Source of the DNA: Xylaria sp. FL1777
Taxonomy: Eukaryota > Ascomycota > Sordariomycetes > Xylariales > Xylariaceae
Assembly: GCA_022578965.1 (NCBI GenBank)
Contig: MU400690.1
Span: 21,174 to 85,173 of the forward strand
Direction of reading: 5' to 3'
DNA: 64,000 nt
Shown in pieces: positions 1-64,000 of this stretch; the stretch's first letter is position 1; every line of letters starts with the position of its first letter. Both the position numbers and the translations under genes were made by a program. Under the pieces are notes generated by a model. That model saw only the letters and a list, made by a program, of their open reading frames with translations, was not told the origin of the DNA and ran no database searches.

Positions 1-1
1 G

Positions 2-1577
2 CTACTACTAAAAAAAGCTTTAAACAATTATTAAAAAAATAATAACTTTAAATATTTTAACAAGCTTAAGCTTTATAATAAACAAGAACTAGTTTATTGT
101 TTTTTATTAAATAAAGTTCTAAAAATAATACATAAAAATAACAAGCAATAATAGCTAAAGACTTTTTTTTTAAAGTAATAAATAGCTGCTAAAAAAACTT
201 ATTAATATAAACAAAAGTATTTAAATTATTAAAAAAGTTTTATTATTTTTAGTTGCTATAAAGACCTTTATAAAGTAAACATAATGTTATAAAGATTTAA
301 AGTTATTTATATTATAAACGTTTTTATAAAGCTAAACGCTAAAAAATAGCTAAATAAGCGCAAATTAAAAGCTTTACTAAATATATTACTTTAGCTATAT
401 ACAAATAAAAAAAGTAAAACTTTAAAAATAAGTATTAAGCTTAAGTATAGCTAATTTATAGAAAACTTCTTTATAAACTAATAAAATATAAAGTAAGCTA
501 TAATAATTACTAAAACCCCTTAAATAAAATATTTTATAATAAAATATTGCTTAAATAATTATTAAATTATTATTTTTGTTAATACTGTTTTAAAAGTAGT
601 ATATATTTTAAACTTTAAACATACTACTAATAAAAACAACAAATAAGTTTTTTAAAGATTATAAAAGTATTAAGCAATAAAGCACTTTAATATAAAAGTT
701 ATTTTAAGCTATTTTATATTTTTTTGCTTTTTTTAGCGCAACATTTATATATATAAATTTTTTAGGCTTTTATATTTATATTGCATGTTTTACGACCTAA
801 TAAACTAATTTTTAAAAAAAGGCATTAATAATTAAAAAAATTACATATAGCTTATTGTTTTTATAAAAAAAAGCCTTAAAAAGTACTTTAGCTTTAAATT
901 ATTAAAAGATTTATGCTTATTGCTTTTAATAAGCACTAAGCTTTATAAACTTTTATAAGCATTAAATATAACTTTCTTTAGATTTAAAAAAACAGTTTTT
1001 ACTTTATTAAGCACTAAAAATACAAAAAATAAAAGCAAAACGCTAAAAAAAAAGCTAAATACTAATTATTCTGTTTTTTTAATATTTTTTACTTTAAAGC
1101 GCAAAAGAAATTTTTAGCAAGAAAAACTAACGTTTATACTAAAAAAGTTTTATTATAAGCAATATAAAAACGTTTTAAAAGTGCAAAATTACTTTACTAT
1201 AAATATACTTGCAAATATTTTTTCTTTTAAATATAGCAGGTTAAGTATAAAACTTAGCTAAGCTTAATAGTTTAAAAAAAAAAAAAGTATAAACTTTTTA
1301 TAAGCACTCTTTTAAAAAAAACGCTAAGCATTTTTAAAAGCTTTTGCTTATATATTTAAATATGTAAAAAGGCTAAAACTAGTTTTAATAAAGCTAAAAT
1401 GCTTTTATAAGCGCTAAAACTTAAGCTACCTTTAAACATAATAAAAAAAATAAAAAAGAACTTATAAAACTAAATAAACAAAAAAAAATAATACTAACTT
1501 TATTTAAAAAACATTAATAATAAAAAAAACTTTATAATTATAAGTATTAAAATAAACTAAAAGCAGTTATATTTTAA
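2..1577 (+). pseudogene. Degenerate reading frame, unassigned (copy 1, 3' part)
   Basis: Homologue of the frame read at 34,561-37,318, of which only the part from 35,742 onward lies in the window here. Codons start at position 2 (matching 35,743 in copy 2). All interruptions are TAA or TAG, as expected of RIP-mutated Gln or Trp codons, but this alone does not prove coding because TGA is rare everywhere in the window. The frame stops just before the inverted-repeat element at 1,588. I do not recognise the product, and an antisense reading cannot be excluded. Confidence 0.35.
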
Positions 1578-1587
1578 TAAAAAAAAA

Positions 1588-1880
1588 TTAAAATAAAATA
1601 AAGTAACTAAACAAGCTAACTAGCTAATTATAATAAATCTAAGCTAAATTATATAATAAAAATAAAAATATAAATATTGCGTTAAATTTAAAAGCATAAA
1701 CTTAAACATTATAAATAACATAATAGAAATTAGCTATAGTTATTTTATTTGTATTATTAAATAGCTTTTTTATTAATTGTTTTATTTTTTAATTTATATA
1801 TAGCTTAATTGCTTAAATATATAAGTTATAATTTATTTTTTTGCAATTAAAGTATTATAGTAAATCTAGCGCAATTATAC
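1588..1880 (-). repeat. 293-bp terminal inverted repeat, left (copy 1)
   Basis: Reverse complement of 8,961-9,253 with transition differences. The outer end reads TTAAAATAAAATAAAGTAAC and the inner end is the GCGCAATTATA block near 1,870-1,880. The same sequence occurs at 37,328-37,620 in the second copy, and once more alone at 27,271-27,561. Confidence 0.85.
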
Positions 1881-4800
1881 TGCTTTATTTTAATAAATAA
1901 GCCAAAAAAAAAGTAATCACAAGGTTTTTAAAAAGAAAATTCATTATATATTTAGTAATCTAGCGTTATAGTAAAATTATAATGTTTAATGCACAATAAA
2001 TTTTATAATTACTTTACTTTTTAATTAAGTATATTATTTTTTTGCTTTTGTAATTTTATATTTAAAATTTAATGCTGCTACTTTTAGTGCTTTATTATAT
2101 TATGTTTTACTTAAAAAGCTATAGTTAGTATTTTATAATAAGCAGCTTTTTAAAGTTTATAACTAGTAGTTTGCTTTATAATAAATACTTAAGTTTTGCT
2201 TAATAGTTATAATAAACCTTTTTTAGTTTAATAAAAAGCTTAGCTTATTATTATTTTATATTTAAAGCTTACTATTGTTGTATTAATATAGCTAACTATA
2301 CATTAATTAATTTTTTAGCTATATTATAATAACTAAGCTTTTTTATATTTAGAACTTATTTAGCTATTTTATATGTGTTTTTTTTTTTAAGTTACTATAA
2401 TAATTAGTACTTTAGTTAAAATTTTATTTGCTTTTTTAATTTACTGCAAGCATTATTATATATAGTGCACTAGTTTATAAAAAGCTAGATTATTTCCTTT
2501 AGCTATTTATACTAGTATATTAATAACCTTTGTTTAAGTATTTTTTATATTAATAAATATGCTTTAAATACTGCATATATATTAGCAAAAAGTATTATAT
2601 TTTTTTTATTAATTTTAAGTAAAATTATTTTAAAAATTTAAGCATAAAACAACAAATTTTATATAGTATAATTAAAGCAGCTATAATATATAATTTACAG
2701 CTATAAAATAAATTAATAAAAACAAAGCTAATATTAATATACAAATTATAAAAGTGCTTTGCTCTTTTTTATTTAAACCGTAAGCATAAATATTAATACT
2801 AATGCTATATTTTTTATTAATTTTTTAATTTATTTATAGTATAGCATTACTATTGTTAATTTAGCTAACTAAGTTTATTATAAACCCTTTACTATAATTA
2901 TAATGCAATAAACATAATTATTAACTTTAAAGCTTTAAATATATTATAAATCATATTATAAAAAAGTATGTAAAGCTTATTACTAAATATAAACAGCAAT
3001 AAATAAACAACTAAAAATACTTTTTTAGCTTATTTTATAAAATCTTAAAGCAGCAATAATATTTACTGCTTTTTAACAAAAGTTATTTTAGGTTTACTAT
3101 ATATTAACTAACTTAAAAGCATTAGCATTTTTAGTAAGCAGCACTATATAATTAATATAAATATTATAGCTTTTAAAAACTTTATTTATAGCTTAAAGCT
3201 TTATATTTATAAGATAATTCTAAAAAACTTCTATAAATACTTATATTTTATATATATAATAGTTAGCCTTAACTACATTTATAATTTATAATATACAAGT
3301 TTTATTTATTTAGCAAATTTAATAATTAAGATTTCTTAAATCTTGTTTAGCATAACGCAAAAAACTTAAATAGCTAAAATATTCTAATTATAGCAAATAA
3401 TCTAATAACTTAAACATTAATAAACAGCTTAAATATTTAAAAAACAAAAAATCTTAACGTAATAAATAATCGTTATAATAAACAAAATTATTAAAACAAG
3501 GTAAGACAAACAAATATATATATATATATATAAATAAACAGTATTTAATATAGTATTACGTAATAATAAAAGTTATTAAAATACTTAAGTATTATTAGTA
3601 TATAATAAATACTTAAATAAATAATAAATATTAATTAAAGCTTAAATTGCTTATAAAAGCTATTTTTATAGTTATAACACTATTAAAAACTTATAATATA
3701 ATAAAAGCTATTATATTATAACCTATAAAATAAAAAATATAAAATTTAATTATAAAAGCTAAATGCACTTTTACGTTAAAAAGATAAAAGCTAGTTCTAA
3801 GTTAAATACTAAAAATAAAGCACTGTTTTACTTTAGCTAACTAAAGTTTTAAAAATAAGCATTAATTTAATATATAAAAATGCTTTCTAAACTTTTTTAT
3901 AAATATTAGCGCTTTTGTTTTTTAAACCTAAGTATATATATTTTATAGCTAAAACTATAGCTTGCTTTTTTATTAGTAAGTATTTATATAAACTATAAGC
4001 TTTTTTAAAAACGTTATGCTTAAGTTAAATTTTTAAAACTTTTATAATAATATTTTTTAAAAGTTTAAAAATTAAAATACTGCAAACTTGCTATGCTTTA
4101 TAAAAAACTGTTTTAATTTTATAAAAAGGAAAAATCTTATTATAAATTCTTTTTATTTTAAAAAAGTTTTAAAAAAGTACTATATTTTTATAATACTATA
4201 TTTTAATTAATAATACTGCTTTTTACTAAATAAGGTTAATTATATAAAGCCTTTTTAAAAAAGCAGCTAATTGCTTAATAGTTAGTTAAATGCTTTTAAA
4301 AGTAGTGCTAAAATATAAATATATGTTTTAATAAATGCTATTTTGTTAAAATAGCACAAAATCTTTTAAGTAATAGCTTGCTTTTTTTAAAGCTTGCTTT
4401 TTTTACTTATAAAATCTAAATAAAACAGTGCTATTAAATAGCATGTTATTTTTAAAATAAATCTTTTTATTTTTTGTTTTATATATTATGTTTAAAATTA
4501 TTATTTTATTTTTTATTAATTTGTTAGTTTTAAAGGCTTAAAAAGTTAATAATATTTAAATTAAAGCTATAATTAAGTTATTTTTATTGCTTAACTTATA
4601 TGCAAGATTTCTAGTTTTTACAATTGTTAATTTTTTAGCGTTTTTTTGCTTTAATGTTTTTTTTATTGCAACTAAAAGTATTTTAAGTAATTAATTATTA
4701 TTAAAAGCAGCACAAACCTTTTTATTATTTTATATTTCTAAGTTTTTAAAAAATTTGATATTTTTTTATATAAAAAAAGTTAAAAAAACTACTAACGTTA

Positions 4801-7689
4801 TAACATTATATAAGTTTTAATTTTTCTAAAAGTCTATATTTATATATTTTTTTAAATTATATATTTTTAATTTTTCTTTTGTTGCTTTTTGCTAATTGTT
4901 AAATTTCTTATTTAAGGTTTAAAACTTTTATACTTTATATAGCTTTTTTATTAAGCTAGTAGTTTAGCAAATATATATTAGTTTTTTAATTATTAACGTT
5001 TTTAAGTTTTTAAGTTTAAGCTTTTAATATAGTTTATTATTAATATAATAATTTAGCTTGTTTTTAGTATTATGCTAGCTATTATATAAAGGCTTTAAAA
5101 ATATAAACTTATTTAAGATTTTATAATAAAGTTTATTTCTAATAATAAAAAATAAGTAGCTTGTTTTTTGCTAACTATATATAGCAAAAAAAGTAATAAT
5201 TTTTTATTTATTTAAATAATAGTTTTAAAACATTTAATATATTTAATAAAATTATTAGTTTAATTAAATTTTTTTTAGGTTATATTAGTATTTTAAGTAG
5301 TAAAGCTATTTTTATTAACAAAAAAATCTATAATAATGCTAAATTACGCCTTAAAGTTAATAATCCTAATAATATTACTTTTATAAATTTTGTTTTTTAT
5401 TTTTATAATAAGCTTTAAGCAAAGTTATATAGATTTTTTTAGCTTTATAACACTTAAAAAAGTAGCTAAAATATTTTGCAGTTTTATTAGTAAAGTTATT
5501 ATAAAACATAAATCTAAAAAGCTTATATATTTTTAGTTAAAATAATTTATTAAACTTAAGTTTTTTTTATTATAAAATTTATACTTTAATGTTTTTTTAA
5601 ATAAGTTTAAGCTGCTATTATTAGCATAATTGTTATATTTTTTATAAATCTTTAGTTTAAAGAAATTAAAGCTTTAGCTTGCGCTTTATAAAATTATTAA
5701 TACTAATTATATTAGCTTTTTAGGCTTATTTATTTCTTTTAGCATTATTAACATAAAATTAACATTAAATTAAAGTTTAGTTAAAAATATTACTTTTTTA
5801 AAAAATAGCAAAAGTATAATAATTAGCAACTTTTATTTTTTTAGGTTATTTTTAAATAATAAATATATAGTATTATATTAGTTTAAAATTTTTAAAAGCA
5901 TTTTATTAAACTTTAACTTATTTTTTAACGTTTAAAAGTTTAAAGTAATATAAGCAAAAAATAATATTACTTAATTATTTTATTAGTTTTAATTATAAAC
6001 AACTTTTATTATTTTATAGTAATGCTTTTTTAAAAAAGCAGTTATAAAGCTAAATTAAAGCATATAAATATATATAATAAAACTATTATAATTTATTTTA
6101 TTATTAATTTGCGCTATTAAATAGTTTAACAAAAAGCTAGTTTTATAAATATTACTTAGCAATCTTTATTTATTAAGTTAATTAGCTAATTGTAATACTA
6201 GCTAAAAGCTTGCTTATGCTTTTTTAGCTATTATTTATTAAAATTTTATGTTTTTTTTTAAAGAGTTTATGCTTTTATAAAAAAAAGCATTTTTTATATT
6301 TATTTAAGTTAAGATTTCGTATAATAAAGTTTTTAATCAAGCTTTATATTTTGATTTATTGCTTTTTTTTTTTAAAATAAGCTATAATATATTTAGCTTA
6401 ATTTATTAATTCGGACTTTTACTAAAGTTATTTAAAAGCAGTAGTATTATTTTTAGCATTAGCTTAAGAACTTTTATTGCTTTAAAATATAATTTAGCTT
6501 TTATTTAAGCAATTATTTAAATAAAAATATTAAAGTACTTTAGAACTTTTATTATAAAATCCTTAAAAATAACATTTGTTTTTTTATTTAAAAAGTTTTT
6601 AGACTTTTTAGCTTATATTTTTTCAAATTCCAAATTTCTTTTTATAAGCTTTACTTTTTATATTTTTTAAAGTTTTTAATAATTAAAACTTTTTATTTTT
6701 AATAAAATATTTTGCTTAAAAAAATTATTGTTTATTTATATATTTTTAGTGTTAAGTTAAATAAAAAACTTATTTTTATTTAAATAAACTTTTTTAATTG
6801 TTTAATTTATAAAAGGCTTTTTTTTTAGCTTTTTAAGTTTTTTTTTATTTTTTGTTTAATAAAAAGCAGCTTTTTTTAATAAAAGTTTATAATAATTAGC
6901 TTAAAACACATTTATGCTAATTTTTTTGCTTAATATATAGCTTTACAAAATTTTAATGCTATTTATATTATAAAAAGTGCTTTATATAAAGTTTTAATTA
7001 ATTATAATAAAGCTATTATTTAGCTTGCTATTTATTAAGTTGTTTTTTTTAATATTATAAGCTTTTGCTAATTTTATTTTATAAAGTATAAAAGTTTAAT
7101 TATTAGATTTTTTACTTAAAAATTAAGCTAGCTGCTTGTTTTTTAGCTAGTAAAGTTTTTTATTTTTTAGTTTTTTTTGTTTGCTTTTTATTTTAGCATT
7201 TAAATCTTCGTTATTTAAAACAAAGTTTTTTTTTTAAAGTTAATAATAAGCTTTTTGCTTTAGCAGCTTATTATTACTTTAAATAAAGTTATATATTTAT
7301 TTTATTATAGCGTTAAATATTTTTTTTTTATTTTTGCTAATTTTTATAACTTTTAAAAGAACTTTTATATACTTAAAGCTTGCAAAAAATTCTAGCTTTT
7401 TTAAACACTATTTAAAGTTTTAATATATAATGTTTTTTTGTTTTAATTTATAAGCAAAGCTATACTTATAAACGTAATAATTGTTTATATTACATTTTTA
7501 ATAAATAGTTGCTTTTGCTAAATAAAAATTATTTAACTTTATTTGTTATAAAAAATTAAACGATTATTTATTTTATTTTTATTTTTTAAAATTATATTTA
7601 CTTTTTTATAAATACTTAAAAGTTATAGCATTAATGCTAAACATTTGCTTTTTTAATAAGTTTATATTAATTTTATAATATTATAGTGC

Positions 7690-7825
7690 TTATAATCTTT
7701 AATTAATAAGCTAAACATATTAATTTTGCAGTTTTTTTAGCATTTCTTTTAGTTTTTTTTTTATAATTACTACGTTTTTTTGTTTTAACTTTAGCTATTA
7801 TATTTGCTTAGTAATATTATTTATA
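7690..7825 (-). other. Possible coiled-coil coding remnant inside the inverted-repeat element
   Basis: Read on the minus strand, in the frame that in copy 2 gives the LKEMLKELQ segment (43,430-43,560), this stretch yields alternating Leu/Ile, Lys/Glu and TAA/TAG-for-Gln codons in a heptad-like pattern. It is the most protein-like piece of the element interior. The neighbouring stretches read better in other frames, so it may be one exon or a fragment of a frameshifted gene. No catalytic motif is visible. Confidence 0.25.
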
Positions 7826-8960
7826 TTTTAATTATAAATAAAATATTAAGCTAATTTTATTTGCTGCTTTTTAATAATAACTTTTTTAGTAGCTAATATA
7901 GTTATATTAATAGCTAGTTTAATAGCATTAATAATAGTATATAAAAGTTTATTAAAGTTATAATTATATAAATAATTAACTTTTTTTTATACTTTGCACG
8001 CTTTTTTTATTTCTTTAAAGTAAAAATTAGCTTAGATTTTTTATTTATTTAAATGTTTAATATTTTATAAAAATTCTTATATAATATTTTATTTAAGTTA
8101 TTATATAACTTTTTAAAAAACTTTATTACTTTAATTTTATTAAATAGGCTTTATTTTTTTATAGCTTTTTTACTTATAAAAGTAGCATGCTTTTTTTTTT
8201 TTTTTAAAGCTTGCTTATTTAAAAATAAATGCTATAAAAAAGCAATAGCCGTATTTTACGTAAAGTTTTTAAGCAATAGCTAACTTATAACTAAAAAACC
8301 TTGCTTTTTATTCTTTAATAAAAAATAATATTAGCTTAAAAAACAAAATATATTTTTAATTATTAATTATTTTTTATATTAACGCATAAGCCTAAATTTG
8401 TTTAATATAAATAAACGTTAAATTTGCTTATATTATAACTTTTAGAAGTTTTAGCAACACTTATTTCTTTTTAAGCTTGTTTTTTATTTTTTTTGTTTAT
8501 ATAAAAGCAATTATGTTTTTTTCTTTAAAAAGCATTAGTTTTTTAGTAAAAATTTTCTTCTTTTAGCTCTTTAAGGGTTTTTAGCAATAAGTTTTCTAGC
8601 TATGCTATTCTAAAAATTATATTAGCTTTTTAATACTTAATTGCTATTCTGCTAAAAAAAAATAAAAACGTTTTATAAGCTAAGCTAAAAAAAACAGTTT
8701 AACATTTTTATATATTTATTTTAAGCCTTATTAATTAAAAGCTGCTAGCTTAAATGCTTATTACTAATTATAGCTAAACTGCTTATATTAAGCAAATCTT
8801 GCTTATTGCTAGCTAAAGCAGCTAAATATAATATATTATAACTTATATATAAAAATTATAGCAATTAATTAATAAATAAATTAAACATATAAATTAATAA
8901 TAATAAATCGTTTGCTTATAAGTTTTATAGTATTATTTGTTATAAATAAAAAATTGCAGT

Positions 8961-9253
8961 AATATAATTGCGCTAAATTTATTATAATACTTTAATTGCA
9001 AAAAAATAAGTTATAACTTATATATTTAAGCAATTAAGCTATATATAAATTAAAAAATAAAACAATTAATAAAAAAGCTATATAACAATATAAATAAAGC
9101 AATTATAGCTAATTTTTATTATATTGTTTATAATGTTTAAGTTTATGCTTTAAAATTTAGCGCAATATTTACTTTTTTATTTTTACTATATAACTTAGCC
9201 TAAACTTACTTTAATTAGCTAGTTAGCTTATTTAACTACTTTATTTTACTTTA
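8961..9253 (+). repeat. 293-bp terminal inverted repeat, right (copy 1)
   Basis: Begins at the ATATAATTGCGC block and ends TTATTTTACTTTAA. It pairs with 1,588-1,880 in inverted orientation and matches the lone copy at 27,271-27,561 in direct orientation. Confidence 0.85.
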
Positions 9254-9924
9254 ATAATTAATAATAAAAAGCTAGTAATAAAGAAAATATTATATACTAC
9301 TATAATATAACTAATATAATAATAGCATAGCTTTAAGATTTTAGTATGCTTAATAAACATATATTTTATAAATATTAGCTAAATATAACTTTATTGCACT
9401 AAATTATTTACTTTTATTTTTAAGATTAGCATTATTGCTAAAAAGCATTATAATAAGCAGTTTATAATACATAAAAGCTAAACATTAATTAGCATATATA
9501 TTTAAACTAAGCTAAACAAAAATATATACTACAAAAAACATAGTAGCTAAAGCAAAGTAAATTTTTAAATAACTATAATAAATTAATAGCTATTTTTAGC
9601 TATAAATTAAATCTATAAACGTACTAAAGTAAACATAAGCTAAAATAATAGTAATAATAATAATAATAAAATTAGTTATTAAAACAAGTAAAATTAGCAA
9701 AAGTAAGCAAATAAGCATTTTTTTTAATACTTATATAATTAGCACTTTAGCTATATATAGCTTTATTAACTACTTTTGTAATTAGTATACTTTTATATAA
9801 ATTGCATTTTATTTTTTGACTTTAATAATGCTTAAAAAATCTTTATTTAAATAAGTTATAGCTTTATTAATAACTTTTTTTTTTATTTACTTTTAAATAA
9901 CCTTTTTAATTATATATATTTATA
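9254..9924. other. Intervening AT-rich sequence, no gene seen
   Basis: Duplicated sequence between the inverted-repeat element and the 2-kb insertion (matches 44,994-45,660 in copy 2). It holds a short (TAA)n run near 9,648-9,668 and long T tracts. I see no supportable reading frame. Confidence 0.6.
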
Positions 9925-11916
9925 CTAGTTTTTTTTTTTTATTAATTAATTGTTTTTTATTTTTTATTTTAAGTATTAGCACTATAAATAAAAGCTTTTT
10001 CTGCTTTTTTTTGCGACTAGCTAGATTTACGAAAATATTTGCGCAGCTTTAAGAACTAAACTTACGGAGACCTGCTGTATATAAAACAAGCCTGTACAAG
10101 TAACAACCTAAGAAAAAATAAAAGTAAAAATAAAAAAAGCAAAAAACTATAACGTAATTTTTTTAATATAGAACTAGCTATAACTAGCTAATAGTACAAA
10201 CTTAAACTAGCAGTAGCTAGTAATAAGCTTAACGTTAAACTTGCAGTACTACGCAAACGAGCTAAATAAAGCAATAATAAACGCTAAAATCTTTCTTAAA
10301 AAAAACCCAAATAAGCAAACTATTTAAAACGCTTGCTAAGTTGTTAAAAAGTTATTAAAAGCGTACTATTTCTAGCAAATAAATAAGTAGCTATAAGCAA
10401 ACAGTAGTAACAAAAATAATAAACGTGCTATTTAAAACTTATTATAAGCATTATTAATAAAGCAAAAAAAGCTTGCTATAGAAGTAAAATTATTACACGC
10501 GCAAATTTAGCGATTTAAAAATTATATAAGCAAGCAAACTAAAGTTGCTAACTTTTTTTGCTAATAGCTTATGTTTTATATAAACGTACTACAAATAAAC
10601 AGCAGTAAAAAATTTTTATGCGTTGTTTTATTAATTTACCTTAAAGCTATTATAGCAACAAACTTTAACTAAGCTATTATTATAACTTTTGCTAGCTATA
10701 AAGCTAAAATAAAAACAAGGTTAATTATAATATAAAAGCTAAACCAAGCAATAAAAGCAAACATAATTTAAGCAATATATAAACTACTAAACAACAACTA
10801 AAAAGTTATTTTTAATAAGCAAAAAATCTAAACTTAAATACTAGCAAATATATTATAAGCCTATTAAGCGTTTAGCAAAAAATCAAAAGTGCACTTTTAA
10901 TTATATTAGCTAATAGCTTTAAGCTTGCTAACTAAACAAGTGCTAAAAATAAAAAAGAAAAAAATTCTAGCTTAATTTAAACTAGCTAATTAAAAGCTAA
11001 AAATCAAAAAGCTGTTTTTTTTACTTTGCTTACTATAGCATAAGCAAAAAATATGCTTAATATATATTAAAGTTATAACCATAAAAAATGCAAACATAAT
11101 ATATACTAATAAACTTTTTTAGAACTATTGCTATTTTTAAATAGCTTTTTACTTTATAAATATAGTAGTAACTTAATGCTATAACTACTAAAAATAAAGC
11201 TACTAAGCTAGCATATATAAAAACAAGCAAAAATGCAACTAATGTAAATCTTTAAAACATGCTAAAAATAAAGCAAACTTATGCTTTATGCAAACCAAAA
11301 GAAAAGCAGCTATATGCTTTTTTTATTAAAGCAACTATTTAGCTTAAGCAGCAAAATGCCTAAAAGCTATTTAAGCATGCAAGCTAGCTAAAAATACCTT
11401 TATTTATTGCTTTATACAGTTTATAATAAAGCTAACTTAAAGCTAACTATGTACTATTGCTGCTATAAAAACGCTATGTAAACAAAAAGCTAACAATTTA
11501 ACAAGCAAAAATACTATTTGCTTAAAGAGTTGCTTACTAAAAAAAACTACGCTAGCAACCGCGCAAAAAACAAAATTGCGAACCATTATTAACATGTTAA
11601 AATTCCAGAACTAACCTAAAAAAAACCCGTTTAAAAACCGTTAGTAAGCAATTTAAATAACAAAAAGCTACGCTTGCGCAGCAAGCAAAAACGCAAGCAG
11701 CAAAAGCAGCAGTATTAAATAAAAATCAAGCAACACAATTTTTAAATAGTAGCACCTATACAATTAGCTATAAAAAAAGTATAAGTTGTAGTAGCAAGCA
11801 GTTAGCAGAAATATTTTTATTTAGCTCTAGCATAGTTTTTACTTATATATAAAATTAAGTAGCTTTTAGCATAGCTTTTTAAAGCCGTTAATCCTAAATA
11901 ATACAATATATATATA
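9925..11916 (+). mobile_element. 2-kb insertion unique to copy 1, with 14-bp target-site duplication
   Basis: Copy 2 has an uninterrupted target at about 45,650. Here the target sequence TATATATATTTATA is present on both sides, at 9,911-9,924 and 11,917-11,930, which is what an insertion makes; its exact length is blurred by a (TA)n microsatellite. The ends carry no inverted repeats that I can see. An irregular TSD of this length, no TIRs and a plus-strand reading frame running to the right end would suit a non-LTR retrotransposon or a non-autonomous derivative, but no reverse transcriptase is present. The element is itself RIP-mutated, so other copies must exist or have existed, and it arrived after the segment was duplicated. 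Confidence 0.8.
10023..11904 (+). pseudogene. Degenerate ORF of the 2-kb insertion, about 620 codons, unassigned
   Basis: One frame (codon starts divisible by 3) runs through almost the whole insertion with only TAA and TAG interruptions. The last third is strikingly open: about 46 codons without a stop at roughly 11,253-11,387, then runs of 30 and 34 codons. Reading TAA/TAG as lost Gln or Trp codons, the N-terminal 100 residues are rich in Gln, Thr, Ser and Lys, the middle is Lys/Leu-rich, and near 11,450 there is a Tyr-Tyr-Cys-Cys-Tyr-Lys-Asn motif followed by a basic, Gln-rich tail. The cysteine pair could be part of a zinc-binding site, but a full knuckle is not visible. I do not recognise the family. 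A gag- or ORF1-like protein is one possibility. Confidence 0.5.
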
Positions 11917-11930
11917 TATATATATTTATA
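11904..11930. repeat. (TA)n microsatellite at insertion border
   Basis: About 13 TA units ending in TATTTATA. It overlaps the right-hand target-site duplication and probably includes the 3' tail of the inserted element, since copy 2 has a shorter TA run at the empty site. Confidence 0.85.
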
Positions 11931-13601
11931 TATATGCTATATTATTTAAATATAAATTAAACATGTTAGTATATATACTACGCATAAATTAACTATTAAC
12001 TAAAATAGCTAAACATTCTTGCAAAGCTATCTTAAAACTTTTAATAGTTAAACAATTCTGTAAAGCTATCGCTAAACTAAACTTATTTTTTTTATAGTAC
12101 TAATTTATATAAACTGCTTTTAAATATATATTAATTATAATTTAATAATACTTTTAGTAAAATAGCTTAAATTAAATAATTAGTTTATTATACTTTTGTT
12201 AGCTTTCTTATTTTTAATAACTTTACAACTAAATACTTTTATTAAACTATTTAACCTTTTAAACTAATATTTTTTTAAGTTTTTTAAAATACTTAGCGCA
12301 TAATATAATTAGTGCTAGTTTTAAAGTACTTTTATTTCCTGATTTAAGAATTTTGTTTTTAAGCAGTAATACTTTTATGCTTTTGCTGCACTATTAACGT
12401 ATAAACTTTATAAATTTTATAAACGTTTAAAATTTTTTTAAAAACTAAAGTACTTTATACGTAATATAATTTATATTATCCTAAAAATACTTATGCTTTT
12501 TTAAATAGCTTATAATATATAAGTTATTTTAAGTTATTTTTAAAACCTTTTTTTAACTATATAATCACTTAATAACATTAATAGCTTTATAAACTAACTT
12601 ATATTTACTTAATTAATTAACTTACTTAATATATATAGCTATAAATCTTGCTAAAGGTATAACATTTTTGTTTTTATATTAATTAGTTATTGCTGCAAGT
12701 ATTACTGTTTTAGCTAAGTTTTAAACTAAAGCGCTTAGTTAGCTAATTAGCTAGTTAGCTAGCTAGTTAATTAACCAGTTAATTTATTTACTAACTTACT
12801 AATTTATACTTTTTTCGATTAATAAATATATTTAACCTAATATAAATTATATTTATAATAAAGTAGTAAATTATTGCTTTTAATATAAGTAGTTAAATTT
12901 AGTTAATTAAAATTAATTAGCTAATGTTATATTAAACAGCTATTTTAAGCCTTAACTAACTTAACATTTTACTAAAAAAGCTACTTAAATAAAAATAAAA
13001 AGTTAATGCTTTAGCTTAACTTGCTATATAACTTTTAGTTTTTTATATTATAATTAAAATGTATTACTAAATAAATATAACATAACATTATAAAATGCGC
13101 TATTATAGCATTATTAGTTATTTTTTTTTTTGAAATAATATATTATTTTATGTTGTTTTACTATATAATATGTTTATAAAGGCCTATAAATACCTTAATT
13201 CTTGTATTTTCTTATATTAAAATAAAGCAAAAAAGCTTATAAAAATTATACTTTTTCTTTAAGTATAAAAAAAAAATATAATATATTTATTTTATAACTA
13301 CTTTTAAATATACTTAATTAATTAAAACATTAAAAATTTAGCATTTAAATAAAACAGAATTAATTAAAGTTAATAATTAAAATATAGCTATTTTTAGTAA
13401 TATAGTTTATAAAAAGTCTACTATAAAAGCAAAAATATTGCAGTAATATTTTAATGTTTAGCTATATAACTAAGCTATATTTAGCTACTAAAAGCTTTTA
13501 TAAATATATATTTTTTAAGCTATATATACTAGCATTAATATTTGTAGCTACTACGTTTTAAGTATTAATAATACTAAAAAATATTATTAAATCTTGTTTT
13601 A

Positions 13602-13633
13602 AAAAAACAAGCAATTAAAGCTGCTTGTTTTTT
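13602..13633. other. Perfect 12-bp stem, 8-nt loop hairpin
   Basis: AAAAAACAAGCA and TGCTTGTTTTTT flank an 8-base loop. In copy 2 the same structure (47,336-47,366) is kept except for one transition at the stem base. A second overlapping inverted pair (CTTGTTTT / AAAACAAG) sits just to the left. It could be a terminator-like or transposon-end hairpin. I do not see the CTRR that should follow a Helitron 3' hairpin at the right distance. Confidence 0.55.
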
Positions 13634-16600
13634 GTATATATAGCATTTCTTTTTTTTTTTTTTAATTATTAGAAATGCTTTTAATACATTTATTTTAATC
13701 TTTTTAAAAACTAATACGCTTTTATTTTATATTTTCTGTTAAGTTTAAGCAGTATATATTATGTGCTATTAGCATTAAGAATGCTTATATTATAATACTT
13801 TTGTTTAATTAATAGCTATACTAGTTTAATTTTTGCTAAAATGTTTTAATGTTTTATGTTTTTATAATATATTTTTGTAGTAAAATGTATAAAATAAAGG
13901 TAAATTTTTTTGCCTTGCTACATATTGCTTTTATTAATTATAATAAACTTTTATTTATTAATTATTAAATATATTGCTTTTTACAAAAAAATCAAGATTA
14001 TATATAGTTTTATTATAACTATACTGTTTTAAATTATATTTTTATGTTTTTTATTTTTTAAAAACAACTTATTTTAGTTAATAAAGATCTAGTTATATTA
14101 TTATTTTATTTGCTATATTATGTTGCTTTTTTACTTACTTTAAGCTTTTTAGCAATAATTATTAACTTAAAAAATAGCTTATATATATTATTAATATTTA
14201 TATAAACTATATTAATATACTAGTTATTGTTTTTAGTTGCTATTTAATAACTAATAGTAGTTTAGCTAAAGTACTTTAAAGTTTTATAATTATAGCTATA
14301 TAATATATTATATAATACTGTTAGTTTTTATTTTTTTACACTTAATTAACAAATTTTATTAAGCTTATATATTTATTAAAGATTTGTAATAATTTCTTTT
14401 TTAATAATAATAATTTTTAAGAACTATTAGCAATATATAAAATTAGCATTATAGCAAACTAGCTATTTATTTGTAACTATTATAGTTTACTTAATATTTA
14501 GGCAATAAATGTAGCGCTTAACTTTTTATGTTTTATGTTTTATTATTTAAAGCTAAATAATAATTAACTAGTTAATAATATAAAACTAAAAGCTTTGTTT
14601 TTAAGTAAAGCGTTATATTATGTTTAGCACTAAAATAACTTTTATAAATATAAATTTATTATATATATATTATGTTAAACTATTAAAGCTTATAGCTATA
14701 TAATTATTATACTTAAATTAACTAACAACTAAAACTTTACTGCTAAAGCTATATATTATATTATAGTTAACTTATATTTTATGTTAATTAAATAGCAAAC
14801 TGCTAAACTAAACTATTTATTATTATTATTAAATAACATATATTTTAGCTACTATATATTAAAATATTTCCTATTATTATTAGCTAAAATAAACTATTAC
14901 TGTACTTTTTATGTTTAGTTTATAAAGTAAGTAACTATAAAGTGAAAAAAACACTAGCAATAACTAAAATATAAATATAATTAATTAGTTAAATTAAAAA
15001 ATAAACAAAACAATTTATGCAAAAAAACCTTGTTTTTATTTAAGCAAATATATAACGCATGCTAAAAATAGCTGCTTTATTAGTAGTACAAAGTATAAAA
15101 AAATAGCCTAAGTTTAAATAGTTTATTATGCTATATATATACTTTTGAGTTTTTTGCTATAACTGCAATAAATAGCAATATTTTATAACATATAACTAAT
15201 ATTAATTAATATAAGTTTAGTTTTTTTAAGTTAGTAAATAAGTCATAAGTTATTATAAAAAACTTTATAATATTTAAGTTTTGATTTTAAATTTGTTTTT
15301 TTTTTAAATTTATTAGTTATTTTAGCTATTTATTAATTTAATTATAATAGCATATATGTTATAAAAATAAAATATTTAGTAATTATTATTAGCTATTTTT
15401 TCTAAGTAAAGAAATTATTTAGATTTTTGTAAAATAATAAAATTAATTTTTTTTATAACAGAATTAATATTTTCTATAGCAAGCAATACTTGTTTTACTT
15501 TCTATAGTAATATATTATTTAATGTATAATTAGTTTTATTTGTTTTTATATTATTAAAACGTATATTTAAATAAAGCTGCTTTATAACATTTCGAAACAG
15601 TTTTGCAAAACATTTATAAAAGGGCTATTTTTTTTTAGTGTATTAAATATACTTAATAGTTAGTTTAACGCTATAAACGTTTTTATTTAAGGCATTTTAA
15701 GCATAAGCTTCTTTTAAAATAAATAACTTTATTTGTTTTTAAGTATGATAATTAGCGTTTGTTATTTTAATGCTATTTTTAATTATAATATAACTATTTT
15801 GTAAATATTTATTTTTATAAGCAATAGTAAACATAAATAAATCTTTTTTATTATATGTTTATAAAACTAGTTTTTAGTCTATAAAAAGTAATAAAAATTT
15901 TAGTAATATTAAAATTATAACGTTAAAAAATTAATTCTTTATTAATTTTATTTTATTAATAAATATTATATAATATAAATAGCAAATTAAATAGTTAATA
16001 TATATAAGATTTTTTAAATAAACAGAAAAATCTTTTGCTTTTATAATAATAATTAGCATATATATATTATATTTAAAATTAATAATTTATTAAACAAGAA
16101 ATAATGTAGCTAAAAAATTTGCTATGTTTTTTTAAGCATTTAAAACACTGTTTAAGTAGTATTAAGCTTATAACCTAAATTAAGGCAGCAGCTAAATTTT
16201 AGGCCTTATACGTAAACAATTTTCTGCTTTTGCAGAAATTAATGCATAAAGGCTTAATTAATAATTTATTAATTAATTCTTTTATAAAAGTAAAACATAG
16301 CAGTTATTTTTCTTTTTTTTAATAGCTTTAAGCTTTTAGTTAATATAAAACTATTATAGCTAACTATTTTTTTACTTTTAACTTTTTATTGCTTAATATT
16401 AACTCTATAATAAAATTATTAATAATATAATTAAATTTGGTTTTTTTTAAATATTTACTAACTTTTTAAATTTTAAGTTATATTATACTTTAAAATTAAT
16501 ATTAAATAAAAGTTTTAAATATAATACTAAACAAATTTATACTTTTTTTTTAACCTTATAAATTTTAACAATAAATATTTATATTATTATAGCTTCTTTT

Positions 16601-18109
16601 TTTACTTTAGTAATTTGTTTGTACAAAAAAAAAGTCTTAAGCACTAAAAATTAAAAATATATTTATAACTGTAAGCCTATTTAAAGAAAATCTAAAAAGT
16701 TAAATAAAACTAGTTATTATTTAGTAATAATACTAATAAAAAAAAAAAATAAGTTTTGTTGCAATTATGCTTTTTAAATAAAATGCATAATTATATAATA
16801 ATTATATATAGTATTACTTTTTATATGTGCTATTTTTACGTTTTAAATTAGTTTTTTTAGTAAGCTTATTAAACCTAGTTTATTGTTTTATAAAAAAGAC
16901 ATTTTAAAAGTAAAAAATAAAAAGCTTTAATAAAAAGCTTAATAATGTTGCTAAAAAAAAATTAATTATTAGTATAGTAAATAATAGTAGTAAAACTAAC
17001 TTTTTAGCTAATAATTATATATTAAAAATTAAGCTATACTAGTTATAACGCTTATAATAAGAAGTAATGCTTAAAAATAAATCTTATTAAAAATATAATA
17101 TTTTTAGTTTTTAACTTTTGCTTTAATAACTTAAGTAGTACTACTACTTTTATTATTGCTAGTATTTATAAATATATAGCTATTATTTATTATATTAATA
17201 ACTTAAGTAGTGCTAATATTTTTATTATTGCTAAAAATTATAAGTATTTTGCATTTTTTTTTTTTTTTTTTTAAATATAAAATAACTATACTTTTTAGTT
17301 TTTAGCACTAATTTTATTATTACTACTAAAATAAAGTAGTATAAAATAAAGTAATATAGCTATAAATACTAGTTTAATACTTTTATATACTAAATAAACT
17401 ATATAATATATATTTTAATATAATAAATTAATTAATATTAAAAAAATAAAATAATTAAATAAAACATGCTTAATTAATGTTAAACTTTTATAACTTTTAT
17501 TGTTTGTTCTTTTTATATATTTTAAATTTATTGCTAAATTTATAAAAAAACAAGTATACTTTTTGTTTAATTATATTATAATTAAGCTATGCTTAAACAT
17601 ATTATATAATTACTTTATTTATTATAATTTATTTTATTATTTATTTATACATTTTATATAGCTATATGCAGAAAAGTTAATTAAGCATATATATTAAAGA
17701 AAGCATAAGCTTTTTATAAGTTTTAAAGTGCGCTATAAGCTAGCTATTTTAGAACTTAAAAAGTGCTTTAAATTAAAAAAAAAGTAACATTAAAAAATAT
17801 ATAACAACTTTTTTTTTTTTTTTTGTTTTATAAGCATTATTTGTTTATTTAGCTAATTAATATGCTATTAATGCTATAGCTAACTATTAACAGGTTTAAA
17901 AAAACAGTAAGTAGGCTAAAAAACATATTAACTACTACAAAAAATCTACCTTTTTTATAAAAAGTGGAAAAATAAAATAGCAAAAAAAAAACATAAATGT
18001 ATATATAACATAAAAGCAGCCCTTATATAAAGGTTACTAAAGCAGCGCTAGCTTAGTTAATAAACTAAACATATTAAACAGTTAAGCTAAGCATTTTTAG
18101 TAATTAATA

Positions 18110-18300
18110 TATTATTAATTAATTAATTAATTAATTAATTTACTTTAATGTTAAGTATAAAGCTTTAGTTACTTTATATACTTTTTAAAAAGTTTTAAAT
18201 ATAGCAAACTTTATTTATAATATAGTAAAATATATTAGTATAAAAAGTTTAGTTAATTAATTAATTAATTAATTAAATAATTAATTAGTTTAATTAATAT
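18110..18300. repeat. Two (TTAA)n/(TTAAT) arrays about 110 bp apart
   Basis: The arrays at about 18,112-18,140 and 18,252-18,300 are runs of TTAATTAATTAA. They flank about 110 bp of ordinary AT-rich DNA and recur in copy 2 at 51,850-51,880 and 51,986-52,030, slightly interrupted. They lie just past the C-terminal end of the Helitron transposase frame. Confidence 0.8.
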
Positions 18301-18463
18301 ATATAGTGTATTACTACTAAATATAATGCTATTTTATGCTTTTAAAAGCTTTATTATTTTAATGCTTATAGTTACTATAACTTAATCTTTTAAACTAAAA
18401 ACTATTAGTTCTTTGTTTAGTATGTAGATTATTTAGCAAGTAATTAATATATTATAAGATTTT

Positions 18464-21400
18464 AATTATTTTATATCTTTTTTTTCTTTATATTAATAAA
18501 TCTATTTTTTAATTCGGTTTTTATGTTTATATTATTTAATTTATTTATTAATACTTAGTAATTAATAAAAAAGCAAGTATTTAAAAAAACATTTAGCTTT
18601 ATATTGCTAAGCAACTATATGCTATTTAAATTAATAAACTTTAATAATTAAACATATATAAATAAAAATCTTTTGCTGCTTTTTTTTTTATTGTTAGTTT
18701 TTTTGCTACTATTTGCTATTTTGTTTAAATATAAAGCAACTTTAAAGAACGTTTTTTTTTAAGCTTTATACTTAGTTATAGCTAAGCTAGTTATATAAGC
18801 TATGCTTATTTAGCTAAAAATAATAAGCAATTTAATAACTTTTAGTACTTTTATTTTTTGTTTTTTAAAACTAAAAAATAATAATATAATACTACTTTTT
18901 AAAGCTAAATAATATATTGTTTTGTTATTTACTTTTTTAACAAAAATATAAGTAAGCAGTTTTATATAAAAATAAACACTTAGTGCTAAGCAAATATATA
19001 TTGCTATAAAAAACAGAATAAACTTTTCTGCTAAAAATTTACTTTTGTTTATTATACTTAAACCAAAATAAATATTAGTTATTATAATAATTAGCATTTT
19101 TTTACTAAATAAATTATAAGCTAAAATAGCTAAGTTAAATTTTATGTTTTTATAAAAACTTTTTTTTTTTTTTTTACTACTTATATTTATTTATGCATAT
19201 AAATGTTTTTAAACTTCGGTAAAATATTTTATTATTAGTATACTTAGCTTATGTTTTAATAAAAAAATAAATAAAAACAAAGCATAATTATTGCACTATA
19301 AAAATAACTATACTGCTTTAAAGTTAATAATATGCTATAGCTTATTATTATGTATAATAAATTAAAATTTATTAATAAGCCTAAAATAAAGCAATAAAAA
19401 GTTATTTGTTGCTTAAACATTTAGTATATTTTAGTTTTTTTTAGTTTAAGTTCTAAAGCAAAATTAATTTAAAAAACTACGTAATTACATATTGCTTTAT
19501 GCTTTTATTTGCTATTTTAAGCAAACTAATTTTGCAACGTTTTTTATTAGTACTAAGCCTTTAGCTTTTTTAATAGCATAAGCAATTTAAGCAGTTATTA
19601 CTTTTTTATTACTATTGCTTATAATTTTAATAGCTTTATAAATAATATAATTTTTATATTTATTATTTATATTTTATATATATTAATTGCTAAAATTATA
19701 ATTATTGCTTTTTAAGTTTTATTATTAGTATTTTTTTTATTTTTTATGCATTAAGTGCTTATTTAAAGTATAGCTATATATTGTTTATATAAAAGCTATT
19801 AAATTTATTGAACTTTTAGCTAGCAATGTATTATTTATTAAAGAAAACTAAACAAAATTACTAGCTATAAAAATATATAAAAAGCTACTAAATTGTTTTT
19901 TGTTTTTTATGTTATAGTTTTTACGCATAGCTTTTTTAATTTAAAATAAAAGTTTAGCTAAAACTATGCTAATTTTATTAATAATAAAAATAAGCTTATT
20001 TTGCTATAGTTATATAATACTTTTATTTTTTAATGTTAAACTTTAAAAAGTTTGTTTATTATGCATTTTAAACTTTATTGCTAAATATATTATAATGCTA
20101 TTAATACTTACTGCTGCACTTTTAATAAAAGCAGTAATTAATATTTTGTTTTTTTTTTTTAACTAAAAGAACACTTTATATATAGCTTAAATAACAATAG
20201 ATTTTCTAGTGCTGCTTTATTTTTTTAAAAAACTAATAATAATAAATAGTTTTAATATATTTTTTTATACTACATTAGCATTAAAGTTAAGCTTTTAGCA
20301 CATAAGCAAAACTGCTTTACTTTGTTTTATATTTAAACTTTTTTTTATATATATTATATAGCTAATAATGTAGTATTTTATTAAAAGAAAATATTTAATA
20401 AAAGCAGTATTACTTTTAAAATTATTTAATGCTAATATTTAAAAATACTATTAGTTCTAGTTAAACTTAAAACTTAGTATTATAAACTTATTTCTTTTAA
20501 CTAAGTTTTTATAGTTATATATATAACTTAGCTTTTTTAAAACAATATATTTATTTTTTTTTTTAATGTAGTTTTTTAAAATTGCTAATTTAGGTTGTAC
20601 TAGTTATATTAATGTAACGCTAATTTGTTTAGCTAATATAACATTATTACTATTTTTACTATTTTTTATTTAATTAAAAATATTTATTTAATTTTTAGTA
20701 AATATATTAAAACGCGCATTTTTAACGTTTTTAACGTTTATTTGCTAAATAAATTATTTAACGTTATTTAATATACTAAATAGCTTATTTATTTTCTTAA
20801 ATAACTGTTTAAACTAGTTAAAATTATAGCATAAAAAATGCAAAAATTTCTTTAGCCAGTTTTTTTTTATGTTTATTAGTTACTAATTGTTATTAAATAG
20901 TAAATTATTATTATTTATTAAATTAGCTTATTAATCTTTTTATGCTTTAGTGTTTTTTGCTGCTTTTTTTTTTGACTTTTTTAGCTAATTTAAATTTTTA
21001 ACTTTAAATAAAAGCTTGCTATTTAACTAAGCATAATAATAATCTTAAAGTTTAAAAGTAAACATTTTAATTAAAGTACTAAAATAATGCTATAAAACAA
21101 ATAATAAAAGCTTTAATATAGCGCCTTAATTTAAATTGTTTATATTTATGCTGTTAATAGGTTGTTTACTAAAAACTAAAATTTGCTTTTTATTAACAAG
21201 CTTTTAAACTATTTTTTTAAAAAAAGAAATATTTTTGTTTATTGGAAAATAATGTAGTAATAATTCCTTTTTTAGTTTTTTTGTAAAATAAAAGCTGCTT
21301 ATATAATTATACAAACATATATCTTAAAGCATTGTTTTTTTATACGTATAAACTTGCATATAAAAAAAAACTTAACTTTTTTTGCTTAATAAGTTTAATA

Positions 21401-23866
21401 GTAGCTAAATAGCGTTAAAACTAAAGCGGTTAATTATATATTATAAGAAAACTTTTAGTACGTAAGTATAAAAGTAATTAAAATTAACTATAGCTTAGTT
21501 TTTTATAAATAAATAATAGTTTAGCATTTTAAGCAAATTAACATAAACTTTAATAGCTAAAAGCTTTTAAGCAGTTGTTAGCTTATTAAAAAGCAAAGCT
21601 ATAAACCTATAAAAAACTATATTAGCTTTATTATTTATTATAAAAAATAGCACAATAAAATTGCTTTTTATTTTTTTTATGTTTTTTTTATAAAGTTGTT
21701 TTTATTAATATTGCGCTATTTAATTTAGGATTTTTTTTGCAAATACTATAAGTTTATAATGTTTAATTAGCACTTTTATTATATAATTTAACACATAGTA
21801 TATAATAAAAAAAGTTTAAAAACGTTTTTATAAAAATATAAAGTTATAATTACATTAAAATATTAATATTATAGTTAAATTAGTTTTACTAACATATAAA
21901 TAGTTCTTTTTAATTTTAATAAAGCTATTTTTAGTTATATGTATTGCTTTTACTAATGTTTAAAAATAGTTAAATTAACAAGCTATTTTTTTATGTGGTT
22001 TTTTTTAATAAGTGTTTATATAAGCATAGCAATTATTGCAAGCGTTTAAAAAAGCATACTGCTATTTTATATATAATATTAATAATGTTTTATTAAACTA
22101 AAAATGCTGTAGTATATTTAAAACGTTAATATAAATAGTAGTATAACTAACATTATTAATTAAATTGTTATTTAAATATTATTTTTTTTATTAGTATTTT
22201 AAATTTTAATTACTTAGTAAGCATAGTGCACTTTATTAAAAAGAAAATTTATATAGCTAATAATGCGTTTTTTTAAGCCTAAAATCTTATTAGTAGCTAG
22301 GTTATTAATTAGTTTATGTATTGTAGTATTGCTAGTTAGCTATAATATTTTATATAAATAAAGGCTTTTTTAATTATTGCTTTTTATTATACTATAATAT
22401 ATAGCAATTTTACTAAATGCTTTAACTTTTATTATGTTTTTAATAAATATGTTTATATATATTTAAAACATTTAAGCAGTAGCTATAAAATTTTAATATA
22501 TAATTTTAGCAAATTTAAAGCTTTATTTATTACTATTAAAGCTTACTTAGTACCTATTTAGTGCTTTAGCTTATGCTAGGTTTTTAAAAAGCGCTATTTT
22601 AAAGATTATAAAGCTGTTTTAATTTTTAGAATTAATAGTAAACTAAATTATAAGTAAGCTATATATAACAATTAGCAACTATAATTAACCTTTAAAAATA
22701 TTTTTTTGTTTGCAAAAATAAAGCTATTTATATTTAATTAATTAAACATTTCTTAGTATAGTTTTAATGTGTAAATTGCTATAATATTTATAATAGCAAA
22801 CAAAGCGCTTTTTAGCATTTAAATCTGCTAGGCTTAAAAAGCAGCATGCTTTTTAAACCGTAGCTTATATGTTTTGTTTAATTAAAGCTTTTAAAATAAA
22901 AGTATTATTATTTTGAATTTTATTATTTATAAGTAAAAATAAAAAGAAAAAATCTGCTGCATAATAATTTTTATATTATAAAAAATAACATTAAACTTAA
23001 ACGTTTTAGCTAACGCTAGTATTACAAGCATAAACATTATTTTTAATAGCAAAAGCGTTTTTATGCTTTTTTTTCTTATTTAAAAAAAAATGCAAAAATG
23101 CCTTTAAATAAAAATCTTTATTAAAGCAGTTAGTAAAGCTAGTATATTACTATATCTTAAAATATTTTATATTATTAACTTTAGCAAAATTAATAGTTTT
23201 TGCTATAAAACAAGCAGTATTAATACTACTTTTAAGTAAAGTAGTGCTATAAAGACTTATATTTAACATAGTTTTTTTAATTTTTAAAATAGCATTTTTA
23301 TTAATACTAGTTTTTTAAATATTTTTATTTTTATTAAATACTGCAAATGTACTAAACTTTATTAAATTATTCTGTTTTATTAAGCTAGGCTACTATTACT
23401 GCTTAATGCTAAAAATATATTAAAAGCTTTATAGTTGCTTAATTAATATATTAAGAATAAAATCTTAGTTAGTTATATAGTTTGCTTAAGCAATATTAAG
23501 ATTTTTTTCGGCAGAAATATATATTTTATTTATTAATAATAGTAGTATATTGTTAACTAAAAAACTAGCTAACGCTACATTATTAATAAAAATATTTGCA
23601 TATAATAAATTTTTAACTTTTAACTAAGCTAAAGCATTTATAATTTGTTAATAATATATATATAATAAATTTTTAGCATTTTGTAGTTTAAGCTTTGTAG
23701 TATTTATTTAAAAAACTTAGATAATATTATGCAAACTAAAAACTACATAAAGTAAAGCAGTAGCAATACATAAAACATTTTATTTTTAAACCGTAATTTG
23801 TTCTTTTAATTAGTAATAAGCATTTGCTAGTTATTCTTAATTTTTAGCATAAAACTTAATAATATA
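18464..23866 (-). pseudogene. Helitron transposase (HUH Rep + PIF1-type helicase), RIP-inactivated and N-terminally truncated, copy 1
   Basis: This is the same minus-strand gene as at 52,200-58,260 and is recognised through that better-preserved copy. The C-terminal helicase half includes a 95-codon stop-free piece at 18,810-19,097 that matches its copy-2 counterpart residue for residue, with changes such as E/K, A/T and V/I as expected from G-to-A or C-to-T mutation. Copy 1 is more damaged: where copy 2 still encodes the second histidine of the HUH motif (CAT at 56,089-56,091), this copy has TAT. The frame is cut at 23,866, where the duplication ends and a gypsy fragment begins, so roughly the first 220 codons are missing. 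It cannot encode a functional protein. Confidence 0.85.
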
Positions 23867-26800
23867 TTTAATAGGTGTCTTTAGGGGTATAAGTAAAAAA
23901 GGTGTAAATTAGGATAATAAGTAAAGAAAAAAGGTTACAACTTTTAGTCCGCAGAATAATTCTATTTATGTGTATAAATGGCCTTACTAAGTTAAGTAGC
24001 TTTTACTATGCTAGTTTAAAGCAACGCATAGCTTTATAAGCAAGCTATATACTAGCTTTATAAAATAAACTAAATTATTGATATACTTTTATAAAGTTGT
24101 ATTAAAATGCTAGCTATATAAAAAGGCTGCTAACTTTAGTAGCTTTAATACTTTTATACTAACAGCTTATTTAATCTTTTATTTTTTTTACTTTTTTCGA
24201 TTTGTTTTTTAAGGTTGCTTTTACTTCTAAAGAACCCGATTAGCTACTTTAGCTTGTATATTAAAGCAAGGTTTATTACGCTTTTAGTACTTCTTAATTA
24301 GTTCTTTATTATAACATAACTGCTATTTTGTTTTTTATTTGTTGTATTTATAGCTTTATTTTTTTTACTTAATAAAGTAATTATAATTACTTTTCTTTTG
24401 ATTTAGTTTATAATTAAAAATAGTTTTTACTTTATATATATTACTTTTTTTTTTGTTTGAGTTTTTTTGTTTAGCTTTTATAAGTCCTAGTAGCAAAACT
24501 ATTCTTTTGAAAAGATTCTTTTTTTTAGGTATTAAACATAAATGCTTAACTAAAATAACAAAATAAATAGTATAATTATTAAAGAAGTTTAATTTATAAG
24601 CTAAGTTGCTAACTTTTTTTTTAATTACTTAAGAACCTAATTATTATTGCGAAAACTTTTAGCTAAGCTTTTTAAGCAAGTAGTATTCTTTATATAGTTG
24701 CAAATATATTTTATTGCTTTTTTTGTATTTTATAAACTAATGCTTTGCGTTATACTTTTGCTTAGCAGTAGCTTAAGCAAAATTTAAGGCTAAGTAAGCA
24801 TTTTAACAAAAGTAGTTTTATAAAAATTAAATGTTTTTAAACAACTTTAGATTTTTAGTGTTTATAACAGTTTTTATTGCTTTAGAAAGTTTAAATCTAA
24901 ATAATAACTTATGTAATATAAATTGTATTGCTTTTAAGTATGCTACGTTTAAGTTTTATTATAAAAATAGTATAATATTTACTTAGTTTGCTTTTAAATT
25001 AATAAAATTATAAAACCTAAAAGCAATTTCTATAGTTTAGTTCTTGCGTTTAAAAAAACTATTAGCTTAAAAGTAATACGCTATAGTTATTAATAGTTTA
25101 GTTTTTAAAGCTTTTTATATTTTTTGCTAAAACTTCGAAGTAAATTTTTTATTTTAGTTTAAAATAATGCTTTTAGGAATTCTTTAATCGCTTAATAGTA
25201 ATTATTTAATTATTGCTATTTTTTATTCTTTAGCTATATATTTTTTATTCTTAGAAATAAAGAAATTACGTTTAAAAGCATAATAAATAGCTATTATTAT
25301 TGCGTTATATATGTTATAATATGATTTGTTTTTATTTAGCTGCTATAAAGTACTTTTAGCTTTAGTTAATAATAATTTTACAATAAAATCAATAGTTACT
25401 ATTTGTATAAATAAGTGTTCTTTAAGTTAAATTAGCTTTAAGCTATTAACTAGTTATTATTTGTTTGTTTAGTTTAAGTTGCATATATTGCAATGTTTAA
25501 TATATTTTTTTATTATTTAAGTTTTGTTAGCTATTAAATATAGCTTTAATATATGCATTATTCTTTTTATTTTGTAATAGTGCTTTTTATTATAAGCTAT
25601 TTTAAATATTTTTTTAATTATGCTATATAATATATATAGCTGTTTAACGCTTTTATAAGTATTATAAATTAGCTTGTTTAATGTTAAGTTAAAAAAATAA
25701 CTAAGCTTAAAAAAAGTATTAACGTTTTTATTAGCTATTTCTTTTATGTTTTCTAAAACTTTAGCGTACTTATAGTTAGTTTTATATGCTGCTTTAAAGT
25801 TTTAAAGCATAGATTTATTTATTATAGCTTTAAACATAGCTATATAAAATATTAAGTTTGCATTGTTTTATATTATGTTTAGTATAGCTAGTTTATTTAA
25901 CTACTTTAGCTTTTTTTTAGCGTTTATTATATTTATTATACTTTGCAAGCAGCTTAAAGCATTAAGTATATAATTTAGCTGTTTTAATAAGTAGTATATA
26001 CGTAGTTTATATTACAATAAATATATTAATAAGTTAATTAGCTTTTTATTTGCATAGTTTATAGCAGTTATCTTTAAGCTAGTTTGCTTAACTATTTTTT
26101 TTGTTGCTAAATAGTTTATTAAAACTATTGTAAAGTGCTTGTTTAAATGTATTATTATGCGTAATTTCTTTAAAGCTTAAACTAAACAAGCTACTTTTAA
26201 CTTAAAAAAGCTATAGCAGACGTTCGCTTTTGCTAGTAACTTATTAAAGTATATTACTAGTTATACATTTATAAATAATATAATATCGCTAAAGACTTAT
26301 ATATATTTCGGCTTAAGCTAAAATATTATTACGCTAAACTTTTTTTGCTAAGAGCTATTTATTTAAAAGAACAGGTTTTTAGTTAAGTTGTAGTAATATA
26401 ACGTTGTTTTTTTGCATATTGCGTTTTATATAGCGTTAAATAAAGCAATTTTAGCTTTTGTAGGCATATAATACGTAAATTATATATAAGCTTTCTGTTT
26501 ATTAGGTTTTTTAGTTTTTAGCTTTTTAAACTTCTATTTTTGAGCAAAAAATGCAGCTTTTTTTTTTTATAATAGTTTACTTAGTTTTGCATAATATAGT
26601 ATAAAATTACAAAGAAAACTAAACGTTTTAATGTATATTTTAAAGGCTTTTAGCTAATTAAAAAAAGCTAAATCGCAAAACGCTACAATATAACTTTTTA
26701 TATTTGCTAGTTTAAATGTATTAATGCAGAATCTTAATAAGTTTACTAATAAATACTTAACAAAAAACTTTATAAAAAATATAACGATGTTTTTTTTTTA

Positions 26801-27270
26801 GAAAAAGCTAAAGATAGTTTTTAAATGTTTTTTGTGCTGCTTTACTATGTTTAAAAATATTACAATGTTATTTATAAAAGCTTTATAAAAGTTATATAAA
26901 CAAAATAGTTTGTTTATAAACTATTAAACATATGCGGAACTATTATAAAAACTTATTATTGCTACTTAGTACTGTTTAATACTTTAAGAACTTATTATAG
27001 TAAACTTGTTTTTATAGTTTAAATGTACTAAAAACTAATAAAAAAATGCTATAGCGTTAACTATAGTTATAAAATACTTACTTCGTAAAAATGTAAAATC
27101 TAAGCATACGCCACAACCTCTACAAGTTTTAGGGCAAGTATGCAAGAAAGGCCGAAGGTTTTCTGCTAGTTAAGTATATTTATAGTTTATAAAGGCTGCA
27201 ATATGCAATAAAAAAAGCAAACCATATTATTTTATTTTAAATACTTAATGTTTATAATAAAATGAAGTAG
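23867..27270 (-). pseudogene. pol: Ty3/gypsy Pol fragment: reverse transcriptase, RNase H, integrase
   Basis: One minus-strand frame runs unbroken by frameshifts for about 1,100 codons, interrupted only by TAA/TAG and a rare TGA. In order it shows: RT palm (KYF...AFFYQF near 27,060; the catalytic FIDD reads FINN at 26,868-26,879); RT thumb; an RNase H domain near 26,250-25,950 with the LVxALKKLR...LATKKIV block; the integrase zinc site HCNIC near 25,490; and an integrase core with its first Asp kept (25,388-25,390), the KFTSKFW block near 25,110-25,170 and the KNQTIEIA block near 25,040. The second catalytic Asp and the Glu appear mutated to Asn and Lys, as RIP would do. The frame starts inside RT, where a 293-bp repeat abuts it, and ends at the duplication junction, so gag, protease, the RT fingers and the 3' LTR are absent. 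It is inactive. Confidence 0.9.
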
Positions 27271-27561
27271 TATAATCGCGCAAGATTTACTACAATACTT
27301 CAATTGCAAGGAAATAAGTTATAACTTACGCATTTAAGCAATTAGGCCATATATAAATTAAAAAATAAAACAATTAATAGAAAAGCTATTTAATAATACA
27401 AATAAAGCAACCATAGCTAATTTTCATTATGTTATCTATAATGTTTAAGTTTATGCTTTAAAATCTAGCGTAATACTTATATCCTTTTTTCTATTATATA
27501 ACTTAGTTTAAACTTACTTTAACTAGCTAGTTAGCCTATTTAGCTACTTTATTTTACTTTA
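27271..27561 (+). repeat. Lone copy of the 293-bp repeat
   Basis: Direct match to 8,961-9,253, the right terminal inverted repeat of the 7.67-kb element, and inverted match to 1,588-1,880. It is less mutated than those copies, keeping CGCGCAAG and GGCCAT where they have AT-rich versions. It lies between the 5' edge of the gypsy RT frame and the end of the frame at 27,562-28,307. There is no partner repeat nearby, so it is a solo end, a MITE-like insertion or a deletion remnant. Confidence 0.85.
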
Positions 27562-28307
27562 GTAAAAATAAAAGTTTTAAACTATAAAAATTAAATATAT
27601 ATAAAACAATATACATTTTATGCTTTAAAAACGCTACGCACTTTGTTTTATTAAAATAAGTAAGCTAGTTAATTAAAAGTTTAAAAATATATATTAATAA
27701 AGTTAAGCAAAGTTTACTTTACTTCTAAAAGGTCTACTAATAAATTAAGTAATAAATACTTAAAGTTAAAGCTAATTTAGCTTTCTTTTAATGTTGCAAT
27801 ATCTGCTAATATATTTTTTCATTCTAACATATTTTCTATAATCTGCAACTATTTTACACTTTTTCTTTATCTTATTCTGCATTTGGACTTAGACTTTTTT
27901 TTAACCTTAAATGCAGCATTTATATAAGCTATTTTTACAAAAGTTATTGCTTTTTGCTTAAACTACTGCAATAGTATCTCTATTAAGCATTTATAGCTAT
28001 ATAACAAAAATAAGTATTAATATTAAGTATATTTAGCAGTATTAAATAAAAACAAAAAATAATATATAGCATTAAGCATATTAAACTTTTATACTAGTAT
28101 GCTTTCGTAGTAAAAAGTTGCGTATTTAAGATTATTACTTTTTGCTTTAAAAAATACTAGCATAACTTTTAATAGCTTACTAAACTGTTTTATTTTAAAA
28201 GAAAATTTATTATTAAAGTTATTTATTTAAAAAGTAATAAGCTTACTACTTGCAAAAGCTTTATTGCGCTTAGCATTACAAAAACTTGATTTATTTTTGC
28301 TAAACAT
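27562..28307 (-). pseudogene. Degenerate ORF upstream of gypsy pol, possibly gag
   Basis: The frame starts at an ATG at 28,307 and runs about 248 codons on the minus strand to the edge of the 293-bp repeat. Only about ten TAA/TAG/TGA interruptions occur in its first 210 codons, clearly fewer than chance at this base composition. It is basic in the middle (Lys/Ser/Arg-rich near 27,890) and then amphipathic, with an ENMLE-KNILADIATLKES segment near 27,800 in which TGA stands where Trp is likely. It lies on the same strand as, and upstream of, the Pol fragment, where gag belongs in a gypsy element. I do not see a zinc knuckle, so the gag call is positional inference only. Confidence 0.5.
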
Positions 28308-28888
28308 TATAATTATAAGTTATAAATATAATGCAATATAAAATATAGCCGTTAGTAAAATAATTGTAGTAATAATTTATTTTAGTAAAACAGTTAGCTT
28401 TATAATTAAAAAAAAAATATACTATTTATATAAAATAAATAAAGTATATATTTATAAGCTTAATAATAATAAAAAGTTAGTTAAGTTAAATAAAGCTAAA
28501 AAAGTAAGCATTTAAAAAAAAAATAAAATTTATAAAAAGTATAACAAGTTTGCAAACTATAGCTAAAATTACAGTATGCCAAATATATAAATAAGTCCAT
28601 AAGTCCTATAATTATTTATAATTACTAAAGTAAAAAGCAAGTATATAAATATAAGTACTAAAGTAAATAAGTTATACTTATATACTTTTCTTTAGTAATA
28701 CTAAAGTAATACTTATTATAATTAAAAGTTAAGTTTTCTTTTAAGTATATAAACTTTAAACTTATTAGTATATATTTTTTATTAGCAAAGCTTATTAAGT
28801 TTATTTTTAACTTAACTAAACTAAATTTTTATTTTTTTTAACCTGCATTATTTAATAATATACTAAACAAAAAGTATACTACATAACA
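28308..28888. other. AT-rich sequence, no gene seen
   Basis: A single-copy stretch with repeated TACTAAAGTAA/TTAGTATTAC-type motifs and an imperfect inverted repeat around 28,630-28,710. I see no reading frame I can support. Confidence 0.5.
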
Positions 28889-29370
28889 ATCCTAAAGTTT
28901 ATAATTTAATAAAGCTACTTACTACAAGCATTATACCTTTTTATAAACTAGATCTTTATTCCTTTCTTAAAAACAGTAACGTAAAATAATCCTAGTATTT
29001 GCAACTTAACAAAGCTATATCTACTATAAGTACTACGCCTTTCTATAGTTTAGATCTTTATTTTTTTCTTAAAAACGGTAGCATAAAATAATCCTAGTAT
29101 TTATAACTTAATAAAGCTATACCTACTACAGTTACTACGCCTCTTTATAAACTAAATTTCTATTCCTTTCTTAAAAACAGTAACATAAAACAATCCCAGT
29201 ATTTATAACTTAATAAAGCTATACTTCTTGTAAATATTATACCTCTTTACAGTCCAGATCTTTATTTTTTTTACTTTACACAATCTAACTATATACTAAA
29301 AATAGTAGCATAAAATAATACCAGTATTTATAACTTAATAAAGCTATACTTCCTATAAATACTACACTAT
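28889..29370 (+). repeat. 102-bp tandem array, about five units
   Basis: The landmark CCTAGTATTT recurs at 28,991 and 29,093, as CCCAGTATTT at 29,195 and as ACCAGTATTT at about 29,320. This gives spacings of 102, 102 and 125 bp; the last unit carries a 23-bp extra piece. An earlier, more diverged unit starts near 28,889. Each unit contains an AACTTAAYAAAGCTATA block and a GATCTTTATT block, and neighbouring units differ mostly by transitions. No reading frame runs through it. Confidence 0.85.
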
Positions 29371-30062
29371 TTTAACAAGTTATAATAGCTTTAGCCCATT
29401 ATATTACCTAAAAACTAAAATCTATGTATTAATATTTAAAAGCTTTAACCTTTTTATAGTTCTGCTTTTTTTTTTCTTACTTTAACAAAAACTAATATTT
29501 AACTTTTTATTTCTAGACTTAAGCTATAGCAAACTTTCTTTAGTGCTTTTTACATAACTATACTTAATACATAATTTTAGAACTAAATATAAATCCTAAT
29601 AAAGAAACACAACTATTATATAATAAGTTTAATAAGTTTTGCTTTACTAAAACATAAATGTATAAAGGTTTTTAATTTATAACCAAAAATACTCGAACTT
29701 ATATAAAGAATAAAAAACTTCTTTTTATAAACGCTAATTAGCAACTAAGCAAAAAATTTAATAACTAAGTTTTAAAAAGATTTAAGCTACGTTAACTTTT
29801 ATGCTATATTATAATTTTAGTTTTTTTAAGTAGATTTTAGTCTACTATTATTTATAACTATACTTCTTTTTTTGCTATAATATTTAATTTAAAGTTACTT
29901 AGTGCAAAACAACATACTTAAGCTTTTAAAGCTAACTTTATTACTTTTTTATAGCAAAATTATATTTTTATATTTAAATACTATACATTTAAGTAAACTA
30001 AAAGTTATAAACGAACTTAATACAAAAAGTAAGCTAATAGTTAGCATATCTTAAAATTTATT
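29371..30062. other. AT-rich single-copy sequence, no gene seen
   Basis: I see nothing I can name between the tandem array and the next readable frame. It has slightly more C than its surroundings, with scattered short stop-free pieces on both strands. Confidence 0.5.
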
Positions 30063-31850
30063 TAAGCTTACATATAAAAAAATCATTATAATTAAACAGC
30101 TTTAAAATACTACTTTTTTTATTTTATATGCTAAAATTAATTCTAAAAATATTTAATGTTATACTACTAAGCTTAGCAAAATATTATTAAGCTAATTTTA
30201 TAGCTAGAACTAAATAAGTCCAAGTTAAATTAGTACGCCAAAAAAAATGTAAATATGTTTAAAAAAAAACAAAAACAATATAAAAAAAAGATTTATGCAC
30301 TTAACAAATTAATGCAATATAATTTATTAGTTCTAAAAAAATACAAAAGTAAAGTTATTAAACTTATTAATTATACAAAAAAAAAAAATATATTTATAAA
30401 CGTTATAAAGTTTAAAAATCCTATTACTGTTTATAAAACTTTAGCTTTTGCTAATTTCGATTTTACTACTGTTTATAGTTATCTAAAAAATATAATTCTT
30501 ATTTAATAAAATTATTAATACTAAAAGAAAATCTATAGTTTTTTATTCTTTTTAAAAAATAACACATAAAAACTAAATATCTATAACTTAACAAATAACT
30601 TAAAAATACTACTAAAAAGGCCTTTATTAAAACGTTTATATTACGATTGCTAGTTATTCTAATTGCTAAAAATCCGTAAATAGCAAAAAAACTAAAGAAC
30701 ACTGTTTTAACTATCTTTTAAACTTCTTAGTTTTATAAGTTATAAATATGCAAACTATGCTATTAAACAACAAATTTAAAACTATTATAAAAACAAAAAG
30801 TAAAATAATAACTTACTTAAAAGCTAAACCTTTAAAACACATAAATTCTCTAGTAATACTTAAGTTCATTAAAAAAAAAATTATATTTTAACACAAAGTT
30901 CTTATTAAAATTAAGTATAATAATAGCTCCATGTTTAAAAGAAAAATAAAAAACGCAGTAAATATTTTAAAATACAAAATAAACTATAGCTTTACTTATT
31001 ATTCCTAAGCCCAAGGCCTTATTAAAAAAAGCTACAAACTAATAAAAAAAAGCCTTATATAAATAACAAATAAAACCAGAAAAAATTAGCTAAATTACTT
31101 AAACTTAGTAGTATAAGCAAATCGCATTTCTATATGCTATTATAGCTATAGCTTATATAAGCTAATATATAAAAAAATGCTAATTTTACCGGTAAAAAAT
31201 GTAATACTAACGTAAAAAGTAATTAAATAGCAAAATAATACCTTTTACAAAGATTTTATTAAAGCTAAAGTTAAGCAGCTAAAACGCTATAACTAGAATA
31301 TTATAAGAATTAAAGCAATTATAACCAAAAAAAAAAAATTAGCTATAAAAACTAAATTTTAGAAAAACGCTTATAAAATTAAATAACTACTTAAAAAAAG
31401 CTTGCTTGTTTTTTTTTATAATACTATGCTTTTAATAAATAAGTCTAACAACAAAAAACTACTATACTAATAAATTAGCTTTTACTAAGTTAAAAAAAAA
31501 GTTAATTATAAATAATACTAACTAGCAAAATTATTAAAAAAAGAATTAAAAAGGTTGTTTTTTGCTAAAAAGTTAAAGCAATTCATATAAAATAACTAAA
31601 AATATTAAAAGCTAGAAAATCCTAATTCTAATATATAAACTATTAATGCAGCAGCTATTTACTAAAGAGCTAACTAAAATAATAAAGCTTTTAACAATTA
31701 AAGCTATAACAGTTAAGCCGTAAAAAGCAAAAAAAATATAACAAATCATATAAGCTTTTTAAGTCCAAAAGGCTACAGTATAGCTTTTAGCGCTTTAAAC
31801 ATCCTAAGCGCTAAAAAATATAATAGCTTACTTTATTTTTTTTAGCTACT
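30063..31850 (+). pseudogene. Degenerate reading frame, unassigned
   Basis: Codons start at positions divisible by 3. Its core is an 83-codon stop-free piece starting with ATG at 30,255, and from 30,123 to 30,504 there are only two interruptions in 128 codons. Downstream the frame continues with TAA/TAG interruptions to about 31,850, including a basic RFKHPKR-like segment near 31,790. The translation is Lys/Ile/Leu/Asn-rich with no membrane segments or catalytic motif that I recognise. It could be a transposon protein or a decayed host gene; the sense strand is likely but not proven. Confidence 0.4.
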
Positions 31851-34560
31851 ATATTATAAAGCGCCTTAAAAAGTAATAACTAATAAAAGCTAAAGCAATA
31901 GATTTTCCTTTTTTTACTTTTTATTTTCTTACTAATTGTTTTGTTCTTTATTTTTACTAATTGCATAAGTTTATATAATTAAGTTATAATATATAAAACT
32001 ATTTTATTTTGCTTAAAACTAAGCGTATTTTTTATAGCTTTTTTTTTATTAGTTTTATATTCGTTAGTTTTATAGCAACCTGTTTGTTAATACTTTTTTT
32101 ACTATTATATTAAAAACATAAGTCTTTATTTTATTTTAACGTTTTTTAAATAGCTTAATAGCTTAGTTCTAGTATAAATTATTATTGCTTTTCTTTAAAA
32201 ATGCATAAAAACAAAAAAAACAAAAATAAAAACTGCTTATTAGTTCTAACTATTTAAGTTTATTTTGCTGCACTAATGCTTATATATAAGTCTTTTTATT
32301 TTTAATTGCTTAATTACTTTTGTTTAAAACTAAATAGCGCTTTTTGCTTTTAGTTCAAACTATTTAATACTTAACAAAAATTTTAGAACTGCTAAAAAGC
32401 AAAAAACATTATTACTGCATTCTATAAAGTTACTAGTTTATACTTTACGTGCTTAAACTACTAGCAATAATTTAAAGCTACTATTAAGCAATAATAAACA
32501 CTTAATAAAACAACAAATATTTAAGCAAAGTTTAAAGCAAGCTTAACCGGAGCAAAATTCTGCTACAAAAAACTAAGCAAAAATGTTTATTTATACAAAG
32601 CTAAAAAAATAAAAACTAAAAAAAAAACAAAAAAAAGATTTAATAATTTAGTATTAATAATTCTTATTTTGTATATTTTGAGCTTTTTGTTATAAAAGTT
32701 CTATATATTTGCTTTTATAAGTATTAAAACTTAACTCTTTATATAATAATTGTTTTTTTTTTATTTATTACGCTTAAAAAAAAGTTTGCAAACTATGCAA
32801 TAAAAAAAAATAATTGCAAATTATATTAAAAAAAGCATTACTATATAAACAAATTGTTTAATTTTTTTATTTTATTTTATTTTATATAATTTATTTAATT
32901 TATTTCTTTAATTATTCTTTAAAACATTAAAGCGTTATACTAATTTTTTAAGCAATACTAAATTATTGCTTACTAATATAACATATAATAAGCTAAGCAA
33001 TAAAATTAGCTTAAAAAAAACAATTTAATTTACGTTTTAATTTAGTTCTTTTTTTAATTAAACAAATAAAAAAATTTCTAAACAAAGTTATCTGTTTTTT
33101 AAAGTTCTTAAGCATAAAATCCTCTTTAATTGCTGCAGTTATTATACTAGCTTTAAAATATTTAGCTATATTACTTTAAAACTTGTAAAATAAACAGTTA
33201 TATAACTAAATAATAAACGTATAATTAATACACGCATTAAACCTTTATCCTAAAATAATACAGCAAAAAAAAAAAAAGTAAAGTTTTATATACTTTTTGC
33301 TTTTAGTTATTATTAGTATTTGCTTATAATACTTACAAAATATAGCATTCTAAATTTTAAACAATTATATAAACATAGCTATAAGCCAACAAAAATCACA
33401 AAAAATCCAGTATATATATTTACTCTAAAGACCGCCTTTAGTTGCTTTTATATATAATAAGCAAGCTTTTAAATGCTGCTGCTTTTTTACTTAAGTAAAG
33501 CTAGCTTAAATATGTTAATTTGCATAACATTTAAAAAAAAAATTATAATTAACTTTTTATTAAACATATTTATTATTAGCGTTACTACTAAGAATTTTAA
33601 TCTTTAAACAGCTTAATGCCTAGTTATATAAAAAAAAAAAAAGTTAGCTAAATAAAAAAAACAAGATTTAAAAAAAAAAAAAGCACGTATATTTTGCCAT
33701 TTGTTAATAAACTTAACTTTTTAAATATTATAAGTAAAACTATTTGTTAGCTAAGCAATATTAATTTCTTAAATGTTAATAAATTGCTACAATGCTTTTT
33801 AATTATTTAAAACTTTATTAATAACATAAAAATTTTTTCTTGCGTGCTTAATTAAGCAAAGATTAATTATGCTACTTAAAGCTAGAAAATCTATAATAAA
33901 AACGTAAACTAAGTAATCTAAAAACTTAAGCGCTAAAATAAAAAATTGCAAAAAAAATCGAAGCTTTAAAACTACACAAAAAAAAACAGATTAAAAAAAA
34001 AAACAAGCCTTTTCTTTACATTTAGCAAAGCTTAAGTTACTTATTTTGCTATTAGTTATAACAGTTATTTAAAAAAAATAAGTTATAAATATATTAAAAA
34101 AAAATTAAAAAATAACTACTTAACTAACTAAAACTACTTTACTTATTTATTCTTTAATTAATACTAACGTAAACATATAAAAAATAATTATTATAAGGGT
34201 ATTTAGCAATTAATAGTTTATTTTAGCAATAAAATAATTAATTAATAAATTAAAGATAATATAATAAGTTTGTAAAAAAACAGTACGCTAATTTAAAGCT
34301 ATATATTTTAGCTTTCCCTTTATTATATTTGCTTTACTAAACTTTTTACCTATACCTAACTTTACTATTTTACTTACTTAATAAATTCTAACTTCTTATA
34401 TTTTATATAAATACTTCTAGCATTTATATTTAAAAAATCTTATAATTACTAAAAAGTAATAATTTAAATTAGCAATTAAAAATATTAAACTATATGCAGC
34501 AAGTAGTACTAACTTTAATACTTATACTTTATACTCTTTACTTAAGTATATAATACTATT
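31851..34560. other. RIP-degraded stretch, genes not assignable
   Basis: A single-copy sequence with long poly-A and poly-T runs. Readable pieces occur on both strands but none is clearly open; the minus-strand reading near 34,190-34,600 is Gln-stop-rich and may be coincidence. Confidence 0.45.
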
Positions 34561-37318
34561 TGCTTTTATACTTTTAACTTACATTAAGTTTTTTAACCTG
34601 CTTGCACTTTTTACTTAACTATAAAACATAGCAAATATATATATACGCTTAAACATTAATAAAGATTACTTTTATTATATGCATATATTTCTAATTATTA
34701 CATTCCTTATTCTTAAAAAAGTTACTAGTACTATAAATTAGCTAAAAATAGCATTATTTTTTTCTAAAAACACTAATAAACCGCTACTTTATGCCAAAGA
34801 ATATAAGCTTTAAGCATAACAAATAGCAAAACAAAAAATAAAAAAAAAAGAAAAAAAAACAAATATATATATACAAACCTTATAACTAGCTATAAAAAGC
34901 CTTTTTTTAAAAACTAAAAGCTTTTTAAAAACAGCCTTAAAAAAAAGCCAGTATTTATTAATAGCTTAAAGTACAAAAAGTATTTAGCTTGCATGCTTTT
35001 CTTATAAATTAATAAGCCAAATATAGAAAATGTTTAGCTAAAAAACGTGTTGCTTTTTTTAGTTAACGTTTTTTTAAAATCCGTTTTAAAGTTTTCTTTT
35101 ACTAAAAAAAAAATAACCTTTATAAAGTGCTTATTTTTTGAAAACCTAAAAAAAAGCAAAAAAGTAGTACTAAAAAACCGCTTTAGCTATTTGTTCTTTA
35201 AAAATAGTAAAGCCTGCTAAAACTTTTTCTTAAACTTAGTTCAACAAATATAAAAGAAATCAATATTTATAATATATAGAAAATATCGTAATAAAAAAAC
35301 GTTAAAATATTAGTAGTTCATAATATACGTAATTCTAAAAGAAAATATTTACTTTTTTAATTTAGTATATAATAAAAAAATAATTACTTTTTAAAAAAAA
35401 GTTCATTTAACATACTTTATTACATAAAATCGCTTAGTAAACGCAAATAAAACGCTACCTTATATACCTAAACTAATAAAAGGATTTCTAAGGAAATTTT
35501 TATAAACTATAAGCTAAATATTTAAGTTTATAGCTATAAAAAGTCCTGCAATACTAATACAGTTTTTATCTATAATTAAAAATTACTGTAATAACAATAA
35601 TTTATGCTTTAATAAGTTTAACGTTATATTTATAAAATTTTTAATAGTTTTAATAATAAAGCTAAAACTATATAAAAAATAAAAACCTATAACATAAAAG
35701 CTAAACATTTCGTAGTTAATATTTATAAAAGCCCTAAAAAAGCTACTACTAAAAAAAGCTTTAAACAATCATTAAAAAAATAATAACTTTAAACACTTTA
35801 ATAAGCTTAAGCTTTACAATAAACAAAAACTGGTTTATTATTTTTTGCTAAGTAAAGTTTTAAAGATAATATATAAAAATAATAAGCAGCAATAGCTAAA
35901 AACCTTTTTTTTAAAGCAATAAACAGCTGCTAAAAAAACTTACTAGTATAAATAAAGGTATTTAAATCACTAAAAAAGTCTTATTATTTTTAGCTACTAC
36001 AAAAACTTCTATAAAGTAAACATAATATTATAAAAGTTTAAAGCTATTTATATTATAAACGTTCTTATAAAGCTAAACGCTAAAAAATAGCTAAATAAGC
36101 GCAAATTAAAAGCTTTACTAAATATATTGCTTTAGCTATATATAAATAAAAAAAGCAGAACTCCAAAAATAAGTATTAAGCCTAAGTATAGCTAATTTAT
36201 AAAAAACCTTTTTATAAACTAACAAAATATAAAATAAGCTATAATAATTACTAAAACCCCTTAAATAAAATATCTTATAATAAAATATTGCTTAAATAAT
36301 TATTAAATTACTATTTTTGTTAATACTATTTTAAAAGTAGCATATATTTTAAACTTTAAGCATGCTACTAATAAAAACAATAAACAAGTTTTCTAAAGAT
36401 TACAAAAGTATTAAGCAATAAAGCACCTTAATATAAAAGTTATTTTAAGCTATTTTATATTTTCTTGCTTTTTTTAACGTAACACCTATATATGCAAATT
36501 CTTTAAGCTTTTATACTTATACTGCGTGTTTTATAACCTAACAAACTAGTTTTTAAAAAAAGGCATTAATAATTAAAAAAGTTATATATAGCTTATTGTT
36601 TTTATAAAAAAAAGCCTTAAAAAGCACTTTAGCCTTAAATTACTAAAAAATCTACGCTTATTGCCCTTAATAAGCGCTAAACTTTATAAACTCCTATAAG
36701 CACTAAATATAACTTTCTTTAAATCTAAAAAAACAGCTTTTACTTTATTAAGCACTAAAAATGCAAAAAACAAAAACAAAACGCTAAAAAGAAAGCTAAA
36801 TACTAATTGTTCTGTTTTTTTAATACTTTTTACCTTAAAGCGCAAAAAGAATTTCTAGCGAAAAAAACCAACGTTTATACTAAAGAAGTTTTATTATAAG
36901 CAATATAAAAACGTTCCAAAAGTACAAAATTACTTTACTATAAATATACTTACAAATATTTTTCTTTTTAAGTATAGCAAGCTAAGTATAAAACCTAGCT
37001 AAGCTTAATAGTTTAAAAAAAAAAAAGTATAAACTTTTTATAAGCATTTTTTTAAAGAAAACGCTAAGCACTTTTAAAAGCTTTTGCTTATATATTTAAA
37101 TATATAAAAAAGCTAAAACTAGTTTTAATAAAGCTAGAATGCTTTTATAAGCGCTAAAACTTAAGCTACCCCTAAACATAATAAAAAAAATAAAAAAGAA
37201 CTTATAAAACTAAATAAACAAAAAAAAATAATACTAACCCTGTTTAAAAAACGTTAATAATAAAAAGAACTTTATAATTATAAGTATTAAGATAAACTAA
37301 AAGCAGCTATATTTTAAT
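34561..37318 (+). pseudogene. Degenerate ORF of about 900 codons, unassigned, spans the duplication edge
   Basis: One plus-strand frame (codon start position leaves remainder 1 on division by 3) continues without frameshift from about 34,561 to the inverted-repeat element at 37,328. It is most open at 34,861-35,270, with only about four TAA/TAG in 137 codons. The C-terminal part is Lys-rich. I recognise no domain. It crosses 35,742 smoothly, so the homology with position 1 stops there only because the window begins there. The opposite strand also reads fairly openly near 35,130-35,768 as a Phe/Trp-rich protein; I prefer the plus strand because it needs fewer repaired stops and the frame is longer. 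Confidence 0.45.
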
Positions 37319-37327
37319 AAAAGAAAA

Positions 37328-37620
37328 TTAAAGTAAAGTAAAATAGCTAAACAAGCTAACTAGCTAATTAAAATAAGTTTAAGCTAAGTTATATAGTAAA
37401 AATAAAAGTATAAATGTTGCATTAAATTTAAAAGCATAAATTTAAACATTACAAACAACATAATAAAAATTAGCTATAATTGCTTTATTTATATTATTAA
37501 ATAGCCTTTCTATTAATTGTTTTATTTTTTAATTTATATATAGCTTAATTGCTTAAATACATAAGTTATAACTTATTTTCTTGCAATTAAAGTGTTATAG
37601 TAAATTTAGCGTAATTATAC
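37328..37620 (-). repeat. 293-bp terminal inverted repeat, left (copy 2)
   Basis: Equivalent of 1,588-1,880. Outer end TTAAAGTAAAGTAAAATAGC; inner end at the GCGTAATTATA block. Confidence 0.85.
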
Positions 37621-40600
37621 TGCTTTATTTTAATAAATAAGCTAAAAAAAAAGTAGTTATAAAGTTCTTAAAAAGAAAATTCATTATATATTTAGTAATT
37701 TAGTATTATAGTAAAGTTATAGTGTTTAATACACAATAAATTTTATGATTGCTTTACTTCTTAATTAAATATATTACTTTTTTGCTTTTATAGTTCTATG
37801 TTTAAAATTTAATGCTGCTACTTTTAATGCTTTATTATATTATGCTTTACCTAAAAAGCTATAGTTAATATCTTATAATAAGTAGCTTTTTAAAGTTTAT
37901 AATTAGTAGTCTGCTTTATAATAAATACTTAAGTTTTGTTTAGTAGTTATAGTAAACCTTTTTTAGTTTAATAAAAAGCCTAGCCTATTATTGCTTTATA
38001 TTTAAGGCCTATTATTGTTATGCTAATATAGCTAACTATAAATTAATTAATTTTTTAGCTATATTATAATAACTAAGCTTTTTTATATCTAGAACTTATT
38101 TAGCTATTTTATATATGTTTTTTTTTTTAGGTTATTATAATAATTAGTACTTTAGTTAAAATTTTATTTGTTCTTTTGATTTGCTGCAAGCGTTATTATA
38201 TATAATGCACTAGTTTATAAAAAGCCAGATTATTTTCTTTAGCTATTTATACTAGCATATTAACAACCTTTGTTTAAATATTTTTTATATTAATAAATAT
38301 GCCTTAAATACTGCATATATATTAGCAAAAAGTATTATATTCCTTTTATTAATTTTAAGTAAAATTATTTTAAAAATCTAAGCATAAAACAATAAGTCTT
38401 GCATAGTGTAATTAAAGCAGCTATAATATATAATTTGCAGCTATAAAATAAATTAATAAAAACAAAGCTAACATTAACGTATAAATTATAAAAGTGCTTT
38501 GCTTTTTTTTATTTAAACCGTAAGCATAAGTACTAATACTAATGCTACATTTTCTGTTAATTTTTTAATTTATTTATAGTATAGCACTACTATTGTTAAC
38601 TTAGCTAACTAGGTTTGTTATAAACCCTTTATTATAACTATAATATAATAAACATAATTATTAACTTTAAAGCTTTAAATATATTGCAAATTATATTATA
38701 AAAAGGTATATAAAGCTTATTGCTAAACATAAGCAGCAACAAATAAACAACCAAAAATATTTTCTTAGCTTATTTTATAAAATCTTAAAGCAGCAATAAT
38801 ATTTACTGCTTTTTAGCAAAAGTTATTTTAGGTTTGCTATACATTAACTAATTTAAGAACATTAGCATTTTTAGCAAGCAGCGCTATATAATTAATATAA
38901 ACATTATAGCTTTTAAAAACTTTGTTTATAGCTTAAAGCTTTATACTTATAAAATAATCTTAGAAAACTTTTATAAATACTTATATTTTATATATATAAT
39001 AGTTAGCTTTAACTACATTTATAATCTATAGTATATAAGTTTTGTTTACTTAGTAGATTTAGCAATTAAGATTTCTTAAATTTTATTTAGCATAGCGTAA
39101 AAAACTTAAATAGCTAAAGCATTTTAATTATAGTAAATAGTTTAACAACTTAAGCATTAGTAAGCAGCTTAAACATTTAAAAAACAAAAAATCTTAGCAT
39201 AATAAATAGTTATTATAATAAACAAAATTATTAAAACAAAGTAAAACAAACAAATATATATATATATATATAAATAAACAGTATTTAATGTAGCACTACG
39301 CAATAATAAAAGTTATTAAAATACCTAAATATTATTAATATGTAATAAATACTTAAGTAAATAATAAGTATTAATTAAAACTTAAATTGCTTATAAAAGC
39401 TATTTTTATAGTTATAACGCTATTAAAAACCCGTAATATAATAAAGGCTATTATATTATAACCTATAAAATAAAAAATATAAAATCTAGTTATAAAAGCT
39501 AAATACACCTTTACATTAAAAAAATAAAAGCTAGTTCTAGGTTAAATGCTAAAAATAAAGCACCGTTTTATTTTAGCTAACTAAAGTTTTAAAAATAAAC
39601 ATTAATTTAATATATAAAAATGCTTTTTAAACCTTTTTATAAACATTAGCGCTTTTGTTTTTTAAACCTAAGTATATATATTCCGTAGCTAAAACTATAG
39701 CTTGCTTTTTTATTAGTAGGTATTTATACAAACTATAAGCTTTTTTAAAAACGCTATGCTTAAGTCAAGTTTTTAAAACTTCTATAATAATATTTTTTAA
39801 AAGTTTAAAGATTAAAATACTGCAAATTTGCTATGCTTTATAAAAAACTGTTTTAATTTTATAAAAAAAAAAAATCTTATTATAAATCTTTCCTATTTTA
39901 AAAAAGTCCTAAAAAAGTGCTATCTTTTTGCAATACTATATTTTAGTTAGCAATGCTGCTTTTTGCTAAATAAGGTTAATTATATAAAGCCTTTTTAAAA
40001 AAGCAGCTAATTGCTTAACAGTTAATTAAGTACCTTTAAAAGTAATACTAAAACATAAATATATGTTTTAATAAATGCTATCTTGTTAAAATAACGCAAA
40101 ATCTTTTAAGTAATAGCTTACTTTTTTTAAAGCTTGCTTTTTTTACTTATAAAATCTAAATAAAACAATGCTATTAAATAGCATGTTATCTTTAAAATAA
40201 ATCTTTTTATCTTTTGTTTTATACATTATATTTAAAATTATTGTTTTATTCCCTATTAATTCGTTAGTTTTAAAAGCTTAAAAAGTTAATAGTATTTAAA
40301 TTAAAGCTATAATTAGGTTATTTTTGTTGCTTAACTTATATGCAGAATTTTTAGTTTTTACGATTGTTAATTTTTTAGCGTTTTCTTGCTTTAATGTTTT
40401 CTTTATTGCAACTAAAAGTATTTTAAGTAATTAATTATTATTAAAAGTAGTACAAACCTTTTTATTATTTTATATCTCCAGGTTTTTAAAAAATTTAATA
40501 TTTTTTTATATAAAAAAAGTTAAAAAAACTACTAACGTTATAGCATTATATAAGTTTTAATTCTTTTAAAAGTTTATATTTGTATATTTTTTTAAATTGC

Positions 40601-43600
40601 ATATCTTTAATCTTCTTTTTATTGCTTTCTGCTAATTATTAGATTTCTTATTTAAGGTTTAAAACTTTTATGCTTTATATAGCTTTTTTGCTAAGCTAAT
40701 AGTTTAGCAAATATATATTAGTTTTTTAGTTGCTAATGTTCTTAAGTTTTTAAGTTTAAGCTTTTAATATAGTTTATTATTAGTATAATAATTTAGCTTG
40801 TTTTTAGTATTATACTAGCTATTATATAAAGGCCTTAAAAATATAAACTTATTTAAAATTTTACAATAAAGTTTATCTTTAGTAACAAAAAGTAAATAGC
40901 TTATTTTTTGTTAACTATATATAGCAGAAAAGGTAATAATTTTTTATTTATTTAAATAGTAGTTTTAAAGCATTTAATACATTTAATAAAATTGCTAGTT
41001 TAATTAAATTTTTTTTAAATTATATTAGTATCCTAAGTAATAAAGCTGTTTTTATTAACAAAAAAGTCCACAATAATGCTAAATTATGCTTTAAAGTTAA
41101 TAATTCCAGTAATATTACTTTTATAAATTTTATTCTCTATTTTTATAGTAAGCTTTAAGCAAAGTTGTATAAATTTTTCTAGCTTTGCAACGCTTAAAAA
41201 AATAGCTAAAATACTTTACAGTTCTATTAATAAAGCTATTATAAAACATAAATCTAAAAAGCTTATATATTCTTAGTTAAAATAATCTATTAAACTTAAG
41301 TCTTTTTTATTATAAAATCTATACTTTAGTGTTTTTTTAAATAAGTTTAAGCTACTATTATTAGCATAATTGTTATGTTTTTTATAAATTCTTAGTTTAA
41401 AAAGATTAAAGCTTTAGCTTGCACTTCGTAAAATCATTAATGCTAGTTATGTTAGCCTTTTAGGCTTATTTACTTCTTTTAGCATTATTAACATAAAATT
41501 AGCACTAAGCCAAAGTTTAGTTAAAAATACTACTTTTTTAAAAAGCAGCAAAAGTATAACAATTAGCAACTTTTATTTTTTTAGGTTATTTTTAAATAAT
41601 AAATATATAGTATTATATTAGTTTAAAATTTTTAAAAGCATTTTGTTAAACTTTAACTTATCTTTTAACGTTTAAAAATCTAAGGCAATATAAGCAAAAA
41701 ACAATATTACTTAATTATTTCATTAGTTTTAATCGCAAATAACCTTTATTATTTTATAGTAACGCTTTTTTAAAAAAGTAGTTATAAAGCTAAATTAAAG
41801 CATATAAATATATATAATAAAACCGTTATAATTTATTTTATTATTAATTTGCACTATTAAATAGTTTAATAAAAAGCTAGTTTTATAAGTACTACTTAGT
41901 AATTTTTATTTATTAAGTTAATTAACTAACTGTAATATTAGCTAAAAGCTTACTTGTGCTTTTTTAGCTGCTGTTTGTTAAAATTCTATGTTTTTTTTCG
42001 AAAAGTTTACGCTTCTATAAAAAAAAGCATCCTTTATATTTACTTAAGTTAAAATCTTATATAATAAAGTTTTTAGTTAAGCTTTATATTTTAACTTATT
42101 GCTTTCTTTTTTTAAAACAAGCTATAGCATATTTAGCTCGATTTATTAATTCGGACTTTTACTAAGGTTATTTAAAAACAGTAGTATTGTTTTTAGCATT
42201 AGCTTAAGAACTTTTATTATTTTAAAATATAATTTAGCTTTTATTTAAGCAATTGTTTAAATAAAAATACTAAAGTACTTTAGAACTCCTATTATAAAAT
42301 CCCTAAAAATAACATTTATTTTTTTGTTTAAAAAGTTTTTAAACTTCTTAGCTTACATTTTTTTAAATTCCAAATTTCTTTTTATAAGCCTTGCTTTTTA
42401 TATCCTTTAAAGTCTTTAATAATCAAAACCTTCTATTTTTAATAAAATATTTTGCTTAGAAAAATTATTGTTTATTTATATATCCTTAATATTAAGTTAA
42501 ATAAAAGACTTATTGTTATTTAAATAAACCTTCTTAATTGTTTAACTTATAAAAAGCTTTTTTTTTAGCTTTTTAGGTTTTTTTTTATCTTTTGTTTAAT
42601 AAAAGGTAGCTTTTTTTAATAAAAGTTTATAACAATTAGCTTAAAACATATTTACGCTAATCTTTCTGCTTAATATATAGCCTTGCAAAATTTCAATGCT
42701 ATTTATATTATAAAAAGTACTTTATATAAAGTTCTAATTAGTTGCAATAAAGCTATTATTTAGCTTACTGTTTATTAAGTTATTTCTTTTAATATTACAA
42801 GCTTTTGCTAATTTTATTTTATAAAATATAAAAGTTTAATTATTAGATTTTTTACTCGAAAATTAAGCTAGCTGCTTATTTTCTAGCTAGTAAAGTTTCT
42901 TATTTTTTAGTTCTCTTTGTTTGTTTTTTATTTTAGCATTTAAATCTTTATTATTTAAAACAAAGTCTTTTTTTTAGAGTTAATAATAAGCTTTTTGCTT
43001 TAGCAGCTTATTATTGCTTAAAACAAAGTTATATATTCATTTTATTGCAGCGTTAAATATTCTTTTTTTATTTTTGCTAATTTTTATAACTTTTAAGAAA
43101 ACTTTTATGCACTTAAAGCTTATAGAAAATTTTAGCCTTTTTAAATACTATTTAAAGTTTTAGTATATAATGTTTTCTTATTTTAATTTATAAGTAAAGC
43201 TGCACTTATAAACGTAATAATTGTTTATACTACATTTTTAACAAATAGTTGCTTTTACTAAATAAAGATTGTTTAACCTTATTTATTATAAAAAATTAAA
43301 CAATTATTTATTTTGTTTTTATTTTTTAAAATTATATTTACTTTTTTATAAATACCTAGAAGTTATAGCATTAATACTAAACATTTGCTTCTTTAATAAG
43401 TTTATATTAATTTTGTAATATTATAGTGCTTATAGTCCTTAATTAATAAGCTAAACATACTAATTCTGCAGTTCTTTTAGCATTTCTTTTAGTTTTTTTT
43501 TTATAATTGCTACGTTCTTTTGTTTTAATTCTAGCTATTATATTTGCTTAATAATATTATTTATGTTTTAATTATAAGCAAAATGTTAAGCTAGTTTTAC

Positions 43601-44700
43601 TTGCTACTTTTTAATAATAACTTTTTTAGCAGCTAATATAATTATATTAATAGCTAGCTTAGCAGCATTAATAGTAATATATAAAAGTTTATTAAGGTTA
43701 TAATTATATAAATAATTAACCTTTTTTTATGCTTTATGTGCTTTTTTTGTTTTTTTAAAGTAAAGATTAGCTTAAATTCTCTATTTATTTAAATGTTTAA
43801 TGTTTTATAAAAATTCTTATATAACATTTTATTTAAGTTATTATATAACTTCTTAAAAGACTTTATTACTTTAGTTTTATTAAACAAGCTTTATCTTTTT
43901 ATAGCTTTTTTACTTATAAAAATAGCATGCTTTTTTCTTTTTTTTAAGGCTTGCTTATCTAAAAATAAGTGCTATAAAAAAGCAATAGCTACGTTTTGCG
44001 TAAAGTCTTTAAGCAATAGCTAGCTTACAACTAAAAAACCTTGCCTTTTATTTTCTAATAAAAAATAGTATTAGCTTAAAAAACAAAGTATATTTTTAAT
44101 TATTAACTACTTTTTATATTAACACGTAAGCTTAAACTTGTTTAATATAAATAAGCGTTAAATTTGCCTATATTATAACTTTTAGAAGTTTTAGCAATAT
44201 TTACTCTTTTTTAAGCTTGTTTTTTATTTTTTTCGTTTATATAAAAACGATTATATTTTTTCCTTTAAAAAGCACTAGTTTTCCAGTAAAAATCCTTTCT
44301 TTTTAGCTCCTTAAAAGTTCTTAGCAATAAATCTTTTAGCTATGCTATCCTAAGAATTATATTAGCTTTTTAACACTTAATTACTGTTTTGCTAAAAAAA
44401 ATAAAAACGCTTTATAAGCTAAGCTAAAAAAAACAGTTCAACATTTTTATACGTTTATTTTAAGCTTTATTAATTAAAAGCTGCTAGCTTAAATGCCTGT
44501 TACTAATTGTAGCTAAACTGCTTATGCTAAATAAATTTTGCTTATTGCTAGCTAAAACAGCTAGATATAATATATCGTAACTTATACATAAAAATTATAG
44601 CAATTAATTAATAAACAAATCAAACATATAAATTAATAATAATAAATTGTTTGTTTGTAGGTTTTATAGTATTATCTGTTATAAATAAAAGATTGTAGCA

Positions 44701-44993
44701 ATATAATTGCGCTAAATTTACTACAATACTTTAATTGCAAAAAAATAAGTTATAACTTATGTATTTAAGCAATTAAGCTATATATAAATTAAAAAATAAA
44801 ACAATTAATAAAAAAGCTATATAATAATACAAATAAAGCAACTATAGCTAATTTTTATTATGTTGTTTGTAATGTTTAAATTTATGCTTTAAAATTTAGC
44901 GCAATATTTACTTTTTTATTCTTATTATATAACTTAGCTTAAACTTACTTTAATTAATTAGTTAGCTTGTTTAGCTACTTTACTTTATTTTAA
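44701..44993 (+). repeat. 293-bp terminal inverted repeat, right (copy 2)
   Basis: Equivalent of 8,961-9,253. It starts at ATATAATTGCGC and ends CTTTATTTTAA, inverted relative to 37,328-37,620. Confidence 0.85.
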
Positions 44994-45660
44994 TAGTTAA
45001 TAATAAAAGGCTAGCAATAAGAAAAATGTTATATATTACTATAATATAGCTAATGCAATAATAGTATAGCTTTAAGATTTTAGTATGCTTAGTAAACATA
45101 TATTTTATAAATATTAGCTAAATATAACTTTACTATATTAAGTTATTTACTCTTATTTTTAGGATTAGCATTATTGCTAAAAAGCATTACAACAAATAGT
45201 TTATAATATATAAAAGCTAAACATTAATTAGCATATATACTTAAACTAAGCTAAACAAAAATACGTACTACAGAAAACATAGCAGCTAAAGCAAAGTAGA
45301 TTTTTAAATAACTGCAATAAGTTAGTAGCTATTTTTAGCTACAAATTAGATTTATAAACGTACTAAAATAAGCATAAGCTAAAGTAATAATAGTAGTAAT
45401 AATAATAAGGTTAGTTATTAAAACAAGTAAAATTAGCAAAGGTAAACAAACAAGCATTTTTTTTAATACTTATATAATTAGCATTTTAGCTATGTATAGC
45501 TTTATTAGCTACTTTTGCAATTAGTACACTTTTATATAAATTATATCCTATTTTTTAACTTTAATAATGCTTAGAAAATCTTTATTTAAGTAAATTATAG
45601 CTTTATTAACAACTCTTTTTTTTATTTACTTTTAAACAACCTTTTTAACTATATATATTT
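44994..45660. other. Intervening sequence containing the empty insertion site
   Basis: Equivalent of 9,254-9,924 in copy 1. At about 45,646-45,668 it keeps the uninterrupted target CTATATATATTTATATATAC into which the 2-kb element inserted in the other copy. No gene seen. Confidence 0.7.
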
Positions 45661-47335
45661 ATATATACGCTATACTATTTAAATATAAATTAAATATGTT
45701 AGTATATATACTATACATAAACTAACTACTAACTAAAATAGCTAAACATTTTTATAAAGCTATTTTAGAACTTTTAATAGCTAAACAATTTTGCAAAGCT
45801 ATTGCTAAACTAAACTTATCTTTTTTGTAATATTAACTTATATAAACTGCTTTTAAATATATATTAATTACAACTTAATAATACTTTTAATAAAATAGCT
45901 CGAATTAAACAATTAGTTTACTATACTTTTGCTAGCCTTTTTATTTCTAATAACTTTACAACTAAACACTTTTATTAAACTATTTAACCTTTTGAACTAA
46001 TATTTCTTCGAGTTCCTTAAAATACTTAACGCATAGTATAATTAATATTAGTTCTAAAGTACTTTTACTTCTTAATCTAAAAATCTTGTTTTTAAGCAGT
46101 AATACTTTTATGCTTTTGCTATACTATTAACGTATAAACTCTACAAATTTTATAAACGTTTAAAATTTCTTTAAAAACCAAGGTACTTTATACGCAGTAT
46201 AATTTATACTGTTCTAGGAGTACTTACGTTTTTCTAAATAGCTCATAGTATATAAGTCATTCTAGGTTGTTTTTAGAACCTTTTTTTAACTATACAGTCA
46301 CTTAATAACATTAATAGCTTCGTGGGCTAACTTATACCTACTTAATTAACTAACTTACCTAATATATATAGCTATAAACTTTGCTAAAGGTATAACACTT
46401 TTGTTTTTATATTAATTAGTTATTGCTACAAGTACTATTATTTTAGCTAAGTCTTAAACTAAAGCGCTTAGTTAACTAATTAGCTAGTTAGCTAGCTAGT
46501 TAGTTAACTAGTTAATTTATTTATTAACTTACTAATTTACACTTTTTTTAATTAATAAATATATTTAATTTAATATAAATTACATTTATAATAAAGTAGC
46601 AAATTATTGCTCCTAATATAAGTAGTTAGATTTAATCAATTGGAATTAATTAGCTAACGCTATATTAAACGGCTATTTTAGGCCTTAGCTAACCTAACAT
46701 CTTACTAAAAAAGCTACCTAAATAAAAATAAAAAGTTAACGCCTTAGCTTAATTTGCTATATAACCTTTAGTTTTTTACATTATAATTAAAATATATTAT
46801 TAAGTAAATATAACATAACACTACAAAATACGCTATTATAGCATTATTAGTTATTTTCTTTTTTAGAATAATATATTATTTTATATTGTTTTATTACATA
46901 ATATGTTTATAAAGGCCTATAAATACCCTAATTCTTATATTTTTCTGTATTAAAATAAAGCAAAAAAGCCTATAAAGATTATATTTTTTCTTTAAGTATA
47001 AAGAAAAAATATAATATATTTATCTTATAACTACCTTTAAATATACCTAATTAATTAAAACATTAGAAATTTAGCATTTAAACAAAACAGAATTAATTAA
47101 AGTTAATAATTAAAATATAGCTATTTTTAGTAATATAGTTTATAAAAAGTCCACTATAAAAGCAAAAACATTGCAGTAATATTTTGATGTTTAGCTATAT
47201 AACTAAGCCATATTTAGCCACTAAAGGCTTTTATAAATACATACCTTTTAAGCTATACATACTAGCATTAATACTTATAGCTATTACGTTTTAAGTATTA
47301 ATAATACTAGAAAATATTATTAGATCTTGTTTTAA

Positions 47336-47366
47336 AAAAACAAGCAATTAAAGCTGCTTGTTTTCT
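47336..47366. other. Conserved hairpin, copy 2
   Basis: AAAACAAGCA and TGCTTGTTTT around the same 8-base loop as at 13,602-13,633. The stem is intact for ten pairs, and one base at its foot has changed from T to C. Confidence 0.55.
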
Positions 47367-50300
47367 GTATATATAGCATTTCTTCTTTTTTTTTTTTAAT
47401 TATTAAAAATGCCTTTAATACATTTATTTTAATTCTTTTAAGAACTAATATACTTTTGTTTTATATTTTCTGTTAGGTTTAAGCAGCATATACTATATAC
47501 TACTAGCATTAAAAATGCTTACACTATAGTACCCTTGTTTAATTAATAGCTATACTAGTTTAATCTTTGCTAAAATGTTTTAATGTTTTATGTTTTTATA
47601 ATATATCCTTATAGTAAAATATATAAAATAAAAGTAAATTTTTCTGCTTTGCTACATATTACTTCTATTAATTATAATAAACTTCTATTTATTAATTATT
47701 AAATATATTGCTTTTTATAAAAAAATCAAGATTATATATAGTTTTATTATAACTATACTATTTTAGATTATATTTTTATGTTTTTTATTTTTTAAAAACA
47801 ACTTATTTTAGTTAATAAAGATTTAGTTATATTATTATTTCATTTGTTATGTTGCGCTACTTTTTTACTTACTTTAGGCTTTTTAGCAATAATTATTAAC
47901 CTAAAAAATAGCTTATATATATTATTAATACTTGTATAAACTATATTAATATGCTAATTATTGCTTTTAACTGCTGTTTAATAATTAATAGTAGTTTAGC
48001 TAAAGTACTTTAAGGTTTTATAATTATAGCTATATAGTATGCTATATAATATTATTGGTTTTTATTTTCTTACACTTAATTAACGAATTTTGCTAGGCTT
48101 ACATATTTATTGAAGATTTATAATAACTTTTCTTTTAATAGTAATAACCTTTAAAAACTATTAGCAATACATAAAATCAATATTATAGCAAACTAGCTAT
48201 TTATTTATAACTGTTATAGTTTGCTTAATATTTAAGCAACAAATATAGCACTTAATTTTTTACGTTTTATGTTTTGCTATTTAAAGCTAAATAATAGTTA
48301 ACTAGTTAATAATGTAAAACTAAAAGCTTTGTTTTTAAGTAAAGCGTTATATTACGCTTAGCACTAAAACAACTTCTATAAGTATAAATTTATTATATAT
48401 ATATTATATTAAACTATTAAAGCTTATAGCTATATAATTATTATACTTAAATTAACTAATAACTAAAACTTTACTGCTAAAGCTATATATTATATTACGG
48501 TTAACTTATGTTTTATGTTAATTAAATAGCAAACTACTAAACTAAACTATTTATTACTATTATTAAATAACATATGTTTTAACTGCTATATATTAAAACA
48601 TTTCCCGTTATTATTAGCTAAAATGAACTACTATTATACTTTTTATGTTCGGTTTATAAAGTAAATAACTATAAAGTAAAAAAAACATTAGCAATAACTA
48701 AAATATAAGCATAATTAATTAGTTAAATTAAAAAATAAACAGAACAATTTACGTAAAAAGACTTTGTTTTTACTTAAACAAATATATAACACACGCTAAA
48801 AATAGCTGCTTTATTAGCAGTACAAAGTATAAAAAAATAGCCTAGGTTTAAGTAATTTATTATACTATATATATATTCCTGAGTTTTTTGTTATAACTAT
48901 AATAAATAGCAATATTTTATAATATATAACTAATATTAATTAATATAAGTTTAGTTTTTTTAGGTTAGTAAATAAGTTATAAATTATTATAAAAAACCTT
49001 ATAATATTTAAGTCTTAATTTTAGATTTGTTTTTTTTTTAAATCCATTAGTTATTTTAGTTATTTATTAATTTAATTATAGTAGTACATATGTTATAAAA
49101 GTAAAATATTTAATAATTATTATTAGCTATTTTTTCTAAGTAAAAAAATCATCTAAATTCTTATAAAATAATAGAATTAATTTTTTTTATAACAAAATTA
49201 ATGTTTTTTATAGCAAGCAATACTTGTTTTACCTTTTATAATAACATATTATTTAATATATAATTAGTTTTATTTGTTTTTATATCATTAAAACATATAT
49301 TTAAATAAAGCTGCTTTATAACATCTTAAAACAGTTTTACAAAATACTTATAAAAGAGCTATTTCTTTTTAATGTATTAAGTACATTTAATAGTTAGTTT
49401 AATGCTATAAACATTTTTGTTTAAAACATTCTAAGCATAAGCTTTTTTTAAAATAAATAACTCTATTTGTTTTTAAGTGTTATAATTAACGTTTGTTGTT
49501 TTAATGCTATCTTTAATTATAACATAGCTATTTTATAAATATTTGCTTTTATAAGCAATAATAAACATAAATAAATCTTTTTTATTATATGTTTATAAAA
49601 CTAGTTTTTAGTCCGTAAAAAGTAATAAAAATTCTAGTAGTATTAAAATTATAACGTTAAAAAATTAATTTTTTATTAATTTTACTTCATTAGTAAATAT
49701 TATATAGTATAAATAGTAAATTAAATAGCTAATATATATAAAATTCTTTAAATAAACAAAAAAATCCCTTGCTTTTGTAGTAATAACTAGCATATATATA
49801 TTATATTTAGAATTAATAATCTGCTAAACAAGAAATAATACAGCTAAAAAATTTGCTATGTTTTTTTAAGCATTTAAAATACTGTTTAAGTAATATTAAG
49901 CTTATAACTTAAATTAAAGCAACAGCTAAATTTTAGGCTTTATATATAAACAATTTTCTGCTTTTGCAAAAATTAATGCATAAAAGCTTAACTAGTAATT
50001 TATTAATTAATTTTCTTACAAAAATAAAGCATAGTAGTTGTTTTTCTTTTTTTTAATAGCTTTAAGCTTTTAATTAGTATAAAGCTATTATAGCTAACTG
50101 TTTTTTTACTTTTAACCTTTTGTTGCTTAGTATTAACTTTATAGTAAGATTATTAATAATGTAATTAAATCTGGTTTTTTTTAAATATTTATTAACCTTT
50201 CGAATTTTAAGTTATATTATACCTTAAAATTAATGTTAAACAAAGGTTTTAAGTGCAATATTAAACAAATTCATACTTTTTTTCTAACCTTACGGATTTT

Positions 50301-51849
50301 AACAACAAATATTTATATTATTATAGCTTCTCTTTTTACTTCGGTAATTTGTTTGTATAGAAAAGAAGTTTTAAGCACTAAAAATTAAAAATATATTTAT
50401 AACTGTAAGCCTATTTAAAAGAAATCCAAAAAGTTAAATAAAACTAGTTGTTATTTAGCAATAATGCTAATAAAAAAAAAAAAACAAGTCTTGTTACAAT
50501 TATGCTTTTTAAATAAAATGCGTAATTACGTAATAATTGCATATAGTATTACTTTTTATATATGCTATTTTTACGTTTTAAATTAGTTTTTTTAGTAAGC
50601 TTACTAAACCTAGTTTATTGTTTTATAAAAAAAGCATTTTAAAAGTAAAAAATAAAAAGCTTTAATAAAAAGCTTAATAATATTATTAAAAAAAGATTAA
50701 TTATTAATACAGTAAATAATAGTAGCAAAACTAACTTTTTAGCTAATAATTATATACTAAAGATTAAGCTATACTAATTATAACGCTTATAGTAAAAAAT
50801 AGCGCTTAAAAATAAATTTTATTAAAAACATAATATTTTTAGTTTTTAACTTTCGCTTTAATAACTTAAGTAATGCTACTACTTTTATTACTGCTAGCAT
50901 TTATAAATACATAGCTATTGTTTACTATATTAATAACCTAAGTAGTGCTAATATTTTTATTGCTGCTAAAAATCATAAGCGTTTTGCGTTTTTTTTTTTT
51001 TTTTTTTAAATATAAAGTAATTATACCTTTTAGTTTTTAGCACTAATTTTATTATTACTACTAGAATAAAGTAGCATAAAATAAAGTAGCATAGCTATAA
51101 ATACTAGTTTAATACTTTTATATACTAAATAAACCATATAATACATATTTTAGTACAGTAAATTAATTAGTATTAAAGAAATAAAATAATTAAATAAAAC
51201 ATGCTTAATTAATGCTAAACTTTTATAACTTTTACTGTTTGTTCTTTTTATATGTTTTAAATTTATTGCTAAGTTTATAAAAAAATAAGTATACCTTTTG
51301 TTTAACTATATTGCAACTAAGCTATGCTTAAATATATTATATAATTACCTTATTTATTATAATTTATTTTATTACTTATTTATATATTTTATATAGCTAT
51401 ATATAAAAAAGTTAATTAAGCATATATATTAAAAAAAGCGTAAGCTTTCTATAAGTCTTAAAGTACGCTATAAGCTAGCTACTTTAAAACTTAAAAAGTG
51501 CCTTAAATCAAAAAAAAAATAACATTAAAGAATATATAATAATTTTCCTTTTTCTTTTTTGTTTTATAAGCACTACTTGTTTATTTAGCTAATTAATACG
51601 CTATTAATGCTATAGCTAGCTACTAATAGGTTTAAAAAAACAGTAAGTAAGCTAAAAAACATACTAACTACTATAAAAAACCCACCTTTTTCGTAAGAAG
51701 TAAAAAAGTAAAGTAGCAAAAAAAAAACATAAATATGCATATAGCGTAAAAGCAGCCTTTATATAAAGGTTACTAAAGTAGCGCTAGCTTAATCAATAAA
51801 CTAAACATACTAAACAGTTAAACTAAGCATTTCTAGTAATTAATATATT

Positions 51850-52030
51850 ATTAATTAATGAATTAATTAATTAATTCACTTTAACGTTAAGTATAAAGCT
51901 TTAGCTACTTTATATACTTTTTAAAAGGTTTTAAATATAGCAAACTTTATTTATAATATAATAAAATATATTAGTACAAAAAGTTTAATTAATTAATTAA
52001 CTAATTAATTAAGTAATCAATTAATTTAAC
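51850..52030. repeat. Two TTAA-type arrays (copy 2)
   Basis: Runs of TTAATTAATTAA at about 51,853-51,880 and 51,986-52,030, matching those at 18,110-18,300 but broken by a few transitions. They lie immediately beyond the C-terminal end of the Helitron transposase frame. Confidence 0.8.
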
Positions 52031-53931
52031 TAATATATATAGTATATTATTACTAGATATAATGCTATTTTATGCCTTTAAAGGCTTTATTATTTTAATG
52101 CTTATAGTTACTACAACTTAATTCTTTAAGCTAAAAACTATTAGTTCTTTATTTAGTATGCAGATTATTTAGCAAATAGTTAATATATTATAAGATTTTA
52201 ATTATTTTATATTTTTTTTTCCTTTATATTAATAAATCTGTTCTTTAATTTAGTTTTTATGTTTATATTATTTAACTTATTTATTAATGCTTAATAATTA
52301 ACAAAAAAGCAGGTATTTAAAAAAACATTTAGCTTTATACTGCCGAGTAACCGTATGCTATTTAAATTAGTAAACTTTAATAATTAAACATATATAAATA
52401 AAAATCTTTTGCTGCTTTTTTTTTTATTATTAGTCTTTTTGCTACTATTTGTTGTTTTATTTAAACATAAAGCAACCTTAAAAAACGTTTTTCTTTAGGC
52501 CTTATACTTAGTTATAGCTAAGCTAGTTATATAAGCTATGCTTGTTTAACTAAAAATAACAGGCAATTTAATAACCTTTAATACTTCTACCTTTTGTTTT
52601 TTAGAACTAGAAAACAGTAGTATAATACTACTTTTTAAAGCTAAATAATATATTGTTTTATTATTTACTTTTTTAATAAAAACATAAGCAAGCAGTTCTA
52701 TGTAAAAATAAATACTTAGCGCTAAGCAAATATATATTACTATAAAAAACAAAATAAACCTTTTCGCTAGAAATTCACTTCTGTTTACTATATTTAAACC
52801 AAAATAAATGTTAGTTGTTATAATAATTAACATTTCTTTACTAAATAAATTATAAGCTAAAATAGCTAAATTAAATCTTATGTTTTTATAAGAACTTTCT
52901 TTTTTTTTTTTATTACTTGCATTTATTTGTGCATATAAGTATTCTTAAACCTTAGTAAAATATTTTATTGTTAGTATATTTAGCTCGTGTTTTAACAAAA
53001 AAATAAATAAAAACAAAGCATAGTTATTATACTATAAAAACAACTATGCTGCTTTAAAGTTAATAATATACTACAGCTTATTATTACGTATAATAAGTTA
53101 AAATTTATTAATAGGCCTAAAATAAAGCAATAAAAAATTATTTATTGCTTAAGCATTTAGTATATTTTAGTTTTTTTTAGTTTAAGTTCTAAAGCAAAAT
53201 TAATCTAAAAAACTACACAATTATATATTGCTTTATGCTTTTATTTGCTGTTTTAAGCAAACTAATTTTACAACGTTTTTTATTAGTACTAAGCTTTTAG
53301 CTTCTTTAATAGCACAAGCAATTTAAGCAATTGTTGCTTTTTTATTACTATTGCTTATAATTTTAATAGCTTTATAAATAATATAACTTTTATATTTGTT
53401 ATTTATATTTTATATATATTAATTGCTAAAATTATAATTGTTGCTTTTTAAGTTTTATTATTAGTATTTTTTTTATTTTTTATGCGTTAAGTGCTTACTT
53501 AAAGTATAGCTATATGTTGCTTGTATAAAAGCTATTAAATTTGTTAAACTTTTAGCTAGCAATATGCTACTTATTAAAAAAAACTAAGCAAAGTTGCTAG
53601 CTATAAAAATATATAAAAGGCTACTAAATTGTTTTTTGTTTTTTATATTATAGTTTTTACGCATAGCTTTTTCGACTTAAAATAAAAGTTCAGCTAAAAC
53701 TATGCTAATTTTATTAATAATAAAAACAAGCTTATTTTGCTATAATTATATAATACCTTTATTTTTTAATGTTAAACTTCGAAGAGTTTATTTATTGCAT
53801 ACTTTAAACCCTATTGCTAAATATATTATAACGCTATTAATACTTACTGCTGCGCTTTTAATAAAAGCAGTAATTAATATTCTGTTTTTTTTTCCTAACC
53901 GAAAAAACACTTTATATATAGCTTAAATAAT

Positions 53932-53961
53932 AACAGATTTTTTAATGCTGCTTTGTTTTCC
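53932..53961 (-). other. Remnant Walker A motif of the PIF1-type helicase
   Basis: Reads GKQSSIKKSV, derived from GxPGTGKSxx by G-to-A and C-to-T changes, followed about 25 codons later by the VLITA (VLxTAPTG) block. Position and spacing fit PIF1 and Helitron helicases. Confidence 0.75.
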
Positions 53962-56085
53962 TAAAAAACTAATAATAATAAGTAGTTTTAATACATTTTT
54001 TTGTACTATGTTAGCATTAAAGTTAAGCTTTTAGCACACAAGCAAAACTACTTTACTTTATTTTATATTTAAACTTTTTTTTATATATATTATACGGCTA
54101 ATAATGCAGTATTTTATTAAAAAAAAATATTTAACAAAAGCAGTATTGCTTTTAAAATTATTTAATGCTAATATTTAGAAATATTATTAGTTTTAGTTAA
54201 ACTTAAAACTTAATATTATAAACTTACTTCTTTTAACTAGGTTTTTATAGTTATATATATAACTTAGCTTTTTTAAAACAATGTACTTATTTTTTTTTTT
54301 AATGTGGTTTTTTAAAATTGCTAATTTAGGTTACATTAGTTGTATTAATGCAACGCTAATTTATTTAGCTAGTATAACATTATTACTATTTTTACTATTT
54401 CTTATTTAGTTAAAAATATTTGTTTAATTCTTAGTAAATATATTAAAACGCGCATTTTTAATGTTTTTAACGTTTGCTTGCTAAATAAGTTATTTAAAAT
54501 TATTTAATATACTAAATAGTTTATTTATTTTTTTAAGTAACTATTTAAACCGGTTAAAATTATAGCATAAAAAATATAGAGATTTTTCCGGCTAGTTTTT
54601 TTCTATGTTTATTAGTTGCTAATTGTTATTAAATAATAAGTTATTATTATTTATTAAATTAGCTTATTGATCTTTTTATGCTTTAGCATTTTTTACTGCT
54701 TTTTTTTTTAACTTTTTTTAGCTAATTTAGATTTTTAACTTTAAATAAAAGCCTGCTATTTAACTAAGCATAATAATAATTTTAAAGTTTAAAAGCAAGC
54801 ATCCTAATTAAAGTACTAAAACAATGCTATAAAACAAATAATAAAAGCTTTAGTATAACGCTCCGATTTAAATCGTTTATATTTATATTATTAATAAGTT
54901 ATTTACTAAAAACTAAAATTTGCTTTTTATTAATAAGCTTTTAAACTATTTTTTTAAAAAAAAAAGTATTTTTGTTTATTAAAAAATAATGTAGTAATAA
55001 TTCCTTTTTTAGTTTTTCTGTAAAATAAAAGCTGCTTATATAATTATATAAACATATATTTTAAAGCATTATTTCTTTATGCACATAAACTTGCATATAA
55101 AAAAAAACTTAACTCTTTTTGCTTAATAAGTTTAATAGTAGCTAAATAGCATTAAAACTAAAGCAGTTAATTATGCACTATAAGAAAATCTCTAGTACGT
55201 AAATATAAAAGTAGTTAAAATTAACTATAGCTTAGTTTTTTATAAATAAATAATAGTTTAACATTTTAAGCAAATTAGCATAAACTTTAATAGCTAAAAG
55301 CTTTTAAATAGTTGCTAGCTTATTAAAAAGCAAAGCTATAAACCTGCAAGAAATTATATTAGCTTTATTATCTATTATAAAAAATAGCATAATAAAATCG
55401 CTTTTTATTTTTTCTATGTTTTTTTTATAAAGTTGTTTCTATTAATATTATGCTATTTAATTTAGGATTTTCTTTGCAAACATTATAAGTTTATAATGTT
55501 TAATTAGTACTTTTGTTATATAATTTAGCATATAATATATAATAAAAAAAGTTTAAGGGCGTTCTTATAAAAATGTAAAGTTATAATTGCATTAAAATAT
55601 TAATGCTATAGTTAAATTAGTTTTGCTAACATATAAATAGTTTCTTTTAATTTTAATAAAGCTATTTTTAGTTATATATGTTGCTTTTACTAACGTTTAA
55701 AAATAGCTAAATTAACAAGCTGTTTTTTTATGTAGTTCTTTTTAATAAGTATTTATATAAGCGTAGTAGTTATTACAAGCGTTTAAAAAAGCATGCTGCT
55801 ATTTTATATATAACATTAATAATGTTTTATTAAACTAAAAATGCTTTAGTATATTTAAAACATTAATACAAGTAATAGCATAGCTAACATTATTAACTAA
55901 ATTATTATTTAAACATTACTTTTTTTATTAGTATTCCAAATTTTAATTATTTAGTAAGCATAATGCACCTCGTTAAAAAAAGAATTTATATAGCTAATAA
56001 TACGCTTTTTTAGGCCTAAAATCTTATTAGTAGCTAAATCATTAATTAGTTTATGCATTGTAGTATTACTAGCTAGCTATAACAT

Positions 56086-56100
56086 CTTATGCAAATAAAA
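56086..56100 (-). other. Remnant HUH (His-hydrophobic-His) catalytic motif of the Helitron Rep domain
   Basis: The minus-strand codons read Phe-Tyr-Leu-His-Lys. In the family this position is Ser-Leu-His-Leu-His-Gly or similar. TAT for the first histidine is a single CAT-to-TAT change, and Lys for Gly fits G-to-A changes. The context (YYSIIKSNSQRS before, MLQLA after) fits the YxGTxExxGRGSLHLHxxLWL pattern. Confidence 0.8.
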
Positions 56101-59100
56101 GCTCCTTTAACTATTGCTTTTTATTATACTATAATACGTAGCAACTTTACTAAATGCTTTAGCTTTTACTACGTTTTTAATAAACATATTTATATATATT
56201 TAAAACATTTAAGCAGCAGCTATAAGATTTTAATATATAGTTTTAGCAAATTTAAAGCTTTATTAATTACTATTAAAGTTTACCTAGTACTTATTTAATG
56301 CTTTAGCTTATGCTAAGTTTTTAAAAAGCGTTATCTTAAAAATTATAAAACTACTTTAATTCTTAGAATTAATAATAAACTAAATTATAAGTAAGCTATA
56401 CGTAACAATTAGCAACTATAATTAACCTTTAAAAATATTTTTCTGTTCGTAAAAGTAAAGCTATTTATACTTAATTAATTAAATATTCCTTAATATAGTC
56501 TTAATATATAAATTGCTATAATATTTATAACAGCAAACAAAGCGCTTTTTAGCATTTAAATCTATTAGGCTTAAAAAGCAGCATGCTTTTTAAACTGCAG
56601 CTTATATGTTTCGTTTAACTAAGGCCTTTAAAATAAAAGTACTATTATCTTAAATCTTATTATTCATAAATAAAAATAAAAAAAAAGAATTTGCTATATA
56701 ATAACTTTTATGTTATAAAAAACAACACTAAACCTAGACGTTTTAGCTAACGCTAGTATTACAAGCATAAACGTTATTTTTAATAATAAAAGCGTTCTTA
56801 TGTTTTTTTTCCTTATATAAAAAAAAATGCAAAAATGCCTTTAAATAAAAATCTCTATTAAAGCAGTTAGCAAAGCTAATGCATTACTATATCCCAAAAT
56901 ACTTCATACTATTAACTTTAATAAAATTAATAGTCTTTGCTATAAAACAAGTAGTATTAATACTACTTTTAAGTAAAGTAGCGCTATAAAAACCTATGCT
57001 TAATATAGTCTTTTTAATCTCTAAAATAGCATCCTTATTAATACTAGTTCTTTAAATATCTTTGTTTTTATTAAATATTGCAAATATACTAAACCTTATT
57101 AAATTATTTTATTTTATTAAGCTAAGCTACTACTGCTGCTTAATACTAAAAACATATTAAAAGCTTTATAGTTACTTAATTAATACATTAAGAATAAAGT
57201 TTTAGTTAGTTATATAGTTTGCTTAAGCAATGTTAAGATTTTCTTTAGCAAAAATATATATCTTATTTATTAATAATAGTAATATATTATTAACTAAAAA
57301 ACTAGCTAACGTTGCATTATTAATAAAAATATTTACATATAATAAATTATTAACTTTTAACTAAGCTAAAGCATTTACAACTTATTAACAACGTACACAT
57401 AATAAATTCCTAGCATTCTGTAGTTTAAGCTTTGTAATATTTATCTAAAAAACTCAGATAATATTACGTAAACTAAAAACTGCATAAAGCAAAGCAGTAG
57501 CAATATATAAAACATCTTGTTTCTAAACCATAATTTGTCTTTTTAATCAGCAATAAGCATTTGCTAATTATTTTTGATCTTTAGCATAAAACTTAATAAT
57601 GTATCCGTACAAAATATGCAAAAAAATCAATTGTTTCTCTATAAAACTAAAACAACGTAGCTCTTTAAAATATTAATAAAAATAGCCCATATTAAAATAA
57701 TTAGCTATAGCACACTTTAGTATTTACTTAGCATTAATAAATCTAATATAAAATAAGCATATTTATACAAGCTACTCTTTGGTTTTTATAATACGTAAAA
57801 AACATAAGCAGCATTAAATAATCTTTGCAAAATTTTCGTTTTAGTTTAAATTAGTATTACTAACTTAGTTAATTTAACGCATTAAATCATTACATAAATA
57901 TTATTAGCAAACAACGCAAAAATTAAAAAAAAAATAAATATTACTTATAGCATTTTATGCGCATTAAATAATCTTTGCTTAATAGTTAAGTTAAACCAGT
58001 TTACACTAATTAAAACTAGTACTAAGTAGTTTGCAATGTTTGTACTTTTTTTTTATAGCGTTTATATATTAAAGCAAAACTTTAGTTCTTTTATAAGCAA
58101 CTTTAATAAAAAGTTATGCTATAAAATAATTATTATATAAAACTTTACAAAAGAATTGTCCTAAAACTAAACATACTAAGTTTTAATACTATTTTACTTA
58201 ACATAATAATTGCTAATAATTTAAAGTTCTTTTAACTAACATTGTTTTTTAAAGCAAAATAAAACATTATATAATAATAAAAAAGCAAGTCTAGCAATAA
58301 AAAAGTCAAAGTTACATTAAACGTTATTAATAAATCAAACAAAAAAAAACTTTCAGCTATAAAAAATAAAAATAGCGCAAAACGCATTTGTTTTTATAGT
58401 TTAAAACTTACAAACAAAACAAATTTGTTTAATCAATTCTAAAAAATTAAATAACTAGTAAGCTACGCTATAAAATTAAAAGTATTTAAAGTCTGCTTTT
58501 CTACATTAATAATTTATGTATTAGCAAATCTAAAAGCATTAAAAACCTATATTTTAGGTAAACTGTTGCAAAAGTATCCATAAATTATCATATTGCAATA
58601 AGTTATTAAACCAAAAAAAGTCCAAAGTTTAAACAACAAAAATGTTGCAACTAGTTCTTTAGTAAAACATTATGCTAATTATATAAGTAGTAATCAAGTT
58701 AATATTATATAATAAAAAAAAAAAACAGTTATATATTAATTACTTTTATTAAAAATTAAGTATAATATAAACTATCTTTATATAGCATTTCTATAGTTTT
58801 TATTACTTATAAAAAATACGCCAAGTTTAATAGTGCTAATACTTTAATTTAAAATAGCTATAGTATAACACTAAACTAGGTTTAAAAATATAATAGCCAT
58901 TTAAATTATGTTTAAATAGTTAAGCTATAAAATCTTAATATTTAAGCAATAAACCCAAAAGTAAGCAACGTTTAGATTTAAACAGAAAAACATCCGTTAG
59001 CGTAGTTCTAGATTCTTTTAGGAAACCTAGTTTAATCTACAGCTTTATATGCCCTTGTATCCAAAATAATTCATTAGCTATTTATTGCTTTATAAAACCC

Positions 59101-59831
59101 TTTGTATTATATAGTAATACGAGGCACAAATGCATAAAAATAAACAGGTCTTAATAAAACCATACTTTAATCCTTTTTAAACGTAAAGCAACACTTATGT
59201 TTTTTTAACCTTACTATTAAAGTATTTAATATAAAATATATAACTACTTAATAATATTTAAACAATAGCAATTATTTACTTAAACCTTTTAAAATACTAG
59301 CTAAATAAAATTATTTATATTAATATAGTTAATTATATAACTAACTAATTATTGCTTAATTAAATACAACATTTTATATAATTTTATTGCTAATAATATA
59401 TAAACAAAATAACCCTTAAAGCTATTTAATTAAACTTTATACCCTTTTTATGTTTTAATTGTTATTATAGCTTTTAAAGGCCTAACTCTAGTTATAAAAA
59501 AAGCTTAAAAAGTAAAACTATTTGTAACCCTTAATGCAGATTTTTTAACCTAAATACTAAAATTAATCTAGTTTTAACTTATTGTTTTTTTAAACCTGGA
59601 ATTTACTAGATATGCTTTTAATATTATAATAATATATACTAATACTAATCCTGTGCTTAAAATTCCTAAAAATAACATAGTTAATAAATTATATTTAGCA
59701 TAGCGTAGTTTTATAGCTTTTAGATTTCCTAAATTAAAAAAATAAAAAACAATAAAGAAATGCTAATTTATTTCTAAACAATAAGTAAATAATAGGAAAT
59801 TTAATGCTTCCTGTTTTATTATTACAATAGA

Positions 59832-59962
59832 ACTACAAAATAGCACGCGTTACTAAGTATAAAACTATAAAATAGCACGTGCTGCTAAATAAAATAAAGC
59901 TATAAAATAGCATATACTATTAAATATAAAATTATAATATAGTATATGCTAACAATGCTTAA
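59832..59962. repeat. 32-35-bp tandem repeat with palindromic AGCACGTGCT core
   Basis: Four units start at about 59,832, 59,864, 59,899 and 59,931, each ACTATAAAATAGCACGYGYT-like. The second keeps the perfect palindrome AGCACGTGCT; the others have transition-altered forms (AGCACGCGTT, AGCATATACT, AGTATATGCT). A fifth unit stands alone at 60,089. The group is flanked by two copies of TTAATGCTTYCTGTTTTATT, at about 59,801 and 60,000. Confidence 0.8.
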
Positions 59963-60957
59963 CGTTTATAATTAAATCTTTTAAAAAAAAAAAAAAAAAT
60001 TAATGCTTTCTGTTTTATTATTTTAACATACTTATATATTATTAGTACTTAGTTTAATGTTTAAAAGTTAATTCTTTAGTAAAATAATACTATAAAATAG
60101 CACGCGTTATTTATGCATTATATTTGCAGTTAAATTTTAATTATATATTATATAATATTAAATCTATAAGTTTTAATAAAAAAAAAGTCTTAAAGTTTAT
60201 AAACCTATAAGAATTATTACAACATATTTTTATATAGTAATAAATTTTACTAATAGTTTGATTTGCTTACTTTATATAAGCTTTTTAAATAGTAGTAATA
60301 TAAGCATTATTGCTTTGTTTTATTTTTTTCTGTTTTTTTTTTATTTATTTTTGTTAGTTTTGTTTTAAGTTATAGTTTTTACTCTTTAAGTCAGTTACTT
60401 TTTATACAATTGTATTACAGCATTTATAAGTATTCATTGCTTAACTATACTTTTAAAGGTAGCTTAACACTGTATAACCAATTTTATAAATTTATGTAAA
60501 GTGTTCTTAAAATAATTAATTAAGCTAGTAACTAGTAAACTAAACTATTGTAAAGCTTTACTAATATACGCAGTAATTTTAATACTTAATAATAAATTAA
60601 ACCTAGTTAAAAATGTTTATTTGATTTAAAACTAAAACGTTATAAGTAGCTTAATAATAGCTAATGTTTTAGCTTTATAAAAAGTAAAATATTATGCATA
60701 ATTAGCACTTTTACTATAGTTTATACTTTAATTCTTTTTTAGCTGCTTAAAAATCTAAAAAGATAGTTTAATGTTCTTTTACTAAGGTTTATAAAATATT
60801 ATGTTAAAGTTATAGCTTTTAAATTTTCTTAAAATCTATAAAACTAGTTTTATTAGTTTATTTGCTAAACTTCTAGCTTTATACTTAGTATACTATGCTT
60901 AGTAGTTTTAAAGTATAATTTTTAGTATGCTTTTATTTCTTTAACAAGTATTATACG

Positions 60958-60977
60958 CATATATATATATATATATA
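60958..60977. repeat. (AT)n microsatellite
   Basis: About nine to ten uninterrupted AT units, single copy in the window. Confidence 0.9.
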
Positions 60978-61141
60978 CTTATATTAAACAGCTTTTTTAA
61001 AGATAACTATACTATATAATAGTTTCTTTATTGCTTTTTTTATACTTTTTATTATAGCTTTTATTTTTTCTGATTAAATATTTTAAACTTTATTATAGAT
61101 TTAAAAGCATAAATTTAACGTAACTAATTTTTTTTTTTTAT

Positions 61142-62588
61142 AAGTTGCAATTATGTTTTATTATTTCTTTTATTTTTTATAATAATAAGCCGGTTTAACA
61201 ATATAACTTATAATATATAAAACTACTTAAATATAAAATACAATATAAAACTTAAGTTTGCTAGCTACCTAAAAACAATTGTTAGTTAATATAGTGCTTT
61301 AATATATAATACTATTTTTGTTTAGTTAAATATATATTAACGTAAAATAACTATAGTAAACAGCTTAATATATTATAATGCGTTTTTTTTTGCTTGTGTT
61401 AACTTTTGTTTTAAACAAATTACCTTAAAATCAATAAAAATACTATATTAGTAAGTAATATTTTAAATTGTTTAAAAATCTCTATAAAACTTAGTATATT
61501 TATTTCTAATGTTAAACAAAACAATTTAAATTAGCATTAGCTTTTTATAGCAACTATAACTAATATTATAAATTATATACATATTTAACTTACTTAGAAA
61601 TAAAAACAAAAAGCATTAATTTTTTTTTTTATTTGTTTTTTGTAGTATAACCTAAGAACTAAAGGTTTAGTTTTTGCTTTTACAGTTGTTATTATTTTAA
61701 CTAAAGTTAACAAAAAACAATAAGTACTAATGTTAGCTTTAATTTATATGCTTAGCTTAACATAGCATATTACTAAAAAAGTACTTAGTAATATAATTTG
61801 CTATTAGTATATTAACACAATAAATATTATTGATTTTACTAATTGCAATAAAAAAAACTTAAATATTAAAAATATAAACTTAATAACTTTTATTACTAGT
61901 AAAAATAAAAAAGACTTTATATTTTGCATTATAGCTAATATAATTAAATTTGCTAGTACTAAGGAGCTAAGTTTGCTATTTATAGCTAGTTTATTACTAT
62001 TACATTGCTAAAAGCATATTTAAAAACAATTAGTATTTACTACAGCATTAAAGCATATTAGTATAACTATAATTACTATTAAAAAAAACATAGCTAACTT
62101 AAAAACTAAAACTTTGCTTTATACTTTTTAAATTGCAAAATTTATTAATAAAAGCTTATTTATTATTTAATTGCTTATTATATTAATACTTCTTAAGCAC
62201 TCTATTTTTAAAAACAGAAATATAGTTAATGCTAAAACTAAAAGTGTTTTTTATATACTTTTTAATTAAAGCTTTACTAAAACAATAATATTAATAATAA
62301 ATGCTTTAAATATAACGCTATTTTTTAATATTACTAATATAAATACTCTAGTATTTTTAATTTGGTTTACTAATTTAAAAACAACTAATAAAAATAATAT
62401 TAACTTTGATTTAGCTTTAAATAAAAATAATAATAATAAGGCTATTGCTTTTATGCATAATTTTTATAAAAGAGCTTATATAACTAACAGAAGTACAAAA
62501 GATAATATGTTGCTTATAATTACGCATTGCTTAAAACGTAGTATTTTAAAGGCCTATAAGAAAAAAGCAATAGTTAAAAAGAAAAAAT
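61142..62588 (+). pseudogene. Degenerate reading frame, unassigned; strand uncertain
   Basis: A plus-strand frame (codon start positions leave remainder 2 on division by 3) is unusually open. From about 62,268 to 62,588 there are more than 100 codons with no stop, and 61,442-61,530 is also clear. The translation is Ile/Lys/Asn/Leu-rich and ends at TAA TAG. Restoring G and C in thought makes it rich in Asp/Glu/Val/Ala, which is what the antisense of a Ser/Thr/Gln/His-rich protein looks like. The minus strand (reading ISSFIKIMHKSNS near 62,440) is therefore an equal candidate. I recognise no domain on either strand. Confidence 0.35.
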
Positions 62589-63906
62589 AATAGATTTTTT
62601 TGTTATATTTTAGCATAAATCAATAAATGTTTTTTTTTTTAAGCTATAAGTTCTGTTTTTTGCTTATTAAATTATATTAAAAAAAATTATAAAATTTTGT
62701 TATATATTATTATTATAGCTATGCTGCTACTTACTTTATATAATATAATACTATTATTTATTTTTAACTTTGTTTTTGCTTACATTTATTTGTATTTAGC
62801 TATATTTGCACTAATATATTTAATTCTTTATATAAGTCCTAAAATTATTCTTAAAATATATTTTATTATGTATTTATTAAGTTAACAAAGCTAAACTATT
62901 ATAATATATATCTTAAGTTATATAAAACTTTAAAACAAATTAAAAAAAAAAGAATATTTATTTTTTTTGATTTGCTATTACATTATTAAAAATATATTAA
63001 ATATAAACAATGCTATTAAACTAATGTTTTAAAATGTTAATCTTATTAAGCTTTTTAATAACTTTTTCTTTATTTTTTTTTTAGTTCTATATATATATTT
63101 TTGCTGCTACTAATATTATATTTTGCATTATATAATCCTTTAAGTTGTTTAAAAACATTAAGAAAATATATAGCTAATAAAACTTATTTTTAGCTTTTTT
63201 TTTTATTGCTTGCTATTATACTTTAGTGCTTTGCTGTGCTATATAAAGTAATAGTTTAAAAATTAGTTTTTATACTTAAGTGTAGCTATATATTTACTTA
63301 TAATAGTAGTTTTTAAGTAAGCAGCTATATATTTTGCTGTAAATTTTACTAAAGGTTAAAAAAATAATATATAATAAAATTAATAAATAAAAAAAATAGT
63401 AAGTATACTTTGATTTATTTTACTTAACTAAAACTTGTATTTTTAAAACAATTACTGTTATATTAAGTGTAATATATACTATTATTATTAATTTTGCAAT
63501 AATAGCGTTATTTTATAACAATTATTTATATTAATAGGACTTATTATAGAACTACTAGGTATAATAAAGCATATTAACTATATTTTTAGCTTACTTATTG
63601 TTTATTTACGGCTGATTTTTTTACGCGAGCTTAAATAGCTATATTAGTTGTTTTTATTCGGCTAAATTGCTTACTTTTGCATACCTAGATATATTTTTAT
63701 TTTTGCTTTTTTTTTCTTTTAGCTATTATGCGTATATTTTATTTACTTTTTAGTACTTTTATTTTATTTGCTTAAACAAAAAACTATAATAGTTTTGTTT
63801 TAATTTTTACGTTTATATATAATCTTTAAAAAGCTATATATTAGCAATAAAGTTTAGCTTTTTTTATAGCAGTAATTACGTTAGCTATTATATTTATATA
63901 ACTTGC
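62589..63906. other. Degenerate DNA up to the unmutated junction
   Basis: It includes a 62-codon stop-free plus-strand piece at 62,697-62,885, all Ile/Leu/Tyr and probably not coding. A less mutated patch at about 63,605-63,660 keeps TTTACGGCTG and ACGCGAGC. Around there the minus strand reads as a Lys/Gln/Ser-rich protein-like segment, but no family is recognisable. Confidence 0.4.
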
Positions 63907-64000
63907 TGTCACGGGAGGTATGAAGCATCAAAGGTCAGGTACAATAGTCAATATATCTCTAGTCTCATAGTAGGTATCTAACAAGACTAAAGCTTGAAGA
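63907..64000 (+). mobile_element. Probable 5' edge of a young, unmutated LTR element
   Basis: At 63,907 the composition changes within a few bases from A/T-only DNA to ordinary mixed sequence, starting TGTCACGGGAGGTATGAAGC and continuing to the window end. LTRs begin with TG, and a sharp switch from RIP-mutated to unmutated DNA is what a recent insertion into an AT-rich block gives. Only 94 bases are visible: the other LTR, primer-binding site and coding region lie outside. A simple edge of the AT-rich block would be the alternative. Confidence 0.5.

What the first reader, a model, noticed from the sequence alone, without database searches (positions are those of the whole stretch)
52200..58260. 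A complete Helitron transposase is still readable through saturating RIP
About 2,000 codons in one frame keep every landmark in the right order: the FPxxFPYG block, the HUH motif (HLH now YLH), Walker A, motif Ia, Walker B and motif VI of a PIF1 helicase. Stops are TAA/TAG at positions where Gln, Arg or Trp is expected. No frameshift was needed, so decay was by point mutation, not indels. Ordinary ORF finding would miss it.
Basis: partly seen in the sequence, partly recalled or inferred. Interest (0 to 1): 0.8.

Follow-up and report, generated by a model that had tools for sequence, protein, structure and literature searches.

The report
Giant mutated Helitron in a fungus
The decayed gene is the transposase of an unusually large (about 46 kb) jumping element of the Helitron2 kind, present in dozens of copies in a Xylaria fungus, which appears to have destroyed it by a cytosine-mutating defence that largely spares cytosines preceded by G.

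Summary
The RepHel-like transposase is there, but one claim fails and it is only part of the story. On the minus strand DUF6570 (E 2e-11, 16 of 16 copies scanned), the HUH end of Helitron_like_N (best E 3e-4) and an AAA/helicase stretch (best E 1.7e-3; both with stops read as Q, both below Pfam's cut-off) lie in the right order, but not in one frame: the low-stop frame changes near 55,980 and at 54,710, where the window copy has an A that 17 of 20 copies lack. The gene belongs to a 46-kb repeat (window 27,096-63,908 plus 9.2 kb beyond the contig). A 3-kb piece has 37 near-complete copies; 11 of 21 copies with both ends placed measure 46.0-46.5 kb. The ends are of Helitron2 type: 16-bp asymmetric inverted repeat, hairpins, 3' ATTT, insertion next to T; an empty site fits on the 3' side. 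A 2019 review gives 14 kb (fungi) and 39 kb (maize) as maxima. 99.5% of differences between 17 copies are transitions. C-loss is not plain CpA RIP: C after G is nearly as common as in genes, TCA almost gone. Host: Xylaria sp. FL1777.

The parts
27096..63908 (-). Copy A of the giant element (36.8 of about 46.05 kb; the 5' 9.2 kb are not in the window, where the contig ends inside another repeat)
   Evidence: 3' boundary at 27,096 with different flanks (by eye) in the 21 ends lined up; 5' part continues 9.2 kb in three other copies; 11 of 21 copies with both ends placed are 46.0-46.5 kb
52200..57720 (-). Decayed RepHel transposase (element coordinates about 15.4-20.9 kb)
57306..57720 (-). DUF6570 domain (frame 0)
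   Evidence: Pfam PF20209, window copy E 2e-11 to 7e-11, above its cut-off; 16 of 16 copies match
56089..56250 (-). HUH end of Helitron_like_N (YLH within 56,106-56,080)
   Evidence: PF14214 profile 135-188 of 191, E 6.3e-4 in the window copy with stops as Q, best 2.7e-4, 5 of 16 copies, below the cut-off of 28.9 bits
54719..55979 (-).
   Evidence: Lowest stop density in frame 2 in 6 of 6 blocks, mean of 17 copies
54710..54710 (-). Extra A in an A-run: frameshift of this copy relative to 17 of 20 copies
52200..54690 (-). Helicase segment, frame 0; Walker A at 53,967-53,926, Ia at 53,883-53,833, Walker B at 53,733-53,698, C-terminal motifs within 52,524-52,339 (motifs named by eye)
   Evidence: AAA_19 best E 1.7e-3 (4 of 15 copies, not the window copy), at the Walker A-B stretch in the two copies whose position was shown; hhalign to the host PIF1 at Walker A/Ia, E 0.033, probability 1.5%
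27151..27166 (-). 3' arm of the 16-bp asymmetric terminal inverted repeat, 55 bp inside the 3' end
   Evidence: Exact complement of the 5' terminal 16 bp of the C168 copy; 1000 shuffles reached at most 11 bp, 1000 random internal pairs at most 15
27096..27150 (-). 3' terminal stretch with hairpin stem GCATAC/GTATGC, ending CTTAGATTT
   Evidence: empty site
1..23870 (-). Copy B of the same element, interrupted at 9,925-11,916 and cut at 23,870; continues to C185:10,314

Best explanation
The finding is the RepHel transposase gene of a giant (about 46.05 kb) autonomous Helitron2-type rolling-circle transposon of Xylaria sp. FL1777. Inferred mechanism: the HUH Rep domain nicked the element at its 5' end, the PIF1-type helicase unwound it, the subterminal 3' repeat and hairpin marked the stop, and the whole 46 kb went as a circular intermediate into T-rich sites without target duplication, in a burst of dozens of near-identical copies. 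Shown: ends, length, copies, target base, order of the domains, and that the copies mutated independently after amplification. Afterwards (inferred agent) the host's repeat-directed mutation (two RID-like and one DIM-2-like DNA methyltransferase genes are present) turned C to T on both strands in each copy separately, hardest at TCA and CCA and least at GC, leaving no open frame.
For: DUF6570 in 16 of 16 copies, Helitron_like_N and AAA_19 in the right order. Ends: 16-bp inverted repeat, 5' arm at bases 1-16 (C168 copy) and 3' arm 55 bp from the 3' end (window copy), beyond all shuffled and internal controls; predicted hairpins at both ends, one copy each; 3' end GATTT, 5' GCCGAAGG, resembling FoHeli1/2 of Fusarium oxysporum ('TCAGCCGAAGGCTGAC', end 'ATTTT', 3' repeat 38-51 bp inside; PMC5148889, abstract and sections 5, 6, 13 read). 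T[A/G] precedes GCC in 20 of 20 copies; T follows the 3' end in 15 of 21 (P 0.005 if T is 0.41). Two uninterrupted copies of the invaded repeat read GTTAT|TACATTT and GTTAT|TGCATTT at the window's 3' junction. 37 near-complete copies of a 3-kb piece, window copy included; 11 of 21 two-ended copies 46.0-46.5 kb. 99.5% of 69,983 pairwise differences are transitions; 1,657 of 1,677 variable columns are pure C/T or A/G, and no pair of 17 copies is closer than column shuffles give.
Against: Rep and helicase matches stay below Pfam's curated cut-offs; PF05970 never matched; protein searches with A1 and A3 found nothing (only about 8,000 candidates scored in each); four profile searches of the PDB found nothing; a RIP-tolerant alignment to the host PIF1 was no better than shuffles; the AlphaFold model is worthless (pLDDT 32.6). 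The transposase is only 5.5 of 46 kb, so it might be a passenger. Only 11 of 21 two-ended copies have the plain length. The spread of pairwise identities (sd 0.0042) exceeds all 200 shuffles (maximum 0.0036), so the copies are not perfectly independent; unequal mutation load may explain it.
Confidence: 0.8

Rival explanations
1. The 46-kb unit is another giant element (Starship, Polinton or similar) into which an ordinary 6-10 kb Helitron had inserted before the unit spread; the RepHel gene is a passenger.
For: The gene occupies 15.4-20.9 kb of 46 kb; most of the rest has no recognised gene; several other stretches have low-stop frames of unknown kind.
Against: The outer ends are themselves Helitron2-like: asymmetric inverted repeat, hairpins, ATTT end, T target. 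No tyrosine recombinase, integrase or PolB domain matched in 126 segments scanned with X at stops, though power is low after the decay.
Confidence: 0.13
2. The repeats are segmental duplications or assembly artefacts rather than transposition.
For: The genome is in 588 contigs, several copies stop at contig ends, and one pair lies head to head 231 bp apart.
Against: The 21 3' flanks and 20 5' flanks printed look different (by eye); each copy has its own mutations; the 3' junction has an empty counterpart.
Confidence: 0.03
3. The stretch is not a Helitron transposase; the motifs are read into AT-rich noise.
For: Individual Rep and helicase matches are weak; tests with the host PIF1 failed.
Against: DUF6570 at 2e-11 with all 16 copies matching, Helitron_like_N at 3e-4 to 7e-4 at the expected place, near absence of hits in the 126 segments, and Helitron2 ends.
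Confidence: 0.04

Closest known systems
FoHeli1 and FoHeli2 of Fusarium oxysporum (Helitron2 type; PMC5148889, abstract and sections 5, 6, 13 read)
   Same: 5' GCCGAAGG core (FoHeli1), asymmetric terminal inverted repeat with the 3' arm some 40-55 bp inside, hairpins at both ends, 3' ATTT(T), insertion after a T (the paper gives TNAT|T in a legend and TNAT|A in the text; here TTAT|T in the window copy)
   Different: They are about 5-6 kb; this element is about 46 kb; the inverted repeat is 16 instead of 12 bp; this one is destroyed by mutation
Largest reported Helitrons (maize up to 39 kb, fungi up to 14 kb, per review PMC6431247, passages seen)
   Same: Rolling-circle element enlarged by extra sequence
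   Different: Longer than both figures, and amplified as a largely uniform full-length unit
Repeat-induced point mutation (RIP) of Neurospora and other Pezizomycotina
   Same: C-to-T on both strands of repeats, TA/AT ratio raised, RID- and DIM-2-like genes present
   Different: The base before the C matters most (T and C > A >> G); C after G is nearly as frequent as in genes

Membership tests
Helitron2 / Helentron-type Helitron | Asymmetric terminal inverted repeats (5' arm terminal, 3' arm subterminal) | tested here: met
   16 bp exact between the C168 5' end and the window 3' end, 3' arm 55 bp inside
Helitron2 / Helentron-type Helitron | Terminal hairpins | tested here: met
   Predicted folds of one copy of each end; not tested across copies
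Helitron2 / Helentron-type Helitron | Insertion next to T without target duplication | tested here: met
   5' T in 20 of 20, 3' T in 15 of 21, two empty sites for the window's 3' junction; no copy had both sides checked against an empty site
Helitron2 / Helentron-type Helitron | HUH Rep domain | tested here: inconclusive
   PF14214 E 2.7e-4 to 7e-4 with stops read as Q, below the curated cut-off; catalytic tyrosines not identified
Helitron2 / Helentron-type Helitron | PIF1-type helicase C-terminal to Rep | tested here: inconclusive
   AAA_19 1.7e-3 and hhalign 0.033 at the Walker A stretch; PF05970 not matched; negative
Canonical Helitron1 | 5' TC and 3' CTRR, insertion between A and T | tested here: not met
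   3' end CTTAGATTT or close variants in the 21 ends shown, window target T|T
Starship | Tyrosine recombinase captain near the 5' end | tested here: inconclusive
   No such domain in the 5' 9.2 kb of one copy scanned in six frames with X at stops, low power
RIP | C-to-T transitions on both strands confined to repeats | tested here: met
   only two gene-rich control stretches were read
RIP | Preference for CpA | tested here: inconclusive
   Within each 5' base CpA loses most, but the 5' base matters more: fraction T in polymorphic columns TCT .79, ACA .56, GCA .19

The most novel reading that the evidence does not exclude
A Helitron2 transposon can move as an intact unit of 46 kb and reach dozens of copies in a fungal genome, so rolling-circle elements belong among giant cargo-carrying fungal transposons; and the repeat-directed mutator of this Xylaria has a 5'-base rule (pyrimidine > A >> G) under which GpC cytosines are nearly immune, a different specificity from the CpA rule by which RIP is usually scored.
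Probability: 0.55. Interest if true: 0.75.

Novelty: new variant of a known kind. Interest (0 to 1): 0.6.

Why it matters
If true, the size reached by Helitrons rises from the reviewed 14 kb in fungi and 39 kb in maize to 46 kb, with the whole unit amplified some dozens of times (about 1.7 Mb if 37 copies were complete, an inference). It offers a test of how much DNA rolling-circle transposition can carry. The copy set (99.5% of differences are transitions) is also a natural assay of the mutator's sequence preference; a 5'-G block would make CpA-based RIP indices misjudge such genomes and points to a property of RID or DIM-2 enzymes that can be tested.

Tried and rejected
Search of the own genome with PF14214: nothing, controls silent too, so uninformative. 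PF05970: three matches at two loci, taken as host PIF1-type genes. Protein searches with A1 and A3: none. PDB searches with the X-read window frame and with A1, A2, A5, A6: none. RIP-tolerant alignment to the host PIF1, whole window and helicase region: no better than shuffles, so it does not support the helicase. Period-3 test of copy A against copy B: P below 0.004 in two of the 52 blocks with data, not used. AlphaFold of the helicase half: pLDDT 32.6, discarded. Ten low-stop segments of the element at E up to 10: no family. Rfam and tRNA scans of the window: none. A first alignment mixed orientations and was redone. My first reading that the element ended at 63,908 was wrong: other copies go on 9.2 kb.
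Full report
WHERE. The window is bases 21,174-85,173 of contig C185 of a 58.7-Mb genome in 588 contigs; window end = contig end. A RID-like methyltransferase of this genome (498-aa frame on C14, 561,925 bp) is 100% identical over 98% to a protein of Xylaria sp. FL1777 on a contig of that length, so the host is that fungus (Ascomycota, Xylariaceae). The window is 14-25% GC and has no ORF of 120 aa.

THE GENE. In the helicase half AAA_19 matches 2 of 15 copies with X (0.014) and 4 of 15 with Q (0.0017), never the window copy; in the two copies where the position was shown (E 0.25 and 0.0029) it is the Walker A-to-B stretch. Other weak families (TreT_GT1, WH_RGF3, IPT, DUF4224, DUF7723, pXO2-34, Etd1) appeared at E 0.004 to 2.5 and I take them as chance; WH_RGF3 is about as strong as AAA_19, which shows how weak the helicase match is. 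hhalign of 12 copies with the host PIF1 aligns Walker A and Ia to each other (E 0.033, probability 1.5%). A RIP-tolerant alignment to that PIF1 gave nothing. I conclude that the order DUF6570 - Rep - helicase is real, the first strongly, the second modestly and the third weakly supported by sequence. That DUF6570 goes with Helitrons is recalled; a paper search listed none with both terms among the eight shown of 1,693.

THE FRAME. Stop density over 17 copies is lowest in frame 0 in 5 of 8 blocks of 57.66-55.98 kb, in frame 2 in 6 of 6 blocks of 55.98-54.72 kb, and in frame 0 in 9 of 10 blocks of 54.72-52.62 kb. The second change coincides with an A-run where the window and two further copies have one A more than 17 of 20 copies; without it the middle and helicase parts are one frame, as the 12 copies of A3 were read. 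This could be a real slip or a homopolymer error of the assembly. The first change is common to the 17 copies. So 'no frameshift' is refuted.

THE ELEMENT. A 3-kb piece of the gene has 37 near-complete copies (window copy included) and 40 of at least 1 kb, the others at 88-92% identity (40 of 65 candidates were scored). Pieces further along are repeated in mostly the same contigs: 36-39 kb, a sharp edge at 27,096 and beyond 63,908. The 21 ends at 27,096 that I lined up have different flanks by eye. Upstream, three copies (C168, C155, C151a) agree until 9.2 kb beyond 63,908 and a fourth to its contig end; a search with the C168 end found the same edge within 6 bases in 20 of 25 tabulated copies, C168 itself left out, and in 27 of 33 if the eight further hits that reach it are counted by hand. 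With both ends placed in 21 copies (paired by contig and order, so the largest may join two copies), 11 measure 46.0-46.5 kb, two 44.1 kb, and eight 46.9-131 kb. The window copy lacks the 5' 9.2 kb because at 63,909 a different repeat begins, which is 98-100% identical in 13 places (the window's included) and also stands at other contig ends.

THE ENDS. In sense orientation: 5' (T[A/G])GCCGAAGGTTTTCTGC, 3' GCAGAAAACCTTCGGC, then 55 bp ending CTTAGATTT. The 16-bp complement, between the 5' end of C168 and the 3' end of the window copy, exceeds 1000 shuffles (maximum 11) and 1000 random internal pairs (maximum 15). Both ends are predicted to fold into hairpins. The two bases before GCC are TA in 14 and TG in 6 of 20 copies. 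Copy A sits inside another repeat (23,871-27,095; ten near-full copies including this one), two copies of which show the uninterrupted site GTTAT|T[A/G]CATTT. This resembles the pattern published for FoHeli1/2. CTRR, the mark of canonical Helitrons (recalled), is absent.

CONTENT. X-read scans (51 minus-strand and 45 plus-strand segments of the window part, 30 of the C168 5' part) gave UQ_con at 2.2e-7, above its cut-off, at L075:8,753-8,917 minus, some 8 kb from the 5' end, and Helitron_like_N at 0.063. Left out were three of 54 minus-strand segments over RepHel (two in its frame, one other by oversight) and nine of 54 plus-strand segments opposite it. So the cargo is mostly unidentified; one piece resembles a ubiquitin-conjugating enzyme.

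THE MUTATION. Of 69,983 pairwise differences between 17 copies (three of 20, truncated upstream, left out) 99.5% are transitions. Of 1,677 variable columns 1,657 are C/T or A/G only; no pair is closer than column shuffles give, though the spread of identities (sd 0.0042) exceeds all 200 shuffles (mean 0.0029, maximum 0.0036), which unequal mutation load could explain (GC 0.166-0.202). Amplification thus mostly came first and each copy was mutated alone. Retention of C against T is flat (0.42-0.62) in two gene-rich stretches; in the element it is 0.01 at TCA, 0.03 at CCA, 0.14 at ACA and 0.44-0.67 at GCN, and in 10.3 kb of neighbouring AT-rich DNA 0.00, 0.01, 0.11 and 0.50-0.82. In polymorphic columns the T share runs TCA .90, CCA .86, TCT .79, CCT .78, ACA .56, ACT .29, GCA .19, GCT .11, so GC is spared but not wholly immune. 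My searches for a published 5'-base rule of RIP (listings; passages of PMC12543289, PMC7296669, PMC6963459 and PMC4858203) showed none, only CpA statements where a context was given; that is no proof that none is in print. The genome has two RID-like and one DIM-2-like gene; only the C14 one was compared with named proteins, the other names are my reading.

NOVELTY. A review (PMC6431247, passages) gives 6-14 kb for fungal and up to 39 kb for maize Helitrons. Listings for giant or large Helitrons showed no larger one in titles and abstract starts (20 of 38 papers, 13 of 13, 10 of 38). No paper in the library holds Xylariales, Helitron and transposable elements together. I rate it a new variant of a known kind.

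Noticed in passing
63909-64000: The last 92 bases are the end of another repeat, 98-100% identical in 13 places (this one included), several of them contig ends, with older copies at 84-96%: probably a recent insertion into copy A where the contig breaks.
   Followed up: partly
23871-27095: 3.2-kb piece of another repeat (ten near-full copies, 89-91%); its first 235 bp recur 7.6 kb further on in at least seven copies, as long terminal repeats would. It lies in copy B and was itself invaded by copy A.
   Followed up: partly
9925-11916: 2-kb repeat inside copy B, about 40 copies scored at 86-89%, higher GC (25%) than its surroundings.
   Followed up: partly
27252-27574, 37327-37624, 44697-44994: A 300-bp sequence repeated in both orientations inside the element, also in copy B, 85-92% alike.
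   Followed up: no
28898-29271: Tandem array of a 102-bp unit, 3.6 copies, inside the element near its 3' end.
   Followed up: no
L075:8753-8917 (minus), outside the window: Ubiquitin-conjugating enzyme (UQ_con) fragment in the element's 5' part, opposite in sense to the transposase.
   Followed up: partly
61500-63000 (+), 33300-34800 (-), 41100-42000 (-): Stretches with strikingly few stops in one frame, perhaps further decayed genes of the element, no Pfam match.
   Followed up: partly
whole window and C185:1-10300: C after G is little depleted while TCA is nearly absent; GA and TC are the scarcest dinucleotides against expectation, so TGA hardly occurs.
   Followed up: partly
L080:1-718 (C151): Two copies lie head to head with 231 bp between their 5' ends.
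   Followed up: no
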